A stretch of 64,000 bases of DNA from Muricea muricata (lineage: Eukaryota > Cnidaria > Anthozoa > Malacalcyonacea > Plexauridae), in the NCBI GenBank assembly GCA_963855995.1, contig OY979728.1, positions 2,156,330-2,220,329 on the forward strand. The letters are read 5' to 3'. Shown here piece by piece: positions 1 to 64,000 of this stretch. The position numbers were made by a program, and so were the translations under genes. Within the stretch, counting starts at the first letter, position 1, and every line of letters begins with the position of its first letter. The notes beneath the pieces are model-generated. The model was given only the letters and a program-made list of their open reading frames with translations. It ran no database searches and had not been told where the DNA came from.

Positions 1-23
1 TGCATTTGTTTTTGTCTTCTTAG

Positions 24-3000
24 CAGAAGCAGATGAACCTGCCGAGGATTTGAACGACGATGATGCGTATGATAGGTAAGTTACTATGGAGAGAAAAAGT
101 GATAAGTTAAGGAATATGAAAGGTATATAGGTTCTTTCACTAACTGAAACGATGAAGTGAAAATAGACGTTTTGAGCAAAGGACTTCCATCTATAGCCTG
201 AACACAGACCCACGTTTCGCCACCTGTGTTCTGGCTACTTCTTCGAAGACCTTTCGTTGGGAAGTTACGAATTTCCTGATGAAGAGCCTTCGCTTGAAAC
301 GTCAATTATTACTCTATCGTTTGAGCTAGTAAAGAAACCTACTGTATACCGTCCGTGTACTTTTGATTGCACTACCTACCTTGAGATATAAGTCAGGGAA
401 CACAATACTTCACTAAGTAGAGAGGTTTAGATTTAGCTTCCAATACCTCTACCGTTACCTTCATCTATCTTTCAGCCAATCAGATCATCATTCATTTCCT
501 GATGATGACTGTAGTTTAGTCGAAACGTTGAAATAAATTTTCAATGTTATCGATCTTCTGAGTATCTATTGTTTAGACATGTGGACAACATACCATACTA
601 AATGTTAAGATGTTTCTACACTCACTAACTCTGTATTAGACCAAGCACACAATTTAGCTTAGTTACGCGTTGAGTCCGATTCTATTCTCCCACTGGTTTG
701 CTAATTTGACGCCAGCCTGCAATATGTCGGCATTTAGTTACGCTGGGTTAGCATTTCAAATAACATTTACTAAACATAGTTTGGTTTTTAATTTCAGTCA
801 TAACAATTTAATATCTGCGTCTGGTTTTCAAGTAAGTTTGTCAATCTATGTATGATCTTCTAAGATCTTGTACGTTCATTTAAACCTTGTACCCGGGGCT
901 TCACTTTCGTTACATTGCTGTTGGGTGCATGAAAGAAAAGTGCGCTTCATTCGAAGTATTTAGAAGTATTTTTTTAGTATAAATCTCGACTGTCTGTTTA
1001 ATTGTGACATTTTTTTTTTATTTTGTATAGAGGCGAAGTCAGTCACTGCCAAATGTTCAGGTCGGGGAATCACTTCTCGAAGAGCTTGGTGTACCAGATA
1101 ATGGACGACCCGGTAGTAATTCATATAAAATCTACTGAAGAATCTCGAAATGATGTAGTAAAATATTAAAGTACAAAATAGCTTTATGCTGTAGATCTAG
1201 TATAATTTAAACTAAAAAGTGCTGTCTTTTTAGATTGCCGTCGTCAAAGTGTAGATAATCTTGAGGTGAGATGAGTCAGACTGAATTAGCTAAATTTTTT
1301 GCTAAGAGGAAGCTTGGTGACTTTCCCGTGCTTAACTATTTTCTTTCTTTTCCCCAGATTAATCTCGCGTGCTGCGGGGCAATAGAATCCATAAAAGGGG
1401 TCAGTGCTTTAGAAAGGTATGTAAGACCCATTTCTTGGTTTTTGTTGCTACATTCGCTGCGATTTCTCTGCACATCAAAGATTTAGACACAAATTATCAC
1501 TAACTATTTGTCTTCCGACTCTTCAGAGCTCGTGGATCAAGTTATCTATCTGCCGACCTAAAAAGATTAGTCTCCGATGAAACGTATTCCAAGGTAGGAC
1601 ATTACAGAATACTTCGAAAACTGTAGTGAATTTATTGTGGCACTCAAGCAACTGATGATAAATTGGTTATTCATAAAGAATATTTCAACTGACCACGTTT
1701 TAACAACCGATTAATTTCCGACTGGGACGTGATTTAAAAAGTATATAACCAATATTTACAAGTAATAAATGTGTAAAAAGAAGGTATTAATCATTGGCGC
1801 CATCTTTAGGTACCAGCGACTGAGCTGGACCAGGATTTACCTCCATTGCTTCAGGTTAGTTTATCTCAAACTTTCAGTGTGATCACAGAAAGGATTTTGC
1901 ATGGGAAGTTTTGTAGAACTTGATGTTGTGCACTACTAAGCTATCTTGCCGTTATGCGCTTGCCGTGAAAATGTTTGTGGTGCTACTCTGAGTTTTAAGT
2001 CACTGAAGGAGCTAGATTGAATTCCCAAATATCACATACGCGAACGAACCAGCAAGCGTCGCTCAGTTTGTAGAGCATTGGCCTTGCAATCCGCAGCTCC
2101 TAGGTTCGATTTCCACCCTGGTCTGGCATGTTTTTCATCTTTTTCGATGCAGATGCAAACTCAGAGTAACACCACATATAAAACATTATCACCTGAAGTC
2201 CTGAATGTATAACATCAGTACATAAAATCATATCACATTTAAGATTGCATTGATATCGAAGGAACTAGACTGAATTCCGAATTATCACATACTCGAAACG
2301 ACCTGCAAGCGTCGCTCTGTTTGTAGTGCATTGGGCTGGCATTACATTAGCTCGTAGGTTTGATTCCCACCGTGGTTAGGCACATATGGAACATGCTTTT
2401 GATTTTACAAGGCGTGTTTTTCATGTTGTATTAACAGGCTTTGAGTTACCAAAGTACAAAGAAAAAGAAAGCTATCCAGCCAAATGTCGAAGTTGATGAT
2501 GATGAGAGTGAAGTGGCTTCGACTGTCGCTTCTTCTGTTGCTTGTCACGAGGATGTAGACGAAAATAATGTTAGTAATTAATACTTCGCTTTGTCAGCAA
2601 TCCATCTCTGCGAGTGATTGACCTGTAAAGAGTAAAAAAAATCTCTAATTCCAAAAGCAGTGCTATTTAACAATTAGATTACGAGCTCGAGATTTCTATG
2701 CGGTGATAGTTGATGAGGTCAAAGCCCGAATCAACTGTGAACGCATAGAAATTGAGAACGAGTAATCTAATTGTTTTAGTAGAATCTGAAATAGATAATT
2801 GATTTTTTAGTCATTTTGCTAAAAAAACTACTGCAAATTGTCTTTGCATTGATAAAAAATACACCAGGAAAATGGTTTTGCTATTCGCTATCTATTGAGC
2901 AATAGATAGTGAGTAGAGTAGCCAATTAAATTACAGCATTTGCATTGGTATGCTAGTATGATTCTACTAAATACCATTATCAGAGTGAACCAATTTTTAA

Positions 3001-6000
3001 CACACAGCATATTCAATCTATTTTAGGTCGCACCGCCAGTTCAACCAGCCACTATAACAACCAGACTACCAGATAAGGTAAAGTATCATACTAACTATAT
3101 GATTATAATAATACCAAGAACTTCAAGCTGATAACGATACATCAACATTCGTAGTTTTCCATTTGTAAGAGCTGGTGATGGAATAAACTCCAAAACGTCG
3201 TCTTGTATTTCGTCGTTATTATAGTTTGAATTTATACTATTAATTAAACGAAGCTGAAAGAAAGTTCGTTTATATTGAATACCAAGAAGATTTGCACTAA
3301 TGAAAAACAATGTTGGTCGTTATTTTGTTTCAGACCATCATCCGAACGTCTGATGTTCGTGTTTCCAACCGCGTAAACAAGTCCGAAATAACGTTAAAAA
3401 CGTTTCCAACAGTATACAACGATCTTATTGGAGAGGTAAGTTTTGGTGAACTTTAGGGATGATGGCATGCATAGAAATGATGTTAGATCATTTCTAAAGG
3501 CTCACACTCATGTTATTGAGTGAATGTGTGTGGAGCTATCACGTTTTAAATTTTCCCTGATAAATAATGTCGTTACCAGTCGTTTTTAGACGTCATGCAG
3601 AAAGACTATCGCCTGCAAAATGTGTGAACGGGCCTTAAAGGATAAGCCTCTGCAGCCATATAAGCCTCTGGCTTTGGCTCCAAATGTAATTTTTTTATTT
3701 AACTCTTTTGAAGTCAATAAACGAACTATTCTTCGACTACACATGTCGAAATTCAAGACGATTAACAAAAATCTCGGAAAAATTTATCAACCCAATCCTT
3801 TCTATGTATTACCGATGCGATGTGCATTTCTGTCCAGGTCGACGCTGCTACGGTGAAGTGGCTTGATAGAAATCTTTACATTGGCGACGAGATTCGTGAA
3901 GTCTACGAGGAAATCATGAAGACCGTTGGAACAAATCACCTTTTGTTTGATAAGGTCAGTTTTGTGTCTGTATGGGACTATGTGTGTGTATCTGTGGGGT
4001 AAAACAAAGTCAATCTAGATATGGTCTGGAGACTCGGCCAGCGTCTTTGTTCTATCTTTTTGTTCGTGTTTATGCAGACTTGTGCACGGTGAAGACAATG
4101 AATTTTTGGTATAATGAAGCAATCGTCCAATAGCGTTGCCTCGCCAAAGCATTCAACCGTACTATTGAAATATTAATAAGCAAAATTTCAAAAGATTTGT
4201 GCACGGTGAAGCCAGCTCAACATAAAATGATAGCTCATTATAAACGCTTTGAAGTTCGCCGAGTTTCCAGACCATGTCTGAATTGACTATGGATAAAAGG
4301 GATCGATAGCCTTGCAGATACTCATGAAAAAGGAGTGTCTCACATTCGATGACTCTGCTAGACCGATCGTGGCACCCTAATTTATTTCTTGAATTAAGCC
4401 TTTTGATGCTTATAGTAACAATTATAATTAGCTCCAGAAAATGTTTAACCCCGCAAGAATATTGCTTCATCTCCCCTCCCTGACGCACTTTTGGTGGTCT
4501 GTGGTCTCGAGAATGGCGTGTTGCAGTGCTTGCACTCTACCTAAAATTCTTCCACCCCCCGTGTGGAAGAATATAAGCATCCGCCCTTTGTTTCTTGTGC
4601 TAACACATGCAAAGGATTATCTACACTTCAATTATTGCAGCTGCGATTTCCATTTCGATTTACTCCGTCTTATAGATGTGAACGAGAGGATTTATAACAA
4701 ATGTTCTAAGTGTAGTATTTCTCACCTGAACAATTTTAACTAATTCACTATTTCACAACCATAAAAAAAAGAAAATCGGAGTAGAAATCGCATCAACAAC
4801 GTATAAAAAATCATTGTTCTATATTAAAGGATCCTTATGTGGAAGATCACGCTACGGGTGTAGTGTTCTCCAATACTGTGCATTCTTCGATGTTGTCAGG
4901 CAATAAAGACAGTCGTATTATCAACCCTTCATTACATCGTGACATTCCTCCTCCCTGGGGAAAACATCCCATTGATGAGTGGAAAAACAGGTGAGAATAA
5001 TTATGAAGGAACATAATCTTAATCCTGATCCTAAGCTTCAAAGCTTTATCCTGACTTTAATCCAAATTGTAATACTGATCATCCCATTGATGAGTGGAAA
5101 AACAGGTAAGAATGATTATAAAGAAACAGAATCTTAATCTTGATCCTAACCTGTAATCCTAATCATCTTGTACTGATGAATGAAAAAGAAACAGGCAAGA
5201 GGAGAGAATAGAGTCTGAACTCCAAACCTAACTTTGAAGGCTTTATATCTTAACTGCATGTAAACTTGACCCTAACAATGCTGACGCTATTTTCTTTAGC
5301 CCGATGTTTGGAGAACTTGGCAGACAAGATATATTAAACGTAAGTAAAACGTTTATAGCTTTTCATGCCTAGAGTCGCACCCTACACTCGAGAAACGTAA
5401 TGGTTACTAAACAATTCTGGCCTCGTAGAGCCAGGGTCCTTGTTTTCCATTACCTACCTGCACTAGCATCAAGTGTTAAGGTTGATGTCTCAGTGAATAG
5501 TACGTCAGTTGGTTCCCATTTGCTCCCAATTGTTCGTCAATACATTATACAAATAGTCAGTGGCGGATCTAGCGTAAGTCAAAATAAATTACCACAGCTC
5601 ATTCTAGGATATATTTACATTTTAAAATACCTTCAAAGCAACTTCATTGGTTAGATTTTATTCTTTTGAAATTCATAACCTATGACATTGTTATAAAGTT
5701 ATTTTGAATTTAAAATTGAGCTGCTATAATTTATTTTGACTTACCCTGGATCCGCCACTGCAAGTAGTATCTAATTTCTTCATAGATGGGTGCTCAAGGG
5801 ATGGCTGAATTGCCTGGCAAAGCAAGCAAGTCTTATAACTCGTGGTTAGCTTGGTGGAGATCAACCATTTCCGCCGATGATTACTTCAAATATCTATCAA
5901 CGCAGGTAAGCTCACGTCAGTGAAAATATGGCCCAAAGCAAGTCTTGCTCCTCTAAGGGCCACACTTTGGACTCATGACAAGAGTACATTCTTCTGAATG

Positions 6001-9000
6001 TCGTGGATTTTTTCTGGGCACGCTGGGTTTTTTTGTCACAGGGAATGTTGACAGTCAGTGGGTTGGGATTATTCCCTAACAGATTTGTCTGTCTTAACTG
6101 TGCTCTTTGATCAGATATGAGTTCTTAAAAGATAGCTGCTAGAGACGCTCTTGGAAAACATTTGATAGAAGAGAGTTAGGTTTTCAAGATGGTGATTGCT
6201 TTTCAAGATTCTTAAAACGAGAACAAATCACAACCAGTCATTTATAACATTCCTAAACCTCGCCCTAACTCTTACCCTGAACCTAACCTCAATGTAGCAA
6301 TGTTATGAATGTTTGGTTGTCGATTTGTTCTCGTTTTAAGAATCTTGAAAAACAGCCGTGATCTTGAAACCTACTTCTCGTCCATCCCTTTACCCTTCAC
6401 CATTTGACTGGATCAGGTTGAGCAGCGTCCTTCGTAATTCAGCCTATAGCCCTAAGCTACAAGTATATAAGGATGACTAATGCAGCCCGATTTTACACTC
6501 CTATTTTCTCAGGATAATGATTATTTATCATTGACTTATCATCTCTACGACTCGGATGATGGTGATTCTGATAACGATGACGACAAAGATCGAAAACCAA
6601 ACGCAAAAGAACTCGAGTTGAAAAGGTAAATATGCTGAAACCATGATTTCTACTGTATCTTGTTTTCATCTACTCAAATGAATATGTTAGGTTTGTTGCT
6701 ACTCTTAGTCTATGGCGACAACAGGGAAACAGGGAATTAGACTAGCATTCCACAGATCCCGGGCTTGATTTCCGCCTTGATCGGCGTGGATATAACACTT
6801 GGAAAGTCAGATGTACAACAACAACGCTGTCGAGATGCCATGATCAGGCTTTGTCAATCTATTTTGTAGAGTGCGAGAAGAGAAAATAGCTGAGATCAGA
6901 AAGTTAAAGGAGCATTATGACGCTGGATATTGGAATGCTAACAGCGTCCTATTGGGCGGTCTTGGAAAATATCCGGAAGGTTGTACGCTTTGTTGAAACA
7001 TTTGAACTGTATATCCTATAGTCAAGTTTAAGTCCAGGGCTGCAAATAGTTATTTTGCTTGTAAGGACAAGTGTCCGGCCAAAATATAAATTGGTCCATA
7101 GTTCCATCGGTTACCTGTCAAGTCATAGAGTGATTTCATCCGAAAGACGTCAAAGAAGAAGTGTAATATTTTTAGGATCACAGCAGGAATCTAGCATATT
7201 AGGAAGATTCGAAGTTATAGAAAATCTTATGGGAGGGGAAAATGACTAAATTCCTTTATAAGTTTATAAGAGATTATTTCCAAAATTGTGAAACATTGTT
7301 TACTATACGTGTGTCTTAGTGTCTTCTTTAGCAGGAGTTCCCTTTCATTCAACTAGAAGGAACACCCTTGTGATTGTACTGTAACAACGAAAACGTTGTG
7401 ATTATATAGATGAAGAATTAGGTATTGACCTCGCCGCGAGTACGAGTCCTTCGAATGATGAAGACAGTAGCTTGGAACCATGCAGTCCTTTGACATATGG
7501 AGAAAGATCTGAGGTAAGGCATACAGAGCTCCTTTTAGCCAGCATTTGATGAGTAAGACATCTATGTTTAAAGATAGAGGACAGTCCATTCTCCACACCC
7601 TGGTTCTGCTCGTAAGACTTCCAGATATCAATTCCAGTTTATATTCATTTATAAGCGTAGCAAACCAGAACAGTGTAGAGGTTAGACTTGCACCAAGTCT
7701 GCCTCTTGAATAGAATTTTGAATTAGGGAGGTTGTATGGAATTTTGAATTGGTATGGAGTTTTGAATTAGGAGGGTTGAATGGCATTTTGAATTAGGAAG
7801 GTTGAATGGAATTTTGAATTAGGAAGTTTGAATGGAATTTTGAATTAGGAAGGTTGAATGGAATTTTGAATTAGGGAGGAATTTATTTCGAGGAATTTTG
7901 TATTCAAAATTCCATTCAACCTCCCTAATTCAAAATTTCATTCAAGAGGCAGACTTGCTGCAAGTCTATGTGGAGGTCAAAACTGTGAACAAAGCGTTTG
8001 TTTGCATAACGGACTATACTGCACCATCTTTAAAGATTTTGAAATATTATTTCCCTTCCACCAGTATTTTACAGACTTTGACTTTCTTGTTCATTTTTCA
8101 TTCCATTTTTTACTTCTTGTTTGATCGACACTGAACTAACAGGGACGCGACACAGCGACACATAACTGAGTATCACTTGCATGGAAACCTCTATATTTTG
8201 TTCTTTCATCTAGGCGTGCACTCCGTTCAGTGTACAAGATAGACTGGAACGTGTCTGGAATCTGATGTGTATGCCAGACAACCTAAGACTGGATATGGCA
8301 ATTAAATATAGTTCGGAGACATATATCGACAGCTTGGAAGAGGTGCGAATCTGTTACTGTACTTTACCAAAGCGTAGTTCCCATTTAGTCGTGAATGTAT
8401 ACAAAGTGACCGCTGTGATAGAGTATGTACGCCGATCCACCCTAATACAGCGTACAAAAGCACTCAAGAATGACTTTGCCAAGACATTTACGACCAACTG
8501 GAAACAAGGCTTGTCCTTAACCTAGTCGACAGAAAATGAGTGACTACATGATACTCTTATAGGTGTTACAGCTATGGGAGACTGCGGTGAAATTAATCTT
8601 GTCTAGGGAAAAGCTCATCATAAAACTGGAAGATTTCGAAAGGCTAGCATCTGATCCAAATCGCTTCTTTGAGAAAGGTATGTTTTTAAATCATTAATGA
8701 CATCACAGGCAGCTCAAAAAGTGCGCGTAAAATTTGTCGCGAGCTGCAAGCGCCATTCATGATAATAATTGTATATATTATAAATATAAATGTATTTATA
8801 ATATATAGAATGACTTTCATGATTGGCGCTTGCCCTCGCGATAAATTTTACGCGCCCTTTTTGGGCTGCCTATGATGACATCTGACCATACTATCTATAC
8901 ATGAAATGAACAATACAGCTAGAAATAGCATCGCAAAATTGTTGAATAAGTTAATGGCAGTTTTCTTCTTTCCATTAGGATGTCCTGGATCAGCAAGTTC

Positions 9001-9938
9001 TCGAATTAAAGAAGCGAAAACAAGAAAGCAATTTCATCATGTACGTTCAAAGAATGTCAATTCTTGAAATTCGCAGATAATTTATATTATGCACTAAACT
9101 CTAAATATTTTTCTGCTTTAGAAGCTGGACAAGATTGAAGTTCGAGTCAAGAAAATTGTTGAAGGAATCTACGAGGCGTTTGGCGATGTCGTTACATTTC
9201 AGGTATAAACATGTTTCTCCTATCACAAATCAGCAAAGTGTGCTTATCATTTTCACATGAGGACATTAAGTAAAGGGGTGAGGTGTTTTCTTTCTTCGAG
9301 CATTATAAAGATTGAGTATTTCTTGCCGATCTGCAGTGTCTTTCTTCGTACTTCTGCGAGTGTCGCTCGCGTGCTTGTCAATTTTAACACCGGGGTGGGG
9401 TGGGAGTGGGGGATGGGGGTGGGGTCTTATTCCCATATCTCGTTTCCAAGTCTCGTTCAAATGGGTTTTGGTAGCGTTTATCCATTTTGATAAGGTTTAT
9501 CTATATTCATTATGAGATGAGTTTCGAAGCCGTTGATTCCACGCTATCTTGGCACTCGAAGTTCGTCATATCCGCTGGCATTAATCTGCTTTCATAAATG
9601 TCCGGCCGCCTGGTCCAGGTTAATTCATATCAGTGGATCAAGTTCACATGAACTATGACATCAAAACCGTTTGAGTTCACACGATAAATGCCGACGCAAT
9701 AAGTTATTCCCCCCCCCCCTGCCCCCAAGAAAATATCTAATGACCCTGCCTCACCATACACTATCCCCTACTGACGTAGGGTCGTCCATATATGGAGAAA
9801 ATGTCCAATGACCGAACAGAAATGTTGTATTGGCTGCAACAAGAACGACGTCAGGCCGCGCTGGAAATGGCGAGGGAAACCGTGAAGCTGAAGCTTATAA
9901 GGATGTCTAAATCAATGCCAGTAAATAACGTTGTGTGA
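24..9938 (+). CDS. CCDC87: CCDC87-like coiled-coil protein, 3' 21 exons (5' end outside window)
   Basis: Exons: 24-75, 1033-1112, 1234-1265, 1358-1416, 1527-1593, 1810-1854, 2438-2569, 3027-3077, 3334-3435, 3838-3954, 4830-4990, 5300-5339, 5786-5905, 6513-6625, 6870-6979, 7410-7513, 8214-8342, 8563-8677, 8979-9040, 9122-9202, 9780-9938 (TGA 9936-9938). All junctions are GT/AG and phase-consistent, giving 642 visible residues. From memory, vertebrate CCDC87 shares REVYEE (exon at 3838), a W-rich KSYNSWLAWW block followed by DDYFKYLSTQ (5786), RLDMAIKYSS (8214), ASDPNRFF (8563), and VTFQ-GRPYMEKM with EMLYWLQQERR (last two exons). Acidic stretches occur at 2438 and 6513. In mammals the protein is sperm-associated (acrosome reaction); that role is family knowledge, not visible here. 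No paralogue or domain enzyme motif is seen. The first exon's start (24 or 27) is uncertain, and so is the acceptor before 1033. Confidence 0.85.
1973..2178 (+). repeat. tRNA-derived SINE-like repeat, copy 1
   Basis: The segment at about 2055-2125 looks like a tRNA head: GCTCAGTTTGTAGAGC resembles an A box and GGTTCGATTTC a B box. The flanks carry an inverted pair around GTGCTACTCTGAGTTT (1978) and AAACTCAGAGTAACACCAC (2158). The acceptor-stem ends do not pair, so this is not a working tRNA. It lies in a CCDC87 intron. A second copy follows at 2250, and a related terminal motif occurs near 52550-52690. Confidence 0.55.
2250..2392 (+). repeat. tRNA-derived SINE-like repeat, copy 2
   Basis: This copy repeats the order seen in the first one: AACTAGACTGAATTCC, ATCACATAC, GCAAGCGTCGCTC, a degraded A box, and GGTTTGATTCCCACC as the B box. 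It is more diverged and its A box is broken (TAGTGC instead of TAGAGC). It lies in the same CCDC87 intron. Confidence 0.5.
2671..2778. repeat. Palindromic MITE-like element
   Basis: The arms start CAATTAGATTACGAG and end with the reverse complement near 2775, with TTTCTATGCG matched by CGCATAGAAA inside. A half copy of the same element lies at about 28806-28872 in an SMC5 intron. That copy contains TCATCAACTATCACCGCATA followed by the same terminal motif. Confidence 0.6.
4964..5150 (+). repeat. Tandem duplication of an exon end plus splice donor
   Basis: The end of the CCDC87 exon at 4830-4990 and its donor are repeated about 117 bp downstream. CATCCCATTGATGAGTGG is present at 4964 and again near 5081, each followed by AAAAACAG and a GT donor (gtgaga, then gtaaga), and by similar intronic sequence. 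The second copy holds only about 30 bases of exon. Confidence 0.75.
5558..5760. mobile_element. hAT-type MITE, 203 bp
   Basis: The terminal inverted repeats start CAGTGGCGGATC on the left and end GGATCCGCCACTG on the right. The similarity runs inward through AAGTCAAAATAAATTA and its complement. An 8-bp target-site duplication flanks it with one mismatch: CAAATAGT at 5550-5557 and CAAGTAGT at 5761-5768. It has no coding capacity. It lies in the CCDC87 intron between exons 5300-5339 and 5786-5905, ending 26 bases before the second of these. Confidence 0.85.
6190..6358. repeat. Foldback MITE-like element
   Basis: The arms carry TTCAAGATTCTTAAAACGAG (left) and CTCGTTTTAAGAATCTTGAA (right), about 45 bp each including AACAAATC/GATTTGTT. 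The spacer is rich in CCTAACC. It lies in a CCDC87 intron. Confidence 0.65.
7683..7969. mobile_element. Foldback element carrying a 26-bp minisatellite
   Basis: The inverted arms begin AGACTTGCACCAAGTCT, itself a palindrome, and end with AGACTTGCTGCAAGTCT. GCCTCTTGAAT and TTTTGAATTAGGGAGG are included in the arms. Between the arms is a tandem array of about six 26-bp units (GGTTGAATGGAATTTTGAAT plus TAGGAA). Possible 8-bp target-site duplications are GTAGAGGT (7675-7682) and GTGGAGGT (7970-7977), with one mismatch. Confidence 0.7.
8705..8874. mobile_element. MITE with AT-rich core and 8-bp target duplication
   Basis: Imperfect terminal inverted repeats of about 55 bp include GGCAGCTCAAAAAG, GCGCGTAAAATTT and GCAAGCGCCA. 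The centre is almost pure A and T. The flanks repeat ATGACATC at 8697-8704 and 8875-8882, which points to a hAT-like insertion. It is in the CCDC87 intron after the exon at 8563-8677. Confidence 0.75.
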
Positions 9939-11370
9939 TGTTTTGATTCATTATTTTACACAGTTTAAAATATGTACACGGTGCCCCTGTATTCCAGCGG
10001 CATTTCTCGTTACCCGCAACCCAGAGATTATTTCCCAATGATTTTTTTCCAGGAAGGGTGATATGACACTGTTTTCAGTCAAAGAAAAGTCGTGGAGTGC
10101 AGACTAAATTACCACTCACTATCAAATGGATGGTCGAGAAACAGCGCTTTGAATGACATTGCGGTAAAAATTTGGTACAATTTCTCGTATTTTGAGGAAG
10201 GAAAGATTTAAACTCTAAGTGATGACAGCATACCGTGACTTCTCCACGCATTTTTACGCAATTCCGAATGGCTTATGACATTGCAATGAGGCGCCCACGC
10301 TAAACGCTTACCGTATTCGTTCAAAAGAGTCTTTAATTGTACAAATACTTTAAAAGTGCTTGTATAGTGTATGTGATAGTTTCTGTGCTTCGTTGAGGCA
10401 TCTGGAACGATGTTATGAACTTCAGAATCCAACATAACTTTCAGTACAACAAAATCGAATCGAAAAGCGAGCTTTTTAGCTCTGACATCGTTCTAATAAC
10501 GTCTTGCTGTGAGATTGAGATTTGTGTTCACGAACATTCCAAAACAAATAAAAAAAAACTTCCCTAAAATTCCGCAGAATTGCAAGAATTTGTTTTTACT
10601 TGGAATTGATCAGTGATTGTGCGAAGTCACCAATACGGCAATGGTCCATCTGATCACTAATCTACAGTAATTTGGCAAAACTTTATTTCCTGATTCCTGA
10701 AATTTTTGTCAAGCTAGGATGCCTAAAATACTTGCCCAAAATACCGGGCTCGATACTAGGTCCTTGAAAATATTGCAAAGCAAACAAGATTTGCTCATGC
10801 ATGTCAACGTTTTATAGATTTGTCCTCGAAAGCATTTTCATCTAGAAGAAACTTACCAAATCATATAGGGGATATTCCTGACAGAGGGCTTTCACTCGAA
10901 ACCGCGACTTTCTCCTGGTATAGTTTAGGGCTTTTAGGTAATGAAATAAATTATAATTTTGTGTTCTTTTACTGAATCACCGACACTGGCAAATATAACT
11001 CATATAAAACAACTCTGTCTCGGTAATAATGCCTCTAACCTTAATTCTAATAATGTACATATTTAACTTTATCGTACGTCGGTACTTAAGTTGAGAGTAT
11101 GTTGATGGCTCTGCATACAAGTATGTAAAGATACTGGTATTTCTACGTCGATATTTCAAGTTCTTGGTTAGGAAGCTATACACGATTTTCTCTAAGTAAT
11201 ATGGTTCAAAAGTTGTTATAGAGCTCTTATATTCATTTTTATACCAGCATAACGTTTTATTATATTTGTACTGTGCATGGGCTGCTGATAGTCAGTAATG
11301 TATGTCATGAACCTTGGCTATGAACCAGATTGTGATGGCATCAGAGCACAATATGAAGTACTGACAAATG
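9939..11370. other. Spacer between CCDC87 and the bZIP gene
   Basis: No supported gene is seen here. AATAAA occurs at 10547-10552 and 10945-10950 and could serve CCDC87 polyadenylation, but both are distant from its stop. The rest shows no clear repeat family. Confidence 0.5.
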
Positions 11371-11373
11371 TTG

Positions 11374-11482
11374 TGACGTGCTCAAGCACGTTCCTGGGCA
11401 TCATTGGGCGATAGTTTCGTCCTGCTGTGTGATTGGCTTATCCAAACACACCCCGTTCTCTGATTGGCTGTTAATGACGTCG
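11374..11482 (+). promoter_or_regulatory. Putative promoter of the bZIP gene (CCAAT boxes and CRE)
   Basis: A compact cluster holds TGACGTG at 11374, three inverted CCAAT boxes (ATTGG at 11403, 11432 and 11463), and a near-consensus CRE, TGACGTCG, at 11475-11482. Spacing between the CCAAT boxes is about 30 bp. CCAAT plus CRE is typical of stress-inducible bZIP gene promoters, so autoregulation is possible. No TATA box was identified and the start of transcription is inferred to lie downstream of 11482. Confidence 0.5.
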
Positions 11483-11754
11483 TTTCTATTTCGAGAAAGT
11501 ATTGCACCACAACCTGCAATAGTGACACACAAAAAGCGAACGGCGACGCTTCGAATTCACTTCATATCAAAGGTTTTGTAGAGGAAGGGTTCTCACATTG
11601 GAGACCTTCAAATTTCAGCGTTCTTCGCTCCTACGACAAGGCTTGGGCACCCGTAAGCGGCGCCCAAATTTGCCAAAACTTTCTCGCCAAAGGAAAAAGC
11701 GTTTAAAACGGCTGTTGAGTCTGTACAACCCTTTATTGTAAAAGATACAAAAAA

Positions 11755-12021
11755 ATGTACGGAGATCGAGCAAGCATTCACATGGTCAGCCACATTCAGA
11801 GAGAATCCGAGCGATTCTCTCGAAATCAATCGAGAAAACAGTCTATACGAAAGCGAAATTTTAGAGATTCCATACGAGTTTGCGACAGAAAAAGAATACA
11901 ATTTGCCCTCGACTATCAAAAGCAAAGCGAAGCCATTTTCACAGAAGACGACGAATTTGGAGGTCCAAGCCTTCACAAAGATGGACAGCATCTTCTTCCC
12001 GATGCTAGATGGCTCGTTTGA
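11755..12021 (+). promoter_or_regulatory. Upstream ORF overlapping the bZIP start codon
   Basis: An ATG at 11755 opens an 88-codon frame ending in TGA at 12019-12021. The bZIP ATG at 11981 lies inside it in another frame, so ribosomes translating this ORF would pass the bZIP start. The layout matches the inhibitory uORF2 of vertebrate ATF4, which overlaps its coding start out of frame. The peptide is rich in Arg and Ser and resembles nothing known to me. Whether the 5' end of the mRNA includes it is inferred. Confidence 0.5.
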
Positions 12022-13353
12022 TTTCCAAGGTAAGGAAGAATATTTTTTTCCTACTTCAGTCTTGTCGGCATCTCTCTGATGTTTGTTTGTGATGTCACTA
12101 TGGGAATGTTCCAATTGTATTTTTTCGAATATAAGTTAAGAAGAAAAGTTGCAATTATGGCATTATTTGCAACGTTTTCTGGCATGTTACAAATTTTGCA
12201 GGCAAATTTGTAACTTTTAATTTGATACAAGTTTTTCAATTAGAATTTCAATCGGCACTAAAGTATTGCATCACACTTTTTTTGCAGAATGTCTGCATTC
12301 AAAAATTTTTGTCCCAGATCACAAGGCAAAGTTCTTGCAATTATAAGAAAAGCAAAGTGTTCATTTTCAGAACAACCCCATAATCTTAGAAGTAATGTAC
12401 TCTGTAACAATTCTGTACATTCTCAATGTGATTTTTTAACAGATGCCTTCCCGGATAACCCATGGATTGATAATACAGAATTTCCTGTTCAAAACCTTGA
12501 TATACCGGAAAGTAACCTCACAGCACAAGAAGTTTTAGAAGAAACTATCCTCTCTCCTACTGGGAACTTGCCCAGTAGAGAGGCAGAACTAGTGAATTTC
12601 TTCCCAGAAGAATTTATTAACCTGTCTACAATTGAGTCAAATATGAACTCTTTAAATACCCTGCACACAACAGCTGGCTTCCCTACCACAAACAATGACA
12701 TTATGGCGAACATTTTTGGTGACTTCGTGGTTGACGCCAAACAGAAGGAAGCTGCTAGCCAAATCCAATATGGCACTTTCCTTCGCAAGCCCAAACCTGT
12801 TCCTCAAAATGACCTAATTCCTGAACCCATTCCTGATTTTGATTCCACAGCTGTTGTCCCCAATGTATTCCCTGCCTCACCCGAATCTGTTCCTGATAGT
12901 CCTGTTGAAACCACTGATTCTGGCATCTTTGCAAGTGATTTTGACTTTGATATCAGTAATCTAGACCCATCCATCATCACACTGTTGGATAACCTTGAAA
13001 AATCTGCTGAAGCCAGCGTTGAGCCGTGCAACAGAAAGAGAGCACTGGTTGTTGAAGATGAGAGCGCTGAGCAGCTGGAAACACCTGTGTGTAAAAAGAG
13101 AAGGCAACCAGGCATTCCTGTAGAAGACAAAGAAGTTGCTGTTGATAAGGTTGATGCTCGAAGAATCAAGAACAACGCAGCATCGCGTGTTTGCCGAGCA
13201 TCCAGAAAAGCACGTCATGCAGACTTGTTCTGTCAGGAAAAAGAACTTGGTGAGGAAAACGAGAAGTTGGCAAAAACGGTTAAAGAATTGTCCGAAACAG
13301 TAGAGTTTCTCCGGAGCTATTTAGTGAATAGGTTAAGTGGACAGGCCAATTAA
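11981..13353 (+). CDS. bZIP transcription factor (ATF4-like organisation, subfamily unassigned)
   Basis: Proposed model: join(11981-12029, 12371-13353), 343 residues. The ATG at 11981 has a good context (AAG before, G after). The donor is CAAG|gtaagg, and the acceptor ends tgttcattttcag at 12370. The N-terminal two-thirds is acidic with FP- and DFD-rich blocks, like an activation domain. A basic KKRR cluster near residue 250 could be a nuclear signal. The basic region (about 278-300) contains RRIKNNAASRVCRASRKAR and is followed by a leucine zipper with five Leu at exact heptad spacing, ending ten residues before the stop. It should dimerise and bind DNA in the nucleus. A second acceptor at 12287 would shift frame and terminate early, or allow initiation at ATG 12289 (354 residues, different N terminus). 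The basic region does not let me choose between ATF4, CREBRF-like or other subfamilies. Confidence 0.8.
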
Positions 13354-13775
13354 ATAATGTAGCCAGAACAAATGAATAACCATAGGGATTTCTCATGACC
13401 CGTAAGATATTTACTATTGAGTTCTTGTAACCATTTTATTTGTTGCAAAGAACTTTGTAACAAAGTTATGACAAAGTTAAAAACAATAGTAAATGATTTA
13501 CTGGGCTTGTAAGATCCTTAAAAAAAATGAAATGACATTACATAACCTGAACAAAACAAACGAGAAAACAACAAAAACAACACAAAAACAAAACAGACAA
13601 AAAAATTGCACCATTAGACTAGAGTCATGCCAAAGGCATCATTGTGTTTCTAAATGTTTGTTTTATTTGTAATCATGGTTTCAAATACCAAGTAGTCTTC
13701 TAATTAGTGTCCTTTAAAGGATGTAATTATCCAAACATTGTAGATTAAAAAATTGTAATCATTTTATCCATTCAA
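13354..13775 (+). other. 3' UTR of the bZIP gene
   Basis: Non-coding, with an A/C-rich stretch at about 13545-13605 (repeated AACAAAA) and a polyadenylation signal variant ATTAAA at 13744-13749. Transcripts would end roughly 170 bp from the proposed 3' end of the convergent SMC5 gene. Confidence 0.5.
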
Positions 13776-13911
13776 TATACTTTTACAACATATTCTGCAT
13801 TGTGTTTAATCTTGTGCTAGCATTCTGGGGTTGGTTGCACCAAGGGTGGATGGCACTATCAACCGGAATGTGATTTTTTCAACCGATGCAAAAAGCAATG
13901 ACACCAGCAAC

Positions 13912-14135
13912 AAAATAAGATGATATCAAAGCACAACTGATCAAATCACTATTTCAAAACAATTTATTACATTTCACAAACTTTGATAAAATCTCTTGAT
14001 CACTATTTACCTTTCTTACAACCCTACATCTTTGAAAATAAAATATGATGATGCCAAAGCACAACTGATTAAGTCACAATTCCAAAACAATTTATTAACA
14101 TTTCACAAACTTTGATAAAATCTCTTGATAAAAGT
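13912..14135 (-). repeat. Duplicated segment in the SMC5 3' UTR with two poly(A) signals
   Basis: Two copies of about 100 bp (13912-14010 and 14045-14135) share CAAAGCACAACTGAT, ACAATTTATT and CACAAACTTTGATAAAATC. Each carries TTTATT on the + strand, that is AATAAA on the SMC5 strand, at about 13963 and 14088. SMC5 may therefore have two tandem poly(A) sites. Confidence 0.6.
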
Positions 14136-14317
14136 TCACAATATAAAGTTATTTATTATATATATATTATTATCAAAGAACAAAACTGATCAGAACTTAT
14201 TGTACTTCTTACAATTGAAATTAATGGGTACATTAATAACATTCCTACAAAAGCCATAAAAAAATGTGGTTCACTATCATGAAATCAAGTTATAATTGCC
14301 AAATCCTGCAATTTTTT

Positions 14318-30248
<15,931 letters not shown>

Positions 30249-30290
30249 TTTGTTCGTGCAGCATCTGCGCTTTTCCCGCGAAAACAAAAA

Positions 30291-30362
30291 AGCGGAAATG
30301 AAATGAGCGGAAGTAAAATGAGCGGAAGTAAAATGAGCGGAAGTAAAATGAGCGGAAGGGAA
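30291..30362 (-). promoter_or_regulatory. Tandem ETS-like site array 5' of SMC5
   Basis: A 15-bp unit (AAATGAGCGGAAGTA) is repeated just upstream of the SMC5 start. GCGGAAGT is found at 30307, 30322 and 30337, with variants GCGGAAGG at 30352 and GCGGAAAT at 30292. GGAAGT is the core of ETS/GABP sites common in housekeeping promoters. A YY1-like AAAATGGCC overlaps the start codon. Whether the array is in the promoter or 5' UTR is unknown. Confidence 0.55.
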
Positions 30363-33300
30363 GTACCACTATGGTAAAAACCAATGAAAATTGCGGGAAA
30401 AATTGCGAAATTGAATCTATTTTTCTATTAATGGACCATTAGAAAAGTGGAGGGGTTTGGGGAAAAAGAAGAAAAAAAACATACAAGAATAAAAGGTTAA
30501 AAAAACAACATGCAACAGAAAGGTCTTGAAAAAAAATTGAAAACAGAACAAAGTTTTAATTTTAATATCAAATTTACATTGTTTGATCAAAACTCAAAAC
30601 AATCGTAATAAAAGAATTGACATAAAGAATATAAAGTAAAGTAAAGATCAGTACATACATGTTGCACTGATCCCTTGGCTGCTACGCGACGCGGTGAATT
30701 CAGCGATGGTAATCCCGACTCGACATATAAACCTTAACCATGTCGTTAGCAAAGTATGGCATGCAATGACCACGAGTTGTTTATGCGCAATATTTTTATC
30801 TTAATATCACGCATCTTTTTGGGTTTAAAACAATTATCGCTATAAACGTCTTACAGCCGGTGCATTGGAAAACATTTCTCAAGACCAGTGGTGTCGCCAT
30901 GGTGGTGGGGACGAAGAGTTCCCTGCCCCCAGTTATTTTAATAATCGATTTTGAGATTTTTCTAAATCTGTAGAAAAAAGAGTAGGGGTACGATTATTAT
31001 TCAAATTTCTCGCGAGAGCAAAAATCACTGACGTTGCCTTAAATTATCAATAAACCTGCCTGAAAATGCCCTAAACAGGATTTTAGAGACCCTAGATTTT
31101 TTTTTGGGGGGGGAGGGGGGAGGGACGTCGTGTCTTCGGCGTTCGTTCTGTCCCTCAACTTTCATCGATCTGGCAAGGTCACTGCTCAAGACAGCAAGTT
31201 TATCACATGCAGTTGGGTAAAAAAATATGCATGCAATTTGACACGTATCCATAAAATATTGCGTACACGATTGAAAACCTGAAAAAATATGCAAACATGA
31301 AAAAAATTCCCCATCCACTCTGAGCATATGAACCATTTCAATTTACTATAACAGCTATTCTACTGAAGATGACTTGTAATACTTGTCCAAACGTATACTA
31401 ATAAAATGTTGACAATTTATCTTTCCCTTACTTTTCAAATAGTCCCAGTAAATTTTATTTATTACTGGTACGAATTAAGCCATATCAAATAACAGCGTTC
31501 CAGCACTGTTCCAGAGCTTTTTTAAATTCTAGGATATGAAGGTGTTGACAAGTTTGTTTGCCAAACCTCAACAAAAAAAGTCTAATTTATGCATGTGCGG
31601 CGCCAATATCCATTGTGTTTTACTGGATAGAAATGTTTCTTTATGTTTAATCTTAAAGACGAAAACATCTTGACTGATTAATGAATATGAATACATGTAA
31701 TACAATTCAACATAAAAAACCCCAGTGTCTGAAACTGGTCGCGTGATTTGTCCATTATTGCCATCTTGTTTCCATTATTTGACCTTTTTGTACAAATAAT
31801 CACAAAAGTACACAATTTTTTAATATCTGTGCTGTATATATATTATTTCAATGTTTGACTTGTAATTTGAAGTATTTTGAATACGAAAATGATTGTAAAA
31901 AATCCTTCAAAAACTGATAATGGATATAGGGCGCCCGACCGCGTGTAGTTCCAAAAGTTGTCCAGTTGGGAGTCTAAAGTCCATTGGACCGATTGCATGA
32001 TGAACAGAATTTTGAAAAAAGTTGCAGTGGGAAAATTCATTACCACAGCATTGAAGAGCATCCTAAAATTAGAAAAATTGCAAAGTTTGGTCGCGAAATG
32101 TTTTAAAATGAGGAAAATATAGCCCTGCAAAGTTTGCGAACTTTGTATACTTTTGTATTACGCAATGAAAATTGATACCGTTTTGCTGTGGTAAATATAA
32201 TAAATTTTCCTATTTCAACTTTTTTCAAAATATTGCCCATAATGCATCGATCCATTTTTAGTCAAACACTTCCGGGTTTGGTGAATTTCCTGGGAAAATA
32301 TCGTGGGAAATACTAAGCCCATATTAAATCATTTCTCAATATCATTTTCCAATCGAGGAAAGAATATTTCCGTTGAAAAGCCCTACTTTTTCGGTACATC
32401 ACTTGTGAAAGGTCTAAATCGAAATTCTGACATTTTCTACGTGAAAAACTCACTTCCTTCCAAATGCAAAATTTAATCAAACTGGAAGCATTAATTTCCT
32501 TCGGAGCAAGTTTATACTTTCGTTTTCTTGGAATTCAAACTGAATCTAATCTAATGAAATCAATATGGTAACGAGCGATTAATGAATAGCAACACTTTAT
32601 TGCCTTTTGATTTACCTAGTACAAGAAAACTTGCAAAGTAAGCGTGCAATGTTTGAAATCGACTGCAAGGAAATTAATGGAACGATGTGCATTTGAGCGT
32701 AACAAAAATCGGTAGGAGATACATAAAAGCAGATTAGTTTACTATAAAGTAATACTGTTTATGCGTGATATCTTGTTGGCAGGGTTGGGCAAATCATACA
32801 TAAACCACATATCGCTTATACTATGCATGAAAATATTGTTCCTGTGTGGTTATGATATAGTTTTTCTGCGGTTAATTCCGGCTCTATAAGCATGCTTCAC
32901 AGACTCTTAGCTTTTGACTCAGTCTGCTTCCTTATAGCCAGAATAATTTGACATATTTTTAACTTGCCACAAATGTTTGCTCATATTACCGTGCTTGCAA
33001 AGGCACATCACGCCATAAGCATAAAAAATTTCTACTTTGCAATTGAAGAGTATATTATCTTCAGAAATATGGACGTGCCTACCCAAAATATTAAAGGTAT
33101 GATTGCCTAGTTTTGAACACAATAATTTACAACAGTTTGTGTATAAAAAACTAATGATTAAAGCATCCCACCAAAAAGGCACTTGGCACTTTTTTCCTTA
33201 ATAAATCTGTCATTATGCACACATAAGCTGGTTCACACAATTAAATAATTAAGCGTAACCACAAGCTTATAAGCACAAGAAAGCAAATTTTTTCTTTTTT

Positions 33301-33434
33301 TTATCTTGTATCTATACATGTGAATGTCACCATTGTGCTTGCACTTATGCTTATTTAACTGTGTGAACCAGGCGATATGGTCAAATCAATGATTTGTAAA
33401 ACGTCAATAAATCCAGTATTAATATTTTTTATAG
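30363..33434. other. Spacer between the divergent SMC5 and LRRK1 genes
   Basis: No supported coding sequence. The LRRK1 5' non-coding exon and promoter must lie here, since 33434 looks like a splice acceptor, but I could not place them. Repeats present: a GCAAAGTTTGG family copy at 32075-32200 and a MITE at 33228-33373. The stretch 31080-31130 has a short poly-T/poly-G run. Confidence 0.5.
33228..33373. mobile_element. MITE with CTGGTTCACAC ends
   Basis: Terminal inverted repeats GCTGGTTCACACA and TGTGTGAACCAG, with TTAA/TTAA, ATAAGC / GCTTAT and CACAAG / CTTG inside. It ends about 60 bp before the first LRRK1 coding exon and is related to the element at 18545. Confidence 0.65.
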
Positions 33435-33436
33435 AC

Positions 33437-36400
33437 ATGAGTACTGAATTTTTGAATGCATGTGAAGCTGGCAACCTAAATGAAGTACTCAACATTCTCT
33501 ATTATCATGATAATGGACCAGTTAAGCTTCTCCAGACCGACCCAAATACTCTAAACCACATGCATTATTTTCATGCGGTATGCCTTAATGGACATACAGA
33601 CGTGGTTGAACAGCTGTTTTACTTTGATGTTGATGTAAATATGGATTCAGCATACGGTACGCCACTGGCTGTGGCTTGCCAGGGTGGGCATCTGTCAACT
33701 GTTAAAGCGTTAATTAAACACGGAGCGCAGATATTCGACCCGAACACCGATCCAACACTCACACCATTTTTTCAAGCATGCAAACATGGACACTTGGAGA
33801 TTTTGACTTATCTCATCGAGGAACGACCTGACATACTGATGTCTCTGGGATCACAGCTTTTAGTTGAAGCTTGTCGTGAAGGATTTCTAGAAATTGTTGT
33901 GTTACTGATATCGAAAAACATTGATATTGATGGTGAGATTCTTCACAACTCACCACCAAGAGAATCGATTCAATTTGACATGGCATTGGAGACACCGCTA
34001 CAAGCAGCATGCTCACAGAACCAGGTCGAGGTTGTCCAATATTTATTGCAAGAGCAAGTTGAAGTGACAGTCAGTGTTGTGCAGAAATATTATCAAGTCC
34101 TAGGGGAGGCAGTTAAAAGGTTAAAGTATACTTGTCTAGTTTTGTTGGTCACTGGTTTCTGGTTACCAATGCTTCAGTTGATTGGTCTGTTTAGTTCAGT
34201 TGATTGCACTCTGGTTAGTCCGGCACCTAAGTTGGTCTCATTGGTTAGCTCAGTTGGTTTGTGACTGGTTAATTCAGTTGTTTGATCACTGGTAATTTCC
34301 ACTTGTTGGTCATTAGTTTAATTCACTTCCATGGTCATTGGTTGGAGTCTGGTAACTTTCTCTGGTTGGTCATTGGTTAGTTCAGTTGGTTGGTCAATGA
34401 TTAGTTTAGTTGATTGGTTACTGCCTAGTTCAGTTGGCTAGCCAGCTCCACATGTATAGTTAATAACTGATTATAATAATTAATTTATTTTAAATAATTA
34501 ACCATTTAATACTAATGTTTTGTTTTTTATAGAAATTTCAAAGAACACAAGGGAAAACACAGGAAGAAGAAAACAGGGCAGAAACCAGCATTACAAGGAG
34601 ATTTCTCACATTCTAACTTCTATGACATTCACCGAAGTTGGTTTATAAACTATGCTGAGCAGCTGGTATCACTTGATCTTTCCAATAATCAACTACACAA
34701 CATACCTAAGGAAGTCTTGAATCTACCATCTCTCGTGGAAATTAATTTGTCCGCGAATAATTTGGTTGCGATACCAGAAGTTGAAAATGCGGAAGATTCA
34801 AGGTTAATTCCTTTATTAAATACTGTACCTTCTTTATTAGAAAAAAAAACATTAAGGCAAAGGGTACATGAAATTGTACATGACTTGAAATTCAAGCCAG
34901 GAACAGCTAAGAAAAAATCATCAACTCTAAGGTCCTGTGACCTGAATTGAATCAATGCCTTTGTACTGATGCCAGTGTGCACAATGCTCTGAGCTCTGAG
35001 CCTAGCTACACTCAAACATTCCAACCATCCCATTTTACCCGGAACTGTCCCGGTTTATAGACTATATTTTCCCTCTGTCCATTTTTATTCGATTTTCCCT
35101 GGCTAAGGGACAGCTTCCAAAGTTTTTTAATACAGTAGTTATGCAGTTCAAAGCTACCGCAAACAATTTCCAATTTTGTCGTTAATCGACTTGACTTTGA
35201 TTCTCATGAAGTGTGTTTTGTGATATATTTTGCATTCTCTACCCATTTTCATACGTTTTGTGTGAGTTACATGAAGTAATGTCAGTGTAAAGACTCAAAT
35301 AGGTACACTTTTTGCGGGTTGTTGGCCAAGTTAGTACGAGATTTTGGTTGGAATGTCATAGGCCACCCAAAAATACGAGGGTTTTTCACGTATATACTTT
35401 AATTCGATGTAATCTTGTCTCCATCAATCTTGTGAGAAAATGGTCCTTGTTATTTTTTCCAGGTTGGAAGAAATCTTAGCCCCTGCAAATCACCTCAAAA
35501 ATGTCCCCGCGTCATTTTTCAACATCAAAGAATTACGTCACCTCAATCTCGTAAACAATGACATCACCACGTTGCTGCCAAATGATTATGTCACAGAGCA
35601 GTTTGACATTGATGACGCAATGCACGATGACGTCATCTGGCAATGCTACTCGCTGAAGTGTTTAAACTTGGCGCGAAACCAACTCACTGCCATCCCGAAT
35701 GCAATTCACGCCGCGAACAGCCTGGAGAAGCTAGTGTTGTGCCAAAATAGGATCTCGTCATTTCCTGTGGGATGGAAATGCCCACTTGTAAGTACAAGCA
35801 GTTTCTTCGCAGAGTGTTTACCAAAAAAAATTAGCCAAACTTAATTCTTTTTTATATATTCGTTTTGTTTGAGCGCAGACGGACGAAGGCGAAGCAGTTT
35901 TGATAATGTAGACAAGGATGGCGTTTTTTACCTCACTTTACATAAATTTGTACAGAATAGAATGAAAAAATTAGCGACTGTTGTGCTCAGCTCTGTGTAC
36001 AGCGTGTTGTTTTGGTGTTCTCTTTTAAGTGTAGATGGCAAAAAACGCAAAAAAAAAACACGTACAAACAGATAAACTAAAAACTTCCCACTCAAATCCG
36101 ATTGGGAAAGTTACATACTGGGAAGAACCCGTCCAACAGACGCATTATGGGCTAGCCTGCACCACGTTTCGTGTGTTTAGCCTTCGCTTTTTTACCTTTG
36201 CGGAGTGCAGCTTTGATAAACGACGCTTGTTTCTGTGTCTTGACGACACAGGGCAAACGCCCTGGCAAAGTTAACGTAATTGTATAGATACTCGTGCAAG
36301 GTATACGGTGTCCTCAAATGAACTTAGTTTTCTTGAAATGTTTGAGATGAGGTCAAATTCAAATTCTGTTTATAACATCAGATCCTGTTTTTGTGTACAC

Positions 36401-39400
36401 AGCTAAAAATGAACAATCTGTTCTGGGCTGATGAAAACAGCATTGAACAATGTTTTGCTGCCCACATTGTTCAATGTTGTCAACAATATTGTTCAACATT
36501 GTTACACCTGATTGCAGGCTTGTTCAGGCTCAACAATACCGAACAGTATTGTTAACAACCTTGAGCAATGTGGGCAGCAAAACATTGTTCAATGCTGTTT
36601 TCATCAGGCCAGAACAGGTTGTTCATTTTTTGCTGTGTACTGCATTACCAACACGTGCAACTTACCGTACTTCAAGTTAATATACCCGTCTGAAACAACT
36701 TTTCTTCACTTCTAGAGAATCTTAAACCTGTCAAAGAATGAACTCGCAGACTTCAAGCAGTCCGTATTCAGCACGTGGACGCAGACACTGGTAGATCTAA
36801 ACCTCAGCCACAATAAACTCACGTCAATCTCGTGGGATATTTGTCAACTACAAACGCTGCAGCATTTGGATTTAAGTCACAACGCTATCGAGAACATGCC
36901 TTCGAAATCGTACTGGAAATGTTCGAGCTTGCGGAAGCTGAGTCTCGCAAACAATAAGGTAGCGCGGGGTTTTAGATTAGAGGGGTTCAGATTTGATTTC
37001 CTCTACCACTCCCGCTACCTTTTCCCAATTTTAAAACAATTTGATTGGTTAATCGTGTAGGTTCGGCAGATCTGATTGGCTGAAAGGTAGTTTAAGGTAG
37101 TGGTGGAGGCATTGGCAGCCAAATCTGAACCTCTCTATTATAAAGTGGGTAACCGGTTGAGTAGAGTAACCTTTCTTTCGTGAAATGCTGAAAACTTAAA
37201 TGTTACATGAAAGTTGATTGGCTGGACGGGGGTTTTTTCCAGCCAATCAAATTTCATTTAAAATCTCGAATCCTCATTTGACCTCATTATTTGAACTCGC
37301 ATCTTCGGGTTTCTCGACCACCGCTCTACCAATTGAGCTATCGAGCTAACTGGGATCGGTAGCGAGTCTTTAAGTGCATAAAATATTTTCGCGACACGCG
37401 CGGTTTCAATTCTATTTCACAACCATCCTTACAGGAAAGACTTGCTACCAGTTGGGTCAGTAGCTCAGTTAATAGCATCCTCTTCCCCATAGCCATTTTC
37501 CTTACCTGACGAGGGTGAATTGATACTTGATAGAGTAGCGGTCTAGAAACCCGAAGACGCGAGTTCAAATCTCGCTCGAGACAAGGAATCCATCATTGTT
37601 ACCTTCAATGTCAGATTCTGCGTACGCCCTCTGGAAATCCTCGAAATTTTTTATTTTAGTCCTAGAAAATCATTGAAAACCCGGCTGGAATTCTAAATTT
37701 ATCCCTTGAAAACCCGGCTGGAATTCTAAATTTATGCCTTGAAAACCCTGAAAAACTGAGTAACTGACCTGGGTATAGAATGGCGAGGCGAAGCCAGCCT
37801 GAGATTTGGTCATATGCAAATGTAAATTTTCTGTGTTTGTCTGTGTTTGTATACCGTATGTGGATTCAATTTCTAAAGAAATAAATAATGATAATGATTT
37901 AAATTTGCATAGCATGACCAAATTGTCGGGCTGGCTTCGCTACTCGAATCATAACGGAACTATTTAAGCCTACCTTAGAAGGAGAAGATAGCATAATTTA
38001 TGTAGCATTTCGTCGAGTATATCTCGCGGCTTTTCTTACAATCAAGTTCAAATACCTCTGGAAAACGTCTTAAAAGAGGACGAAAAAGTCCTGGAAAACC
38101 CTGGATTTTTAAAATTATGAAAGTATTCGAACCCTGGACTAATATGAATCAAGTCAGATACTAAATACCTCAAAAGTCGAAATTTATATAAAAGACATCG
38201 GATGCTGCACGCCCTCTGGCTTTTTATATGAAAGAAATCTTTCGTTCTGGCCCAGGGTCAATGTTATACAGCCTGAAGGGTGGAAGATTCTGCCACGCTG
38301 AGCATGTCGTGGAATGTTCTTGACTCGTGTAAATAATTTTACAGCTTTACGGAGTAAGCAGTCGAATTGAAACAGCGAGTCCACCAAGGAATTCTCGAAG
38401 GTTTACGATCGCTCGCTCTCCCACCGAGGAGAGGGTTGAAGTTGAGGACGAGTTTCCGTATGAGGTGTTTGGTGCAACGTTGGAAATCTTGGATTTGAGC
38501 GAGAATAATCTCGCTGCTGTTCCAAGTTCTGTTTGTCATTTGACTTCACTTGAAGATTTGAATCTTTCCGGGTAAGTTTTCAGGCACTCGTTTTTTCTGG
38601 ATGAAAAGCAGGTCACCCTAACTGGGATAGATCTATCCAGTATAAATAAAGTTAGTTTTGTTTAGCTTTCCTCCTGTAGTAACACTGGATCAACAAGAGA
38701 TGATCCTTATTGGACCTCTAGGAAGAACTGTTTAGAACTGGTAGAACTATCCAGTATAAATAAAGTTAGTTTAGTTTGGGTTTCCTCCTGTAGTAACACT
38801 GGATCAATAAGAGATGATGCTTACTGGACCTGTAGGAAGAACAGTTTAGAATTGATTGAGCTATCCACTGGAAATAGAATAAGTTTAGTTTAGTCTTCCT
38901 TTGGTAGCACTGGATCTGTCAAAAATGGTCCTTTCGGCTACATGACTATTAGGAAGAACAAATTATAATCGATAGAACCGAGAGATAGAATTACTGAACC
39001 TTTAGGTTGGGACGTTTCCAAACTCATCATTCTACAATATTTTTGACGAATTTCACTATAATAGTGGAATGGAAAGGTACCTGATGTACTGAGGTGTTTT
39101 GTTGATTGAATATTTTACAGGAACCGCTACTTGAAGACGCTACCTCCGGAGCTAGGCAACCTCACAGAATGTTTTCAATTGGGTTTGGATGGACTTCATC
39201 TCAGTGGCATTCCGAAATATGCAAGATCAGGTAGGTTTTTTAGCCCGTACAGTTAGTTTGCTCTGAAACAGCCCAAAAGCAAGCGATATCGCCGTTTCAA
39301 ATTAAAATAAACCTATAAAGGTGCTTTACACGTGTCTAACATTGTTTTAACGCAGATTTCTAACATGTACGGATATGTTTTATTGGTTTTAACACCCAAA

Positions 39401-42400
39401 TGTGTGTTCGAACATGTAATTTTAACACATACGGATGTGTTTCTTCGACACACATTTCTAACACCACCAGATGTCTTAACACGTTTTAACACGACAATGT
39501 GTAACTTTAACACATAAACATGTGTTTTTACAACACATTTCCAACACGATTAGATGTCTTATAAGTTTTAACTCGGCAATGTTTTTTCAACTAAAAACTG
39601 TAATAATATGATAATAAATTCTATCCAGGATACACATCGTCTAAGGATGTACTCACTTATCTGAGAGCTAAGCAAAGAAAAGCAGTTGCATATTACAGGA
39701 TGAAGTTGATGGTTATTGGTCTACAGGTACGAACGTCTTCGTGTGAATTTTACACATTGTTAATTTCAGGGAGTTTAACTCCACCAAAATGCAACAAATT
39801 TTCTGGCAAACTCCGAGTACGAAATAGTCTGTGTGAATTTTACACACTGTTAATTTCAAGAAGTTTAACTCCACCAAAATGCAACAAATTTTCTGGCAAA
39901 CTCCCAGTACGAAATAGTCTGTGTGAATTTTACTCACTGTTAATTTCAAGAAGTTTAACTCCACTAAAATGCAACAAATTTTCTGGCAAACTCCCAGTAC
40001 CAAATAGTCTACGTTCTGGTTTGTCATGCTGTCGCGAATTTGCAAAATTTACTTTGGATTTGTTTAGGGTCGTGGTAAGACATCGCTGCTTGCCGCCTTA
40101 CGAAATCAACCGGAGCCACCAAACATTTCCACCGTTGGCATTGTTGTTAACGAATGGACTGCTACTGGATCCCAGTCTCTTCGCGAAAAAGTTGTGACGT
40201 TTGGGAGGAGGGAGCAGGTAAGGGCGAGTGAGATTGATCCAACCAGAGGCCCCCGCTGACGTTAAGTATTGTATTCCACTCTCCTCGCAGAGGCAGGATT
40301 ACACGGCCAAAAATGAACAACCTCTTCTGGGCTGATGAAAACAGCATTGAACAATGTTTTGTTGGTAATATTGTTCAACGTTGTCAACAATACTGAACAA
40401 GTTGTTGAGCCTGAACTAGCCTGCAATCAGATGTAACAATGTTGTCATTACAATATTGTTGACAACCATGAACAATGTGGCGGCAAAATATTGTTCAATG
40501 CTGTTTTCATCAGGCCAGAACAAGTTGTTCATTTTTGGCTGTGTAACAGACGTGATGAAATTGACAAGTTTGATACAACTTGTTGACAATTTGCAACAAG
40601 CCGATTAAATTGACGACTTGCAACAAGTCTGTGCTTTCTTGGCCGTGTACAACAACGGGTTACTTAAAGTAGCTAATTGCAAGCATTACCTGTGCATGTT
40701 CGACTAATATTTATCCTCTGTTTTTTTTTACATTTTCTTAGAGTAATCCGGCTATTACATTCAGTACATGGGATCTGGCAGGACAACAGATCTACTACTC
40801 TACTCATCAGTGTTTTCTTTCATCCAACACGCTCTACCTTGCTGTCTGGAATGTTTCAACAGGCGAAGAAGGAATTGATAAGTTGAAACCTTGGTTACTT
40901 AATGTACAGGTTAGAGCAAAGTGAAACGTATTATTTGATATTCTACCCTCATGTCATTCTACCGTCATGTTTGTTTGAAGACAAGGGTTGTTACAACTGT
41001 TAAGGAGAAAAACATTAAATATTCATGAACACGTATTACCCCTGCATTATTTAACCGTGCTTAACTCAGCAGTGAGTTCTGTACAACATCAGATCACTTT
41101 AAGATAGCTCTCATTCAAGAACATGTACTACCTCTGTATGATCTAACCATGCTTAACTCAGCAATGAGTTCTGTACAAAATCCGATTACTTTAACATAGC
41201 TCTCATTCAAGAACATGTACTACCTCTGCATAATCTAATCATGCTTAACTCAGCAGTGAGTTCTGTACAACATCAGATCAATTTAACATAGCTCACATTC
41301 AAGAACATGTACTACCTCCGCATGATCTAACCATGCTTAACTCAGCAGTGAGTTCTGTACAACATCAGATCAATTTAACATAGCTCACATTCAAGAACAT
41401 GTACTACCTCCGCATGATCTAACCATGCTTAACTCAGCAGTGAGTTCTGTACAACATGTACAACTGTATCACTTTAAGATAGCTCACATTCCAGAACATG
41501 TGCAACCTCTGCATGCTTTAACTATGTTTAACTCAGCAGTGAGTTACTGTAAAACTAAACTGGTCTTTGTTTTAGGCCCGTGCTCCAGGTTCTCATGTTA
41601 TTATCGTTGGAACTCACGTGGACCTTTTGCCCGCAGCAAGCAAAGCCAGAAGAATAGACGAGCTTCTCCTCACTATTTCCAAACGCTACAACAAAAAAGG
41701 TTTTCCAATCCTCAAGGGTTATTACATGGTTTCGTGTAGGACTCGTGAAAACATGGTGGAACTACGACAAGCTATTTATCAAGCAGCCTTGGAATTGAAG
41801 GAGACAGAAAGCTTAGGAAAAGGAGAGTCCTTGATTGGTCGAAAGGTACGTAGCGTTAGTTGCGAGCAATGACGAGCACTCGCGCAAAGTTAGAAAAGAC
41901 AGGTTTCTTAAAAGATATATGGAAAGCCATAGCTGTGTTAAGTGATAAAACGTCATTTCATTAGGTGCTTTATACATTATATACGGTGCTTTAAACATGA
42001 CATGCGGTGCTTTGAGTATTATATGCGGTGCTTTAAACATTATATGCGGTGCTTTGAGCATTATATGCGGTGCTTTAAGCATTATATGCGGTGCTTTAAA
42101 CATTATATGCGGTGCTTTAAACATTATATGCGGTGCTTTAAACATTATATGCGGTGCTTTAAACATTATATGCGGTGCTTTAAACATTATATGCGGTGCT
42201 TCGAGCATTATATGCGGTGCTTTAAACATTATATGCGGTGCTTTGAGTATTATATGCGGTGCTTTAAACATTATATGCGGTGCTTCGAGCATTATATGCG
42301 GTGCTTCGAACATTATATGCGGTGCTTCGAACATTATATGCGGTGCTTTGAACATTATATGCTGTGCTTTGAGCATTATACGCAGTGCTTTCATCATTAT

Positions 42401-45400
42401 ACGCAGTTATTTCATCATTATACGCGGCGCTTTCATCATTATATGCGGTGCTTTCATCATTATACGCGGTGATTTCACCTTTGTACGCGGTGCTTTCATC
42501 ATTATATGCGGTGCTTTCACCTTTATACGCAGTGCTTTGAACATTATACGCGGTGGTTCCAGCGTCATTATACTCAGTGAGCCAGTACCTTTGGTCAGCG
42601 TTGTGGAATGTTACACGATTCTGCTATACGTCATGTCATCAAGAATATCTAAACACTCATCGAATATTCATAGGGCGATCACGTGTCATTTCCTGCTTGG
42701 AAATTTACTAGTTGAGCGCAGTTATAAAACGGTAAAATATATAAGACTTTTCTGGCGTTTTAAATCCAGGGGGTTTGAAATATGGAACAAATACTGCAAT
42801 CTTTAAATTTGGGGACTTTGCGTGGCCGATTTGAAGCACAGCGAATAGAACCGCAGGCAGTTTTAAATTTAATGCGAAATTTTGAAAAATTTTGGGAAAA
42901 AATTTTGAAAAAAAATTTGGGAAAAAAATTTGAAAAAAAATTCGGGAAAAAATTTTGGCAAAAAATTCTGAAAAAAATTTGGGAAAAAATCTTGAAAAAA
43001 AATTCTGGAAAAAATTTTGAAAAAAAATTTGGGAAATTCATGAATAATTCATGAATATCATGAATAATTCATGATAATTCATGAAAAATATTGGGGAAAA
43101 TTTTGAACCAAAAAATTTGGGAAAAAATTTTGAAAAAAAATGTGGGAAAAAATTCTAAAAAAAAAATTTGGGAAAAAATTCTGAAAAAAAAATTGACAAA
43201 AATATTGGGGAAAATTTTGAACAAAAAATTTGGGAAAAAATTTTGACAAAAAATTCTGAAAAAAATTTGGGAAAAAATCTTGAAAAAAAATTCTGGAAAA
43301 AATTTTGAAAAAAAATTTGGGAAATTCATGAATAATTCATGAATAATTCATGATAATTCATGAAAAATATTGGGGAAAATTTTGAATAAAAAATTTGGGA
43401 AAAAATTTTGAAAAAAGTTTGGGAAAAAAATTTGAAAAAAATTCGGGAAAAAATTTTGACAAAAAACTTTGACAAAAAATTCTGAAAAAAATTTGGGAAA
43501 AAATCTTGAAAAAAAATTCTGGAAAGAATTTGGAAAAAAAATTTGGGAAATTCATGAATAATTCATGAATATTCATGAATAATTCATGATATTTCATGAA
43601 TAATCATGAATAATTCATGAAATCATGAATAATTCATGATCATGAATAATTCATGAATTTTTCAGGAAAAAATCTTGAAAAAAATTAGGAAAAAGTTTTG
43701 ACAAAATTTTTTTTCCCAATTTCTTTTTCAAAATTTTTTCCTGAATTTTTTTTCAAGATTTTTTCCTGGAAAATTCATGAATTATTCATGAATTTCATGA
43801 ATTATTCATGATATCATGAATTATTCATGATTTCCCAAATTTTTTTCAGAATTTTTTCCCAAATTTTTTTTTCAAAATTTTTTTCCCAAATTTTTTTTAA
43901 AATTTCCCAAAAAAATTTGGGAAAAAATTTCGAAAAAAAATTTGGAAAAAAATTCTGAAAAAAAAATTTGGAAAAAGAATTCTAAAAAAATTTGGGGAAA
44001 AATTTTGAAAAAAAGTTTGGGAAAAAAAATTTGAAAAAAAAATTTGGGAAAAAAATTTGAAAAAAAATTAGGAAAAAGTTTTGACAAAAAAATTTTTTCC
44101 CAATTTCTTTTTCAAAATTTTTTCCGGAATTTTTTTCAAGATTTTTTCCTGAAAAATTCATGAATTATTCATGAAATATTCATGAATTATTCATGATTTC
44201 CCAATTTTTTTTCAAAATTTTTTCCAGAATTTTTTTGCAAGATTTTTTCCCAAATTTTTTTTTCAGAATTTTTTGTCAAAGTTTTTTGTCAAAATTTTTT
44301 CCAGAATTTTTTTTCAAATTTTTTCCCTAACTTTTTTCAAAATTTTTTCCCAAATTTTTTTTCAAAATTTTTTCCCGAATTTTTTTCAAATTTTTTTTCC
44401 CAAATTTTTTTTCAATTTTTTTCTCATTAAATTTAAAACTGCCTGCGGTTCTATTCGCTGTGCTTCAAATCGGCCACGCAAAGTCCCCAAATTTAAAGAT
44501 TGCAGTATTTGTTCCATATTTCAAACCCCCTGGGTTTACTTTCGATTTAAAACGCCAGAAAAGTCTTATATATTTCACCGTTTTATAACTGCGCTCAACT
44601 TGTAAATTTCCAAGCAGGAAATGACGCGTGATCGCCCTATGAATATTCGATGAGTGTTTAGATATTCTTGATGACATGACGTATAGCAGAATCGTGTAAC
44701 ATTCCACAACGCTGACCAAAGGTACTGGCTCACTGAGTATAATGACGCTGGAACCACCGCGTATAATGTTCAAAGCACTGCGTATAAAGGTGAAAGCACC
44801 GCATATAATGATGAAAGCACCGCGTACAAAGGTGAAATCACCGCGTATAATGATGAAAGCACCGCATATAATGATGAAAGCACCGCGTATAATGATGAAA
44901 TACCTGCGTATAATGATGAAAGCACTGCGTATAATGCTCAAAGCACAGCATATAATGTTCAAAGCACCGCATATAATGTTCGAAGCACCGCATATAATGT
45001 TTAAAGCACCGCATATAATGCTCGAAGCACCGCATATAATGTTTAAAGCACCGCATATAATGTTTAAAGCACCGCATATAATGTTTAAAGCACCGCATAT
45101 AATGTTTAAAGCACCGCATATAATGATTAAAGCACCGCATATAATGCTTAAAGCACCGCATATAATGCTCAAAGCACCGCATATAATGTTTAAAGCACCG
45201 CATATAATACTCAAAGCACCGCATGTCATGTTTAAAGCACCGTATATAATGTATAAAGCACCTAATGAAATGACGTTTTATCACTTAAGACAGCTATGGC
45301 TTTCCATAAAGATAGGTTGGAATAGAGCAGCTTAGTAATAAAAAATCCTATGCATGAGATCGATGTCGTTAATACACTGGAAATTGTATTTACATTGTCA

Positions 45401-48400
45401 AAATCTTCTTGGTTTACATTGTTATGTTTTTTAAAAGATTCCTCTTAGCTACCTCAAACTACAAGCGAACGTGATTAAAGAAGCTGAACGACGAAAGAAA
45501 GAGAACAAACCTCCGATCCTGAACGAAGAGCAAATGTTAGAGCTAGCAAAACAAGATCCAAACAATGATATCGTAGAGAGAGATGAGCTTATTCTCGGTA
45601 AATGCACATAAACAGACACCCTGTTCTGCTAATTCCCTTGTTGTTCACTTTGGGCATGTTCTTGAGCGGAAAAGTTATCTGGGTTGGCGAGAAAATGTTT
45701 CATATGAACGCAGTGTAACTTTCCACGTTTTTTTTTTCACAACGAGCTGAGATGTCGCTTGAAAACGTCGAAATGTTTTCTCGCTAACCGAAGTAAAGTC
45801 TGCCCATATAAACAGTTTGATTGATCAATGTCTCATTGATCTATTATCTTTATTGCTTGATCTTAATCTTAATCAGAACCACTTGATCGTAATCGTAATC
45901 ACATAATATTAATAATCTATCTTTAATCTTAACCGCTTAATCTCAGTCACTTAATCCTTATCGTTTAATCTTCATTAAGCTGCAAGGTTTCTTCACGAGA
46001 ACGGAGTAATCCTACACTACAATGATCGATCACGAGGACTTGACAAGCTTTATTTTATCGAGCCTGGCTGGCTATGTGAAATAATGGCACTGCTTGTCAC
46101 TGTCAAGGAAACCAACACATTCGTCAAAGGAGGGATTATAGAAAGATCCAACGTCAGTTTGTTGTTGAAAAATCCAAGATTACCACCTGAATTTATGGAT
46201 CAGGTACGTTTGTGAATCCAAGATGATTTAATTTCATTATTTTATGCTGGAAGGCTTTAGTACAGGACGAAATATAAACTAATTTCATTTAATTTATACT
46301 GGATAGTTCTGTCAGTTGTAGACTGTTTTCGTGGAGGTCCAGTAAGGATTACCTCTCATCCATCCAGTGTTACTACAGGAAGAAACCTAAACTGAACTGA
46401 TTTTATTTATACTAGATAGCACTGTCAATTCTAAACTGTTCTTCCTAGAGGTCCAGTAATGATCATCTCTTATTGATCCAGTGTTACTACAGGAGGAAGC
46501 CTAAACTAAACTAACGTTATTTATACTGGATAGCTCTATCAGTTCTAAACTGTTCTTCCTAGAGGTCCAATAAGGATAATTTCTTATTGATCCAGTGTTA
46601 CTACAGGAGGAAACCTAAACAAAACTAACTTTATTTATACTGAATAACTCTCCGTAAGTTCTAAACTGTTCTTCCCAGAGGTCCAGCAAGGATCATCTCT
46701 TATTGACCCGGTGTTACCGCAGGCGTAAAACCTAAACTAACCCAACGTTATTTACTATTCCAGTACATTCAGTTAATGGAAAGGTTTGAAGTTGCGCTGA
46801 CTTTAGACGAGCACCGTTTATTGGTTCCCTCGATGTTACCACGTGATAAGCCTGGCTTGCATTTTGCTGACCTCAGCAGAATGTTGAGCATGAGAAACAA
46901 AGGTCTCCAAACAGTACCAGAGGATGCAGACAGTGACAGAGAGAGTAAAAGTAAGAATGAATAATTGTGAACTAGCGTGAATTGTGAACCAAACTTCCCT
47001 TCCGGGGCTGGGTAATCTCTTAACGGTCTACTCGAGTTAAGGCACATTTATCAGAAACATTGAAGGCTCTTCGTCCGGCCAAAGTTCTGCTCACTTGTCG
47101 ACCAAGGGCCTTTGCTCGAAATATCGAATTCTGTTTAATCGTTACAGACAGTGAAATAACATATACCTTTCGTGTACGAAGAGCAGATTGATCAAATAGA
47201 CACAATCGACTAACGTTTGTTTACACTCTTGCCACCCATTTTTGTATCTGCGAATGCAGATATATTGCTATCGTGCGCGTGCTGTTAGCTGTTAGCTGTT
47301 AGCTGTTAGCTGTTAGCTGTTAGCTGTTAGCTGTTAGCTGTTAGCTTGTAGCCAATCACCGAATGCGTAAGTTAAAAATAGCCAATAGTCGAGAATATAA
47401 CATTAAAATGACGTATTACTTAGTGACCATTCAGACCATAGTATGTTTAACTGGAGCGATATTCCAAATTCCAAAATGGCGTCTGCCAAGGCTGTTAAAT
47501 AGTGAAGAGTTAAGCCTAACTGGACAAGGACTGCTTAGGTTTTTTGAACTGAAGACTTTTCGTAGCGTGACTGGATATTCTATTTCTATTGTAAATATGT
47601 CTAAGCAAGATGATGGTTCGATAACTGGGGAAATATTGCATCGGTTGGATTATCCATCTGTTTACAACAGTCAACAAACCGATTTGACAGAAGCAGTGAC
47701 ATTGATACAATGATAATCAAGGTACACTAACAACATGGACAACATGTACGTAATTTTTAGGAGTCCAGTTAACTTGTTTAAAACAGGTTTGAGTATACTG
47801 TATGTTTTGATGGATGGGCTTGTTGTTTTCATTATGTGCATTGCGTGTCAGTTTCACTAGTTCTGCTTGCAGTGTACACTTGCATTATTACACTTCTAGC
47901 ATTTGTCTGTGATTGCACTTATTTGGGACACACCTTATGCTTGTATACAATTTCTTGAACTTCTTGTTCTTTTGAATAGACAGTCAATTCATCAATTTGA
48001 GTATTTTTTCTCTGATTCAATTTTAAATGTATATATCATGTATAGAAACCGTGTACCAGCACATAGTAGTACTCATGCTCAAAGTCTATTAATGCTTAGA
48101 TCTGAAATCTGAATAATAGGCCGACATTTTCCCTTGGGTAGTAATATCAGCTTGAGTTGCCTTATTTGTTAAATCTGAATCACCAGCAATTGCATTGAAA
48201 CAAAAATATATTCATATGAGACAAAGCTAATTTTGCATTATTGATTGATGTCAAATTGATCACCAGTTAATCTGCTGCGATCTGTTGCACTAATTTGATA
48301 GTTCAGAATGACTCGATTCCAAGGTCACTTAACAGATTTAATTTGTTCTAATTTTAAATACACCTTGAATATCTTAAACAATATAATGAATTACAAATTC

Positions 48401-51400
48401 ACATTTTTGTTCAGCCTGTTTTGTTTGCTGAAGTTATATTCTAACTTGTCCCATGTGTATACAATCATGCATTTCTACGCATGTATAAATTCGACCGAAT
48501 TAAAAAGCATTCCAAAGGGTCTACTTTTTTTATACATTCTGTAGTAAACCATATTTGTAAAACTAAAGTTATTCGATTTATGCATTGTATACTCGACATG
48601 TTTTTTTTATATCGAATTTTAAAAATAACAATTAATAGCCATTGATATCCATGCAAATTTGGTTCAAACAATTGTGATAAATGTTAAAATATTTCAAGTA
48701 TTTATCTCTGAAATGATACTGTTATCAAATTTTTATGTTATAATCATTTAACATGTTTTTATTAAAAAGTTTATATTATACAGTAATAATTTCAAACACA
48801 TTGGACTATTTATTTCAATATTTATTGCAATCATTCTACTACATATTTATGCTGTGCGCAGCTACCTGTACACGTAGCGTACCTTTTTTTCGCAGATACA
48901 TGTACGCATAGCGTGCCTATTTTTGTATCTGCGAATGCAGATATATTGCTATCGTGCGCGGGCTGTTAGCTGTTAGCTTGTAGCCAATCACCGAATGCGT
49001 AAGTTAAAAATAGCCCATAGTCGAGAATATAACATTAAAATGACGTATTACTTAGTGACCATTCAGACCATAGTATGTGTAACTGGAGTGATATTCCAAA
49101 TTTCAAAATGGCGTGTGCCGAGGCTGTCAAAGAGTGAAAAGTGAACTGCTTAGGTTTATTGAACTGAAGACTTTTCGTAGCGTGACTGGATATTCTATTT
49201 CTATTGTAAATATATCTAAGCAAGATGATGGTTCGATAACTGGGGAAATAGTACATCGGTTGGATTATCCATCTGTTTACAACAGTCAACAAACCGATTT
49301 GACAGAAGCAGTGATATTGATATAATGATAATCAAGGTACAATAACAACATGGACAACATGTACGTAATGTTTAGGAGTCCAGTTAACTTGTTTAAAATG
49401 AGTTTGAGTATACTGTATGTTTTGATGGATGGGCTTGTTGTTTTCATTATGTGCATTGTGTGTCAGTTTCACTAGTTGTGCTTGCAGTGTACACTTGCAT
49501 TATCTAGTATTTGTCTGTGATTGCACTTATTTGGTACACACCTTATGCTTGTATACAATTTCTTGAACTTCTTGTTCCTTTGAATAGTCAGTCAATTCAT
49601 CAATTTGAGTATTTTTTCTCTGATTTGATTTTAAATGTATATATCATGCATAGAAACCGTGTACCAGCACATAGTAGTACTCATGCTCAAAGTCTATTAA
49701 TGCTTAGATCTGAAGTCTGAATAATAGGCCGACATTTTCCCTTGGGTTGTAATATCAGCTTGAGTCGCCTTATTTGTTAAATCTGAATCGCCAGCAATTG
49801 CATTGAAACAAAAATATATTCATATGAGACAAAGCTAATTTTGCATGAATGATTGATGTTAAATTGATCACCAGTTAATCTGCTGCGATCTGTTGCATTA
49901 ATTTGATAGTTCAGAATGACTCGATTCGAAGGTCACTTAACAGATTTAATTTGCTCTAATTTTGAATGCACCTTGAATATCTTAAACAATATAATGAATT
50001 ACAAATTCACATTTTTGTACAGCCTGTTTTGTTTGCTGAAGTTATTCTAACTTGTCCCATGTGTATACAATCATGCATTTCTACGCATGTATTTATTCGA
50101 CCGAATTAAAAAGCATTCCAAAGGGTCTACTTTTTTTATACATTCTTTAGTAAACCATATTTGTAAAACTAAAGTTATTTGATTTATGCATTGTATACTC
50201 GACATGCATTTTTATATCGAATTTTAAAAATAACTATTAATAGCCATTAATATCCATGCAAATTTGGTTCAAGTATTTATCTCTGAAATGATACTGTTAT
50301 CAAAATTTTATGTTATAATCATTTCACATGTTTTTATTAAAAAGTTTATATTATACAGTAATCATTTCAAACACATTGGACTATTTATTTCAATATTTAT
50401 TGCAATCATTCTACTACATATTTATGCTGCGGGCAGCTACCTGTACGCGTAGCGTGCCTTTTTTTCGCAAATACATGTACGCATAGCGTGCCTATTTTTG
50501 GATTATTCACATGGTTGGATACCATTGTCCTGGTTTGCGGAATAGTGCATTAAGGCGAAAGTAACCAGGCATACGAATGATGAATACGAGTTATTCACTC
50601 ATGTCCATGCTTTTAATTGCGTAGCCACTTTTGAAAGAATCTATATCTTTCATGTACGAAGAGCAAATTGATCAAAACGACAATTGGTTATGAACAAGCG
50701 TTAGCCGATTTTGTCATTTGGTGATCTTTAACTTTCTTTATATCGCTTACAAAAACCAGCTGTGTGTTGTGTAAAATGCGTTTGCTAGTGCTGCAAACAG
50801 GGATTGTATCTTGACGACCTGAGTTTTTACTCTAAACAATGGTGTTTCTAAAGTGGCATTGAATAAACAAGAAAGAAACTCCGGGGAGTCTTTATTAACA
50901 TGTCCAACCAGCTCATATCATGCTGCTTTATTTGTTTACGTCGAGAATTGCCTAAATGTGAACGTGCCGATGTTATAACACAGGATAAAGTACCGGTTGT
51001 TTTTCAACTGCCGCAGCTAGAAAGGTATAAAAAGCAATGACACCTGGAATATTGAACTTACAAGAGATAAAAAGTGACTTTAACTTGAAAATGCCGAACT
51101 TTCATGAATGCATTTTACCAGTTACTGAACATGTTTAGAAAGCTTGAAAAATTATGTAGATGCTTCTCCTTGGAACTGTTCAAAAACAATATATATTTCT
51201 GGCGGGCGAACGCTTCTATTCAGTAAGTGTGCTAAGCGACGAATTATGACGAAAGAAAAGAGACACTTACACAACAAACACTGCAGATGATGATCTTATC
51301 TTCTGTGCTTACTTTTGAATGATTATAGTGTTGTTATGTTTTAACATAAAATGCCGTTAATTTTCCGCTCTTTTGCGGTCAATTAAAATTCTGTTTGTTT

Positions 51401-54400
51401 TACCCATCTGCCCTTTCTTCCGTACTAATACGAATTTTCTCTGTCGGAACACTGCGTGCTTTTTGATAACAACTTTCGGTTTGACTTGAGGCTTTCGTTG
51501 TGTGGGTACTACAGACTGTATTTCTCCAATTCTCAAACGTTCGCCGTTGCGACGTTCTATCGTTTTTCCGTGTCCTAAATTTACTCCAATGATCCTCTTC
51601 TGGCGAAATTTAAGATGTCTTACACGAAAACTCGGCCGTTTTGTTGCCACAGTGCAGTTTTCTACCAACAGATGTTTCTCATGCTTGATTTCATCTTTGT
51701 CGTCGCACATCGAGTGGTGTTGATAGAGGATATAAAAACATAAAAGCAGCATCAAGGCTGCTTTTATCCCTATTCCACACTCCCTTTTCAATCTAATCCA
51801 TTTCAGCATTGCGAACAATTCGAGAAGTTATAATCTTGTCTCTTAGCTCATGACAAAGCGCTACAACGATATAACGAAGCGCGGTTTTTGATTTTCAAAC
51901 ATTTATTATGTAATGTACATCTTGTTGTGGTCATTATATACAGTAGGGTTCCTAACCACAGGCGTTTTGGACTCTTGATTGTTATTCAAACAGGTGAACC
52001 CATCCTTATGGTAATTTGTATTTATAATATATATAGGTTATCACATGAGGGGCCAGGTGATATCAGTTTTATCGCTTGAGGGACGATATCATAAATCTTA
52101 CGAGTGAGCGCAGCGAACGAGGGACAAAATATGATAGCGTAATGAGAGCGATAAAACTGATGTTACCGAGCCTCGAATGTGATAACCTATTTATCACATA
52201 CTTGTGCCTTTATCAGAGCTATTCAGGGGCGAAAATCAGATTTTATTTTTTCTAATTATAAATAATTTGATTTCATTTCCGAATGAATGCAAAACATTGT
52301 AAAAAATACGTTAAACAGCTAAAACTTTGCAAAAACAAGGCAAGAGTAACTTATCTTTTTACAGTTACAGATATCTTTCTGTTATTGGCCTTCCATCATA
52401 ACATATTTTGCTCATCTTTGTTTTTGCAGCGGGACAAAAAACGATATCACCGGGATATGTCGTTTTTATGTCACCCTGTTTATCACCCTGATAAAGGTGC
52501 AAGTATGTGATACTGACTTTTATATGTCTTGGTGTTATCTGCTCAGGTGGAAATGATGTTTGTAGTGTTACTCTGAGTTTATATCCACACCGGGCACTAA
52601 AGCTGAAAAATATGCCTGACCACGATTGTAAATGAACCTACAACCAATGCCTTTTATTCGCTGGTGAACACAGAACTCAAAGTAACACACACTTGATCAA
52701 AGTATATATTACGACACTAAGAAAGTCTATTAAATTCCAGTCAGGACGCTGGAAAATAAATTCGTATCTTTGGCGCGCACGACGTATAAAATGCTCTGTG
52801 CATTTTTCGACAGGTCCAAAGACTGGCGGCTCACACGAATACCTTCGTCGTCACTACAAGATGAACTATGTGCCCAGCGGTTTCTGGAGTCGTCTCATTG
52901 CTCGACTCATGATAGCCGTGCAACGCTGGGGAAGGGAGGAGGGGCTTGGTGACGAGCTTATCTGTGACGAAGGAGGAAAAGATGTTCGTTCCTCGTCGCA
53001 TTTCCGGCCTCTTCCCCATGGTTACTCCATGGTCTACTGGCGTCAAGGGATGGGGGTTGTTTATATTGGTGGACATCTGGTGGTCGAATCTCACGCTGCC
53101 AAGGTAAGGTGCTAGGGCTGTCCTCATTGGGCTTATAAAATCTCAAAAAATGCTAAAAAAAATCAAAGAAGTAACTATACAGAAACCTTTACCAGCAGAC
53201 AATTTAATAAAATATAAGAAAAGACATACTCCGAAGAACAACATCTTGTAAACTCGTGATATGAGCTATTAACAACAAGACAACCGTTTTGCGGTGATAT
53301 TTAGACTCTATTTTAAGGTGATTGTCAAACCAGAATAAGCTATTTACAAGCTTGCTATCATACTATATACAAAGAAACAGGGAAAAAAATGACATTGTTT
53401 GTCCATAGTATAGTGTTACATTACTATTATGTCATTTCTTCCTGTTTCTTTGTATATAGTATGATAGCAAGCTTGTAAATAGTTTATTCTGGTTTCACAA
53501 TGACTTTGAAATAGAGTCGAAATATCACCTTAAAACTGTTGTCTTGTTGTTAACAGCTCATATCTTGAGTTTACAAGATGTTGTTTTTCGGAGCATGCTT
53601 TTTCTTGTAACTATACAGTCTATAGCTTTATGTTGCTGCCCTTGCAGCGTTTCTCTAAAGGTACCAAAGAATGGTGGCAGTTCGATTAAGGGAGAGGTTC
53701 AGACTTCCTCTACCACTACCGCTAACTTTTCCCGATTTTTAAACCACTTGATTGGTCAGTCGGGTAGGTCCGGCACATCTGATTGGCTGAAAGATAGATT
53801 TAAGTAGTAGCGGTAGAGGTATTGGAAGCCAAATCTGAACCTCCTAAGATTGATACACAGTCAGAAACACAACAGACTTGATGAAAGTTGAGAATTTTTA
53901 TTCGTCATCAAGTTGCTTCAAGCTTGCTGACTTCATCAAGTTGCATCAAGCCTGCCTGTGAAAATCAGACTTGATGCAACTTGATATTTGCAGACTTGCT
54001 GCAAGTTGTTAAAACAACTCACATCAAGATTGCGAATAAAAATTCTTGATAATCAACTTGCATCGATCCCGGTAACATTCACAGTTTCGGTAGCATTTAC
54101 AGGTATGCTTGCAAGAGCTCTCCCACGAAAATACCTTTAATCTATCTGTATTTGCGTTAGTAAGTACAGATTAAATAGCATGGGATAATTTTTCCTTTAG
54201 GAAAGAAACGCTTACACTGGAGCTTTAGAGGACGTTGAAGGTGTCATGGTAACAGTTTGGTCAGAGGCGAAAGACTTCTCAGTTTTAGGTTTTGTCACAG
54301 ATCAGATCAATTCTCTCATAACGGAATGGTATCCAGGTATGAGCGAAGTTTTACTTTGCGAGCAAAAATTATCCATTAAAGGGAAATAGCAACAAAAATT

Positions 54401-57400
54401 TTTATTGTCTCATTTGAAAGAGACTCTAAAAATGATATATAGAAGTCTTTTACAAAATTTTTGTATCTATTTTACTTTTAGAGATATTGTCATTTGAATA
54501 ATCGGACTGTCCGCCATCTTGGATTAATTTTTAACCTCATTAAGAATGTTTTGGTGACGTCACAACAGGGATAAGCCATTCAAAGCTTCTTCTAAATACT
54601 TACCACCAATGGAATATGTGTGAAACCTTTTCAGTCCGTGCTGAAATCCGAAACACTTACCATGTGTGTGGTTAATGAAGAAGATTAATCATTGTGCCGT
54701 AAGAAAAAAAAATTGCGTGACCCCAGTTGTGACGTATCATGCATATCTACAAATATCCAAGATGGCAGAGAACTAAAGATTTCAAGTCAAAATATCTCAC
54801 CAAATAAGGCAGATATAAAAATTCTATAATAGACTTCTATATATTGTTTTGGAGTCTCTTTCAAATAAGATGATAAAAAATTTTGTCGCCATTTCCCTTT
54901 AAACAAAAAGTGCCATTTATGTAAACCAAATTTTTGTGCTGGATATAGCTCTGTCATGTCTGAACTGTTCGCTTCGAACTAGGGCTGTTTTTTAGGCTCG
55001 ATTTTTACAGGGGTAGGTTGTCCGAAATGTGGGTAGCGCCATCCACTGGATAGTGATTTTTCAACTGCCGCAGAAAGTTATGAAAAGCAATGACGCCAGG
55101 GATATTGAACTCGTAAGAGATCAAAAGTGACTTCAACTCGATAATGCTGAACTTTAATATGGGTTTTACCTGTCACTGAACACGATTAGAAAGTTTGAGA
55201 AAATCACTTTCGGCTGGATGTATAGCCCTATTCACCTCTCCTACAACCTACCCGTGATGTGTGTAAGTTGTATCACAACTTGTATCACAAGCGTCTTAAC
55301 AAACTGTCAAAAACAGTTATGTGCGCACTGTTTGTCCCAAGTTATTGTTAATGAATCGTAACAAGCTTGAAGGGAATATTTGACTTGTTACAAGGTTGCC
55401 GCCCTGACTCCTAGCAACTGGTTAGCGCGTTACCCTCGATCTTAGTGGTGAAAGGTCATTGCTTTCGATTGATCACCGAAATGACACATATATACTCGAA
55501 ATTACAGAAACGCGCAAGAAATCCTAAGCAAAACATTTCAGAGGTATTTCTCTGTTGTAGGTTTGGAAGAAAGCGACAAGCATGGAATTCCTCTCGTGCG
55601 TCACGTGATACCGTGCCCGCAGTGCACGGAACACGGCGCTCCCTTGTACAGAATGCGCAGATCTATATCAATGCGGAGTGTCAACGAAATAGAGGAAAGC
55701 AAACCATCAGAGTTTTCGTTGATGGAATGTGCCGCTGCTGCTGTCGAGTACACGGAGATAGCTTGCCCTTATCACGTGAACAGCCCCGTGAAGTTACGTA
55801 ACCTCGTTCCTGATTTGGTGCTGTCTGATTTACCACCAGAGTTAGCCATTGATAATAAGGTCAGTCTGAGAGGAGTTAGGTTTGATTAGAATTGAAACTG
55901 AAACTGTAAACTTAAACCCTCGTCTCTAGAAAGCTACAAGCAGTAGAGAAGCCTGCCCGACGATTTGGTCATGCTGTGTAAATTTAAATCATTATCATTA
56001 TTCATTTCTGTAGAAATTGATTCCTTATTTACGGTCTATAAACACAGAAAAAATGCATGACCAATGTCGGGCTGGCTTCGGCACTGGCTACAAGTGTAGT
56101 CAACAGGAATAAACAGTTTTCTGTGTTTATCTAAGGTGTTCGTGTTCAACCCAAGTGAGGAAAATCGTCTGGGAAGTGGAGGTGCTGGCGAGGTGTTTTT
56201 AGGAATGTACAAGAAAGAAAAGGTTGCCGTGAAGAGATTTTATTCATCAAACGGCACGAGGTAAACTGTGGGTGATAACTTTATTTCAAGAAACTTAACT
56301 GATCGTCCATGAAGAGAAACTCTTTCAACGTCAACTGAGCTAAAAAACATTGTGAAACTCATTGATATTCGATGAGAAAACAAAAAAGAAATCATGAGTG
56401 TGAAGGAGTCTGTTATATATTTAAGGATTGTGTCATTTGTGTGCATTCAGCCAGTGCGTTGTTTGCAAACAAAACACGAACTAAACAGTCTCTAAACCAT
56501 TTTATCATATGATCTGAGTTCACTTCTTGCAATAATTTAAATACCGTGCGCCTACATCTTTGCTTAGCTTATTTACCTCGAAAAACTGCAATGCTCCACA
56601 TTGTTTCCCTGTTCGTAGTTTTAGCAACTGTTGATTTGTGCAGTTAAAAAAGATGTCAAAACTCCGATACAGAATTCTGTTGATTTCGTAAACTTTGACT
56701 TTGATTTTCTCGCCTTTTAATATATGATGTCTTATCAAAATTTCTTCGCAGATAAATCTATAAAATCGAGGAGTTTCTCACATGCTATTTATAAAATTAG
56801 CGTCCTTGTCGTATCAGATAAGCAAATCTCTCCTTCGGCTCTGGTTTATATTTAAGAAATATAAAACATTTTTCCGTGTTGATATACAGTTATATCAACA
56901 CGAGTGGAATTGGGAAACGAGAAATTGTATAGAAGCCCGAAGGGCGGAGTGTTTTCATACAATTTCGAATTTTCCTGACTTCCACGAGTGTTGATATAAC
57001 TGTATATCACCACGGAAAAATGTTTTATAATTTTTTTATAATATAGCAATGTCAAAAGCCCGAAGGATACGAAAAATGTCCGTGTTTACAAGTGGCAGGA
57101 AATTTTCCGTGTTTACATTGAGTTATGTAAACACAGCTCTAAACCAATCAGCGTTCAGGATTCACAAATGCTATGTTATAAATGCTGATACAACACGGTC
57201 GCTCATGTTGTGGTTTCAATTTCTTTTTGTAGTTTTGATAGTGGCTTGGGTTCGAATTTTAGTCTTGGTAAACGAGGAGGCAGTCGTAACACTGATGTTG
57301 GATCATTTTCTGGTCGTAATCGTGCGTTTACTGTCACTCCGACCACGATCGAAGAAGATTTGAGAAGAACTAAAATATTGTCATCCTTCATGGAACTACG

Positions 57401-60400
57401 ACAGGAGGTGAAACAAAGAATAGTTTGAACTATTTCCAGTATAGATAAAGTTAGTTTTGTCACAGTTAATAGGACACTTTAGGTTTTCTCCTGTAATAAC
57501 ACTGGATCAATAAGAAATGATTCTTACTGGACCTCTAAGAAGAACAGTTTAGAACTGATAGAGTTATCCAGTATAAATAAAGTTAGTTTAGTTTAGGTTT
57601 CCTCCTGTAGTAACACTGGATCAATAAGAGATGATCCTTACTGGACCTCTAGGAAGAACAGTTTAGAACTGATAGATCTATCCAGTATAAATAAAGTTAG
57701 TTTTGTCACAGTTAATAGAAGGAGACTTTAGTTTAGGTTTCCTCCTGTAGTAACACTGGATCAATAAAAGATGATCCTTACTGGACCTCTAGGAAGAACA
57801 GTTTAGAACTGATAGAGTTATCCAGTATAAATAAAGTTAGTTTAGTTTAGGTTTCCTCCTGTAAGTAACACTGGATCAATAAGAGATGATCCTTACTTGA
57901 CCTCTAGGAAGAACAGTTTAGAACTGATAGAGTTATCCAGTATAAATAAAGTTAGTTTAGTTTTGGTTTCCTCCTGTAGTAACACTGGATCAATAAGAGA
58001 TTATCCTTACTGGACCTCTAGGAAGAACAGTTTAGAACTGATAGAGTTATCCAGTATAAATAAAGTTAGTTTAGTTTAGGTTTCCTCCTGTAGTAACACT
58101 AGATCAATAGGGGATGGTTCCTTAACTTATAACATGTCTAAAACCTATATTTCTTTTATGTAGGTTTCTGTGTTAGGTCGCCTGAACCACCCGTGTGTGG
58201 TCGCTTTAGTTGGCGTTTCCATACAACCGCTGTGCATAGTGCTCGAGCTGTCACCTCTTGGCAGCTTATTTTCCATACTTGAGAAGGAGATGGCAAAGCT
58301 GGAATCGGAAAAGTTTCAACAGAGCATCCAAGCAGCTCATGACGTGAGAAAACCAATATTTGACCGATATCTGACATACAAGATCGTTTACCAGGTAAGA
58401 GACTAGCTTCGATGAGAAGAGCTTGAATTTCAACATGCCTATGATTTCCACAGGAATTAGTTCAACACATCTTCCCTTTAGAAATTATATAAAATCCAGT
58501 GAAGTTCCAGAAAATAATAACTGCTTTACCCGCTAGTCAAAAAGAACTACCGTGTATAAATATGAAATAATAATATATAATATAATGGGATAGTTATTGA
58601 CTACGTTTATACCCATTTCAGGTCGCTCATGCTTTGCAATACCTTCACGACTTGGGTATCATTTACCGGGATCTAAAGTCCGATAACCTTCTCGTCTGGT
58701 CTCTTGAAAAGAACGCCACTGTGCACGTGAAGCTATCAGATTACGGCATTTCAAGATTTGCAACCCCGCAAGGAATGCTGGGTGAGGAGGGAACACCTGG
58801 GTTCCAGGCCCCTGAAGTACGCCCCGGATCAACGTACAACGAAAAGGTGTGTGATGTTGTGTTAATACTTTACGCAAGACTTGTAATTATCAAGCCGGAG
58901 CAAGCGCTGTGAATGCATACAAATTCCATCCAAACTATTTCGGATGTGTAACGATTATCATTGACCATTCATCAGGTTGACATCTTCTCGTTTGCAATGC
59001 TGATCTATGAAATCCTCTCTGGACTGCGACCATACCACGAGTGTCGAGGCTCGGCCCAGATTAAGAAAGCTTTGCGTCGAGGTGACAGGCCCTCGCTCCA
59101 GCGGAGTTACCTTGACTCAGAGATGCCAGAACTTGAAGCATTGATGAATAAATGTTGGAAGGAATCAGCCGCCACCAGGCCCTCGGCCGAAGCTGTGTTG
59201 GACTTGATGGAGGATCCGTCGTTTATGTGTTTGAATCGAGCAATGCCGTACGTTGGCGAGAAGCAATGGGAGAGCATCACAACATTCATTCCTCTTTCCG
59301 ACAAAGACCAAGGTACGAACTTACTTAGTACTTTTGTAGTACACTGCTTTGTTTATTTACACAGCCAAAAACGCCACGGTCTTGTTCAGCAGTGGCTTAC
59401 TGCGACTTGTAAACAGTTGCATCATCATCAAGTTGCAACAAGTCTGTTGAGATCGGCCATATTTGTACGTTGGTAATTGAATGACTATGACCGTTATTTT
59501 TGAAAATATGTAAATACAAAATCTTGAAATGTATTTAATTGAAGTTAGAGGGTTCAGGGCCGTATTACAGTTATACGATCAGGATTATTAAGTGATTTTA
59601 GCCTGCGTTTCCTGTCCATTCATTTTACTGTCTGTGGTTAGATCGATGGTTGCTGGTTTGCCTCATGTTGACAAGTTGTTTCTCTGTAGTTTTTAATGAG
59701 GACGAGCATGAAAGGGGCAGCCACTCGGTATTGATATGGGGCGGTGAAGAACAGGAAAGATTGTATTCTGTTGTCGATTGTAAAACTGGAATCGATCAAG
59801 TTCCTCAAACGCTGTGTTTTGGACCACGCGTGGCTTGCTTGGCCAAAGTTGGCGAACGATATTGGTTGGGAACTGAGGTTAGTTTTGAAAATATATATAA
59901 CCCTGATATAACATACTATACCACACCATATCACACAATACCATACCATACCATACCATACCATACCATACCATACCACACCACACCACACCACACCACA
60001 CCACACCACACCACACCACACCACACCACACCACACCACACCACACCACACCACACCACACCACACCACACCACACCACACCACACCACACCACACCACA
60101 CCACACCACACCACACCACACCACACCACACCATACCATACCATACCATATCAGCAACACAGATTATTATATTTTCTATTTTAGGGTTCTCTTATCGAAG
60201 TGTTTGGTCGCGCAAAACCTGGTTGCGACTTGAAAATTCTTTGGTCGTTTAAACTGAATTCTCAAGTGTTGGGATTAGAAGTGGAACATTTTGCTGACAG
60301 AAGATCATTTGATGTAAGTACGGCATTTTTACAGTTTATTAATTTTACGCTGAGTTATACACAAGTGTATTACATGTTAAACAAAAACAGTTCCACATTA

Positions 60401-63274
60401 TTATTACATGCGAGCGCTGCGTAATAATATAATTATAGATATCACGCGTCCAGAAAAATTAATTGACTCAGTTGATTCGGGGCAGTTGTCAGGATGACAG
60501 ACAGTCACAAAAACACTTTAAAAATTTTAAAGTCCCAAGCAAATCATAATGATTATTGATTTGTCGAGTAAATCAATTATTAATTGTGATGTTATTGATC
60601 TTTTCATGATCGTCTTTACAATAGATAATATCTTTTTTATATGGTTAAGGGTGTTTTAAAGTAAATACTCGTATTTTCCATGTTTTCACTAGTGAAGATA
60701 TGAAAAAATATGTAACACGTGAAAAACGTGTGTGTTTTCCCGCGGGATTATATGTTCTCTGTTCGCTTGTTCCGACTTCTGACCATATAATAAAAGGAAC
60801 ATTACACAGTAGCTTTAAGATATAAATATTTCACCACTCGAAAATAATCATATTTTCAAGGCCACCGTGTAATATTCTCTATATACCAATCAATTCAACT
60901 CAGACACTTCATAATCAACTCACTGTTCAATAAGTCAATTAGTCAGTAGTCACTTATCCAATCAATAGCCATTTATTTCTTGACTTTAAACAATTTAATC
61001 AATCTTATTCCATTCTCATGTCAGTCATCAATCGATCGTGTTCGAAGAGTATTTGCGTGTTTGGCCAATGGTAGTGTTGTTGTTATTTCCCGGCCAGACC
61101 TGCGCCAGTCCTCTTCCTCCAGCTGTCGTTTTCAATTCAAAGCCGACGCCAACGAGAAACTTCGGCAAGAGGCGACAGTCTTCTCCGTTATGACGAGCAT
61201 ACAGCTTGGCGAGCCGGGCACCTCGGCTTGCTGCATTCTCTTTGTAAACGATGGGAAAGAGTTATGGGTTGGCGTTGGTAACAAAGTGGATATTATCACT
61301 GTTGATACACTTGAGGTGGAGCACAAGTTCCGAGCGTACGTTTCACCGAGGTCAAATGTCCGGTCAATGGTGACTAACGGTCCCTCGGTATTCATAATCA
61401 ATAGAAGGACCCCGGATGTTTTTCAATGGAGCGTCGAGACACGGCAGTGTATCTGTAAGTTTAACATTGACCAGGAAAACCCGCGCATGTCAAATGTCGC
61501 CAGTGCGGTGACTTTAAGAAAGGACGATGACGTCGGGAAGAGTGACGTCACTGATGACGAGGATGATGACGTCATTATCGAAATCAGGGAGGAATCACGT
61601 GAAGACATGTTAGAGGCAGCCAAAGATCCCGAAATGTACATTGACGTCAACGAACGTCCCGCACGCGGTTGCTATAGGCAACCATCGTTAATGCGCGCTT
61701 TGAGGCGGGGAGGTTCGCGAAGCTCATCGCGAAAGAAACATCGAAACATGGCGGAAGAAGCTGTTCCAAATGACGGAAGTGACCAGAAAATGCGTTCTCG
61801 AACTCAGGTAATCCGAGTTTCTTGTTTTTGCGCAGTTTTGTGTGAGATTGCGTCTGTTACATTGGAACAAGTAACAAGCAGTCTTTTGAAGTAAACATGG
61901 ATCACTTATCTCAGTAATCTCAGCAATCGAATTTTGAAGCATTTCCAGGTCCAGTGTTCTTTGCGAGTGTAAGAGTAATATGATGATCCTTAAACTAGTT
62001 TCAGAACCATCCTCAGATATATGAAAAACTAGATTCATGTTAGTTTCCTTAAACTAGAAAAGTTTATTTCGGTCTTACGAGCACTGATCATACATCAAAT
62101 TCGAACCCCTTTCCCTGTTACTTCACTGAATGTGTGATCCAAGCTTACTCATACAGTTGTTTGTCAGTCCTCGAATGTGGGAATTATCTGGTGGCCAAAA
62201 GAATGTTCTTTTATTCAGTGTAATATAAAAATAAAGTAATGTCTAAATTAAGAAGTAGTGAGACAAAACAGAACATTTTTGTGGCCAACCGGTTATATAC
62301 AGTGTGACAAGATCTGGTATATTTTTTATCAGACCCAGTTGGATGGGCTTGGACATTCCCTCTGCTTTAAAGATTTGCAACATTTAGAAATGGAGGTGGT
62401 GGTCCCACCAAATCCTAAGCAGTCTTGGTAAAAAATTGCATATATGGTCACACTGGGTATATACTGATTTAATGATTGATTTAAGGAGGTTCGGCTACTA
62501 TTACATGAATAAAAAGCCAGGGAATACGCCACAGGTTTCCCCAATTACGGCGACCCCAGAAATAACATTACAATATAAATAACAATGACATTATAAATAA
62601 CATTAACTAATAAAGAATGTGTCAATGTTACAAGACAGCTAACTACAGTTGATAACCTCATTATCAACTGTTGTTGTACTCCGAGCGTTTGTTCAATAGA
62701 AGGTTAAGAGGTTTGTAGAAATAACCACTTTGATGTATGCATTACAGCTTGCCTGGATCTGAATAAATTTTTTTTCATTTTTGTGCAGGTTATAAGCCAC
62801 ACTGACCGACGTATTACGTGCATTTTAATGGTCGACGGTAATTTATGGGTTGGAAGAGAGACAGGAGACATTGTAGTTTTTGATATCTCGGGTGAAGTGG
62901 GAGACGAAGATTATGGGCATGTTCACGCCGTCTTGTCCCCGGGTATCGAACGCGGCCATTCCAATAAAGGTATTCATCGCATGGCCAGGGTCGGTGGCGA
63001 TAAGATCGTCAGTTGTTCCCGATTGTTTCGCGAGCGTGTCCCGAGCAAGCAACGACCAAAAACGGTGCACGGCAACCGATCATTTATGACGCTGAAGTCG
63101 CCACTTCATCAGTTCGTACGCTCGCATCCTGACACCATGGCAACATTGTCGAATGTCGAGCACGATGAAGCGAGACCTGGTGACAAGTTTCAGGTTTGTG
63201 TTTGGGAAAGATGGAGAAGCGATGATTTTAGAGAATTCTATAAATATCATGACGATTTGGAGAAAGCATCGTAA
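33437..63274 (+). CDS. LRRK1: LRRK1-type leucine-rich repeat Roc-COR kinase (complete, 25 coding exons)
   Basis: Exons: 33437-34119, 34533-34802, 35463-35787, 36716-36958, 38345-38571, 39121-39230, 39629-39726, 40068-40217, 40742-40909, 41576-41845, 45438-45597, 45980-46203, 46764-46950, 52814-53103, 54201-54336, 55561-55859, 56136-56260, 57233-57407, 58164-58394, 58622-58846, 58976-59312, 59690-59877, 60185-60313, 61025-61807, 62789-63274. Total 6519 nt: 2172 residues plus stop, with every junction in phase. Order: ankyrin repeats, LRRs, Roc GTPase, COR, Ser/Thr kinase, C-terminal propeller-like region. Ankyrins directly before the LRRs and the kinase block HPCVVALVGVSIQPLC point to LRRK1 rather than LRRK2. 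The family acts in the cytoplasm on Rab GTPases and membrane traffic (Rab7 for human LRRK1). A splice acceptor ends at 33434, so a 5' non-coding exon lies upstream. AATAAA occurs at 63755. Confidence 0.94.
34130..34445 (+). repeat. Degenerate TTGGT(C/T)-rich repeat in LRRK1 intron 1
   Basis: Imperfect repeats of TTGGTCATTGGTTAGTTCAG about 25-35 bp apart. The first exon's reading frame runs into it without a stop until 34264, but the splice donor at 34120 fits the downstream frame. Confidence 0.55.
36398..36645. mobile_element. MITE family A, copy 1 (ACACAGC ends)
   Basis: Terminal inverted repeats of about 75 bp start GTACACAGCTAAAAATGAAC and contain TGATGAAAACAGCATTGAAC and TGTTTTGCTGCCCACATTG. 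The interior has several AACAATATTGTT-like palindromes. A second copy is at 40303-40548. Confidence 0.8.
36975..37137. mobile_element. MITE family B, copy 1 (AGAGGTTCAGATTTG ends)
   Basis: Terminal repeats AGAGGGGTTCAGATTTG and CAAATCTGAACCTCTC, with CTCTACCACT / AGTGGTGGAG and GATTGGTTAATCGTGTAGG, GATCTGATTGGCTGAAAGGT inside. Relatives: 53690-53850 in LRRK1 and a partial inverted copy at 417-540 in CCDC87. Confidence 0.75.
37270..37600. repeat. Two SINE-like tRNA-head repeats in opposite orientation
   Basis: At 37270-37345 the minus strand reads GCTCGATAGCTCAATTGGT, AGAGCGGTGGTCGAGAAACC and GATGCGAGTTC. At 37520-37590 the plus strand reads AGAGTAGCGGTCTAGAAACC, CGCGAGTTCAAATCTCGC. They match the head of the repeat at 21150. 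Both are degenerate. Confidence 0.6.
37770..37957. mobile_element. MITE family C, copy 1
   Basis: Inverted ends include GCGAAGCCAGCC (left) and GGCTGGCTTCGC (right), with TTTGGTCATATGCAAAT / ATTTGCATAGCATGACCAAA inside. A second copy lies at 55930-56098 in a later LRRK1 intron. Confidence 0.7.
38600..38890 (+). repeat. 114-bp minisatellite family, LRRK1 intron copy (about 2.5 units)
   Basis: Units at 114-bp spacing contain CCTCTAGGAAGAAC, CCAGTATAAATAAAGTTAG, TTTCCTCCTGTAGTAACACT and GGATCAATAAGAGATGATCC. The array starts about 40 bp after the exon 38345-38571 donor. Confidence 0.8.
39727..40012 (+). repeat. 90-bp tandem triplication starting at the LRRK1 P-loop splice donor
   Basis: Three 90-bp units contain GTGTGAATTTTACAC, TGTTAATTTCA, GTTTAACTCCACCAAAATGC and TTTTCTGGCAAACTC. 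The first begins exactly at the donor CAG|gtacgaa, and later junctions repeat CAGTACGAAA. The array keeps an open frame because 90 is a multiple of three. Confidence 0.8.
40303..40548. mobile_element. MITE family A, copy 2
   Basis: Ends TTACACGGCCAAAAATGAAC and GTTCATTTTTGGCTGTGTAA, with TGATGAAAACAGCATTGAAC inside. A further inverted pair containing CAACTTGTTG / CAACAAG adjoins it to about 40655. Confidence 0.75.
41000..41570 (+). repeat. 92-bp minisatellite, about six units, in an LRRK1 intron
   Basis: GCTTAACTCAGCA recurs at about 41059, 41151, 41243, 41335 and 41427, each 92 bp apart, with a final variant near 41525. Units also share GAGTTCTGTACAAC, ATCAGATCA and CAAGAACATGTACTACCTC. The array ends at the acceptor of the exon at 41576. 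Confidence 0.85.
41918..45308. mobile_element. Large foldback (long inverted repeat) element, 3391 bp, in an LRRK1 intron
   Basis: The element begins TATGGAAAGCCATAGCTGT and ends with the near-exact complement, flanked by AAGATA at 41912-41917 and 45309-45314 (a 6-bp target-site duplication). Each arm has, from outside in: a 45-bp end; a 21-bp tandem satellite (ACATTATATGCGGTGCTTTA plus A), about 29 units on the left and 25 on the right; about 300 bp of unique sequence, nearly identical between arms except for a roughly 10-bp indel near 44535; and an A-rich (left) or T-rich (right) core of GGGAAAAAATTTTGAAAA-type units with ATTCATGAAT palindromes. Translations of the arms are only reflections of the satellite. 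No transposase is seen. Confidence 0.92.
46285..46745 (-). repeat. 114-bp minisatellite family, inverted LRRK1 copy (about four units)
   Basis: Reverse-complement units contain TTATTTATACTGGATAG, TCTAAACTGTTCTTCC, AGAGGTCCAGTAA and GTGTTACTACAGGAGG. It ends at the acceptor of the exon at 46764. Confidence 0.82.
47240..48924 (+). repeat. 1.6-kb tandem duplication, unit A
   Basis: Starts TTTTGTATCTGCGAATGCAG and ends GCATAGCGTGCCTATTTTT. It contains about nine copies of the heptamer GCTGTTA at 47281-47346 and a 116-codon frame (47363-47713) of unknown family. It sits in the largest LRRK1 intron. No transposase, reverse transcriptase or LTR is visible. Confidence 0.8.
48921..50497 (+). repeat. 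1.6-kb tandem duplication, unit B
   Basis: A second copy of the preceding unit with the same start and end motifs. It is about 100 bp shorter because it has only about two GCTGTTA heptamers and small deletions, for example near 50262. The 116-codon frame is interrupted; a matching part remains open at 49113-49325. Confidence 0.8.
51360..51809 (-). CDS. Possible nested single-exon gene, small type II membrane protein
   Basis: A 150-codon frame on the strand opposite LRRK1, inside its largest intron, from ATG 51809 to a stop ending near 51357. The N terminus is MLKWIRLKRECGIG, then a hydrophobic stretch (IKAALMLLLCFYILY), then a long Lys/Arg/Val-rich tail with no further membrane segment. That is the pattern of a signal-anchor protein. 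AATAAA on the minus strand occurs near 50890 and 50925. I do not recognise the family. The high Arg/Lys content and lack of other evidence leave chance possible. Confidence 0.35.
52034..52196. repeat. Foldback MITE-like element
   Basis: Arms AATAGGTTATCACATTCGAGG-type: ATAGGTTATCACATGAGG on the left and AATGTGATAACCTAT on the right, with TCAGTTTTATCGCT / AGCGATAAAACTGA inside and a GAGCGCAGCGAACGAG core. Confidence 0.7.
53225..53595. repeat. Foldback element with arms of about 165 bp
   Basis: Arms share CATCTTGTAAACTC, AACAACAAGACAAC, GGTGATATTT, ACTCTATTT, AATAAGCTATTTACAAGC and TTGCTATCATACTATATAC with their complements, around a spacer at about 53380-53440. It follows the exon at 52814-53103. 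Confidence 0.75.
53690..53850. mobile_element. MITE family B, copy 2
   Basis: Ends GAGAGGTTCAGACTT and AATCTGAACCTC, with CTCTACCACTACCGCTAA, GATTGGTCAGTCGGGTAGG and CATCTGATTGGCTGAAAG inside, in the same order as 36975-37137. Confidence 0.75.
53868..54070. repeat. Palindromic repeat rich in CAAGTTGCATCAAG
   Basis: Inverted pairs GACTTGATG / CATCAAGTC and GAGAATTTTTATTCG / CGAATAAAAATTCTTG flank CTTGATGCAACTTGAT-type palindromes. Related to the CAACTTGTTG segment at 40550-40655 and to 59360-59455. Confidence 0.6.
54380..54898. mobile_element. piggyBac-like MITE, 519 bp, TTAA target sites
   Basis: TTAA at 54376-54379 and 54899-54902 flanks inverted repeats of about 120 bp that start AGGGAAATAGCAAC and end GCCATTTCCCT. 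The repeats continue through TTTGAAAGAGACTC and ATATAGAAGTCT with their complements. No transposase frame. Confidence 0.75.
55930..56098. mobile_element. MITE family C, copy 2
   Basis: Contains GCCTGCCCGACGATTTGG, TCATGCTGTGTAAATTTAAA and ATGACCAATGTCGGGCTGGC in the arrangement seen at 37770-37957. It lies between the exons at 55561 and 56136. Confidence 0.7.
56865..57028. repeat. Foldback MITE-like element
   Basis: Arms ATAAAACATTTTTCCGTG and CACGGAAAAATGTTTTAT, then GATATACAGTTATATCAACA with its complement and an inner AATTGTAT / ATACAATT pair. The core GCCCGAAGGGCGG is GC-rich. It lies in the LRRK1 intron inside the kinase domain. Confidence 0.72.
57430..58115 (+). repeat. 114-bp minisatellite family, longest array (about six units)
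   Basis: AGAACAGTTTAGAACTGATA recurs at about 57541, 57655, 57795, 57910 and 58024, mostly 114-115 bp apart; one unit has a 26-bp insertion. Each unit contains TCCAGTATAAATAAAGTTAG, TTTCCTCCTGTAGTAACACT and GGATCAATAAGAGATGATCC. It occupies nearly all of the LRRK1 intron between the exons at 57233 and 58164. Confidence 0.9.
59917..60150 (+). repeat. CCATA/CCACA pentanucleotide microsatellite
   Basis: A near-pure array: seven or so CCATA units, about 35 CCACA units, then CCATA again. It lies 40 bp after the donor of the exon 59690-59877 and about 35 bp before the next exon. Confidence 0.95.
60430..61020. other. LRRK1 intron with short inverted repeats
   Basis: No gene here. A palindromic segment at about 60700-60740 (AACACGTGAAAAACGTGTGTG) and paired ATGAAAAAATATG-like motifs suggest a decayed foldback element. 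Confidence 0.4.
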
Positions 63275-64000
63275 TTGGTCCATTACTGTCTAAGACAGTG
63301 ACATGATTAATTGAGTAAATCTGGATCATGCATTTCAGTAACCCATTGATTTTGAATTTTATGTTAACCCAGATTATGTAAGCTGACTGACTTTGAACAA
63401 AACCTGGTTCAAAAGCAGGTTAGCTTAAGCTCAGAAAGGCAGGTTAGCTCAGAAATCTTGTCTGAATGAAATGGATGCATAGCAGTTATGATTGCTGAAG
63501 TTTTAAAAAAAACGGAGGTATAGAAGTATAAAAACTAAAATAGTGGGGGAAACTTTAGGGCTGCTCTGAACGAAGGTTGACTTAACCCCCCCCCTGTTTT
63601 AGTGTACCCTCCTACCTCGTACTTCACTTCTATGCGGCTTTAATGAATTAGTGGTTTCCAAGTTTATTCATGTCAGGAGTTCAAGAGATTATAATCTGTG
63701 ATATGTGGATAAAACTAGACACAGAACTCAACAGCTCACTGTCACAGAACAGGGAATAAACACAAACTTCAAACGTTCCGACTCGGGTAAGTCGGAACGT
63801 TTGAAGTTTGTGTCCCCACGCATCTTGCATTACGCATGCTCATTACGCTGAACTGGCTGTTCCACAATTATTTTGGCCAGTCAATGGACCATTCCCCAAT
63901 TAGACAAACTTTTAAATTCGAAAACAATTTTAGCAAAGTTGGAAAAAGCTTCCTAAATTTAGTGAAATTGTGAAGTTTGGTTGTAAAATATTGTAAAATG
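63275..64000 (+). other. 3' flank of LRRK1
   Basis: Non-coding. AATAAA at 63755-63760 is the best poly(A) signal candidate and abuts a perfect 24-bp hairpin (63760-63813). A partial GCAAAGTTTGG family copy begins near 63960 and runs off the window. Confidence 0.5.
63760..63813. repeat. Perfect 24-bp inverted repeat with 6-base loop
   Basis: Arms ACACAAACTTCAAACGTTCC (63760 on) and the exact complement ending at 63813, with loop CGGGTA. It directly follows AATAAA. Confidence 0.85.

Follow-up and report, generated by a model that had tools for sequence, protein, structure and literature searches.

A satellite-armed foldback element, probably of the IS3EU/GingerRoot kind, in an LRRK1-like intron of Muricea muricata

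Long arms built of tandem repeats are known from several Drosophila transposons. The repeats of Galileo, a foldback-like element of the P superfamily, hold extra transposase (THAP) binding sites (PMC3688188). Tetris of Drosophila virilis is a non-autonomous foldback with tandem-repeat arms, accompanied by the MITE DAIBAM, which shares only its ends; it is putatively a Mutator element with target-site duplications (TSDs) of 8-10 bp, for which no autonomous relative is reported (PMC4079207). For Pack-TIR elements, the FoSTeST model has replication switch templates at microhomology within a terminal-inverted-repeat (TIR) transposon, the product then being amplified by transposition (PMC8277862). 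Elements of the IS3EU group have TA..TA ends and usually 6-bp TSDs (PMC10045372); fungal members end in TAYGG..CCRTA and, where they bear TET, the gene opposite the transposase is an alpha-kinase (PMC12730594). Our search of the open-access literature returned no foldback form of IS3EU; the only paper with both terms was an oyster satellite study, where IS3EU is named in a table and foldback turns up in a cited reference, and no paper linked HECT, IS3EU and transposase.

Here we describe a palindromic insertion in a 64,000-nucleotide window of Muricea muricata (GCA_963855995.1, contig OY979728.1, positions 2,156,330 to 2,220,329; the window is this whole stretch). We hold with considerable confidence that it is a non-autonomous foldback of the IS3EU/GingerRoot kind which arose by folding back at a right end, is mobilised in trans and sits as a passenger in an intron. 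It shares with IS3EU/GingerRoot the ends TATGG..CCATA (found in the window element and all four of its transposase-bearing relatives), the 6-bp TSD and, in the relatives only, a DDE transposase without a zinc-finger match, as expected of a group whose transposase lacks an N-terminal HHCC zinc domain, with a second gene opposite the transposase in three of them (L040-L042). It differs in that this second gene is SAM/HECT-like and that the arms are long 21-bp satellites. Long tandem-repeat arms are common to Galileo as well, but the superfamily is another one, the four relatives' transposases giving no THAP or P-transposase Pfam match, and binding of the satellite by the transposase is putative here. 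Compared with Tetris/DAIBAM, the present genome does hold transposase-bearing relatives. A replication template switch at microhomology, as in FoSTeST, may have been involved, but whereas a host gene is captured there, the switch here would have been onto the element itself, yielding a palindrome.

The inserted element and its host intron

The initial annotation had placed an inverted repeat flanked by AAGATA at 41918..45308, and both coordinates and flanks proved correct: the 3.4-kb element runs from TATGGAAAGCC.. to ..GGCTTTCCATA, and AAGATA abuts both ends (Table 1). Aligning 41918-42874 with the reversed 44435-45308 gave 856 of 863 positions identical (7 substitutions), and an ungapped self-alignment covered 729 nt at 96% complementarity. 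The arms differ by one 84-nt (4 x 21 bp) satellite length change and by an 11-nt deletion in the left unique block, which neither the right arm nor the other copies examined share; one more gap, of 10 nt at the end of the alignment, stems from the choice of arm cut points. The near-identity of the arms that had been claimed stands, but over ~0.87-0.96 kb and not 1.6-1.7 kb. Likewise, satellite, unique block and A-rich/T-rich core are all present as annotated, but the core is built from nested A-rich/T-rich palindromes with TTCATGAA and is not a plain extension of the arms. With no transposase of its own, and long inverted tandem-repeat arms around a variable middle, the element has the structure of a foldback.

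Table 1. Features of the inserted element and flanking exons (window positions)
Feature	Position	Strand	Basis or detail
LRRK1-like exon 5' of the intron	41576..41845	+	ORF read visually; probable donor gtacgt at 41846
Target-site duplication, left copy AAGATA	41912..41917	.	flank comparison
Left terminus, TATGGAAAGCCATAGCTGTGTTAAGTG (TATGGAAAGCCATAGCTGTCTTAAGTG in transposase-bearing relatives)	41918..41944	+	first 16 nt genome-wide
Left-arm 21-bp satellite, V (variable-length) arm, 28.2 units, consensus GGTGCTTTAAACATTATATGC	41964..42555	+	
Left unique block, by alignment upstream region and first ~28 codons of IS3EU-type SAM-like gene	42568..42868	+	ATG at 42782
AT-rich core (A+T 80%) of nested palindromes, A-rich and T-rich, that contain ATTCATGAAT	42875..44437	.	
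Right unique block, S (constant-length) arm, by alignment an inverted copy of the SAM-gene 5' end	44438..44741	-	
Right-arm 21-bp satellite, 24.2 units	44755..45262	-	
Right terminus, ..GGCTTTCCATA	45282..45308	-	
Target-site duplication, right copy AAGATA	45309..45314	.	flank comparison
LRRK1-like COR-A exon	45979..46215	+	PF16095 E=9.2e-9

The host gene, judged by its kinase exon (LRRK1 at 1.2e-24 vs LRRK2 at 1.7e-17) and the COR-A exon, is LRRK1-like, as first annotated; the exon 5' of the intron has no Pfam match of its own. Nearly all of the ~3.6-kb intron is element, and ~0.2 kb would be left without it (splice sites were placed by eye and are uncertain). The insertion, probably a passenger without a host function, makes the intron longer and would add a very long hairpin to the pre-mRNA.

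A young family and its transposase-bearing relatives

The junction between arm and core occurs 201 times in the genome at <=2 mismatches (control 0), which corresponds to about 100 copies of the window element, and the first 16 nt of the terminus occur at 315 places at <=1 mismatch (control 2). Of 354 candidates 21 were scored, and matches to the window element fell at 21 places (grouped by eye). Perfect 6-bp TSDs, at different sites, flank 17 of the 20 copies with both ends and flanks; two more agree at 5/6 positions and one, L015, has none. Outside this count are L022, one end of which is damaged, L028, which lies at a contig edge, and L029, on account of its right flank. L032, L034 and L035 show no TSD at their exact ends. 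That the element moved in as a unit, as had been proposed, is thus upheld by its TSD and its multicopy family, and a lone assembly artefact is rejected on the many independent copies with distinct TSDs. The arm on one side is constant, at 573-576 nt to the unique block in 21/21 copies, and the other ranges from 555 to 912 nt (18 measured, leaving out L015, L022 and L028); the core ranges from ~1.1 to ~6.0 kb (18 measured, leaving out L012, L019 and L028). Over the 304-nt block, copies differ from one another at a mean of 2.87 positions and the two arms of one copy at 2.25, and we reject homogenisation of arms within copies on this comparison. The window family, hereafter foldback 2, is young and has recently multiplied to ~100 sites.

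Four elements of 5.0, 6.4, 8.7 and 15 kb are bounded by the 16-bp terminus of the window element, and all have 21-bp-period arms and hold an rva_4 transposase (E 1.6e-72 to 4.7e-79) with a D..D(34)E triad. Profile searches found weak HTH matches in front of these transposases, and no zinc-domain or MULE match in any of the four. Among the transposases, 5/6 pairs have saturated dS with dN of 0.20-0.39. The 15-kb element has a 6-bp TSD, and in the other three all 5 right-flank bases compared agree with the left TSD. Four ORFs scanned in the 5-kb element (L040) matched rva_4/HTH, SAM, HECT and, weakly, PAH, with no polymerase or capsid among them. Among 100 of the 315 terminus places we found no transposase-bearing element with arms of the window subfamily, the nearest being ~70-82% identical. 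Its termini and 6-bp TSD, together with the transposase carried by relatives that share the 16-bp terminus, lead us to assign the element to the IS3EU type, Pfam rva_4 presumably being the IS3EU transposase.

Right-end origin of the arms

All four transposase-bearing elements carry a SAM-like ORF, read inward from the right in three of them; in the 15-kb element it lies mid-element, on the transposase strand. HECT-like exons follow it in both elements tested. The Pfam SAM scores are 23.2 bits (L042), 22.1 (L033), 20.2 (L040) and 17.7 (L041), of which only that of L042 passes the cut-off of 23. In L040 the unique block of the window element finds a match (71%) at the right end alone; in L042 it matches in full on the right-hand gene (70%) and with just its first 85 nt also at the left; BLASTN found no match to it in the right end of L041. 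The peptide encoded in the block shares 23/28 residues with the SAM-protein start of L040, 23/28 with L042 and 16/28 with L041; the scores are 113, 116 and 80, where the best shuffles reached 40, 42 and 44. Taken alone, the 35-aa start of the SAM-like ORF has no Pfam match and gives nothing meaningful by BLASTP against the SAM ORF of L033, and 31 aa of it find nothing in PDB at E 10. In shuffle tests against L033, 23/2000 shuffles reached the score obtained with the entire ORF (the best local match there fell outside the SAM part) and 11/2000 that obtained with the SAM part. The question that L033 left at the level of suggestion was settled by the comparisons with L040 and L042: the window arm carries the start of the SAM gene. 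By alignment, then, each arm of the window element reproduces the right end of an IS3EU-type element, and the unique block, for which the initial annotation gave no explanation, is the 5' portion of a gene carried by the transposon.

In a second foldback (foldback 1, L043-L045) each arm still has ~256 SAM codons, and a single-copy loop of 177 nt lies between the two. L044 and L045 have ~1.5-kb arms and a 5-nt inverted repeat, TGAAC/GTTCA, where the sequence turns back; in L043 this centre lies in the opposite orientation. Its arms are the closest relatives of the window block that we found (94.5-97% in the block). Foldback 1 is older than foldback 2 and appears to preserve the fold-back step, its centre being such as fold-back DNA synthesis would leave, and we infer that fold-back replication was the cause.

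We propose that the lineage began with two-gene IS3EU-type elements with 21-bp-period satellite arms, the transposase gene being read from the left and the SAM-like gene from the right (as in 3/4 relatives). DNA synthesis proceeding inward through the right end would have folded back within the SAM gene, primed at the 5-nt inverted repeat, so that the right end was copied again in inversion and the transposase gene was lost, leaving a palindrome both of whose ends were usable (foldback 1). In a derivative or sister that is mirror-symmetric about an AT-rich core (foldback 2), only about the first 28 codons of the SAM gene would have remained, abutting this core. The SAM segment stops at one and the same codon in both arms of foldback 2. 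A simple central deletion within foldback 1 would not account for this, and a second inverted duplication or a similar event is required for the last step. Recognition of foldback 2 in trans by an IS3EU transposase may then have allowed its recent spread to ~100 sites, the host intron included, and the satellite units most likely serve as additional binding sites for the transposase, two helical turns apart.

Several other histories could be imagined. It is quite possible that foldback 2 stems from a separate right-end fold-back, independent of foldback 1, since its arms share an end codon and its core is mirror-symmetric, as if arm and A-rich core had been copied together in inversion; against this, no closer relatives of its arms were found than those of foldback 1. 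Alternatively, gene conversion might have acted between an ordinary left end and an ordinary right end and so made the arms alike, and some end homogenisation does occur in the group, the two ends of L041 being 92% alike over ~590 nt. But the shared terminal repeat of L040 does not include the SAM-gene segment, this segment stands on both sides of foldback 1 right up to the loop with the 5-nt inverted repeat at its edges, a centre of a kind that conversion would not normally leave, and the two arms of one foldback-2 copy differ nearly as much as arms taken from different copies (2.25 vs 2.87 differences), so we consider conversion quite unlikely.

The initial annotation likened the element to Drosophila FB, and the likeness holds for the architecture, long tandem-repeat inverted repeats around a variable middle. 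Most described foldbacks have moreover been placed in Mutator (PMC4079207). Kinship with FB or another Mutator-superfamily foldback is nevertheless very improbable, being contradicted by the IS3EU-type ends, by TSDs of 6 bp vs the 8-10 bp given for Tetris in the same source, and by elements with the same 16-bp ends whose transposase is of the rva_4 DD34E type without a MULE match. To a remnant of a Polinton/Maverick, which would have long terminal repeats and the same TSD length of 6 bp (PMC10045372), we give practically no credence and reject it, given the TA..TA ends and the lack of a polymerase or capsid match among the four ORFs scanned in the compact L040.

Predicted hairpin RNA and the birth of foldbacks

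Folding of the intron into double-stranded RNA, which the initial annotation expected over about 1.6 kb, is physically plausible on the predicted pairing: 867 pairs are predicted between the first and last 960 nt of the element, with a longest perfect helix of 280 bp. The hairpin may, as first suggested, be a substrate for ADAR or small-RNA processing. In each copy of the element the control region and opening codons of the SAM-like gene of IS3EU elements occur twice, both facing inward. One may speculate, though we think it unlikely, that the foldback burst acts as a built-in RNA-interference brake on its own helpers, in addition to competing for transposase at the ~50 satellite sites of each copy. 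If this were true, convergent or hairpin transcripts of ~100 young copies, some of them in expressed genes such as the present host, would yield double-stranded RNA matching the 5' end of the SAM gene.

To our knowledge, the origins of foldbacks have so far mostly been inferred from end products. One genome here holds transposase-bearing relatives, an older foldback with a readable turn-around point and a young derivative of ~100 copies, and with these three stages side by side the birth of a foldback by fold-back DNA synthesis at one end becomes directly testable. The element would add a foldback form to the IS3EU kind, and the 21-bp-period arms common to its transposase-bearing and parasitic members point to a code by which the ends are recognised.

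Anatomy and relatives of the palindromic element

The 3.4-kb insertion in the LRRK1-like gene is a real, non-autonomous foldback of the IS3EU type, and its ancestry is readable in its own genome. The element ends in TATGGAAAGCC and its inverse, with AAGATA flanking both sides, and each arm runs from the outside inwards through a ~27-nt end, a 21-bp satellite and a ~300-nt unique block to an AT-rich core (80% A+T), which contains ATTCATGAAT. The initial annotation had this anatomy right, from the inverted arms to the target-site duplication (TSD), and the near-identity of the arms is borne out at 856 of 863 aligned positions, the arms differing by 84 nt of satellite length and an 11-nt deletion. 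In the predicted RNA fold of the gene strand, 867 base pairs join the first 960 nt to the last 960 nt, the longest perfect helix measuring 280 bp. The likeness to Drosophila FB elements was mistaken as a family assignment, the element being IS3EU-type. IS3EU elements are described as ending in TA..TA and making TSDs that are usually 6 bp long (PMC10045372), and the ends of fungal members are given as TAYGG..CCRTA (PMC12730594).

Relatives were found by crossing a transposase search (at least 118 matches, with 111 of 1140 candidates scored) with the first 100 of 315 places carrying the 16-bp terminus, on contigs C1 to C7. Among the matches listed, at least four elements combine this terminus at both ends with an internal rva_4 transposase (Table; Pfam E-values 1.6e-72 to 4.7e-79), and in all four the D, D and E residues have 56 and 34 residues between them. 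Helix-turn-helix matches N-terminal to the catalytic core are weak, below Pfam cut-offs, and in L041 a weak SAM_2 match (E 0.047) lies ahead of them. Between subfamilies (five of the six transposase pairs) dS has reached saturation, with dN values of 0.20-0.39; the L040 and L042 transposases are nearly identical with a dN/dS of 0.59, so that constraint is not demonstrated by that pair alone. The 15-kb element has the TSD AAGAAC, and for L040, L041 and L042 all five right-hand TSD bases fetched agree. Among these relatives, taken from the first 100 of 315 terminus places, the comparison revealed no helper whose arms have the sequence of the window element.

The host gene comprises ankyrin and LRR ORFs, a COR-A exon and kinase exons, and its kinase piece is closest to LRRK1 among PDB entries (1.2e-24; LRRK2, 1.7e-17). 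The insertion nearly fills a ~3.6-kb intron, leaving ~0.2 kb (splice sites placed by eye, uncertain to a few bases). Gene content identifies the source as an animal. Other repeats of the window are included in the Table.

Table. Locations of the element, its relatives and other repeats
Feature	Location	Size	Description
Window element	window 41918-45308	3.4 kb	foldback 2, LRRK1-like intron
L040		5.0 kb	TATGGAAAGCCATAGC both ends, rva_4
L041		6.4 kb	TATGGAAAGCCATAGC both ends, rva_4
L041 segments	L041:643-2001; L041:2992-5678		IS3EU-type element, second gene SAM/HECT-like
L042		8.7 kb	TATGGAAAGCCATAGC both ends, rva_4; nested retroelement
L038+L033+L039		15 kb	TATGGAAAGCCATAGC both ends, rva_4; nested LINE-like ORF
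L030	C1:116264025-116265003	939 bp	TSD GTCCTC/GAGGAC
L031	C1:116582788-116583135	308 bp	TSD GTCCTC/GAGGAC
L034	C1:51279018-51280794		20-nt flanks identical to L035
L035	C1:87728100-87729695		20-nt flanks identical to L034
Tandem repeat, three places in gene region	window 38626-38976; 46257-46754; 57478-58124	114-bp unit	both orientations
Direct duplication	window 47330-48928; 48962-50503	1.6 kb	92.7% identical
MITE-like palindrome, two copies in gene region	window 36395-36640; 40299-40546	~248 bp	ends GTACACAGCTAAAAATGAAC and TTACACGGCCAAAAATGAAC
Single palindromes	window 53213-53609; 22109-22459; 56847-57045; 8697-8881	0.2-0.4 kb	possibly other MITEs

Origin of the arms

In L040, L041 and L042 a SAM-like gene lies on the strand opposite to the transposase and is read inward from the right (SAM_1 E-values 7.9e-4, 4.7e-3 and 9.3e-5, only L042 passing the Pfam cut-off), and downstream of it both elements tested, L040 and L041, have HECT matches above the cut-off (2.1e-5 and 5.2e-7). 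We found no E3-ligase-like passenger in IS3EU in the open-access literature searched. The window block has a single match in L040, at the right end (71%), and matches L042 in full within the right-hand gene (70%), with no more than its first 85 nt also matching on the left. Its ORF, MEQILQSLNLGTLRGRFEAQRIEPQAVL, shares 23 of 28 residues with the SAM-protein starts of L040 and L042 and 16 of 28 with that of L041 (scores of 113, 116 and 80, respectively, against shuffle maxima of 40, 42 and 44), and the ATG is kept in 41 arms of 21 copies of the young family, foldback 2. Judged by these sequence comparisons, both window arms are right ends of IS3EU-type elements, although two observations count against this reading: BLASTN gives no match between L041 and the window block, and the 15-kb element has its SAM-like ORF at a central position, encoded by the same strand as the transposase.

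How a right end could come to face itself may be readable in an older foldback, foldback 1, in which the SAM gene faces itself (INTERMEDIATE) at no fewer than three places, L043, L044 and L045 (SAM protein search; at least 98 matches, 85 of 472 candidates scored). L044 and L045 share flanks and the TSD CTCAAA and are thus one insertion, duplicated later; L043 lies at a different site and its right end is incomplete. The arms are ~1.4-1.5 kb long and 93-94% identical, with blocks 94.5-97% identical to the window's, and each holds ~256 SAM codons (in L044, ATG at 948 and arm end at 1716). At the centre, 177 nt of the SAM gene occur as a single copy between a TGAAC and a GTTCA; L043 has the same centre, but reversed. 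At the matching point the L040 sense strand reads GACAGTTCAATG and the palindrome GACAGTTCACG, diverging after GTTCA, with L040 a relative rather than the actual parent and the length of overlap at the turn approximate. Such a centre is the trace that a nascent strand would leave if it turned back on itself at the TGAAC/GTTCA 5-nt inverted repeat. For Pack-TIRs, the proposed origin is a template switch at microhomology within a TIR transposon and subsequent transposition (PMC8277862). Because the two arms of foldback 2 break off at one and the same codon, this family needs an additional inverted duplication or some other step.

Spread of foldback 2 and its probable mobilisation in trans

The initial annotation had suggested looking for further copies, and across 453 Mb in 74 contigs a first search matched at least 21 places (21 of 354 candidates scored; grouped by eye). 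With at most one mismatch, the 16-bp terminus is present at 157 + 158 places (control 0 + 2), and the arm/core junction, with at most two, at 99 + 102 (control 0), the latter indicating about 100 copies. Their spread was recent, since the 304-nt block differs between copies by a mean of only 2.87 positions (41 arms, 21 copies). Among 20 copies with both ends and flanks, the TSD is perfect in 17, agrees at 5 of 6 positions in two and is missing in one. In every one of 21 copies, the distance to the block is 573-576 nt in one arm; in the second arm, measured in 18 copies, it is 555 to 912 nt. The amplified palindrome thus had distinguishable arms, and it is found in either orientation. Core length ranges from 1.1 to 6.0 kb in 18 copies measured, and core accounts for most of one 10-kb copy.

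Foldback-2 junctions are rare on contigs C1-C3, the largest three, with ~57% of the bases: of the 100 exact junctions listed (perfect matches only, the list ending in C10), 6 lie there. By contrast, these contigs hold 104 of the 118 transposase matches listed (counted by eye; at least 118 in all), and the young foldbacks thus seem to occupy other parts of the genome than the potential helpers. L030 and L031, with matching flanks, are apparently the same insertion site in an inverted duplicate, and their interiors differ, as if the contents had changed after duplication. The shared flanks of L034 and L035, 36 Mb apart on the same contig, suggest segmental duplication.

The 21-bp period and a related unit are common to the subfamilies examined (window, CATTATATGCGGTGCTTTAAA; 15-kb element, CATTATATTGAGTGGTTTCAG; L040, CATTATACGCAGTGCTTTTAG). 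Because this period equals two helical turns and is kept despite sequence drift, it suggests that the units form a putative row of binding sites on the same face. In Galileo, the tandem repeats have been shown to hold transposase-binding sites (PMC3688188). A palindrome that retains two complete ends and many sites would make a good substrate in trans, and we infer that transposase binds foldback 2 and mobilises it in this way.
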